Assembly: GCA_030601305.1 (NCBI GenBank) | Contig: JAUVTV010000005.1 | Coordinates: 1 to 33,310, forward strand | DNA: 33,310 nt | Direction: 5' to 3' | Source of the DNA: Candidatus Eiseniibacteriota bacterium | Lineage (GTDB): Bacteria; Eisenbacteria; RBG-16-71-46; CAIMUX01; WJJG01 | Part shown: positions 1-33,310 of the stretch, one piece after another | Numbering within the stretch: the first letter of the stretch is position 1 | Layout of the letters: each line of letters opens with the position of its first letter | The notes under the pieces: model-generated | Told to the model about the DNA's origin: nothing | Database searches by the model: none | What the model saw: only the letters and a program-made list of their open reading frames with translations | Made by a program: the position numbers and the translations under genes

Positions 1-158
1 GATGCGACCCACCGCCTCGGCCTCCGCGTTCAGTTCTAGTTTTCGGCATGGCGCCTGCACCCCGACCCGGCCCCGACCGCGGCGAAAGATTCGCTCTTCG
101 CAGGACCCAGCAGAGCCGGCGGGAGCGTGACCGCAATCGAGAAAGGAGGATCCCGCCG

Positions 159-2096
159 ATGCCGCGGACGAAAAAGGAGCAGAGCCCCTACGGGGTGGAT
201 GAATGGGGATCCGGGTACTTCGCCATCGGTGGCAGCGGCCACCTGCTGGTGCGGCCGTTTCGCGATCAGCGCTCCATCGATCTGGTCGAGATCGTGCGCC
301 GCTGCGCCGCGGAAGGGCTGACGCCCCCACTCCTCGTGCGCTTCCCACAGATCCTGCACACCCGGCTGCAGCACCTCTATGCCTGCTTCGACCGGGCCAT
401 GGAGGAGTTCGACTATGCCGGCCACTACCGGAGCATCTTCCCGCTGAAGGTGAACCCGATGCGGGCGCCCGTCGCGAGCTTGATCCGTGCCGGGCGACCG
501 GGGGCCTTCGGCCTGGAGGTGGGCAGCAAGGGTGAGCTTGCCATCGCCCTTGCCCAGCGGTTGCCCGCGGGCTCCTGGATCTGCATCAACGGTTTCAAGG
601 ATCGCCGCATCGTCGAGATGGCCACCGCCGCGGCGGGCCGCGATCCTGAAGTGGTCGCCGTCATCGAACGCCTCAGCGAGATCCCGCTGCTCGTCGCCGA
701 GGCCCGGCGTCAGGGGCGCTGTCCACTCCTCGGGGTGCGCTGCCGGCTCAACAGCCGCGGCAGCGGCCGCTGGGAGGCGTCCGGCGGCGAGACCTCCAAG
801 TTCGGTCTGGGGGCCTCCGAGCTTCTCTACGCGGTGGAGATGTTGGAGCGCGAACAGCTGCTGCCTCGGCTGCAAGTGCTCCACTACCACATCGGCTCGC
901 AGATCACCAGCGTGCGGCGCATCAAAGACGCGGTGAAAGAGGCCGCTCGCATCTACGCCAAGCTGCAGCAGCGCGGGGTCCCGCTCACCACCCTCAACGT
1001 CGGTGGCGGACTGGGCATCGACTACGACGGCAGCAGGACCCCGTCGGATAGCAGTGTCAACTACACCCCGCAGGAGTTCGCCAACAACGTGGTCTATACG
1101 GTGCGGGAGGTCTGTGACGAGGAGGAGGTGCCGCTGCCTGCGCTGGTTTCCGAGAGCGGCCGGGCACTGGCTGCCCACCACTCCCTGCTGATCACCAACT
1201 GCGAAAGCCGCGAAAGCGACGTCCCGATCCACTTCACCCCCCGCGAGGTGTCCTCGCCCCCCGAGCCGCGGTCTCCGAAGTCGCCCGATGACGAGGAACC
1301 CACCCAGATCGCGGAGATGGCCGCCATCGCGGCGGAGATCTCGGTGAAGAACTTCCGCGAGTACTATCACGACGCCGTGGTCACCCGCGGGGAGATCCTC
1401 ACCCTCTTCGATCTCGGCTACCTGACCCTCGAACAGCGGGCGGTGGCCGAACAGCACTTCTACGACATCTGTCGCCAGGCACTCGCCTTCGCCCGCCAGA
1501 CGCGCTTCGTCTCCGACGAATTTCGGGTGCTCGAGAAGGCTTTTCGCACCAAGTACGTCACGAACTTCAGCGTCTTCCGCTCGGTCCCCGATGCCTGGGC
1601 CGTCAAGCAGCTCTTCCCCATATTGCCGATCCACCGGCTGCACGAGATCCCTACGGAGAAGGGGATCCTGGTGGATCTGACGTGCGACTCCGACGGCGTG
1701 ATCGACACCTTCGTGGACGTGCGCGACGTGAAGGAGGTGCTCGAACTCCACGCCGGAACCAACGGTCGTCCCTACCTCTTGGCGATCTGTCTTCTGGGCG
1801 CGTACCAGGAGATCATGGGGGATCACCACAACCTCTTCGGAAAGCCGGCCGAGGTGGTCGCCCGCCTCGACGGCACCGAGCTCAGCATCGAGATCATCTC
1901 ACACGGCGACAGCATCGGTGAGATGGTGCGTCTGGCGGGCTACGATCTCGAGGAGATGAAGACGACCCTCGGCGAGGTGTTCGGTGGCCCGGGATCCACG
2001 CCTCGGAACCCGGGGATCCTCGAGTGCTGGGAGGAGCTCCGGGCGGGTGACTCCTACCTCGTAGGGGACCGGGAGGCATTCGAGAGCGTCGACTAG
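159..2096 (+). CDS. speA: Biosynthetic arginine decarboxylase (PLP-dependent, SpeA type)
   Basis: Decarboxylates L-arginine to agmatine, the first step of the agmatine route to putrescine and spermidine; cytosolic. The 645 residues match the usual SpeA length (about 630-660). The PLP-binding lysine lies in IFPLKVNPM (K97), followed by the glycine-rich GGGLGIDYDG segment, the alanine-racemase-fold motif SGRALAAHHS, and the C-terminal barrel with DLTCDSDG (C509, the expected catalytic cysteine) and LGAYQEIMGDHHNLFG. I chose the ATG at 159 rather than the upstream ATG at 48 because AAAGGAGGA lies 8 nt before it and the extra N-terminus looks non-coding. It appears monocistronic: its TAG stop runs straight into a copy of the dispersed hairpin. 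Function is assigned with high confidence from family motifs. Confidence 0.95.
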   Translation: MPRTKKEQSPYGVDEWGSGYFAIGGSGHLLVRPFRDQRSIDLVEIVRRCAAEGLTPPLLVRFPQILHTRLQHLYACFDRAMEEFDYAGHYRSIFPLKVNPMRAPVASLIRAGRPGAFGLEVGSKGELAIALAQRLPAGSWICINGFKDRRIVEMATAAAGRDPEVVAVIERLSEIPLLVAEARRQGRCPLLGVRCRLNSRGSGRWEASGGETSKFGLGASELLYAVEMLEREQLLPRLQVLHYHIGSQITSVRRIKDAVKEAARIYAKLQQRGVPLTTLNVGGGLGIDYDGSRTPSDSSVNYTPQEFANNVVYTVREVCDEEEVPLPALVSESGRALAAHHSLLITNCESRESDVPIHFTPREVSSPPEPRSPKSPDDEEPTQIAEMAAIAAEISVKNFREYYHDAVVTRGEILTLFDLGYLTLEQRAVAEQHFYDICRQALAFARQTRFVSDEFRVLEKAFRTKYVTNFSVFRSVPDAWAVKQLFPILPIHRLHEIPTEKGILVDLTCDSDGVIDTFVDVRDVKEVLELHAGTNGRPYLLAICLLGAYQEIMGDHHNLFGKPAEVVARLDGTELSIEIISHGDSIGEMVRLAGYDLEEMKTTLGEVFGGPGSTPRNPGILECWEELRAGDSYLVGDREAFESVD

Positions 2097-2133
2097 AAGC
2101 AGCCCGTGGCCGAAGTCATCTGCGCCGTCTACT
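2094..2133. repeat. Dispersed stop-codon hairpin element, copy A (after speA)
   Basis: The speA stop TAG is followed by AAGCAGCCCG and the loop TGGCCGAAGTCATC, which differs at one base from the loops at 6683 and 17085. The right arm has decayed (TGCGCCGTCT instead of CGGGCTGCT), so pairing is poor although the loop is kept. Relative to the host gene the loop reads in the TGGC..GTCATC direction, opposite to copies B, D and F. Confidence 0.7.
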
Positions 2134-2286
2134 GCGCCTTCAACCGAATCGCGCTCTCGGCCTCGCGAGGCGTTCCTCGGGTGCGCTTCCCCAGACGTGA
2201 CGCGCGCGGCGCCGGGCTCCCGATCTGCGGTACAATGAAGCGGAACGCGAGTCGTGAGCGGTCACCCCTTCACCGGAGGACGAATC

Positions 2287-3870
2287 ATGCGCACCTGTGC
2301 AATTCTGGCGGCCACCCTCTGTATCCTCGCACCCGTCGGTGCGACCGGACCCGACCCCGCAGGAACCCTCGTCTGCAGCGCGCCTCGCGAGGCCACGATC
2401 CTCTGGCAACGGCACATGGACGACGCGATCTACACCTCCACGGGGCTCAGCGCCCCGGCGGAGATGGTCTGCGCGGGAACCGAGTTCGACCTGCCGACGC
2501 ATGTCGAGGCAACGCCCCTCTTCGGTGACGGCACGGCGGACTGGACACACGACGGCCATGAGCTCTACGTGGACGCCTCCCGCCACGGCGAGGTGCTGGC
2601 CGCGGTGGACTTCAACGCCGCCGACTCGACGGCGACGATCATGGAGTGGCGACCCGAGGCGGCCACGCCTCTCTGGTCCCACGTCGTGCATCCCTGCCGC
2701 TCGCTGGTCTACCAGGGTTGGGCCAGCCGCAAGCCGATCCAGGTGTCCGACGACGGCTCGACCATCGCCGCCGCCATCGTCATGTACATGCCCGCGGGAC
2801 AGACCGGCCGGCTTTACGTTTTCGACGCCGGCAACGGGACGCCCGACGTCAGCTACGACTTCCCCACCGGCAACGTCGTGGCAACGGCGATCTCGGCCGG
2901 CGGCGACTACGTTGCGATGGCCGGATGGCCGAACGTGTACGTGTACGATCGCGCCGCCCATGCGCTGCGCTGGAGCGGCCCGATCTATAGCGGCAACGAT
3001 GCCCTCGCGATTTCCGGCGACGGACGCTACCTCGCCTGGGGGTGGACCACCTTCTACCTCCGGGAGTGGAACGGCGCGACCTACGACCTGCTCTGGTCGC
3101 ACAGCCCCGGCGGCGGAGCCTACGTCGGCCAGTGTGCGCTGACGACCGATGAAAGCACGCTGGCCGTCTCCTGGGACAACGGCAGCAGCGTGCCCAACGA
3201 GATCTCCGTCGAACTCTACGCGTTGCCGGCGCTGGATCTACTGTGGGGCTACGACTACGTGCCCGCGCCCGCGCGAGGCGCCCGCGATCACGTCGACATG
3301 CCGTCGCAGATGGTCTTCGCCCCCGACGGCGAGCATCTGGCCGTTGCCTCGTGGGGCGGGACCTTCCCCGAGATCCACGTCTTCGAGCGCGCGGCGCCTC
3401 AACCGATCTTCACCCTCGACACACCCGGATCGATCTTCGACGTGGACATCGCCGGCACCCCGGGCGGCAACGTCTACGTCACAGCGTGCGGAAAGGCGGT
3501 GCACGCCGGCCAAGGCGGCCGGGGCGGCGACCTCTACGCCATCGAGATTCCCGGATCTGCCGCGGGACCCGGTGACCACGACGCCCCACATCTCGCCTTC
3601 GGACTCGAATCGATCGCCCCGAATCCGGTGATCGCCGGTACGCACGTCGTCTACCGCTTGGCCGGTCCCGGACCCCTGCGCTTGACGGTCCACGACGCGG
3701 CGGGCCGCCTCGTGCGACACCTCGCCTCGGGATTCGGGCGCGAGGGGCTCCATCGCGTGGCCTGGAGGGGGACCGATGACGCTGGCACCGCGCTCCCCAC
3801 AGGCATCTACCTCGTCAAGCTGGAGTCATCCGGACGGCACAGTCAAGCCAAGGCCCTGCTCGCCCGATAG
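2287..3870 (+). CDS. Secreted beta-propeller (WD40/YVTN-like) protein with C-terminal FlgD-like Ig domain
   Basis: Predicted exported protein of 527 residues. The start at 2287 is supported by GGAGGA 6 nt upstream and gives a signal peptide (MRTCAILAATLCILAPVGATG). The body holds repeated blade-like motifs of the type 'SDDGSTIAAAIV', 'SGDGRYLAWGW', 'TTDESTLAVSW' and 'APDGEHLAVASW', each followed by a 'xVYxYDRA'-like strand, as in WD40/YVTN propellers. The last ~90 residues (APNPV...LTVHDAAGRLVRHL...GTALPTGIYLVKLES) are a FlgD/Por-type Ig module like those ending the proteins at 6704-11485 and 29302-30744, probably a secretion or surface-attachment signal. No catalytic residues are evident and the ligand is unknown. 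TACAAT at 2231 could be a -10 box, but I see no good -35. Confidence 0.8.
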   Translation: MRTCAILAATLCILAPVGATGPDPAGTLVCSAPREATILWQRHMDDAIYTSTGLSAPAEMVCAGTEFDLPTHVEATPLFGDGTADWTHDGHELYVDASRHGEVLAAVDFNAADSTATIMEWRPEAATPLWSHVVHPCRSLVYQGWASRKPIQVSDDGSTIAAAIVMYMPAGQTGRLYVFDAGNGTPDVSYDFPTGNVVATAISAGGDYVAMAGWPNVYVYDRAAHALRWSGPIYSGNDALAISGDGRYLAWGWTTFYLREWNGATYDLLWSHSPGGGAYVGQCALTTDESTLAVSWDNGSSVPNEISVELYALPALDLLWGYDYVPAPARGARDHVDMPSQMVFAPDGEHLAVASWGGTFPEIHVFERAAPQPIFTLDTPGSIFDVDIAGTPGGNVYVTACGKAVHAGQGGRGGDLYAIEIPGSAAGPGDHDAPHLAFGLESIAPNPVIAGTHVVYRLAGPGPLRLTVHDAAGRLVRHLASGFGREGLHRVAWRGTDDAGTALPTGIYLVKLESSGRHSQAKALLAR

Positions 3871-3890
3871 GCGCGCGTTTTCCAGACGGC

Positions 3891-3920
3891 TTGACAGGGG
3901 ACCGAGGGCGCTGCTAGATT
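3891..3920 (+). promoter_or_regulatory. Sigma70-type promoter for the ferredoxin gene
   Basis: TTGACA at 3891-3896 and TAGATT at 3915-3920 are separated by 18 nt, just after the propeller gene stop. This predicts a transcript start near 3927 and a leader of about 130 nt before the ferredoxin ATG. The 18-nt spacing and TAG-starting -10 resemble the promoter upstream of hscB. Confidence 0.65.
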
Positions 3921-4054
3921 CTGCGGCTGGTATTGTCTTGCAGGATCCAGCCCATCCCGCCGATCGCCTGCACGCGACGCAGCGAGGGTTGTGGCGCCGC
4001 GTGGGTGTCCGGGGAGGGATGGATGCCGGGAGAGAAGCAGGGAGGAATTGGGGC

Positions 4055-4342
4055 ATGGCTCTGAAAATCACTGATGACTGCATTTCCTGTGGGGCGTGCG
4101 AGGCCGAGTGCCCGAACTCGGCGATCACCCAGGGCGATGAGATCTTCGTCATCGATCCCGAGAAGTGCACCGAGTGCGTTGGCTTCTTCGATGAAGAGCA
4201 GTGCACGTCGGTCTGCCCCTCGGATGCATGTGTCGCCGATCCCGATCATCAGGAGACCGAGCAGGAACTCGTCACCAAGGGCAAGCGCCTGAATCCGGAC
4301 AAGGACTACAGCGGCCACTATCCCTCGAAGTTCAAGAGCTAG
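4055..4342 (+). CDS. 2[4Fe-4S] ferredoxin, Allochromatium/YfhL type
   Basis: Small cytosolic electron carrier of 95 residues with two [4Fe-4S] sites. The first motif is CISCGACEAECP (C9, C12, C15, C19). The second is the spread-out CTEC-x8-C-x3-CP (C38, C41, C50, C54), whose 8-residue insertion is characteristic of the Alvin-type/YfhL ferredoxins, which have low potentials. It ends in the usual acidic/lysine-rich C-terminal helix. The ATG at 4055 has GGAGG about 9 nt upstream; the longer ORF beginning at 3776 overlaps the previous gene and lacks support. It has its own promoter. The redox partner is unknown: no oxidoreductase operon adjoins it. Confidence 0.93.
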   Translation: MALKITDDCISCGACEAECPNSAITQGDEIFVIDPEKCTECVGFFDEEQCTSVCPSDACVADPDHQETEQELVTKGKRLNPDKDYSGHYPSKFKS

Positions 4343-4391
4343 ACCGCGCGGCCGGCCGGCAGCCGTACCCGACAGAGTTTCCCTTGTGCAG

Positions 4392-4417
4392 ACCGGGGCC
4401 CGGCCGAGGGTCCCGGT
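4392..4417. terminator. Bidirectional hairpin between convergent genes
   Basis: ACCGGGGCCC - GGCCGA - GGGTCCCGGT forms a 10-bp stem (one G-T pair) with a 6-nt loop, midway between the convergent ferredoxin and DUF5916 genes. There is no long T tract, so it is terminator-like rather than a textbook intrinsic terminator. Confidence 0.5.
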
Positions 4418-4430
4418 TGCCTATTGCCCA

Positions 4431-6560
4431 TCAGATTCGCACCCGGTAGGCGACCTTGACGAACAGCGCCTGCTCGGAGGCGCGCCCGCCCGCCGTATCC
4501 CGCAGGAGACTTCCGTGGCCGAGGTGCAGGATTGCGCCCCACCGGGTGCTTAGCGAGATCAGGCCGTCGGTCACCAGCTCTCGCGCGGCGCTGTTCCACT
4601 CTCCCCAAGCTCGCACGTACACGCTGCGAACCGGCCGGCACTCCAGGCAACCGCGCAGGAGCGTTACGTCGTAGAGGTCATCTCGCGCCGCCGGAAGCCG
4701 AAACCGCTCGTGCTGGATCTTCAGCTCGCAGGATAGCGCGCTGACCGGCGAGATCTCGATCGATGCGCTCACCTCACGCCGCATCCCCTGCCGCGGAGAC
4801 CGGGGATCGTAGTAGATGGCGGCGGCGCGGCTGCAAGCGCACGCGAGATCCAACCCGCCCACCGCGCGCGATGCGGCCGCGATCTGCCAGCCCGCTCGCC
4901 GGAACCAGCGCCCTGCGAAGCGCTCGCGGGCCACGGTGCGCGTTCCCTGCAGGTGGCTTCCGCCGGCGAGGGCGAGATCCAGCCGGATATCGGCGCCCAG
5001 TTCGGTCGGCTCACCCGCCCACGTGGTCGACCGCCAGGTGACGAGGCGGGGCGTGACACGCTGCAGCCAGCGAAGTGGCGGGTGAAGGGTCGCGCCATAA
5101 TCGACGCAGAGGTCGCGCAGGTCGCTCTGCGACACGTAGCCGCAGGCCAGGCGGAATCCCGGATCGGCGCAGCCGTAGGTGACTTCGAGACGATGGTGAC
5201 GGCCGCGCAACGTGACGGCCGCGGCAGACGCGAGACCCGCGCGGCCCTGCCCTGCGGGCACCTTGCGTTCGCGCGTGTGGCTAACCAGCGCATGCAGCGC
5301 CAACCGGCAGCGAGGCGTGAGCAGGAGGTCGGCGTCCAGACCGCCGGCGCGGTTGTGCGCACCGCCGGTCTCGAGATTGCTCGCGAACGCACCGACGAGG
5401 CGATTCTCGCCAAGAGCAAGGCGACCGCGCGCAACCGCGATCTGCGCGCCGCACCTTTCCGCCTGGTCGGGGGGCGACCACCTCGCGAGACCGCCCACCT
5501 CGTCGGAGACGAAGAGCGCCGCGAGCGAGAGGCGCGGCGACGGGTTGCCGGTCACGAGCGCGCCCCAGCGCGGGGACTGAACCGTCCGGCTGTGGAAGGC
5601 CTCCCCCACCGGGTGCCCCTCTGCGGCCAGCCGGAAGATCCCGCGGCCTTCCATGAAGAAGGGCCGCTTCTCGGGGTAGTTGACCGGAAACCTGCGGTTG
5701 ACCTCCACCTGGGCGGCATTCGCCTCGACCTGGCCGAAGTCGGGTCGCCAGGTGACGTTCAGGGTGAGATCCCGGGTGAGGTCGCACTTGAAATCGCAGC
5801 CGAGCGAGGCCCTGGCCGCCTGGGGCGCTGCGCCGGTTCGCTGCGCCGCAGTCCACGCGGGGAGAAGCTCGAGACGTCTCCGGCCCGCAATGCCTTCGAA
5901 CCGAATGAGCGGCCCACTCGTGAGCCAGTCCTGGCGACTGACATCGAGCGGCGGACAGAGCACCATCTCACCGCTGCGACCGATCTGTCTCACGGCGATG
6001 ATGCGCATGCTGGGCGCCGCATCGCCTCCGGGAACGAGGCTCGTGAACGGCACCGCCAGTTCGGCGATCCATCCATCGTCATACCGCCTGGCCGCGGCCG
6101 TGAACTCGAAATCCACGCTGACATCGTCTCCCTGTCCGGTGTGCAGGGCGTCCATCTGCACGCCTTCCGGATTGACGAAGAGCTCCACGGTGCCCGCGGC
6201 CATCTCGCCCGGACCGAAGAAGACGGCCACCCAATCGTCGTCGAAGGCCCCGTCTCGACGCGTGGCGCGCCCGCGGATGCGATCGGCATCGGTGTCGTGG
6301 CAACGAAACGCGAGGTAGATGTGACTGTCGTCGTAGGCCAGCCAGAACTCCGTGCGCTGACTCGCCGGCCGCCCCGGGACGGGCAGCGCACCGGCGAAGT
6401 GCGTGGCCGGCTCCGAGTGCCACGGGGGCTCGTCGAGGTGGGCGTCGATGTGCACCGGCCCGAGCGCACGCACCGCGCGCATCGCGGCCGCGGCACTGCC
6501 GGGGCCGCATCCCGCCAGGAGGGCCAGGGCGGTCACCGCGAGGTCGATACGTCTTCGCAT
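4431..6560 (-). CDS. DUF5916-type protein: CBM9-like N-domain plus predicted outer-membrane barrel, lipoprotein signal
   Basis: 709 residues. The N-terminus has a lipoprotein-type signal (LALLAGC, C18). Residues about 30-230 resemble the carbohydrate-binding family 9-like fold found in DUF5916 proteins: 'VHIDAHLDEPPW', 'TEFWLAYDDSHIYLAFRCHD', 'DDDWVAVFFGPG' and 'WIAELAVPFTSL' are typical. The remainder (LNVTWRPDFGQVEANAAQVEVNRR, FPEKRPFFMEG-like, then alternating strands) matches the C-terminal DUF5916 region, usually predicted as a beta-barrel. DUF5916 proteins are outer-membrane proteins of unknown function, often near peptidase or transport genes. The end converges on the ferredoxin gene. 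It lies 143 nt downstream of the FN3 gene, which ends in a hairpin, so it is probably transcribed separately. No strong Shine-Dalgarno precedes the ATG. Confidence 0.8.
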   Translation of the reverse strand: MRRRIDLAVTALALLAGCGPGSAAAAMRAVRALGPVHIDAHLDEPPWHSEPATHFAGALPVPGRPASQRTEFWLAYDDSHIYLAFRCHDTDADRIRGRATRRDGAFDDDWVAVFFGPGEMAAGTVELFVNPEGVQMDALHTGQGDDVSVDFEFTAAARRYDDGWIAELAVPFTSLVPGGDAAPSMRIIAVRQIGRSGEMVLCPPLDVSRQDWLTSGPLIRFEGIAGRRRLELLPAWTAAQRTGAAPQAARASLGCDFKCDLTRDLTLNVTWRPDFGQVEANAAQVEVNRRFPVNYPEKRPFFMEGRGIFRLAAEGHPVGEAFHSRTVQSPRWGALVTGNPSPRLSLAALFVSDEVGGLARWSPPDQAERCGAQIAVARGRLALGENRLVGAFASNLETGGAHNRAGGLDADLLLTPRCRLALHALVSHTRERKVPAGQGRAGLASAAAVTLRGRHHRLEVTYGCADPGFRLACGYVSQSDLRDLCVDYGATLHPPLRWLQRVTPRLVTWRSTTWAGEPTELGADIRLDLALAGGSHLQGTRTVARERFAGRWFRRAGWQIAAASRAVGGLDLACACSRAAAIYYDPRSPRQGMRREVSASIEISPVSALSCELKIQHERFRLPAARDDLYDVTLLRGCLECRPVRSVYVRAWGEWNSAARELVTDGLISLSTRWGAILHLGHGSLLRDTAGGRASEQALFVKVAYRVRI

Positions 6561-6670
6561 CGCTCTAGCGCGTCCCCACGTTCCGTTCGCCGAGGAGCAT
6601 TCCGTGGGAACACAGCTAGCAATGCGCGTGCCGGTCGCGCTCGGGGTCGGAGCTGCGGGTGGTGGGGCTG

Positions 6671-6708
6671 CCTAGCAGCCCGTGGCAGAAGTCATCCGGG
6701 CTGCTAGG
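6671..6708. repeat. Dispersed stop-codon hairpin element, copy B (best copy)
   Basis: CCTAGCAGCCCG (6671-6682) and CGGGCTGCTAGG (6697-6708) are perfect 12-bp inverted arms around the 14-nt loop TGGCAGAAGTCATC. The TAG stop of the FN3 gene (minus strand, 6704-6706) is inside the stem, so a terminating ribosome would cover part of it. No T tract follows. The same loop recurs at 17085, 29243 (complement), 2107 and, diverged, 25960. Confidence 0.85.
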
Positions 6709-9700
6709 GACGCCTCACGTAGACCTTGGTCAGCTTCGCGCCTGTGCCGGCCTCCAGCTTGAGGAAGTAGAGCCCCGGTGCGACTCGGGCGCCGTGGTCG
6801 TTGCGCGTGTCCCAGGTGAGCGTGACCTCGCCGCCAGGCGGGAAGGCCTCGTCGATCCAGCGACGCACGAGCTGACCGGAAGCACTGAAGATGCGCGCCT
6901 TGACGGACACACGTCCCGAGGCATCCGGAGGCAGGACTAGCTGGAAGCGCCCTTCGTCCTCGATGGGGTGCGGAAACGGGCCGCGCAGATCGAGTGCCTC
7001 GCTCAGCACCGCGACCTCGGCCCCCCAGGCGCTCTCGTTGCCCGCGCGGTCGACGGCCGAGAGCGAGACGAAGTAATTCCGCGTCCGGTCGGGCAGCTCG
7101 AACGACCAGTTCGTCTCCTGGACGACCACGTCCGTGAGCCGGTCGCGCGACGTACGGTCCGCGCTGCGTCCGTAGACATGGTAGCCCAGGACGTCGTCTT
7201 CCAGGGAGCGCAGCCAGGTCAGGGTGACGTCATGGCGGTCCGCGTTCACGTCTGCCAGCGGCGCATTCGGCGGGGCCGGAGGTTCTCGGTCCTCCTCTCC
7301 CTCCGCGGGCGTGCTTACGGTCACCACGTTGGAGAGATCCGACCAGCGGCCGGCCTCGTCCGCGCTGCGCAAGGCCACCCAGTAGGTCTCGTCGCTCTCG
7401 AGCGCGCTCACGCGCAGATGCTCGCGGTTGCCGGCGGCGGCGGGTGTCGGCGGGGCGGGCAGCTTGGGCAGTTCCGCCCACGCCTCGGGTGTGATCTCCT
7501 CCCGAACGCAGGCGATCTCGTAGGCCGCGGCGGAGCCGCCCGCGTCGTGCGCCGCGGGCGCGGTCCACGTGATGTCGATCCAGGCGGCGCCGATGCCGGT
7601 GACGATGAGATCCAGCACCGCATCGGGCGGCGGCGGTGACGCAGGCGTCTCCACGTGGAGCGTGTTCGAGAGCTCGGAGCCGTTGCCGGCGGCATCCGAG
7701 GTCCGCATGGCGACCCCATAGGCAGAGGCCGGGTCGAGCCCGGTCAGCAGGTAGCTCTCAGCCTCCCCCGCGGGCGCGGGTGCGGGGAGGTCGTCGAGAT
7801 CGAGAAGCGCATCGTCCCAGTTCTCGTCCGCCACCGTCTCGTCCGCGAGCGCGCCCAGGGCGTACGCTCCTGCCTGCCCACTCGTGCCGTCATCCCCGAC
7901 TGCGGTCCACGTCAGAAGGACCCACGACTCCCCGACCTCGGCGGCCGTCAGATCCTCGACGCGCGCGGGAGGGATCGTGTCGGGCAGCGCATCCGTCGTG
8001 AAGACCAGCGGCGGGTGCAGGGGCGAGAGCAGGTCGGCATCGTCGATGGCCCGCACCACCACGTTGTAGCCCTCTGCCGGTTGGAGACCCTCCAGCCGGT
8101 AGGCGACCGCGACGCCGGCCGAGTCGGGCTCCGGAAGCCCGGCCGTGACCTTCTCCGCCGCCTCCCAGGCCTCTTCGTCGGTGAGCTCGGTACCCGCGTC
8201 GAAACCGAGCACGAAGGCGCTGGCGATCCCCTCATCGCCGTCGTCACCCGGACAGGACCAGGTGAGGCGGGCCCACGTCGTCCCGTGGTCTGCGAGCGTC
8301 AGGTCCCCGATGGCGGCCGGGGCAAGACTGTCCGGGTCCCCGCCGGGACCATCGCCAGGGTCGTCCTCTGGAAGGGTCTGCGCGAGGAGCGGCGCACCCA
8401 GACTTGAGAGGTTGTCCGCCTCGTCGCGCGCCCGCAGGCTGAGTCCGTAATGGCGGTCGGGCTCGAGACCGCTCAGATGGAACGTCTGCTCCGTCCCCGC
8501 CACCTCCGGCGTGGGGAGCTCATCGGTGACGAGAGCGGCAGACTGCCAGTCGCTTTCCTCCGCGATCACGCGTCCCTCGAGGACGCCCAGGATGTAGCTC
8601 GCCGCCGTGCCGCTGGCGCCATCGTCCCCGGGCGCCGTCCACGCAAGATCAAACCCGTCGCTGAAGGCCGTCAGCGGCACCAGGTCGTGGATGGGGGACG
8701 GCGGCGTGAGATCGGGTGGTCCGAGCGTCTCGACGAGCAGCGGCACGCTCAGGGGGGCGCGGTTCTCGGCCTCGTCCACTGCCCGCAGGCAGATGCCGTA
8801 GGCGGTCGCCGGCTGCAATCCCTCGAGGTCGAACGACTGCGCGGTTCCCGCGTCGGCCGGTTCCGGGAGCCCCTCCGTGACCTGCTCTGCGGCTTCCCAA
8901 TCGGCTTCCGTCTCGATCGCCTCTCCGACCCGGAAGCGCAGGAGGTAGGTCGCCGCGCGGCCCGTGTCGCCGTCGTCTCCGGGGGCGTGCCAGGAGAGTT
9001 CGATCGCGGTTTGCGCAGCGGTTCCCGCCAGATCCTCGACGGCTCCCGGGGGCAGGGTGTCGGGTGCGGGATGGGTGGTGGCGACCAGTGGCGGCCCCAG
9101 GGAGGAGAGGTTGTCGGCATCGTCGAACGCCCGCAATGCGAGACCGTACGACGTCTCGGCCGTAAGGTCCTCAAGCCGGAAGGCCTGCGGCGTGCCCGCT
9201 GCGGCCGGCGCCGGCAGTCCGCTCGTGATCCGGGTCGCCGCTTCCCAATCGACTTCCCCTACGATCGCCTCCCCCTCGCGGTAGCCGAGGATGTAGCCGC
9301 TCGCGGTCCCCTCGTCACCGTCGTCGCCGGGAGAGGTCCAGGCGAGGTCCAGCGCGGTGACCAGGGCTTCGGCCTCGAGATCGTCGATCGCGCCGGGAGG
9401 CACCGTGTCGGGTGGCGCAGGCGTGGCCACGAGCAGCGGATTGGAGAGGTCCGACATCCGGCTCTCATCGTCGACGACGCGCACGCAGATCCCGTAGCTC
9501 GTCTCCGGTTCGAGCGTGGAGAGCAGGAAGGTCTCGGCGGTCCCCGGCGGGCCCGGCTCGGGCAGTCCCACGGCCACGGCCGTGGCCTCCTGCCAGTCGC
9601 CCTCCGTCGTGATCGCGCGCCCCTCGAGGTAGCGCAACTGGTAGTGATCGGCCAACCCCTCGTGGCCGTCATCGCCGGTTGCCGTCCATCCGAGTGCGGC

Positions 9701-11485
9701 CCAGGTCGGCCCCACGTCGGTCGCCTCCAGATCATCCACCGCCGCCGGAGGCGCACCGTCCGGCGCGGCTTGGGTCGTTGTCGACACGACGTTCGAGACG
9801 TGCGGCTCCAACCGGCCGTAGATCAAGTTCTTCGCCGCGAAGTAGTAGGTCGTCTCCGGATCGAGCCCGCCCACGATGTAGGAGATTTCCTGTCCGGGAA
9901 GGCCGACCGCACCCCCCGCGGGCGCTTCCGCGCACGTGTCCCAGTTCTCCGCGGTGATGGGATACGTGGCGTACCGGACGTAGGTCGAATCGATCCAATG
10001 CTCGCCCACCGGCACGGTCCAGCCGAGGGCGACAGCGTCGAACCCGGTGCCCGTCACGGCGATGTCGTCCAAGGTCATCCAGAACGCGAAGCGTGTGTTC
10101 TGTGGTGATACGCCTCCCACGTAGTGCTCGTACGGATTGACCTCGATGAATCCGTTCTCGAAGAGTCGTACGTAGAGCGTGTCGACGCCCATGACCTCCT
10201 TGCCGAAGTCCCCGAGCGGATCTCCGAACTCCCAATCGAATTCCTCCAGCCAGTAGAGATCGTGCTGGTTGACCGTCGTGGTGAAGTACCCGTCACCGAG
10301 CATCGCGGTGCCGATGCCCCAACGCTGCATGCGGCGCGTGAACGAAACGTCCCAGTCGGGTTCCTCCCACACCTGGATGAGCGTCATGTCCCACCCCTCG
10401 CGCTCGTCGACGCCAAAGGGGTGCATGACGCGCTCGGCGAACTCGTAGCCATCACCGAGGAGCTCCCCACTGCCGAGGCGGCGGCCGTAGAAGTAGCTCC
10501 ACCAGGTCGACGGCGCGTGATCGACGCGATCGGGGCGCCAGTGCTCCAGCTTCAGGCCGTGCATGTCCCAGGCCCATTCCGGATTCATATACTTCCCGCC
10601 GCGGTTGATGCGGAGGATCAGGTCCGGCTCCAGCACGATGCGCAGTCGCTCGTAGAAGTACTCGTTCACCTCGCGGTAGAGGTTCGAAAGCGGATCGTCC
10701 CAGCCACCGTCCCAGCAGTTCGTGTCGATCCCCTCGGCCACCCCGTCGCGATTCGGGTCCGCGTACATGTAGAGATCGCCCTGACAGCAGGCGGGGCAGT
10801 CGACCATGAACTCCCACTCGAAACCCTGGTAGGCTGACGAGCTCCAACCCCACGGTTCGAGGTCGGGAGAGTGATAGGCGACCTGGGGCATGGCGACATT
10901 GACGTACCACTCGGGGTAGGTCATCCCCCGCGACGTGCCGTAGGTGCCCTCGGGGCAATGGCGTGTCCAGTTCGCCGCGTAGCCACCCCACTCGTCGATA
11001 CGCTCGCCGTAGATGTCGTAGAGATACCAGTCGTTCTGTTCGGCGTAGAACTGCGCGAGGCGCGTGATGCTCCAGCTCGTGTCGGCGTGCCACCACGTGT
11101 CGCCCTCGTTCCAACGCACGAAGTTCTGCGGCATGGTGCGGAAGAACAGGATCTGGTGCGGATTGCGCTCCCGCAACTCAGCGATCATGTCGGGGGGATC
11201 CTTACAGCTGACCTGGTCGTACCAAGAGAGGGTCTCCCTCTCTGCCTCGGTGAACTGCCGGATGCGGCTGGTGTGGATCATGGTCTTGGGGTAGCCGGGA
11301 GGTCCGCCGCGGGAGGCGTCGGCGCGGGTCATAGCGAGAACGGTCAGCACGATGAGCGTGCCGAGGACGGCAGCCCGAAACCCGGCGCCGTGCGCGGGGC
11401 GTGCGGCGTACCGTCTCCGGAGAGGTCTTCTCGTCGCTGGTGTTTGAGCCATGGCAATGGAACGGGCGTACACGACCTGTGCCAC
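6704..11485 (-). CDS. Large secreted GHL15-like putative glycosidase with FN3 repeats and C-terminal FlgD-like domain
   Basis: About 1,590 residues. The N-terminal region has a hydrophobic segment (AAVLGTLIVLTVLAM). A ~430-residue domain rich in Trp/Tyr/Asp follows (WYDQVSCKDPPDMIAEL, LILRINRGGKYMN, GTAMLGDGYF, RLFENGFIEVNP). It resembles hypothetical glycosyl hydrolase families such as GHL15; no catalytic acid can be assigned by eye. Next come seven or eight FN3 modules of about 115 residues, most with a PGDDG or VGDDG loop and an inserted 'W..A......LP.P...G' segment, and then a FlgD-like Ig tail (KARIFSASGQLVRRW...GLYFLKLEAG). The start is uncertain: GTG at 11485 or ATG at 11452, neither with a clear ribosome site. 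It ends inside hairpin copy B. The role is probably cell-surface or extracellular polysaccharide binding/degradation (inference). Confidence 0.75.
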   Translation of the reverse strand: MAQVVYARSIAMAQTPATRRPLRRRYAARPAHGAGFRAAVLGTLIVLTVLAMTRADASRGGPPGYPKTMIHTSRIRQFTEAERETLSWYDQVSCKDPPDMIAELRERNPHQILFFRTMPQNFVRWNEGDTWWHADTSWSITRLAQFYAEQNDWYLYDIYGERIDEWGGYAANWTRHCPEGTYGTSRGMTYPEWYVNVAMPQVAYHSPDLEPWGWSSSAYQGFEWEFMVDCPACCQGDLYMYADPNRDGVAEGIDTNCWDGGWDDPLSNLYREVNEYFYERLRIVLEPDLILRINRGGKYMNPEWAWDMHGLKLEHWRPDRVDHAPSTWWSYFYGRRLGSGELLGDGYEFAERVMHPFGVDEREGWDMTLIQVWEEPDWDVSFTRRMQRWGIGTAMLGDGYFTTTVNQHDLYWLEEFDWEFGDPLGDFGKEVMGVDTLYVRLFENGFIEVNPYEHYVGGVSPQNTRFAFWMTLDDIAVTGTGFDAVALGWTVPVGEHWIDSTYVRYATYPITAENWDTCAEAPAGGAVGLPGQEISYIVGGLDPETTYYFAAKNLIYGRLEPHVSNVVSTTTQAAPDGAPPAAVDDLEATDVGPTWAALGWTATGDDGHEGLADHYQLRYLEGRAITTEGDWQEATAVAVGLPEPGPPGTAETFLLSTLEPETSYGICVRVVDDESRMSDLSNPLLVATPAPPDTVPPGAIDDLEAEALVTALDLAWTSPGDDGDEGTASGYILGYREGEAIVGEVDWEAATRITSGLPAPAAAGTPQAFRLEDLTAETSYGLALRAFDDADNLSSLGPPLVATTHPAPDTLPPGAVEDLAGTAAQTAIELSWHAPGDDGDTGRAATYLLRFRVGEAIETEADWEAAEQVTEGLPEPADAGTAQSFDLEGLQPATAYGICLRAVDEAENRAPLSVPLLVETLGPPDLTPPSPIHDLVPLTAFSDGFDLAWTAPGDDGASGTAASYILGVLEGRVIAEESDWQSAALVTDELPTPEVAGTEQTFHLSGLEPDRHYGLSLRARDEADNLSSLGAPLLAQTLPEDDPGDGPGGDPDSLAPAAIGDLTLADHGTTWARLTWSCPGDDGDEGIASAFVLGFDAGTELTDEEAWEAAEKVTAGLPEPDSAGVAVAYRLEGLQPAEGYNVVVRAIDDADLLSPLHPPLVFTTDALPDTIPPARVEDLTAAEVGESWVLLTWTAVGDDGTSGQAGAYALGALADETVADENWDDALLDLDDLPAPAPAGEAESYLLTGLDPASAYGVAMRTSDAAGNGSELSNTLHVETPASPPPPDAVLDLIVTGIGAAWIDITWTAPAAHDAGGSAAAYEIACVREEITPEAWAELPKLPAPPTPAAAGNREHLRVSALESDETYWVALRSADEAGRWSDLSNVVTVSTPAEGEEDREPPAPPNAPLADVNADRHDVTLTWLRSLEDDVLGYHVYGRSADRTSRDRLTDVVVQETNWSFELPDRTRNYFVSLSAVDRAGNESAWGAEVAVLSEALDLRGPFPHPIEDEGRFQLVLPPDASGRVSVKARIFSASGQLVRRWIDEAFPPGGEVTLTWDTRNDHGARVAPGLYFLKLEAGTGAKLTKVYVRRP
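7290..9760 (-). repeat. Tandem FN3-coding repeat units, period about 345 bp
   Basis: Seven units of about 345 bp encode the fibronectin III modules; unit boundaries marked by the 'PD(T/S)(L/V)PP' linker lie near 9760, 9420, 9070, 8720, 8335, 7985, 7640 and 7290. The first six share the GDDG loop; the seventh is more diverged. An eighth, divergent module covers about 7270-7000. The units are diverged enough to be old duplications rather than recent tandem copies. Confidence 0.7.
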
Positions 11486-11772
11486 ACCCGCGTCCGCGAC
11501 ATGATATCATAAGATGCATATCTGCAAAAGGTTGGGAGTCCGGGCAGGCTCACCAAAGCGGCATCGCCGCCTGCGCGCGTGCAGTCTGCAATCAGAGCGT
11601 TCCCGGGGCGCAAGGACCTGCGGCCCAAGACGATCGGGAACAGCAACGAGTGCAGCGGTGTTTCTCTTGCCGAGATCGGACTCGATGTACTAGATGGACT
11701 GGAAATGGACTAGGAGATGAACCCACCCCGTCGCCCGACGTGCGGCGGTGCGCATCTGGGAGGGAAAACGTG
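11486..11772. other. Intergenic region between the divergent FN3 gene and htrA
   Basis: Contains an AT-rich patch with a perfect 10-bp palindrome ATGATATCAT (11501-11510), in which the minus strand reads TATGAT, a possible -10 for the FN3 gene. A hairpin-capable pair GTTCCCG/CGGGAAC lies at 11599 and 11635. Upstream of htrA a weak promoter TTGCCG-18-TAGATG (11667-11696) abuts two direct copies of ATGGACT, 11 bp apart (11694 and 11705). I see no gene here; the upstream in-frame extension of the htrA ORF lacks coding character. Confidence 0.4.
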
Positions 11773-13287
11773 ATGAACATCCGCATGCAGCCCGCGCGCA
11801 GATCCCGCACGCTGTGGCCGATCGCCGGGGCGCTGTTCCTACTCGTCGTTGGCATCCTGATCGGTTCCTCCGGTCCTTGGCTCGGACGCAGCCCTTTGTC
11901 GCTGGCCGCGCCGGCGCAGGCCACCCCACCCAGCGACCCACAGGCGGTCGCTGCCTCGCTCAGCCAGGCGTTCGCGGACGTCGCCGACCGCGTCTTGCCC
12001 TCCGTGGTCACCATCACCAGCGAGAGGGTGGTGAACGTGTCCGGATCACCGTTCCCGGGTTTCTTCGACTTCTTCCATCCCCGGCAGCGCGGACAGCGGG
12101 GGGCGCCGCGTGAGTATCGTCAGCAGGGGTTGGGATCGGGAGTGATCGTCCGCGGGGACGGCATCATCATCACCGCCAACCACGTGGTGGAGGGCGCCGA
12201 GAACGTGCGCGTCCTGCTCGGCGACGACCGCGAGTTCCTCGCCGAGGTCGTGGGCACCGACCCGGGCACCGACGTTGCCGTCCTGCGCGTTGAGACGGAC
12301 GATGCGCTTCCCGCGGTGCCGCTCGGCACCGGCGATGTGCCGCCCGTCGGCGAGTGGGTACTGGCCCTCGGCAACCCGTTCGCCCCGGGTCTGCGCGGCA
12401 CGGTGACCGCCGGAATCGTGAGCGCGCAAGGCCGCCAAGGCATTGGCCTCACACCCTACGAGAACTTCATCCAGACCGACGCGGCGATCAACCCGGGCAA
12501 CAGCGGCGGGCCGCTCGTCAATCTGCGCGGGGAGCTGATCGGCATCAACACGGCTATCGCGAGCCGCTCGGGCGGCTATCAGGGCGTCGGGTTCGCCATA
12601 CCGGTGAGCATCGTCAGCTCGGTGCTGGAGAGCATTCTCGAGCATGGACGCGTGGAGCGCGGTTGGCTGGGCGTCTACATCAAGGATCTCGACGAGTCGC
12701 TGCGCGAGGCGTTCGGAATCCCTGATGACGTGCGCGGCGGCGTGCTCATCCAGGAGGTCATGGACGGCAGTCCGGCTGACGAGGGCGGCGCCGAGGCCGG
12801 GGACGTCATCGTCGAACTCGATGGCGCGCCGGTTGCCGACACGCATGACCTGCGCTTTCGCGTGGCCGCGACCCCGCCCGGGGATGACGTCACGCTGATC
12901 GTCTTGCGCGATGGGGAGCGCAGGACGCTGGACGTCGAGCTCGGGGAATTGGATGCCGAAGAGACCTTGGCCGAGGACAGTCGCGGCCCGGATGTGCAGG
13001 AGCGGATGGGTTTCGACGTTCAGGCGCTGGACGACGACCTGCGCCAGCGGCTCTCACTCGATTGGGATGCTACCGGCGTGGTCGTCACGTCGGTCGAGCG
13101 CTACTCGGGGGCCGAGGAGGCGGGGTTGCGTGAAGGCGACGTCATCGTCTCCGCGGACCGCCAGGTGATCGAGAGCCTCGGTGACCTCCAGCGCGTCATC
13201 GCCGGGTTGGAAGCCGGGGACGTTCTGCTCCTTCGGGTGGTGAACGAATCCGCGCGGCGCTTCGTGGCCGTCCGGATCCCCGAGTAG
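11773..13287 (+). CDS. htrA: HtrA/DegP-family periplasmic serine protease with two PDZ domains
   Basis: Envelope quality-control protease/chaperone of 504 residues. An N-terminal signal anchor (LWPIAGALFLLVVGILIGSSG) is followed by a trypsin-like domain with the complete triad: H137 in ITANHVVEGA, D167 in GTDVAVLRV, and S244 in NPGNSGGPLV. Two PDZ domains follow: the first around RGWLGVYIKDL...GGVLIQEVMDGSPADEGG, the second around GFDVQALDDDL...GVVVTSVERYSGAEEAGLREGDVI. Length and order match DegP/DegQ. The ATG at 11773 is preceded by GGGAGGG about 8 nt upstream; an adjacent GTG at 11770 is possible. A weak promoter and an 11-bp-spaced direct repeat lie upstream, which could fit stress control. 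The downstream trmJ gene is on the same strand, 140 nt away. Confidence 0.95.
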   Translation: MNIRMQPARRSRTLWPIAGALFLLVVGILIGSSGPWLGRSPLSLAAPAQATPPSDPQAVAASLSQAFADVADRVLPSVVTITSERVVNVSGSPFPGFFDFFHPRQRGQRGAPREYRQQGLGSGVIVRGDGIIITANHVVEGAENVRVLLGDDREFLAEVVGTDPGTDVAVLRVETDDALPAVPLGTGDVPPVGEWVLALGNPFAPGLRGTVTAGIVSAQGRQGIGLTPYENFIQTDAAINPGNSGGPLVNLRGELIGINTAIASRSGGYQGVGFAIPVSIVSSVLESILEHGRVERGWLGVYIKDLDESLREAFGIPDDVRGGVLIQEVMDGSPADEGGAEAGDVIVELDGAPVADTHDLRFRVAATPPGDDVTLIVLRDGERRTLDVELGELDAEETLAEDSRGPDVQERMGFDVQALDDDLRQRLSLDWDATGVVVTSVERYSGAEEAGLREGDVIVSADRQVIESLGDLQRVIAGLEAGDVLLLRVVNESARRFVAVRIPE

Positions 13288-13427
13288 CGTCCATGGCTCG
13301 GGCGCGGGGCAGGCGCCGCGCCGGCAGCGAAGCGCCCTTCACGTGCGCGCCGGAATCGTGCGCCGGTTGCGCGAGCGAGACAGAGGTCAGGGCCACCGGG
13401 CGAACACCACCGGAGAGGAAACGCGCG

Positions 13428-14252
13428 ATGTCCACGGATGGGGTCGGCCCACGTTCGGGCGACACACCACCGCATCTCCCCGCGCCCCAGATCACCTTCG
13501 CCCTCGTGCAACCGTCCGAGCCGGAGAACATCGGGGCGGCCGCGCGAAGCCTCGGCGCTTTCGGGTTTGAGCATCTCGTGGTGATCGCCCCGACCCGCCG
13601 GCTGCGCTCGCGCGAGCGCAGCCTGGCCGTACGGGGCGGCCGGCGGGTGCTTCACGACGCGCACACCGTGAGCCTGGAGGAATCGGATGCGCTCCTCGCC
13701 GAGCACGCGGAGATCTGGGGAACCAGCGCCCGGCAGGGTCGGCGACGCCGCAACGGCGGTGCATCCCCCGCGGTGGCGGATTACCTGCGGCGCCGCCCGG
13801 GCAAACTCCTGATACTCTTCGGCACCGAGCGCGACGGCCTCAGCCTCGATTGGCTCGATCGCTGCCATCGGCAGGTGCAGCTCCCGACACCCGGGGGGCC
13901 GCTAAACCTGGCGCACGCCGTCACGGTGATGGCCTATGAACTGCGTTTCCAACTCGGGGAACCTCGATCGTGGACGGACGCGCGCATCCCGTCGCCGGAC
14001 GGCAACCGGGAGACGCGCGCACCGCGGAAAGAGCCTCTCGCCTCCCCCCTCGAGCGGCGTGAGCTACTGCGGCGCGCCGAAGCGTTGCTGTTGCGGATCG
14101 GATACCCCACCCGCGCACTGCGCGGACATCCCCCGCAGGCCTATCTCGAGCCGCTCCGCAGCGGGGCGCTCTCCGTGGGTCAGGCGAGGTGGCTCATGGG
14201 TCTCTTGACCCACTTGGAATGCCAGCTCCGCGACCCGGGGGGCGCGGTCTAG
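13428..14252 (+). CDS. trmJ: SpoU/TrmH-family RNA 2'-O-methyltransferase, TrmJ-like
   Basis: Predicted SAM-dependent SPOUT methyltransferase of 274 residues that 2'-O-methylates RNA; the closest recognisable type is TrmJ (tRNA position 32). Motif 1 is ALVQPSEPENIGAAARSLGAFGF, motif 2 LLILFGTERDGLSLDWLDRC, and motif 3 VQLPTPGGPLNLAHAVTVMAYEL, where PLNLAHAV replaces the more usual SLNLAQAV. The C-terminal helical extension (ELLRRAEALLLRIGYP) fits TrmJ. The ATG at 13428 follows GGAGAGGAA by about 8 nt; the ORF's earlier ATG at 13293 would add 45 residues of low-complexity sequence. Its TAG stop overlaps the stop of the convergent gene in the tetranucleotide CTAG. The substrate is inferred from family, not shown. 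Confidence 0.85.
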   Translation: MSTDGVGPRSGDTPPHLPAPQITFALVQPSEPENIGAAARSLGAFGFEHLVVIAPTRRLRSRERSLAVRGGRRVLHDAHTVSLEESDALLAEHAEIWGTSARQGRRRRNGGASPAVADYLRRRPGKLLILFGTERDGLSLDWLDRCHRQVQLPTPGGPLNLAHAVTVMAYELRFQLGEPRSWTDARIPSPDGNRETRAPRKEPLASPLERRELLRRAEALLLRIGYPTRALRGHPPQAYLEPLRSGALSVGQARWLMGLLTHLECQLRDPGGAV

Positions 14253-15697
14253 CAGCCCGGCTCGGACGGAAAGCCGGGGCAGGCGCGAAACGAGAAGCTA
14301 AATCCCTCGGGAACGAATTCGCCCGTGATGAACTTCTGGTGATACGTCCCCCGCCACTCCTTGGCCGCGATCGCGCGCAGCGCTTCGAGGAAGCGGCCGA
14401 CGTCCTCGTCCGTGTTGTGCAGTCCAATGCTGACGCGCACCCCGCCGGGGATGTCCCGGCGATCGCCGCCGCGGATGCGATCCTCGAAGGCCTTCTCCCG
14501 TTCCTTGTCGACGTCCAAGAAGCTCTTGATCAGCGGGTGCGCGCAGAAGCAGCCGGCGCGCACCGAGATGCCGTACTCGTACGAGAGGACCGACGCCACC
14601 AGGTTGTGGTGCAGTCCATCGACCGCGAAGGTGACGACCCCCAGACGGTCTTCGAGATCCGTGGGATCACCGGGACCCATGATCCAGACACCGGGAATGC
14701 CGCGCATGCCCTCGAGCAAGCGACGCGTCAGAGATCGCTCGTGCTCGGCGACGCGATCCATCCCGATCCGCTCGTACAGGTTGATTGCCGCCGCCAGTGC
14801 AAAGAGCCCGAGGATGTTGGGCGTCCCCGCCTCTTGGCGGTCCGGCGGGTCGGCCCAGATGACGTGGTCGAGGCTGACCGAGTAAACGGTGCCACCGCCC
14901 TGCAGGTAGGGCGCCGCCCCGGCAAAAGCGTCCCGGCGCCCGACGATGGCTCCCTCCCCATAGGGCGAGTTCATCTTGTGGGCGCTGAAGACGACGAAGT
15001 CGAGGTGTCCGGGGTCGTCGTGGGGCCTCATGTCGATGCGCCGGTGGGGGGCGAGTTGGGCGGCGTCGATCACCACGCGGGCATCGTGCTGGTGGGCCCG
15101 CGATGCAATCTCGTGGATGGGAAGCACCTCGCCGGTCACGTTGGAGGCGCCGGTCACGGCCACGACGCGAATCCGTGAGCCGAACTCCGCGAGGCTGCGC
15201 TCGAAGCCCTGCATGTCCAACCGCCCGTCGGGGAGGCGGCCCACGTAGGCCACATGGGCCTTGCCGCGCCACGGAAGATCGTTCGAGTGGTGCTCCAGGA
15301 TGGTCGTCAGCACCACGTCGTCGGGCGACAGCGCGAAGGTCATCGCCAGGAGATTGAGGCCCTCGGTGGTGTTGCGCACCGGGATGACGATGTCACGCTC
15401 CGGGTCGCCGCCCACGAAACGGCTGACGATCTCGCGCGCTTCCTCATAGCGCTCCGTGCAGAGAAGCGAATCGAAGCCGGTCCCGCGGTGAATGTTCGAA
15501 TAGTAGCCCTCCATGTCGCGCAGAAAAGTGCTCACCGCACGGAACGGTTTGGTGCTGGCCGCGTTGTCCATGAAGATCTGACGCACCCACTCGCCGCTCA
15601 GCGTCGGCACCCGGTGGTCGGCGCCCAAGACCTCCGGAATGAAGAAGGTCTCGCTCTTACCGGACGGCGCCTGCCGCGCGTCCTTCTCCGTGTCCAT
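14249..15697 (-). CDS. Cysteine desulfurase-like class V aminotransferase (SufS/CsdA type)
   Basis: PLP enzyme of 482 residues, longer than the ~405 of SufS owing to extra sequence at both ends. The family expectation is removal of sulfur from L-cysteine to give alanine and a protein persulfide. Motifs: FMDNAASTKP, TTILEHHSNDLPW, VVIDAAQLAPHRRIDM, the PLP lysine in SAHKMNSPYGEG (K241), EAGTPNILGLFAL, and the candidate persulfide cysteine in RAGCFCAHPL (C383, with C385). The ATG at 15697 has GGGAGG 6 nt upstream. It converges with trmJ and the two TAG stops overlap. No SUF or ISC scaffold gene is adjacent, though an hscB/hscA pair lies 3 kb away, so a general role in Fe-S or thio-modification sulfur supply is inference; cysteine lyase or selenocysteine lyase are alternatives. 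Confidence 0.8.
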   Translation of the reverse strand: MDTEKDARQAPSGKSETFFIPEVLGADHRVPTLSGEWVRQIFMDNAASTKPFRAVSTFLRDMEGYYSNIHRGTGFDSLLCTERYEEAREIVSRFVGGDPERDIVIPVRNTTEGLNLLAMTFALSPDDVVLTTILEHHSNDLPWRGKAHVAYVGRLPDGRLDMQGFERSLAEFGSRIRVVAVTGASNVTGEVLPIHEIASRAHQHDARVVIDAAQLAPHRRIDMRPHDDPGHLDFVVFSAHKMNSPYGEGAIVGRRDAFAGAAPYLQGGGTVYSVSLDHVIWADPPDRQEAGTPNILGLFALAAAINLYERIGMDRVAEHERSLTRRLLEGMRGIPGVWIMGPGDPTDLEDRLGVVTFAVDGLHHNLVASVLSYEYGISVRAGCFCAHPLIKSFLDVDKEREKAFEDRIRGGDRRDIPGGVRVSIGLHNTDEDVGRFLEALRAIAAKEWRGTYHQKFITGEFVPEGFSFSFRACPGFPSEPGC

Positions 15698-15790
15698 GGG
15701 ATCCTCCCGTGAGCCTGACAACCGTCCCCCGGCAATGGGGGCCTCTCGCGTGCGCCGCATTGCGGCGCGCACCGCTCATCACGGTCCCGA

Positions 15791-15819
15791 ATTCTGCACG
15801 TCGCGGCGGCCCGCTGCAA
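15791..15819 (-). promoter_or_regulatory. Possible promoter for the desulfurase-like gene
   Basis: On the minus strand TTGCAG (complement of 15814-15819) and CAGAAT (complement of 15791-15796) are 17 nt apart, about 95 nt before the ATG at 15697. Both boxes are imperfect. Confidence 0.4.
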
Positions 15820-15854
15820 CCGGCACATACCGCTGTCCACCCCCTGAAGCACGG

Positions 15855-15883
15855 TTGACTTGCCCGCCCAAGGTCCATAATCT
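15855..15883 (+). promoter_or_regulatory. Promoter for the type II GAPDH gene
   Basis: TTGACT at 15855-15860 and TAATCT at 15878-15883 are 17 nt apart (CATAAT with a 15-nt gap is an overlapping alternative). This places the transcript start near 15890, immediately before a 9-bp inverted repeat. Confidence 0.6.
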
Positions 15884-15895
15884 CTGCGGCATCTG

Positions 15896-15917
15896 ATGTC
15901 CGGAGCGGTCCGGACAT
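15896..15917. promoter_or_regulatory. Inverted repeat at the 5' end of the GAPDH transcript (operator or leader hairpin)
   Basis: ATGTCCGGA - GCGG - TCCGGACAT is a perfect 9-bp inverted repeat with a 4-nt centre, lying between the predicted transcript start and the G-rich ribosome site (15922-15930). It could be an operator for a dimeric regulator or a 5' stabilising hairpin. Confidence 0.55.
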
Positions 15918-15936
15918 TGAAAGGGGGGGGATCAGT

Positions 15937-17007
15937 ATGGGCAAGACAGGCAAGCACGTCCACGTGGTGGGAACGGGAACGATCGGCGAACCTCTGATCG
16001 GGCTGCTCCTCGACTTCCGCAAGGACCTCGGAATCGATGAGATCAGCTTCAACAAGAAGCAGGCCCTCACCTACGACCGCCCCAAGGTCAAGAACCTGAT
16101 CCGCCGCGGGGCACGGCTGGTCGCCGACCAGGAGATGATTCCCCAGTTCGAGGATCTGGGCATGAAGATCACCTACGAGTACAACGAGGTGCTCGCGAAA
16201 GCCGACGTGATCATCGACTGCACTCCGGCCGGCAACCGCCACAAGGAGAACCAGTACCAACGCATCGAGGAGACCACCGCCGGTTTCGTCGCCCAAGGCA
16301 GCGAGTTCGGCTTCGGCAAGATGTATGCGCGCGGCATCAACGACGAGGCCCTCGAGCGGGGCAAGGACAAGTACATCCACGTGGTCTCCTGCAACACGCA
16401 CAACCTGGCCGTGCTCATCGACACCCTGGCCCTGCAGGACAAGGACGCCGGCAATCTGGTCGAGGGACGCTTCGTGCTCATCCGGCGCGCCAACGACATC
16501 AGTCAGGACAGCAAATTCATCCCGGCACCGCAGGCCGGCAAACACGACGACGAGCGCTTTGGTACGCACCACGCCCGCGATGCGTACCATCTGTTCAACA
16601 CGCTGGGGCACGAGCTGAACCTGTTCAGCTCGACGATGAAGGTGAACACCCAGTACATGCACTCGATGTGGTTCAGCATTCGGTTGCGTGAGAGGATCTC
16701 GCTGCCGCAGGTCATTTCCCGGCTGCGCGAGAACCAGCGCGTCGCGCTGACCGAGAAGCGTTCGGCCAACTCGATCTTCTCGTTCGGGCGCGACCAGGGC
16801 CACTACGGGCGGCTGCTCAGCCAGACGGTCGTCTCGGTGCCCACCCTGCACGTACGCGGCGACCACGAGGTGGTCGGCTTCACCTTCACGCCGCAGGACG
16901 GCAACTCGCTGCTCTCGTCCGTGGCCATCACCGCGTGGTTCCTCTATCCGGACGACTACGTCGAGCGGTTGCAGCCGTTGCGGGAGTACTTCTTCGAGGA
17001 GATTTGA
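15937..17007 (+). CDS. gap: Type II (archaeal-type) glyceraldehyde-3-phosphate dehydrogenase family protein
   Basis: 356 residues. The order of motifs matches archaeal GAPDH, not bacterial GapA: VGTGTIGEPLIG (nucleotide binding), FEDLGMKITYEYNEVLAKADVIIDCTPAG, FVAQGSEFGFG, the catalytic-cysteine segment VVSCNTHNLAVL (C152), RRANDISQDSKFIPAP, GTHHARDAYHLFNTLG and MHSMWFSIRL. Archaeal enzymes have SCNTTGL, RRAADP and SHHGPD in these places. The expected reaction is reversible, phosphorylating oxidation of glyceraldehyde-3-phosphate with NAD(P)+. The start is preceded by a run of G's, and a promoter plus inverted repeat lie upstream. Deviations such as THN after the cysteine mean a specialised paralogue is possible. 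No other glycolytic gene is adjacent. The family call is fairly secure; the physiological direction is unknown. Confidence 0.78.
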   Translation: MGKTGKHVHVVGTGTIGEPLIGLLLDFRKDLGIDEISFNKKQALTYDRPKVKNLIRRGARLVADQEMIPQFEDLGMKITYEYNEVLAKADVIIDCTPAGNRHKENQYQRIEETTAGFVAQGSEFGFGKMYARGINDEALERGKDKYIHVVSCNTHNLAVLIDTLALQDKDAGNLVEGRFVLIRRANDISQDSKFIPAPQAGKHDDERFGTHHARDAYHLFNTLGHELNLFSSTMKVNTQYMHSMWFSIRLRERISLPQVISRLRENQRVALTEKRSANSIFSFGRDQGHYGRLLSQTVVSVPTLHVRGDHEVVGFTFTPQDGNSLLSSVAITAWFLYPDDYVERLQPLREYFFEEI

Positions 17008-17035
17008 TTCGCCGGCGGGGAAGCCGTCTGGCTCA

Positions 17036-17065
17036 CGCGCCCGGGACCTGTGCTTCCCGGGCGTG
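17036..17065 (+). terminator. Hairpin downstream of the GAPDH gene
   Basis: CGCGCCCGGGA - CCTGTGCT - TCCCGGGCGTG forms an 11-bp stem (one G-T pair) with an 8-nt loop, 28 nt after the TGA stop. No T tract follows. It probably marks the 3' end of the transcript. Confidence 0.5.
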
Positions 17066-17074
17066 GTCGCAGGC

Positions 17075-17108
17075 TAGAGGTCCGTGGCAGAAGTCATCCG
17101 GGCGGCTA
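17075..17108. repeat. Dispersed stop-codon hairpin element, copy D (end of folE)
   Basis: TAGAGGTCCG - TGGCAGAAGTCATC - CGGGCGGCTA. The loop is identical to copy B. The outer TAG/CTA and the inner GTCCG/CGGGC pair, with two mismatches between. The folE stop TAG (minus strand, 17106-17108) forms one end of the stem, exactly as in copy B and in the same orientation relative to the gene. Confidence 0.8.
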
Positions 17109-17669
17109 ACGCACGTGTTTCTTCTTGAGCAGGTCTAGGAACTCGCTGCGCGTCGCCCGATCGTCGCGGAAATCCCCCAGGACGGCACTCGTCGTCATGT
17201 AGGCGTTCTGCCGCTCTACGCCGCGCATGGCCATGCAGAGGTGGAACGCCTCGAGTACCACGGCGACGCCCCGCGCCCGCACGGCGTTCTGCAGGCTCTC
17301 GGCGATTTGATTGGTGAGGCGCTCCTGAAGCTGCAGGCGGCGCGAGAAGACCTCGACCAGGCGCGGGATCTTGCTGAGACCAATCAAGCGTCCATCCGGG
17401 ATATAGGCCACGTGGGCCTTGCCGAAAAAGGGCAACAGATGGTGTTCACACAGGCTGTAGAAGTCGATGTCCTTGACGATCACCATCTGGTCGTACGGCT
17501 CATCGTAGATCGCATCGCCGAGCACCCCGGCAGGGTCCTCGCCGTAGCCGCGGGTCAGAAAGCGCAGCGCATCTTCCACGCGCTCGGGCGTACGGCGCAA
17601 TCCACGACGGGACGGATCCTCACCCAGTTCCCGTAGCAGCGTGTGGATGACCTTGCGGATCTCACCCAT
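17106..17669 (-). CDS. folE: GTP cyclohydrolase I (FolE type)
   Basis: Converts GTP to 7,8-dihydroneopterin triphosphate, the entry to folate, tetrahydrobiopterin and queuosine-type pathways; cytosolic homodecamer. The 187 residues match the family length. The zinc ligands and catalytic residues are visible: C74, H76 and H77 in [19 protein letters not shown], and C145 in [15 protein letters not shown] at the N-terminus is also typical. The ATG at 17669 has AAGGAG 8 nt upstream and overlaps the end of nrnA by 8 nt (ATGGGTGA holds both start and stop), indicating translational coupling. It is the last gene of the hscB-hscA-nrnA-folE operon and ends at hairpin copy D. Confidence 0.96.
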
Positions 17670-18696
17670 GATCGGACTCCTTCCCGCCCGCGCCATCTCC
17701 CGCGGACAGACCGCTGCGTGCCACGCCGAGCACTTCACTGATGGTCTCCTTCAAGGGGCGTTGCAGCGTGACGCCGGACGCGGTCAAGCGACCGCCGCCG
17801 CCGAGCTGCTCGGCGAGACGACTCACGTCGGGCGTCCCCTTGGAGCGGAAGGTCACCTTCACACCGCCGCCGGGCAGTTCGCGAAAGAGGACGGCGAGAT
17901 CAACGCCCCGCACGGTCATCAAGTGGTCGATGATGCCGTCGGCATCGACGGCCGTGGTTCCCGTGCGTTGGAACATGTCGCCGGTCAAGTAGGTCCAGGC
18001 GATGCGTCCCTGGGCCTCGCTCTTGACGCGACTGAGCGCGGCGGTCAGCAACTCGACGCGCGGGAACGATTCGTTCTCGAAGAGCCGCGCCGCGGTCTCG
18101 ATGTGGCTTGCGCCGCGTCGAATGAGCTCCGCCGCGATCAGGACGGTCTCGTCGCGCGTGTTCCGGAAGCGGAAACCACCGGTGTCGAAGAGTATCGAGG
18201 CGTACAGGGACGCCGCCATCGGCGTGTCGATCTCCGCACCCGTGGCCAGGAAATAGCGGTACAGCACCTCGCCCGTCGCGCTGGCTTGCGGATCGATGAG
18301 CGCCGCATCACCGATCACCTCCTCGTTATGGTGGTGGTCAAAAAGCAACTTGGGCGCCGGCGAGCGCGCGAGGATCTTCCCCAGGGCACCCATGTAGTCC
18401 CAGTGACTGACGTCGAGGAGAATCACCAGATCGTGCGCGGGCAACTGGTCGGGCCCCTCGATCCACGCCTCGTGCGGCAGACCGGAGAGGTCGATGAGGA
18501 AACGGTAGATCTCCTGGACCGGCGTCGGATTGCAGACCTGAACCTGCTTGCCCAGCTGGAGGAGATGGCGGGCCAGCGCGGCCTCGGAGCCAACCGAATC
18601 CGCCTCCGGGAAGATGTGCGAGGCCAGCAAGACCCGCTCGGCCGCGGCAATCTGCGCGCGGGCGCGTTCACAGAATTCGATGAGGCTCATCGCCAT
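17662..18696 (-). CDS. nrnA: DHH/DHHA1 phosphoesterase, NrnA-like oligoribonuclease / pAp phosphatase
   Basis: 344 residues, the size of NrnA, which degrades nano-RNA and can dephosphorylate 3'-phosphoadenosine 5'-phosphate using Mn2+. Motif I is [13 protein letters not shown] (H27, E31, D33; family usually PDGD, so the first Asp is Glu), followed by D95 in LLDVSH and the DHH motif [10 protein letters not shown] (D120-H122). The C-terminal DHHA1 part carries [10 protein letters not shown], where the family has GGGGHxxA(A/S)G; the His-to-Arg change is unusual. Start choice between ATGs at 18696 and 18690 is open. It begins 17 nt after the Hsp70 stop and its TGA lies within the folE start region, so all are co-transcribed. 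The changed residues leave exact substrate preference uncertain. Confidence 0.82.
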
Positions 18697-18713
18697 CGCA
18701 GCGGGTCGCTCCG

Positions 18714-20534
18714 CTAGTGCAGCAGGAGCTGCAGGCTGGCGTCCAGATCCCGCTGCATGAGCGGGCGAGCGGCCTCTTCGAGCTCCTGGGCACACGTGCG
18801 AATCTCCATCAGATCAGCGCCCTCGAGAACCTCTTCGAGCTCCTTGGCCTTCTTCGCGATCAGCTGCTTCTCGTCGCGAGTGATGATCCCGGCGCGCCGC
18901 CGGGAAAGCTCGCGGAGCGATTCGAGGACGAACCGCCCGCGGGCGCGAAGCTCCTCCCGCAAGGCCTCCTCGAACTCGGCCGCCTTCACCTTCGGCACGC
19001 TCTCGAGCGTCGCCCGGACGGCCGAGGAACTCAATCCGCGAATGGGCCGCAGTTCCAGGCCGAGTGGCTTCTGCTTGGTGGTTTCGAGAGCCGTCACCTC
19101 CAGGACACCGTCCTCGTCGACGGCGAAGCTTACCTCGATCGCCGGGAGCCCCGCCTTCATCGGCGGGATCTGGGAGAGCTCGATCCGGGCGAGCGGTGCC
19201 CAGTCGGAAGCCGCTTTCGCGAACAGCTGAATGGCCACGTCGGTCTGTCGCTCGAGGTAGGTCGTGAATACCTCGCGCTTCCCTCCGGGGATGACGGCGC
19301 CGCGCTTCAGGATCGGGCTCATCGAGCCCGCCTGCGCCTCCAATCCCAAGCTGCAGGGCAGCACATCCAGAACCAACGGCTCCGATTGAGCGTGATCCAG
19401 GAGTCGTGCGCGGGCCAGCGCCCCCAGCACGGCGGCCTCCTCGGGATCCGGCACGTCGCCGGCACTCAGCCCGAAGCAGGTCTCGAGATGTTCGCGCAGT
19501 GCGGGGATGCGCGTCAGCCCCCCGGCGAGAACGAGGGCGTCCAGGTCGCCCTTGAGGAGGCCGGCATCGGTCAACAACTGCTCGCAGACGCGCGATGCCT
19601 CGGTCCTGAGGCTCTCGCACCAACGATCGAGGTCCTCATTCGTGTAGGTCTGTCGAACCGCTTCCTTGCCACCGACAATCGGCAGCTGCAGTTCCGCATG
19701 GCCGCGCTCGCAGATGCCGTGCTTGGCCTTCTCCGCGGCGACGAGCACATAGCGTGCGATGTGGGACTCATTCTCGAGCTGCCCGCGCTTCTCCTTCACC
19801 TTGCCCAGGAAATCGCCGGCCAGCTGCAGATCGATCTGGTCGCCGCCGACCTCCGCCGAGCCGGCGGTCGAGAGAACGCGGAGAAACCCATCCTGGAGCT
19901 CGACCAGGGCAGCGCTCAAGTAACCGGCACCCCAGGTGCAAACGGCCGCGCGCCCGCTGTGCCCGGCGGCGAGCCACGCCTCGGCCACGGCGATGGGTTC
20001 GTCGATTAGCCGGACCCGCTCCAGGCCGGCCATGCGGGCGGCCACGCGGAGTGTCTGCCGGTCGAACGGCGTGAAACAGGTCGGTACGGTGACGACGCCC
20101 GCGGTCACGGGTCGCTCGAGCGCCAGCTCCGCCGAACGGCGCAGGAACGCGAGGAAGAGCGCGATCAGCTCGATGGCCGGGCGCTCCCGCTCCCCGACAT
20201 CGACCTGCAGCATGGTCTGCACGTCGGAATTGACCGGATGGGGAAAGAACGGTCCGCGCGGGGTCACGGTGCCCGGGCCGGCGGTGAGCAGAGACCTCAG
20301 CGAGCGGAGCGTGTGCTGCGGATAGAGCGCCTGCCGATCGCGGGCCGCCGCGCCCGCCAGAATCCCGCCCCCTCCGGAAAGCGCGATCACCGACGGTATG
20401 CGTGCATCGCCGGCCAGGTCCGTGACGAAGGCATGCCCCTCACCGCGGGCGTAGGCGATGCGACTGGTGCCGGTCCCGAGATCGAAGGCCACGAAGTCCG
20501 GCTCGGTTGACTGCCTTGTGGGTTGTGCCGCCAA
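18714..20534 (-). CDS. hscA: Divergent Hsp70-family chaperone, HscA-like
   Basis: 606 residues with the Hsp70 layout: phosphate-1 loop FDLGTGTSRIAY (17-28), VPTCFTPFDRQTLRVAARMAGLERVRLIDEPIAVAEA, an adenosine-type motif VLAGGLTRIPALREHLE, PLVLDVLPCSLGLEA, a substrate-binding beta domain and a C-terminal helical lid. Directly downstream of an HscB-like J protein, so a role in Fe-S cluster transfer is likely (context inference). Odd: the phosphate-2 motif normally DLGGGTFD reads CTWGAGYLSA (199-208), losing the conserved Asp and Thr, so ATP hydrolysis may be weak or altered. Start is TTG at 20534 with AGGAG 6 nt upstream; no better ATG is available. An ordinary DnaK is expected elsewhere. HscA versus another specialised Hsp70 is not settled. 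Confidence 0.8.
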   Translation of the reverse strand: MAAQPTRQSTEPDFVAFDLGTGTSRIAYARGEGHAFVTDLAGDARIPSVIALSGGGGILAGAAARDRQALYPQHTLRSLRSLLTAGPGTVTPRGPFFPHPVNSDVQTMLQVDVGERERPAIELIALFLAFLRRSAELALERPVTAGVVTVPTCFTPFDRQTLRVAARMAGLERVRLIDEPIAVAEAWLAAGHSGRAAVCTWGAGYLSAALVELQDGFLRVLSTAGSAEVGGDQIDLQLAGDFLGKVKEKRGQLENESHIARYVLVAAEKAKHGICERGHAELQLPIVGGKEAVRQTYTNEDLDRWCESLRTEASRVCEQLLTDAGLLKGDLDALVLAGGLTRIPALREHLETCFGLSAGDVPDPEEAAVLGALARARLLDHAQSEPLVLDVLPCSLGLEAQAGSMSPILKRGAVIPGGKREVFTTYLERQTDVAIQLFAKAASDWAPLARIELSQIPPMKAGLPAIEVSFAVDEDGVLEVTALETTKQKPLGLELRPIRGLSSSAVRATLESVPKVKAAEFEEALREELRARGRFVLESLRELSRRRAGIITRDEKQLIAKKAKELEEVLEGADLMEIRTCAQELEEAARPLMQRDLDASLQLLLH

Positions 20535-20576
20535 GTAGGACTCCTGTGACGTGGCGCCGGGGGCGCGCAGATCATC

Positions 20577-21248
20577 TCAGCTGCCCGGCCATTGCCTTCC
20601 GGTCCGCACCCTGCGCGTCAACGTCTCGAGATACTGCCGCTCGCCAAGCCACCGGATGGCCTGTGTGTACCAGCCCTCCGAGACCCGCGGCCACTCGCCC
20701 CTCGAACTCGCGACCGCATCGTCCCACTCGTTGAACAATCGGCCGAGTGCGGCTTTTGATTCCTGCTCAGCCTTGTCGGTCTGCACTTCCAGCGAAGCCA
20801 GATGATCCTGCTGGGCTTCCCAGGCCTCGCGATTGCCCTGCACTACCGCCGTCTCCACGGCGGCCAGCACCCGCCCGATGATCTGTGCCGATCCCTGCAG
20901 CCCCTCGGGCACCGTGTGCGTCGGCTCCTCGAAGCGACCGCTGGCACTGAGCGCATAGCGCAGTCGTCCGACGCGGTTCTTGAGCGCGCGGTGCGCATCG
21001 TTGAGCGTGCGCATCGCGCCGCGAGCCGCCTGCAGGACGCGCTCGTCACGGTGGGCCTGGAAGAGGTCCGGGTGACACCGCCGGGCGAGATCCTGATACG
21101 TGGCGTGCAGTTCCGCGGCCTCCCACGTGAGGCGCGGCGGGATACCGAAGACGGCAAAGGGACCGACGTCCTCGACGGGTTGCGGCATGCCACAGCGGCC
21201 GCAGACCAACGGCCCCTCCAGGGCACCACTGCAGTTCCAGCAGCTCAC
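20577..21248 (-). CDS. hscB: HscB-like J-domain co-chaperone with N-terminal zinc ribbon
   Basis: 223 residues from the proposed GTG start. An N-terminal CxxC-x9-CxxC ribbon (C3, C6, C16, C19) precedes a J domain whose HPD motif is at 59-61 (ARRCHPDLFQ), then a long helical C-terminal domain (MRTLNDAHRALKNRVGRLRYAL...). This is the architecture of HscB/HSC20, which stimulates HscA and delivers the Fe-S scaffold; the zinc ribbon resembles that of eukaryotic HSC20 and some bacterial forms. The GTG at 21248 is chosen because AAGAGGAG lies upstream (spacing is long, about 13 nt), and because the promoter at 21386-21415 lies inside the longer ORF's extension. It is the first gene of the operon; hscA starts 42 nt after its stop. 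Confidence 0.8.
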   Translation of the reverse strand: MSCWNCSGALEGPLVCGRCGMPQPVEDVGPFAVFGIPPRLTWEAAELHATYQDLARRCHPDLFQAHRDERVLQAARGAMRTLNDAHRALKNRVGRLRYALSASGRFEEPTHTVPEGLQGSAQIIGRVLAAVETAVVQGNREAWEAQQDHLASLEVQTDKAEQESKAALGRLFNEWDDAVASSRGEWPRVSEGWYTQAIRWLGERQYLETLTRRVRTGRQWPGS

Positions 21249-21385
21249 CGGTTCAGCGCCGCTCCTCTTCCCAGGGTGATGGCCGGGCCCTTGCCCAGGC
21301 TGCGCCAGCCGCCTCGCGGAGCCTCGGTTCACCGCCGTAGACCCCAACCTTCTCTGTATCTTGCGGCCAAGAGTAGAACCCGCCC

Positions 21386-21415
21386 ATGCTAGGTTGTCGC
21401 ACCGGCGGCTGTCAA
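21386..21415 (-). promoter_or_regulatory. Promoter of the hscB-hscA-nrnA-folE operon
   Basis: Minus strand TTGACA (complement of 21410-21415) and TAGCAT (complement of 21386-21391), spacer 18 nt. It predicts a start near 21379 and a leader of about 130 nt. It lies inside the upstream extension of the hscB ORF and therefore argues for the downstream GTG start. Confidence 0.65.
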
Positions 21416-21513
21416 TCTGCATCCGAGCTACGGGGCAAGGAAGCCACTCAGCTGCCGATATATGGTAGGCGTACCCCCGGGGCCGCGGCCCCCCCAAGGA
21501 AAGGCACCCCATC

Positions 21514-22110
21514 ATGACGCACGTGTCCCCACCGCTGCGCGTCAGCAGCCAGTTGATCTCGATGCCGCGCGCGGTCCCCGACTGGCCGGGTCAGGTCCTG
21601 GAGTATGTCTTTCTCCTCGGCGCCACGCTGTGGCTCGGCATCCACGCTTCCACCGCCCTGCTGACGGCCCCCCTGATCGCGAGGAACGCCGAGCCGACCT
21701 TCGAGATCATCAAGCTGCTCATCTGGCTGCTCGAGGCGCTGGGCTACACGTCCGCGGTGGTCTCCGGAATCCTCCTCCTGACCACCCTCGGGATGCACCT
21801 GCTCAAGCTGCGGACGCAGACGGCGGTTCTCGTACAACTCGGCCTGGTCCTGTTCATGACCGTGGCGGCGATTGTGCCACAACTCTGGATCGTGCCGAAG
21901 CTCTCATCCCTTCTGCGTCTGGCGAGTCTCTTCCCAGAGGAGGCCGGGGGCGCGGGGAGCGACGCTCTGGTGATCACCACCACCGGGCTGGGGACCATGG
22001 GGTTGCTGCATCTCTTGTTCGGATCCATCCTGGTCGCCCTGGCGACGCGGCGGTGCTACCGATATCCGCGCAGCGAGGAGCCGAAGCTCAGCGTCTGCGA
22101 ACTCCCTTGA
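21514..22110 (+). CDS. Small integral membrane protein, about four transmembrane segments
   Basis: 198 residues, unrecognised with certainty. Hydrophobic segments near residues 29-55 (VFLLGATLWLGIHASTALLTAPLI), 67-95 (IIKLLIWLLEALGYTSAVVSGILLL), 105-125 (AVLVQLGLVLFMTVAAIVPQL) and 160-180 (GLGTMGLLHLLFGSILVALA) indicate a four-helix inner-membrane protein. The pattern (LWLG at the start of helix 1, charged short loops, a final hydrophobic hairpin) is reminiscent of DUF4149/TMEM205-like proteins, but the likeness is weak. ATG at 21514 follows AAGGAAAGG by about 9 nt. Its end overlaps the convergent miaB end by 23 nt. Function unknown. Confidence 0.7.
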   Translation: MTHVSPPLRVSSQLISMPRAVPDWPGQVLEYVFLLGATLWLGIHASTALLTAPLIARNAEPTFEIIKLLIWLLEALGYTSAVVSGILLLTTLGMHLLKLRTQTAVLVQLGLVLFMTVAAIVPQLWIVPKLSSLLRLASLFPEEAGGAGSDALVITTTGLGTMGLLHLLFGSILVALATRRCYRYPRSEEPKLSVCELP

Positions 22111-23407
22111 GCGTGTGCGAGGAAGCCGCCGTGATCTCCACGCGAGCGATCTCGCCCGCCCGAATCTCCTCCGCTTCCTCCGCTTCGCCCGGCGAGAACA
22201 CCGCCGCCTTCATGTCGCTGCAGCGCCCGAAGAGGCGGTCGGGCGTTCCCCTTGCAGGACCCTCCACGAGCACCTCCTGTGTCGTGCCGATCCTGGCCTG
22301 GTAGCGCTCGAGTGAATGGCGCTCCTGAAGTGTGATGACCGCGGAGAGGCGGTGCTGCTTGACCTCGGGGGGTACGTCGTCGGCCAGGAAGCGCTGCGCA
22401 TGAGTCCCCTCGCGTGGCGAGTAGGCGAACGTGAACGCGCTGTCGAAGCGCACCGTCTCCATGACCTCGACCGTGCGCGCGTAGTCCTCGTCGGATTCGC
22501 CCGGGAACCCCACGATGATGTCCGTCGTGATGGAGATCTCCGGCAGGGTGCGTCGCGCCCGCGCCACGAGGTCGACGAACTCTGCGGCCGTGTAGCCTCG
22601 GCGCATGGCCGTGAGGATCCGGTCGGAGCCGGCCTGCAGCGGCAGATGCAGATGACGGGCGATGACCGGATGACGCCGCATCACCTCCAGCAGACGCACG
22701 GACAGATCGCCCGGATGGGGGGCCAGGAAGCGGAGGCTGCAGAGCCCGGGGATCCCAGCCAACGCCTCCAGCAGCGCGGCGAAATCGCGCTCTCCCTCCC
22801 GATACGACGTCACCGCCTGGCCCAGCAACGTCACCGCGACGAACCCGCTCTCGACCGCCTCGCGGGTGGCGCGGATGGCCGCTTCCGCGGGCAGACTGCG
22901 CTCACGGCCGCGACCGAAGGGCACGGCGCAGTAGGTGCACGCTCGATCACACCCGCGCATGATGCTGACGTACGCGTGGATGCCGTCAGCCCGCAGAGGA
23001 GACAGGTCTTCATAGGTCTCCCCCCTGTCCCGGGCCAGGGCGAAGTGGGGGTCGCGCGAGGGATCCGCCACCAGTTCCGGGAGCCGGCGATAGGCGTCGG
23101 GGCCGATGAAGAGATCCACGTCCGGAAGCCGTTCGGCAAGCCGCTCCCCGAGATGCTGCGGCAGACATCCGGCGACCACGATCCGGAGACCGGGGCGCGC
23201 GCGTCGCAGCGGCGCCAAGCTGCGCAGGTAACCGACGACGCGGTCGGCGGCCCGCTCGCGCACCGAGCAGGTGTTCACCACGATGAGGTCCGCGCCGTGC
23301 GCATCGGTCGCTCGCACCCATCCGTCGTCTTCCAGGATTCCGGCGATCAGCTCGGAATCGGCGACGTTCATCTGGCAGCCGTAGGTTTCGATGCAGTAGT
23401 GTCGCAT
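22088..23407 (-). CDS. miaB: tRNA methylthiotransferase, MiaB type (radical SAM)
   Basis: Adds the 2-methylthio group to i6A37 of tRNAs using two [4Fe-4S] clusters. 439 residues with the full architecture: N-terminal UPF0004 domain with C11 (YGCQMN), C47 (VNTCSVRERA) and C81 (AGCLPQ); radical SAM domain with CDRACTYC (C153, C157, C160); and a C-terminal TRAM domain. The motif following the SAM cluster reads LLGQAVTSY, where MiaB usually has LGQNVNSY, an uncommon double change. ATG at 23407 is at the conserved N-terminus, overlapping the end of the upstream paralogue by 40 nt, with only a weak ribosome site, consistent with translational coupling. MiaB versus a related methylthiotransferase rests mainly on YGCQMN and NTCSVRE. 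Confidence 0.9.
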   Translation of the reverse strand: MRHYCIETYGCQMNVADSELIAGILEDDGWVRATDAHGADLIVVNTCSVRERAADRVVGYLRSLAPLRRARPGLRIVVAGCLPQHLGERLAERLPDVDLFIGPDAYRRLPELVADPSRDPHFALARDRGETYEDLSPLRADGIHAYVSIMRGCDRACTYCAVPFGRGRERSLPAEAAIRATREAVESGFVAVTLLGQAVTSYREGERDFAALLEALAGIPGLCSLRFLAPHPGDLSVRLLEVMRRHPVIARHLHLPLQAGSDRILTAMRRGYTAAEFVDLVARARRTLPEISITTDIIVGFPGESDEDYARTVEVMETVRFDSAFTFAYSPREGTHAQRFLADDVPPEVKQHRLSAVITLQERHSLERYQARIGTTQEVLVEGPARGTPDRLFGRCSDMKAAVFSPGEAEEAEEIRAGEIARVEITAASSHTLKGVRRR

Positions 23408-24789
23408 GCCTCGTCCACGGTGTTCGCGATTGTACCGGGAGCATCCAGAGTGCACGCCTGGAGACCGGGGCGCAACGACCGACCGGCAATCACCTGCAGC
23501 CACTCGCCGCAGCGGACGTGCCCCCCATCGCCCCTGCGCCCGAGTGCCCCCGCCATGCGCACGAACTCGCCGCTCGTGCCCTCGAAGCGGCCGCCGCGTA
23601 TGCGCTCGACCACCAGATGACAGACCTCCCCTTCGATCTCACGTTGAAACCGCAGGCGCAATCGATCACCCAGCTCGCGCAACGCGGCAACCCGCTCCTT
23701 GCGCCGGGCGTGAGGCACGCTGCCGGGGTCCGTGGCGGCGGGCGTCCCTGGCCGCTCCGAGTAGGCGAAGGCGTGAAGATACGTCGCGCCGAGTTCCTCC
23801 ACGAGGTGCAAGGTGCGGCGGAACGACTCGTCCGTCTCTCCCGGGAAGCCGGCGACGATGTCCACGCCGAGACCCAGGCGCGGCAGCCTCGCGTGTAGCT
23901 TCTGTACGAGTGCCCTGAGGTCAGCGACGCCATAGGGGCGTCCCATGCTCCGCAACACGCGATCATCGCCGGACTGAACGGCGACATGGAGGTGGCGGGC
24001 GGCCTTCCCGGAAGCGGCAAGCTGGGTGATCAGCGAATCGGTGAGCGTCATCGGCTCCAGCGAGCTCAGCCGGATGCGTTCGAGCCCGGGAATCCGCTCG
24101 AGCTGCTCGAGGAGGGCCGCCAGGGGGTGCCGGGCAGTCGGCGAGAGCGCGCGGGGCTCCCGGTCGAGGCCGTAGCATCCCAGATTGACCCCGGTGAGCA
24201 CGATCTCACGGAATCCCGCTTCCGCCAGACGGCGTGCGGCGCGGATCACCTCACCGGCCGCGCGCGAGCGGGGATCGCCGCGCAGGCGCGAGACGATGCA
24301 GAAACGGCAGGTGTATGGACAGCCGTCCTGGATCTTGAGCGCCGGCCGGGCGCGGGTGCGGGGAACGGCCCCGGTGCGATCCAGAAACGCCATCGCGGTT
24401 GGATCGGCATCCCAGATGATCTTCTCGACCTCACCCGGGCCCGGCTCCCACCCGCGGAGCAGCCGGGGCAGATCGGCCTTGGCGCGGTTTCCAACGACCA
24501 GGTCGACGCCCTCGATACGCGCCAGACGCTGCGGATCGAGCTGCGCCGCGCAGCCGGTGATCAGCACGCGGGCCCCGGGTGCCTTGCGGACGGCCCGTCG
24601 AATGGCTTGCCGGGATTGCGCCTCGGCCGCACTGGTCACGGCACAGGTGTTGACGAGCACCAGATCGGCGGGTCCCGGAAAGGCGACCTCTGCATACCCC
24701 ATTTCGAGGAGGTGCGAGCGGAGGGCATCGACCTCCTCCTGGTTGGTTCGGCAACCGAGCGACGCGATGGTGAAACGCAACCGGGTCAC
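23368..24789 (-). CDS. mtaB: tRNA methylthiotransferase, MtaB type (radical SAM)
   Basis: Expected to convert t6A37 to ms2t6A37 in tRNA. 473 residues: UPF0004 domain with C13 (SLGCRTNQEEVDAL, the MtaB variant of the motif), C49 (VNTCAVTSAAE) and C80 (TGCAAQ); radical SAM CPYTCRFC (C157, C161, C164) within LKIQDGCPYTCRFCIV; then GVNLGCYG, a C-terminal TRAM-like segment and an unusual short tail. Start is GTG at 24789 with GGAGG 5 nt upstream; the ORF extends to 24840 but without support. First gene of a two-gene operon with miaB behind a TTGACA-18-TACGCT promoter. RimO is excluded because its motifs and length differ. Confidence 0.9.
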   Translation of the reverse strand: MTRLRFTIASLGCRTNQEEVDALRSHLLEMGYAEVAFPGPADLVLVNTCAVTSAAEAQSRQAIRRAVRKAPGARVLITGCAAQLDPQRLARIEGVDLVVGNRAKADLPRLLRGWEPGPGEVEKIIWDADPTAMAFLDRTGAVPRTRARPALKIQDGCPYTCRFCIVSRLRGDPRSRAAGEVIRAARRLAEAGFREIVLTGVNLGCYGLDREPRALSPTARHPLAALLEQLERIPGLERIRLSSLEPMTLTDSLITQLAASGKAARHLHVAVQSGDDRVLRSMGRPYGVADLRALVQKLHARLPRLGLGVDIVAGFPGETDESFRRTLHLVEELGATYLHAFAYSERPGTPAATDPGSVPHARRKERVAALRELGDRLRLRFQREIEGEVCHLVVERIRGGRFEGTSGEFVRMAGALGRRGDGGHVRCGEWLQVIAGRSLRPGLQACTLDAPGTIANTVDEACDTTASKPTAAR

Positions 24790-24869
24790 GAGTACCTCCG
24801 GGGCCGGTGAAGGGCGGGCACCTGCCGCGCTCGGCAGCACGCCCCCCCGGGAACGACATCGGACGCCTA

Positions 24870-24899
24870 AGCGTAGTGAGCCACGGGCCGCGATGTCAA
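24870..24899 (-). promoter_or_regulatory. Promoter of mtaB-miaB
   Basis: Minus strand TTGACA (complement of 24894-24899) and TACGCT (complement of 24870-24875) with an 18-nt spacer, about 80 nt before the GTG start. Confidence 0.6.
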
Positions 24900-24920
24900 C
24901 TCGCGCCGCCCCTCTTCGAC

Positions 24921-24950
24921 TGGACAGAGATCCAACATCTATGCTACTAG
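24921..24950 (+). promoter_or_regulatory. Possible promoter of the LysR gene
   Basis: TGGACA (24921-24926) and TACTAG (24945-24950), 18-nt spacer, about 100 nt before the ATG. It is back to back with the mtaB promoter, so the regulator could bind between the two. Confidence 0.45.
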
Positions 24951-25049
24951 AAACGATTAGGCTCGAGAACTCGGAGGTGCCACCGAGTGGCTTCCGGGTC
25001 GGTCGGCCACGCAGTGCCGCGCCCTTCGCGGCCGAAGGGGGAACCGTAG

Positions 25050-25931
25050 ATGCAGCTCGAAACGTTGAAGGTCTTTTGCGACGTCGTGGAGACCAAGAGC
25101 TTCTCGAAAGCCGCCGTGCTGAACTTTGTGTCGCAGTCGGCGGTCAGCCAGCAGATGCGAAGTCTGGAGGAAAAGTACGATCAGAAGCTCGTTGAGCGCG
25201 GCAAGCGCAACCTGTCCCCCACGATGGCCGGGCAAGTTCTCTACGAGGTCGCCAAAGACGTGCTCCTGCGCCTCGAGGCGATGGAGACCCGCCTGCAACA
25301 GCTATCGAAGAGCGTCGTGGGCGAGGTGCGCGTTGCCACCATCTACAGCGTGGGCATGCACGAGCTGCACCCCTACCTCACCGAGTTCATGCGCCGCTAT
25401 CCCGGCGCCCGCGTCCGGATGGAGTACAGCCGCGCGAATCGCATCTACGAAGCGGTGGTGGGCAACACGACCGATGTGGGCATCGTGGCCTACCCGGCCC
25501 GCCGCTCGGGCATCGAGATCCTGCCCTTCAAGCAGGACGAGCTGGTTCTCGTCTGCAGTCCCGAGCATCCGCTCGCACGCTACCGCAAGGTGGAGATGGC
25601 GAAGCTGGCCGGGCAGCCGTTCATCGCCTTCGAGCGGGACATCCCCACGCGCCGCGCGGTGGATCGCATCCTCAAGAGCCACAAGATCAAGGTCAAGATG
25701 GTGATGGAATTCGACAACGTGGAGACGATCAAGCGCGCGATCGAAATCAACGCGGGGGTGTCCGTTCTGCCGAACATGACCGTCAGCCGCGAGGTGGCGC
25801 TGGGCACCGTGGCCACCGTGCGCTTCGCAAAGGAGTCGCACTTCCGCCCACTGGGCGTCTTGGTCAAGCGGGGGCGCGACATCCCCACGGTCATGAAGCG
25901 ATTCCTCGACGTTCTCCTCGAGGAGACCTAG
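25050..25931 (+). CDS. LysR-family transcriptional regulator
   Basis: 293 residues, standard LysR length. N-terminal winged helix-turn-helix (LETLKVFCDVVETKSFSKAAVLNFVSQSAVSQQMRSLEEKY, residues 3-43), linker helix, then a periplasmic-binding-like effector domain (VRVATIYSVGMHEL, VGIVAYPARRSGIEILPF, LVLVCSPEHPLA, and VSVLPNMTVSREV near the C-terminus). Such tetramers bind T-N11-A type sites and respond to a small ligand, often regulating a divergent gene; here the divergent neighbours are mtaB-miaB. The resemblance is to the CysL/CbbR branch, but the ligand and targets cannot be read from sequence. ATG at 25050 follows AAGGGGG by about 9 nt. It ends at a partly duplicated hairpin element. Confidence 0.92.
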   Translation: MQLETLKVFCDVVETKSFSKAAVLNFVSQSAVSQQMRSLEEKYDQKLVERGKRNLSPTMAGQVLYEVAKDVLLRLEAMETRLQQLSKSVVGEVRVATIYSVGMHELHPYLTEFMRRYPGARVRMEYSRANRIYEAVVGNTTDVGIVAYPARRSGIEILPFKQDELVLVCSPEHPLARYRKVEMAKLAGQPFIAFERDIPTRRAVDRILKSHKIKVKMVMEFDNVETIKRAIEINAGVSVLPNMTVSREVALGTVATVRFAKESHFRPLGVLVKRGRDIPTVMKRFLDVLLEET

Positions 25932-25984
25932 AGGCCCGTCGAGGAGGCCTGGAGGCCCGTAGGAGAAGCCATCCGGGCTGCTGG
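25929..25984. repeat. Dispersed stop-codon hairpin element, copy E, with duplicated left half (end of lysR)
   Basis: The stop TAG opens a partial unit TAGAGGCCCGTCGAGG.., followed by a second unit TGGAGGCCCG - TAGGAGAAGCCATC - CGGGCTGCTGG with a 14-nt loop related to the consensus TGGCAGAAGTCATC (11 of 14 identical). The left arm of the second unit pairs with CGGGCTGCTG through several G-T pairs. The orientation relative to the gene is as in copy A. Confidence 0.65.
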
Positions 25985-26048
25985 ACCACTCGCCCGCCGG
26001 TCCGATGCTCCGGCATTTCGCGAGGCGCGATGTGGAGCGAAGACGGGT

Positions 26049-26196
26049 GCGACGCGGGCCTTCAAACGCAAGATGTTGGTCTGTCCGCAATTAGGGAACC
26101 GCGCACCAGACCGCTGGTGCACGAGGGATTGGTTGCACCTTGGGGCGAAACCCGAACCCCATGGGGTCAAGGCGATTAGCCTCCGCGTGCTTTTTT
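26049..26196 (+). ncRNA. Candidate structured RNA ending in a T6 tract
   Basis: An 8-bp closing stem pairs GC(g)ACGCGG (26049-26057) with CCGCGTGC (26183-26190), directly before TTTTTT (26191-26196). It continues as GCCTT/AAGGC (26058-26062 with 26169-26173). Inside are GCACCAG-ACCG-CTGGTGC (26103-26120) and GGGG/CCCC pairing. CCTTG at 26138-26142 competes for the same AAGG, so two folds are possible. The rod shape with a terminal U-tract recalls 6S RNA or a long terminator/attenuator, and the 3' part loosely resembles the CACCTTG...CAAGG segment of E. coli 6S RNA. No RNA family could be tested here. Confidence 0.3.
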
Positions 26197-26200
26197 CGGT

Positions 26201-26229
26201 TTGACGATCCCCACATTTGGTACTACGAG
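26201..26229 (+). promoter_or_regulatory. Possible nrdJ promoter
   Basis: TTGACG (26201-26206) and TACGAG (26224-26229) with a 17-nt spacer; the predicted start near 26236 falls just before the first leader hairpin. The -10 is imperfect. Confidence 0.45.
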
Positions 26230-26235
26230 TGAGAT

Positions 26236-26475
26236 CCGCCCCAAGATGTTGGGGTTGGTCCCATGCGAGCCAGCCGCTAAGCTCTTCGGACGCGGGGTGG
26301 GCTCTCAAGAGAGATCCACTCTAGGGAGGGATTTGCTGGCTCTGGGGGACCCGACGACGACGGGGGAGTCGGGGAAGCGGCAGGAACGGCGGATCACCGA
26401 GGGAGCTTAGGCGGGAACACCGAGGGAGCTTAGGGCTTCACCAATGAGGCAGTGGGCCTCACCGAGGAGGAATCC
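26236..26475 (+). promoter_or_regulatory. Folded 240-nt leader of nrdJ with tandem 17-bp repeat
   Basis: Contains CCCCAA-GATG-TTGGGG (26239-26254), a two-part stem GGGTGG..CTCT/AGAG..CCACTC (26295-26321), a CCCGAC/GTCGGG stem near 26350-26373, and two copies of CACCGAGGGAGCTTAGG at 26395 and 26418 (23-bp period) close to the start codon. No cobalamin-riboswitch core or NrdR box is visible. A regulatory role is inference. Confidence 0.4.
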
Positions 26476-29235
26476 ATGGAGGAGAGGGCTCAGGCGCAGG
26501 GCGGTCAGAGCACGCAGCAGGTTGGCCAAACGTCCAATGAGAAGCAGGAGATGGCCGCCGTTCGCGGACTGAAGATCCCCAGATTCTTCACCACCCCCGG
26601 GAGACACCCCTTCGACTGCGTCGACTGGGAAGTGCGCACGGCCAACCTGACCAACGACAAGGGCGAGGTCATCTTCGAGCAGGAGGGAATCGAGGTCCCG
26701 CGCTCCTGGTCGCAGATGGCCACCAACGTCGTTGCCTCCAAGTACCTCTACGGCGATCCCGCGAGCCAAGCGCGCGAATCCTCCGTGCGTCAGCTGCTGA
26801 CCCGCGTGACGTCGACGATCTCGCGTTGGGGAACCGAGCTCGGCTACTTCGCCTCCCCCGAGGACGCCACCTCTTTCGAGGCGGAGCTCACCCACCTGCT
26901 GCTGCACCAGCAGGCGTCCTTCAACAGCCCGGTGTGGTTCAACATGGGCATCGAGGAGAAACCGCAGTGCTCGGCGTGCTTCATCAATTCCGTGGAAGAC
27001 ACCATGGAGTCCATCCTCCAACTCGCCCGGACCGAGGGAATGCTCTTCAAGTTCGGCTCCGGCACCGGCACGAACCTCTCTCCCCTGCGCTCATCGAAGG
27101 AGAAGCTCTCCACGGGCGGCACCGCCTCGGGACCGGTCTCCTTCATGCGCGGCTACGACGCCTTCGCCGGCGTGATCAAGTCTGGCGGCAAGACGCGCCG
27201 GGCGGCCAAGATGGTCATCCTCGACATCGATCACCCGGACATCGCGGACTTCATCCGCTCCAAGACCGAGGAGGAGCGCAAGGCGTGGGCGCTGATCGAC
27301 GCGGGCTACGACGGTTCCCTCAACGGCGAGGCCTACAGCTCGGTCTTCTACCAGAACTCGAACAACTCGGTGCGCGTCACCGACGAATTCATGCAGGCCG
27401 TGGAGAGCGACGGCCTCTGGCAGACGCGGGCGGTGACCACCGGTGAGCCGGTCGACACCTACCGGGCACGCGATCTGATGAAGATGATCACCCAATCGGC
27501 GTGGCACTGCGGCGATCCCGGCCTTCAGTTCCACACGACCATCAACCTGTGGCACACCTGCCCGAACACGGCGCCGATTCAGGCCAGCAATCCGTGCAGT
27601 GAGTACATGTTCCTCGACGATTCGGCCTGCAATCTGTCGTCGCTCAACCTGATGCAGTTCGCGGACGAGCAGTCCTCCTTCGACGTGGATGCGTTCCGGT
27701 CGGCCGTGGCGATCATGATCCTGGCGCAGGAGATCATCGTCGACAACGCCAGCTATCCGACCGAGCGCATCGGCCGCACGAGCTTCGACTACCGGCCGCT
27801 GGGCCTGGGGTACGCCAATCTGGGCACGATCCTGATGTCGCGCGGCGTGCCGTACGATTCGGATCGCGGGCGCGCATTCGCCGCGACCCTCACCGCGATC
27901 ATGGCCGGACAGGCCTACGCGACCAGTGCCGAGATCGCTCGGGTGGTCGGCCCCTTCAAGGGCTTCGCGAAGAACCGTGAGCCGATGACGGAGGTCATCC
28001 GCCGCCACCGCGATGCGATCGGCGGCATCAACCCCGATCACGTCCCCCAGCGCCTTCTCGCGACGGCGCTCAAGGTCTGGGACGAGGCCATCGAGAATGG
28101 CGGCCGGTGGGGCTACCGCAACGCCCAGGTCACCGTGCTCGCCCCCACCGGGACGATCGCCTTCATGATGGACTGTGACACGACGGGCATCGAACCGGAT
28201 CTGGCGCTCGTCAAGTACAAGAAGCTGGTCGGCGGCGGCCTGCTCAAGATCACCAATCGTGCGGTCGACAAGGCGCTCGCCCGCCTTGGCTATGGCGACG
28301 ACCAGATCCGCGACATCGTCGCGCATCTCGAGGAACAGGAAACGATCGAGGGCGCTCCGGGACTCAAGGACGAGCACCTGCCGATCTTCGACTGCGCGTT
28401 TCGCCCGCGCAACGGAGAGCGCTTCATCCACCACACGGGTCACATCCGCATGATGTCCGCCGTGCAGCCGTTCTTGTCGGGGGCGATCTCCAAGACAGTC
28501 AACGTCCCACATGACACGGACCCCGATGAGATCGCCGAGATCTACATGCAGGCCTGGAAGCGGCGTCTGAAGTCGGTCGCCACCTACCGCGACGGCTCGA
28601 AGCGCGTGCAGCCTCTCTCCACCAGCCGTGACAAGGACAAGGCAACGCAGGACGAAACCGCGGGCGCGCGGCAGCCGGTCCGTTCGCGCCTGACCGCCGA
28701 GCGCCATTCGATCACGCACAAGTTCGTCATCGGCGACCACGAGGGCTATCTGACGGTGGGCCTCTACCCGGACGGGCAACCCGGCGAGATCTTCCTGGTG
28801 ATGGCCAAGGAGGGGACGGTGGTTTCGGGGCTCTGCGACTGCTTCGCCACCGCCATTTCCATGGCATTGCAGTACGGCGTTCCGCTACGGGCTCTGGCGG
28901 ATAAGTTCGTCCACACCCGTTTCGAGCCCTCCGGGTTCACGCAACATCCGGAGATCCACTACGCAAAGAGCATCGCCGATTACATCTTCCGCTGGCTGAC
29001 GCTGAAGTTCTTGAAGGACGACGACGAGGAACCGGGGAACGCGGGAGACGACGTTTCGATCGGGCGCGGGCAGCGAACCGGCGCGATTGCACGCAGCGGT
29101 CTGCAGGACGAGCAGGGCGTCACGTTCGTTCGTGACGCCGACGCCCCACCCTGCCCGAACTGCGGTTCCTTCATGGCGCGCAACGGCGCCTGCTATCGCT
29201 GCATCAACTGCGGGGAGTCGGACGGCTGCTCCTAG
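26476..29235 (+). CDS. nrdJ: Class II (adenosylcobalamin-dependent) ribonucleotide reductase, NrdJ
   Basis: Reduces ribonucleotides to deoxyribonucleotides with or without oxygen, using adenosylcobalamin to make a thiyl radical; cytosolic. 919 residues. Key residues: the redox cysteine in KPQCSACFIN (C165), the catalytic NPCSE motif (N372, C374, E376) followed by the FLDDSACNLSSLNL segment typical of NrdJ, FGSGTGTNLSPLRSS, and YRNAQVTVLAPTGTI. The C-terminus has a Cys-rich zinc-ribbon-like tail (CPNCGSF...CYRCINCGES), the re-reduction site expected for this group. It lacks an obvious ATP-cone. ATG at 26476 follows GAGGAGGAA by a few nt; an in-frame GTG at 26452 is less likely. Single gene, no nrdB or nrdG nearby. 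It ends at hairpin copy F. Confidence 0.96.
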   Translation: MEERAQAQGGQSTQQVGQTSNEKQEMAAVRGLKIPRFFTTPGRHPFDCVDWEVRTANLTNDKGEVIFEQEGIEVPRSWSQMATNVVASKYLYGDPASQARESSVRQLLTRVTSTISRWGTELGYFASPEDATSFEAELTHLLLHQQASFNSPVWFNMGIEEKPQCSACFINSVEDTMESILQLARTEGMLFKFGSGTGTNLSPLRSSKEKLSTGGTASGPVSFMRGYDAFAGVIKSGGKTRRAAKMVILDIDHPDIADFIRSKTEEERKAWALIDAGYDGSLNGEAYSSVFYQNSNNSVRVTDEFMQAVESDGLWQTRAVTTGEPVDTYRARDLMKMITQSAWHCGDPGLQFHTTINLWHTCPNTAPIQASNPCSEYMFLDDSACNLSSLNLMQFADEQSSFDVDAFRSAVAIMILAQEIIVDNASYPTERIGRTSFDYRPLGLGYANLGTILMSRGVPYDSDRGRAFAATLTAIMAGQAYATSAEIARVVGPFKGFAKNREPMTEVIRRHRDAIGGINPDHVPQRLLATALKVWDEAIENGGRWGYRNAQVTVLAPTGTIAFMMDCDTTGIEPDLALVKYKKLVGGGLLKITNRAVDKALARLGYGDDQIRDIVAHLEEQETIEGAPGLKDEHLPIFDCAFRPRNGERFIHHTGHIRMMSAVQPFLSGAISKTVNVPHDTDPDEIAEIYMQAWKRRLKSVATYRDGSKRVQPLSTSRDKDKATQDETAGARQPVRSRLTAERHSITHKFVIGDHEGYLTVGLYPDGQPGEIFLVMAKEGTVVSGLCDCFATAISMALQYGVPLRALADKFVHTRFEPSGFTQHPEIHYAKSIADYIFRWLTLKFLKDDDEEPGNAGDDVSIGRGQRTGAIARSGLQDEQGVTFVRDADAPPCPNCGSFMARNGACYRCINCGESDGCS

Positions 29236-29264
29236 CCGCCCGGATGACGTCTGCCACGGGCCTA
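29233..29264. repeat. Dispersed stop-codon hairpin element, copy F (end of nrdJ)
   Basis: The stop TAG starts TAGCCGCCCG - GATGACGTCTGCCA - CGGGCCTA. The loop is the complement of TGGCAGACGTCATC, one change from copies B and D. GCCCG/CGGGC and TAG/CTA pair with two bulged C's. Same orientation relative to the gene as B and D. A degenerate half copy (TAGCCCAGACGACTCATG, minus strand, 29304-29287) ends the convergent gene. Confidence 0.75.
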
Positions 29265-29301
29265 TCCGTCCCCCGAGCAGGTCGTTCATGAGTCGTCTGG
29301 G

Positions 29302-30744
29302 CTAGCGCACCCAGACGAGGCTGCGCATGGCCGACGCCCCCGCGGCGGTGTGCAGGCGGAGCGCGTAGACCCCGGCCGGCACCTGGCGTCCGGCGCTATC
29401 CTCTCCCTGCCAGCTCACCTGATGGCGACCGGCGGGCAGCTGGCCCGCAACCAGATCGGTCACCTTGCGCCCCGCCGCGTCGAAAACCTCCAGCCAGACC
29501 TGCTGCGGCCGGGCCAACTGGAAGCGGACGTCCGCCCGCCCGTGGGCCGGATTGGGACCGGCGAGCAGCGCGATGCGCCCCTCGATCGTGGGTCCGGCCA
29601 ACGGTACGTCCGCTGCGGGCGGGAGACGCTCGTCCAGTCCCATGTAGACCAGGTAGCTGGTGACCCAGGTCTGATCCATGTCGTCGCTGTCCTCGGGACG
29701 CGCCGGGATGCCGCCGTCCAAGTCGCCGTCCTGGGCGCTCAGATAGTCGGTGAGATCCGAGTGCACACCGATATGGTAGGCATCCTCGAGGGCGGCGCCC
29801 GTCGCCCAGTGACCCAGCGCATACCAGCCGTTCCACGCGTTTTGGAAATCGCCGGGTGACGAGAAGACGTCCATGTAGTCCTTGTAGAGGGGCACCCAGG
29901 TGTCGATCTCCGCGGGGTGCGCACAGAAGTAGGATTCGAGAAGGCCCCACATCGTCGCGCCACCCGACATCGCCCAGGTCTCGTTGGCGAGCAGCGTCGG
30001 CTCGTCCTCGATCCAGACCTTGATCTTCTCCTCCGCCTGACGCACGGCCTCGGCGCGCCACTCGGCGTTGTTCTGGCGCATCCCCACGTAGTAGAGGTTG
30101 CCCATTGCCCAGGAGAGCACCGGCGGGTTCACGTACTGGTAGAAGCCCGACCCCGGCCGGCTGAGCGTGTGATACCGGAGGTACGACGCACATGAGTCGG
30201 CGTAGTCCTGGTATGTGTCGTCCCCGTAGATGTCGAGGTACTTCTGCGCCGCACGGACGGCCCAGCCGCAGTTGTACATCCGATAGTAGCCGTTGTACTC
30301 CGTGGAGCCGCCCTCCTCGAGGTACGCCGGGTAGTTCATGCAGTAGGTCCAGGCATCGAGAACGTTCTGGTCGTACCGGTTGTCCCCGGTGAGCTCGTAG
30401 TAGCGCGTCCAGACCCAGATCGCTTCCGACGTGTTGTCGGTCTGGATGATGCCCGGCAGATGCTCGCCTTCGCGCATGCCTCCGAACTCCGGGTCGCCGG
30501 GGATGTCGACCTGCCAGATGCTGAGGAACTCGGCGGCGAGACCGAACATCGCGAGATCGTCTCGCGTATCCCCTACCGCGTTCGGCAGATCCGCCCAGGG
30601 ATGTGTGTCCTGCGCGGCGGTGCGGCCGACTTGCCACGCCTCGGCCTCCGCCGGTCCCCAGTAGGGAGAGGCCTCCGCCACCGGGACCCAAGAGACGACC
30701 AGCCCGAGCATGACCACTGGGATCCAGACCTGGAGCGCTTTCAT
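29302..30744 (-). CDS. Secreted alpha/alpha-barrel (six-hairpin-like) protein with C-terminal FlgD-like Ig domain
   Basis: 480 residues with a signal peptide (MKALQVWIPVVMLGLVVSWVPVAEA). Residues about 30-385 are helical repeats rich in aromatic residues: 'TSEAIWVWTRYYELTGDNRY', 'YRMYNCGWAVRAAQKYLDIYGDDTY', 'LSWAMGNLYYVGMRQNN' and 'WNGWYALGHWATGAALEDAY'. These suggest an (alpha/alpha) toroid as in six-hairpin glycosidases, polysaccharide lyases or terpenoid-cyclase-like folds; a specific enzyme cannot be named. The C-terminal ~90 residues (GPNPAHGRADVRFQL...VFDAAGRKVTDLV...PAGVYALRLHT) are the same FlgD/Por-like module as in two other proteins here. ATG at 30744 has GGAGGAG 6 nt upstream. It is the probable last gene of the 32914-29302 envelope operon. 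Confidence 0.78.
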   Translation of the reverse strand: MKALQVWIPVVMLGLVVSWVPVAEASPYWGPAEAEAWQVGRTAAQDTHPWADLPNAVGDTRDDLAMFGLAAEFLSIWQVDIPGDPEFGGMREGEHLPGIIQTDNTSEAIWVWTRYYELTGDNRYDQNVLDAWTYCMNYPAYLEEGGSTEYNGYYRMYNCGWAVRAAQKYLDIYGDDTYQDYADSCASYLRYHTLSRPGSGFYQYVNPPVLSWAMGNLYYVGMRQNNAEWRAEAVRQAEEKIKVWIEDEPTLLANETWAMSGGATMWGLLESYFCAHPAEIDTWVPLYKDYMDVFSSPGDFQNAWNGWYALGHWATGAALEDAYHIGVHSDLTDYLSAQDGDLDGGIPARPEDSDDMDQTWVTSYLVYMGLDERLPPAADVPLAGPTIEGRIALLAGPNPAHGRADVRFQLARPQQVWLEVFDAAGRKVTDLVAGQLPAGRHQVSWQGEDSAGRQVPAGVYALRLHTAAGASAMRSLVWVR

Positions 30745-30826
30745 CGGTCTCCTCCTCCCCCGATGCGTGCCGGAACGGGCGCGGGCACGGATGTACCCCG
30801 CCGACGAGCGTTGCAGGACTATTGTA

Positions 30827-32377
30827 CTAGAGTTCGAAGGTTGAACTGAAGCGCAGAACGGTGATGCTCCGATCGACGAGGACGGCGCGGTCGTACGGAT
30901 CGTTGAAGCTGAAGCCGATGTTCTCCTCATGAGGAGAATTGAGGAACCAGTTCCGGTAGTCGTAGCTCTGGAACCGCACACCCGCTTCGAAGGAGATCTT
31001 CGCCGACGTGCGCAGCCCGAAACCCAGGCTGTACGCCTGGCTCTCCACCTGATCGCCGTAGTAGTACGGGTCCGCACCGTTCACGAGATCGATCGAGTAC
31101 ATGCTGAGCGGCAGGTAGCTGTAGCCGAGCATCATGTTCAGGATCATCCCCGCGTTGTTCAGCGTGCGGCGCAGCACGGGGAATTCGAAGCGGGCCCCGA
31201 GGTTGTAGGTGGTGACATCCGCCGCCGGATACGGTCCGTCGAAGATGCCGTAGGCATCGTCGGTATGCCGGATGTCGGTCTCGGACCACGGCCGGTAGTT
31301 GATGTCGCCGGCCAGCTCGACGCCATAGAGCGGACCCACCGCGATCCCCGCGCTGGCGAAGAGCGGAATCTGCATGTCGAAGCTGGCGATGTTGCCTCGC
31401 GTGCGCAACACGAAGCCGGAGTTGGGATCGGCGATCGACTGCGAGACGAAGTCGCTGTTGTACACCTCCAGGTCGTACGGCAGGCTGATCCAGCCACCCA
31501 GGCGGACCTTGTCGGCAATGCCGGCCTGCAGGCCGAGCTCTCCCGAGAAGCCCTTGTAGTCCCGCTTGTAGTGCAAGTAGCCCTCGTCGAAGCCGCGCAC
31601 GTTGACGCGCAGCTGAACCTCGGAGCGCAGACGACCTTTCAGGAAGTTGGCGCTGCCACCGATCGAGATCCACAGATTGGGAATGTCGAGGGCCTTGTAC
31701 GCCAGGGAAAGCGTCGTGCTCTCGATGGAGCCGCGCTCCCGGTTGTCGCTGCCGTAGGCGAACGGGAAGCCGACCCCCTCGAGAATGTCCAGCTCCATGA
31801 CGATCTCCTCGCCGTAGGAGACATCCGTGTGGCGGCGGTGGGCAATGCCCGCCACTAGGGGGTTCCGCCCCACCTGGACGATCGGAAAAGCGCCGCCGAG
31901 AAAACCGAAGTTCTGCGTGCTGCCCAAGCGGTCGTCGTAGTTCTGCACCATGAAGACCGGTTGGCCCTCGACCTCGACCGTATCCGGGTATCCGGCAGTG
32001 GCGCTCGAAGAGGACTTCAGGAAACCGTCGACCGCGATCGCCGACTCCGTCATGAGGCCGAGGCCGGCAGGATTCCAGCCCATGGCCATCGGCCCCTCGA
32101 CCAACGCCAGGTTGGCGCCGCCCATGCTCATCGCCTCGGCACCCGGCCGCGCGGACAGGTCGTCGAGGGGGCGCTGGACGTATTGCGGCAAGAGATTGGC
32201 CACATCGATCACCTGGTCCCCGAAGATCACGGGTCCCGCTTCGCCGGCGAAATACGGCACCGGGAACGGGATGACGTTCTCGATCACCCGCGGCTGCCCC
32301 GAGGCGGGGGAAGCCAGTAGGATCAGGAGTCCTGCCGCACCCGCCAATACCTGCAGACTCCGGGAACGCCTGGTCAT
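30827..32377 (-). CDS. Outer-membrane beta-barrel protein, FadL/PorV-like
   Basis: 516 residues with a cleavable signal peptide ending ASG-Q. The N-terminal signature ARPGAEAMSMGGANLALVEGPMAMGWNPAGLGL is the hallmark of PorV/OMPP1-FadL-like barrels (consensus GARxxxMGGAxxA...A...NPAGL). Alternating polar/aromatic strands follow, and the chain ends SSTFEL, a C-terminal amphipathic strand as expected for BAM-inserted proteins. Possible roles are hydrophobic-compound uptake or, as for PorV, handling of secreted cargo that carries a C-terminal Ig-like signal. The latter fits the neighbour with such a domain but is inference. ATG at 32377 has GAGGTG about 9 nt upstream. It lies 66 nt after the lipoprotein gene. 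Confidence 0.8.
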   Translation of the reverse strand: MTRRSRSLQVLAGAAGLLILLASPASGQPRVIENVIPFPVPYFAGEAGPVIFGDQVIDVANLLPQYVQRPLDDLSARPGAEAMSMGGANLALVEGPMAMGWNPAGLGLMTESAIAVDGFLKSSSSATAGYPDTVEVEGQPVFMVQNYDDRLGSTQNFGFLGGAFPIVQVGRNPLVAGIAHRRHTDVSYGEEIVMELDILEGVGFPFAYGSDNRERGSIESTTLSLAYKALDIPNLWISIGGSANFLKGRLRSEVQLRVNVRGFDEGYLHYKRDYKGFSGELGLQAGIADKVRLGGWISLPYDLEVYNSDFVSQSIADPNSGFVLRTRGNIASFDMQIPLFASAGIAVGPLYGVELAGDINYRPWSETDIRHTDDAYGIFDGPYPAADVTTYNLGARFEFPVLRRTLNNAGMILNMMLGYSYLPLSMYSIDLVNGADPYYYGDQVESQAYSLGFGLRTSAKISFEAGVRFQSYDYRNWFLNSPHEENIGFSFNDPYDRAVLVDRSITVLRFSSTFEL

Positions 32378-32443
32378 CTGATCACACCTCTTTCCTGGGC
32401 TCCGAACTGCCAGCCGCTCGCCGCTGTGAGCCCGCCGGCACGG

Positions 32444-32914
32444 CTAGGAATTCTCCTGCATGAGGAAAATGGAGACGAATGCCGTGAAGGTCCAGAAGAC
32501 AGCTTGGGTGGTGGTGCGCAGTGCGTCCGTCTTCACCTGCTCGACGCGCTCGATGTCCTCGCGGACGAAAACGAAGCTCGCGCTCTCCACGTCCAGCTTG
32601 ACCCGCGCGTCCGCCATGCGTTGCTGCTCGGCAGTGTACTTCCCAACCTCACGCACGAAGCGGCAGTCGTCGAGGATGATCTCTTCGTCGGTGAGCTCGG
32701 CGACGACACCGCGGTAGACCCGCCCGCCCGTCACGACCTCGATGCGCTCGTCGAGGCCGATCTTGCCGGAAAGCTCCGAGCCGTCCTTGAACGTCAGGAC
32801 GACCTTGCGGCGCCCGTCGAAGACCGGTTCCTCGAGCGGAACCCGCTTGGTACATCCCAGCCCGGCCGAGGCCAGTAGGATGACCGCCAGCAACATGCAA
32901 AAGCCCCGCCTCAT
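32444..32914 (-). CDS. Small lipoprotein with C-terminal hydrophobic segment
   Basis: 156 residues, family not recognised. N-terminal lipoprotein signal with lipobox LASAGLGC, so it is probably anchored in a membrane facing the periplasm. The middle part (RKVVLTFKDGSELSGKIGLDERIEVVTGGRVYRGVVAELTDEEIIL) looks like a small beta-rich, SH3- or LSm-like strand set as in 'DGSxLxGxI' proteins. It ends with a hydrophobic helix (TQAVFWTFTAFVSIFLM). ATG at 32914 preferred over 32938 because the signal peptide then starts MRRGF; an AAGG/GGAGG site is upstream. First gene of the envelope operon behind a strong promoter; its TAG opens a small GCCG-rich hairpin. Confidence 0.75.
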   Translation of the reverse strand: MRRGFCMLLAVILLASAGLGCTKRVPLEEPVFDGRRKVVLTFKDGSELSGKIGLDERIEVVTGGRVYRGVVAELTDEEIILDDCRFVREVGKYTAEQQRMADARVKLDVESASFVFVREDIERVEQVKTDALRTTTQAVFWTFTAFVSIFLMQENS

Positions 32915-33024
32915 CTTTGCCTTGTCCTCCAGGCCCATCCGCCCGTCGGCAGGCCAGCGTACAGCCTGCCTGCCCGAGACAGAATCTCGGCACTTGCCAG
33001 ATAGCCAAGGTCGATTAGGTATGC

Positions 33025-33053
33025 AATATAGGTGGGTTGGGCAGGACGGTCAA
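33025..33053 (-). promoter_or_regulatory. Strong sigma70-type promoter of the lipoprotein-barrel operon
   Basis: Minus strand TTGACC (complement of 33048-33053) and TATATT (complement of 33025-33030) with an ideal 17-nt spacer; predicted start near 33018, leader about 105 nt. It is the best match to consensus in the window and sits in a locally AT-rich patch. Confidence 0.75.
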
Positions 33054-33187
33054 CAGGATTGATTGTGGAACGAAGAGCCGGCACGCTCTCTCCTTAGGTT
33101 GTGAACTGGGTGGCCGTTGCACGCCCCTTGCTTTTCTCCTGTGTCAACTCGCCCCCTCTGGCCCGATTCCGGCTACTTCCCTCCCGC

Positions 33188-33310
33188 GTGAACCGCAACC
33201 GTCCACACCGCGTCAGACGCCACGGGGGCTTCCACCCGCCCCATTGCCCCAACCCCCACTGCAGCGCCCATAACCCCGACACCGACTGGCACTACGTCAA
33301 GCGCGGCACC
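33188..33310 (+). CDS. Partial transposase-like zinc-ribbon protein (runs off the right edge)
   Basis: An ORF not in the supplied track reads open to the window end. From GTG 33188 it encodes VNRNRPHRVRRHGGFHPPH followed by CPNPHCSAHNPDTDWHYVKRGT. The Cys/His pair plus 'W.YV..G' pattern is like the N-terminal zinc-binding region of some insertion-sequence transposases and phage-type integrase/transposase proteins. Upstream the frame stays open to GTG 33101 (after TAG 33095), so the start is uncertain; no clear ribosome site exists for either. 41 codons are visible. Identity as a mobile element is inference. Confidence 0.45.
   Translation, partial: MNRNRPHRVRRHGGFHPPHCPNPHCSAHNPDTDWHYVKRGT

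Follow-up and report, generated by a model that had tools for sequence, protein, structure and literature searches.

A GAPDH-fold protein from an Eisenbacteria genome lies in a deep sister branch of the type II glyceraldehyde-3-phosphate dehydrogenases

The window analysed here, a stretch of 33,310 nt, comes from a metagenome-assembled genome (MAG) of 2.24 Mb in 219 contigs, 69% complete, whose nearest relatives are Candidatus Eisenbacteria. At positions 15937–17007 of the forward strand it carries a 356-aa ORF with an ATG start, a TGA stop and zero internal stops. The protein contains VVSCNTHNLA (with C152), RRANDISQDSK (residues 183–193), GTHHARD (residues 209–215) and MHS (residues 241–243), and the ORF and motifs reported in the initial annotation (VVSCNT, RRANDxxQxSK, GTHHARD and MHS) are all present. 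Its identity to relatives is 79–82% for Eisenbacteria from its own family and mostly 54–66% for other orders and phyla, which argues against a chance ORF. An opposite-strand ORF (15598–16866, reverse) overlaps the gene and was taken as a shadow ORF. In the features below, the branch means the window protein and its relatives, and canonical refers to the type II glyceraldehyde-3-phosphate dehydrogenases (GAPDHs) with which they were compared.

15855–15883, forward: weak candidate promoter, TTGACT-17 nt-TAATCT, with the same layout upstream in L003 and L199, not in L002
15923–15930, forward: G-rich stretch 6 nt before the ATG, read directly from the sequence, a probable ribosome-binding site
15937–17007, forward: coding sequence of a GAPDH-fold protein of the SCNTHN branch, 356 aa plus stop (HMMs, relatives, model with pLDDT 94.6, PDB matches)
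15967–15987, forward: GTGTIGE, region of residues 11–17, putative glycine-rich dinucleotide-binding loop of the Rossmann fold; G12, G14, T15 and G17 are invariant in the branch and match canonical type II
16300–16317, forward: branch-specific loop S122-E-F-G-F-G127 (canonical G-G-E); S122, G125, F126 and G127 are invariant in 77 members and absent from canonical type II
16387–16404, forward: SCNTHN, residues 151–156, with the presumed catalytic Cys152 (Cys140 of 1cf2 in the alignments) and the branch signature H155-N156 (canonical T-G/A)
16483–16497, forward: RRAND, residues 183–187, arginine pair common with type II GAPDH, probably phosphate-binding; R183, R184 and D187 are invariant in both groups
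16660–16662, forward: His242 codon, equivalent to His219 of 1cf2, probable catalytic base by analogy with the M. fervidus enzyme; invariant in both groups
16894–16905, forward: QDGN, residues 320–323, branch motif (canonical Q-E-S-D), invariant in 77 branch members

In the sister genomes L003 and L199 the promoter layout upstream of the gene reads TTGACT-17 nt-TACGCT / TACATT; a scan for consensus promoters gave no match upstream of the window gene and did not list the candidate there. The gene stands by itself, with a class-V aminotransferase-like gene diverging from it on one side and a GTP cyclohydrolase I gene converging on it from the other; these neighbours carry no glycolysis signal. 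Elsewhere the window encodes a 1593-aa fibronectin-III protein with a FlgD-like C-terminal domain (6707–11485, reverse), an Hsp70-family protein (18717–20534, reverse), two adjoining UPF0004/radical SAM genes (22091–24840, reverse) and a class II B12-dependent ribonucleotide reductase (26452–29232, forward).

GAPDH is a central carbon enzyme, of which two phosphorylating classes are usually described. The NCBIfam HMMs nearest to the window protein were those of type II, NF003251 (94.5 bits) and TIGR01546 (77.8 bits); the type I (GAPDH-I) model TIGR01534 scored 16.8 bits. The protein fell far short of the curated type II cut-offs (185 bits for NF003251 and 232.9 bits for TIGR01546), and of the type I cut-off of 367.2 bits, and no branch member was seen above about 124 bits with NF003251. 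A Pfam search of the window protein returned no match over threshold, and HMM matches to DapB_N, HMD_N, VCIP135_N and 3-hydroxyacyl-CoA dehydrogenase were weak, below their own cut-offs, and were rejected. A phmmer search of solved structures gave significant matches to four archaeal GAPDHs only. The AF2 model, built from 77 branch sequences (pLDDT 94.6, pTM 0.92), matched best the type II GAPDHs 2czc, 2yyy, 1cf2 and 1b7g, with TM scores of 0.75–0.80; the top six PDB matches were all type II, and GAPDH-I and erythrose-4-phosphate dehydrogenase structures reached about 0.6. The protein therefore has the type II fold, and HMM ranking and fold both bear out the view that type II GAPDH, not GapA, is its nearer relation. 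The superfamily fold and Cys-based chemistry are common to the branch and type I GAPDH, but the low type I score and TM value set the two apart, and the source genome has two separate GAPDH-I genes. Non-phosphorylating GAPN, of the aldehyde dehydrogenase superfamily, was rejected, since there was no aldehyde dehydrogenase Pfam match and the fold is that of GAPDH.

The residue comparison set 99 members of the branch against 31 canonical type II sequences, with some invariance counts made on 77 aligned relatives. Positions invariant or nearly so in both groups were G12, G14, T15, G17, K40, D94, P97, S151-C152-N153-T154, R183, R184, D187, H211, D215, M241-H242, R285 and Q320. In 1cf2 numbering, C152 is Cys140 and H242 is His219, which we take to form the catalytic pair in the M. 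fervidus enzyme; K40 is the equivalent of Lys33, which presumably contacts the NADP ribose phosphate. C152, H242, R183 and R184 are invariant, and Lys40 is kept across the branch. Specific to the branch are H155 (canonical T), N156 (G/A), S122 (G), the FGFG insert at 124–127, G209 (P), Q239 (T) and D321-G322-N323 (E-S-D). The observation that THN replaces TTG or TTA after the Cys extends to the whole branch, with H155 in 77/77 members and T in 31/31 canonical sequences, so that the SCNTT motif is absent. Compared with archaeal type II GAPDH (NF003251/TIGR01546; 1cf2, 1b7g, 2czc, 2yyy), the branch thus shares the fold, the Cys140, His219 and Lys33 equivalents, the arginine pair and, in some genomes, pairing with pgk, but differs in having SCNTHN for SCNTTG/A, QDGN for QESD and a GSEFGFG loop of its own. 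Profile–profile alignment of the branch with canonical type II gave a probability of 99.8% at an identity of 25%.

The altered residues beside the catalytic Cys, unlike those of all canonical enzymes, could mark a catalytically altered relative, whether non-phosphorylating, regulatory or otherwise not a phosphorylating dehydrogenase. A divergent relative (L243:4468–5532, forward; G485) has gone further in this direction: it reads SCNAQN and GTYQARD, keeping the Cys and losing the Thr, the signature His and the GTHHARD His, and possibly has another function. For the branch itself we consider such an alteration very unlikely, as Cys152, His242, Arg183/184 and Lys40 are kept throughout, and a non-phosphorylating enzyme would not serve the phosphoglycerate kinase (PGK) step that is kept in carriers lacking another GAPDH. 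A sequence more distant still (L237:4214–5290, reverse; G321; 138 bits), with SCNTHA, GTHQARD and an end branch of 4.8, indicates that the superfamily has further unexplored branches.

Phylogenetic analysis included the Sulfolobus, Methanothermus, Methanocaldococcus and Pyrococcus enzymes, canonical type II sequences of Thermoplasmatota, and bacterial type II sequences from plasmids and chromosomes. A split with 100/100 support and about 7 changes per column, branches so long that the relative depth of the branch and canonical type II should not be over-read, parted all branch sequences (about 100 relatives) from every sampled canonical type II sequence, archaeal or bacterial. With a GAPDH-I outgroup, the branch formed one clade (98/93) and canonical type II another (89/96). 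The window protein therefore lies outside the clade of the characterized type II enzymes, and the suggestion of an anciently diverged lineage was well founded. Given the missed cut-offs, the missing motif and the separate clade, we file the protein as a member of a sister branch.

These results bear on the reading of an archaeal-type GAPDH in a bacterium, namely a canonical archaeal type II enzyme gained by horizontal transfer. The nearest HMMs and structures are indeed type II, and to that extent the description holds; the missed cut-offs and the 100/100 split from the canonical enzymes of archaea and bacteria contradict the rest, and we regard this origin as scarcely tenable. The gene was found in 4/4 other sampled members of the family (one a fragment) and in 3/6 genomes from other families of the order, so it is native; a recent transfer from archaea was rejected, because the gene also groups with those of other Eisenbacteria. 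NCBI already annotates canonical type II GAPDH in bacteria, examples being those on plasmids of Meiothermus (WP_027888532.1) and Paracoccus (WP_103174168.1). Those proteins, bacterial type II homologues like the branch, differ from it in carrying SCNTT and grouping with archaeal type II, and are 23–25% identical to the window protein. The canonical genes on bacterial plasmids (L248, L249, L250, L251) lie beside glgP, pfkA or AarF/UbiB genes or, in two cases, next to a gene of the isoprenylcysteine carboxylmethyltransferase family.

A scan of GTDB genome contigs for six short peptide patterns, an undercount by design, yielded 206 confirmed relatives in about 15 bacterial and two archaeal phyla. 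The bacterial relatives belong to Eisenbacteria, Acidobacteria, Binatia, Myxococcota, Bdellovibrionota, Desulfomonile, Nitrospinota, Entotheonella, Neomarinimicrobiota, Krumholzibacteria, Gemmatimonadota, Planctomycetota, Acidimicrobiia, Bipolaricaulota and one 'Proteobacteria' MAG, and the archaeal ones to Thermoplasmata and one Bathyarchaeote. With this spread, the branch is not peculiar to the source genome. Outside the class, a profile search found a clear branch member in about 14 of some 338 bacterial genomes; overall, 28/385 genomes matched, a few of them with canonical type II. In a first, quick tree the earliest-branching members were Thermoplasmatota, in a region that the later tree did not resolve.

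As to whether the source genome also has gapA, it has two tandem full-length GAPDH-I genes (C141:10724–11689 and 11748–12719, 437 and 365 bits). In this pair (G000:C141:10724–12719, L208) the second gene scores lower; the tandem arrangement recurs among carriers in many other phyla. Most bacterial carriers, like the source genome, have GAPDH-I too, and across domains it exceeded the cut-off in 34/50 carriers. No canonical type II gene over cut-off was found in the source genome or 28 relatives; among 30 carriers searched with NF003251 the only one was in MAG G117, in a stretch with one stop.

Of 60 Thermoplasmatota genomes, 34 had canonical type II (two fragments counted), 15 the branch (one fragment counted) and 13 GAPDH-I. 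Canonical type II and the branch occurred together in 0/60 (Fisher p = 1.5e-7, kinship ignored). In 11/60 the branch enzyme was the only GAPDH found, and all 11 had PGK. Two Entotheonella (G109, G110) and one Binatia (G119), each with its chromosome in a single contig, likewise have PGK, no GAPDH-I and no canonical type II. 1,3-Bisphosphoglycerate (1,3-BPG), the product or substrate of PGK, needs a phosphorylating GAPDH. The Entotheonella PGKs (L229, L230) score low for their family, at 235–236 bits against about 430–480 in other bacteria. The Thermoplasmatota with GAPDH-I are G099, G133, G135, G136, G139, G142, G145, G147, G158, G159, G162, G170 and G172, a distribution that conflicts with the published view that gapI in archaea is confined almost entirely to saccharolytic haloarchaea (PMC10817205).

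Gene order gives a further link to PGK. In 6 of the 11 Thermoplasmatota with the branch enzyme alone, a pgk gene (PF00162, 342–380 bits) lies directly upstream on the same strand, 17–20 bp away. These six loci formed one clade in the first, quick tree, and so may represent a single event; the same applies to five Acidimicrobiia loci in which isocitrate lyase is directly upstream of the branch gene. The isocitrate lyase neighbour connects these loci with gluconeogenesis that starts from C2 units. In several Thermoplasmatota loci (e.g. L148, L153, L177) pgk also adjoins a canonical type II or GAPDH-I gene, so pgk tends to be paired with whichever GAPDH the genome has.

The same observations allow us to weigh the possibility of a GAPDH-fold dehydrogenase that applies the same Cys/His chemistry to another phosphorylated aldehyde. 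Erythrose-4-phosphate dehydrogenase (Epd) beside GapA is a precedent for such a change of substrate. It would accord with the invariant H155, N156, S122, FGFG insert and QDGN around the active site, with the GAPDH-I already present in most bacterial carriers, and with the position of the branch gene after pdxS-pdxT-like genes (identified by eye) in Bipolaricaulota (L008). However, carriers that have PGK and lack another GAPDH would then be left without an enzyme for the step that follows, and neither the pgk-linked operons nor the exclusion of canonical type II in the 60 Thermoplasmatota is expected. We therefore regard another substrate, which the initial annotation had also raised, as possible but rather unlikely, and as less well supported than GAPDH activity.

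Phosphorylating GAPDH activity, which the window protein is likely to have, is favoured by the shared fold and catalytic positions together with the mutual exclusion with canonical type II, the pgk operons and the genomes in which PGK occurs without another GAPDH. The gene thus probably encodes an NAD(P)-dependent phosphorylating GAPDH of a deep sister branch of type II, apparently not yet named. Against this stand an identity of only 25% to canonical type II and the differing residues that flank the catalytic Cys, which differ further in L243. Open-access literature in PMC, searched for bacterial GAPDHs of type II/III or archaeal type, yielded no account of the branch, an absence that is weak evidence.

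We infer catalysis, substrate, cofactor and direction of the branch enzyme as follows. Cys152 would attack the aldehyde of glyceraldehyde 3-phosphate (G3P) or, when the reaction runs backwards, the acyl phosphate of 1,3-BPG, giving a thiohemiacetal or thioester, with His242 as the base. The nucleotide would occupy the N-terminal Rossmann fold, its ribose close to Lys40, and phosphate binding would be aided by Arg183/Arg184. In genomes with no other GAPDH, the enzyme would act together with PGK, forwards or backwards as required; as the only recognizable GAPDH of several organisms, it probably makes sugar phosphates there by gluconeogenesis. Beside the two GAPDH-I copies of the source genome it would serve the anabolic side, converting 1,3-BPG to G3P, like archaeal gapII beside gapI in haloarchaea, where the glycolytic role of gapI and the gluconeogenic role of gapII were shown experimentally (PMC10817205). 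This precedent and the isocitrate lyase link suggest an anabolic direction in genomes with two GAPDHs, and the different direction proposed initially is plausible from context; for the source genome we see an evenly balanced case for it. The proposed division of labour is the same, GAPDH-I glycolytic and the type II-like enzyme gluconeogenic, but haloarchaeal gapII is a canonical type II gene, whereas the window gene belongs to the sister branch and its role is read from context. A question raised by the branch is whether gluconeogenic flux runs through it in organisms whose glycolysis uses GAPDH-I.

A further deep branch below the HMM cut-offs would make complete genomes look GAPDH-less, a false gap in the reconstructions of many uncultured lineages. 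We tentatively speculate, somewhat short of favouring the idea, that the branch, which reaches about 15 bacterial phyla and two archaeal ones, makes up a third phosphorylating GAPDH class with an active-site signature of its own (SCNTHN, GSEFGFG, QDGN), and that lineages such as Entotheonella, some Binatia and a group of Thermoplasmatota have no other GAPDH; if so, an enzyme is missing from the current metabolic reconstructions of these organisms.

Two other neighbourhoods recur. In Acidobacteria (L005, L009, L020, L021, L025, L074), hprK-, rapZ- and ptsI-like genes, identified by eye, lie near the branch gene, a possible link to carbon regulation, and one HPr kinase was confirmed by Pfam somewhere in the neighbour set. 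A PF00753 metallo-beta-lactamase-fold hydrolase gene adjoins the branch gene in L016 (5508–6158, forward) and also in L013, L014, L040, L044, L047, L051, L053, L059, L062 and L067, a cross-domain link in which the hydrolase gene is divergent in Thermoplasmatota and on the same strand in Neomarinimicrobiota.
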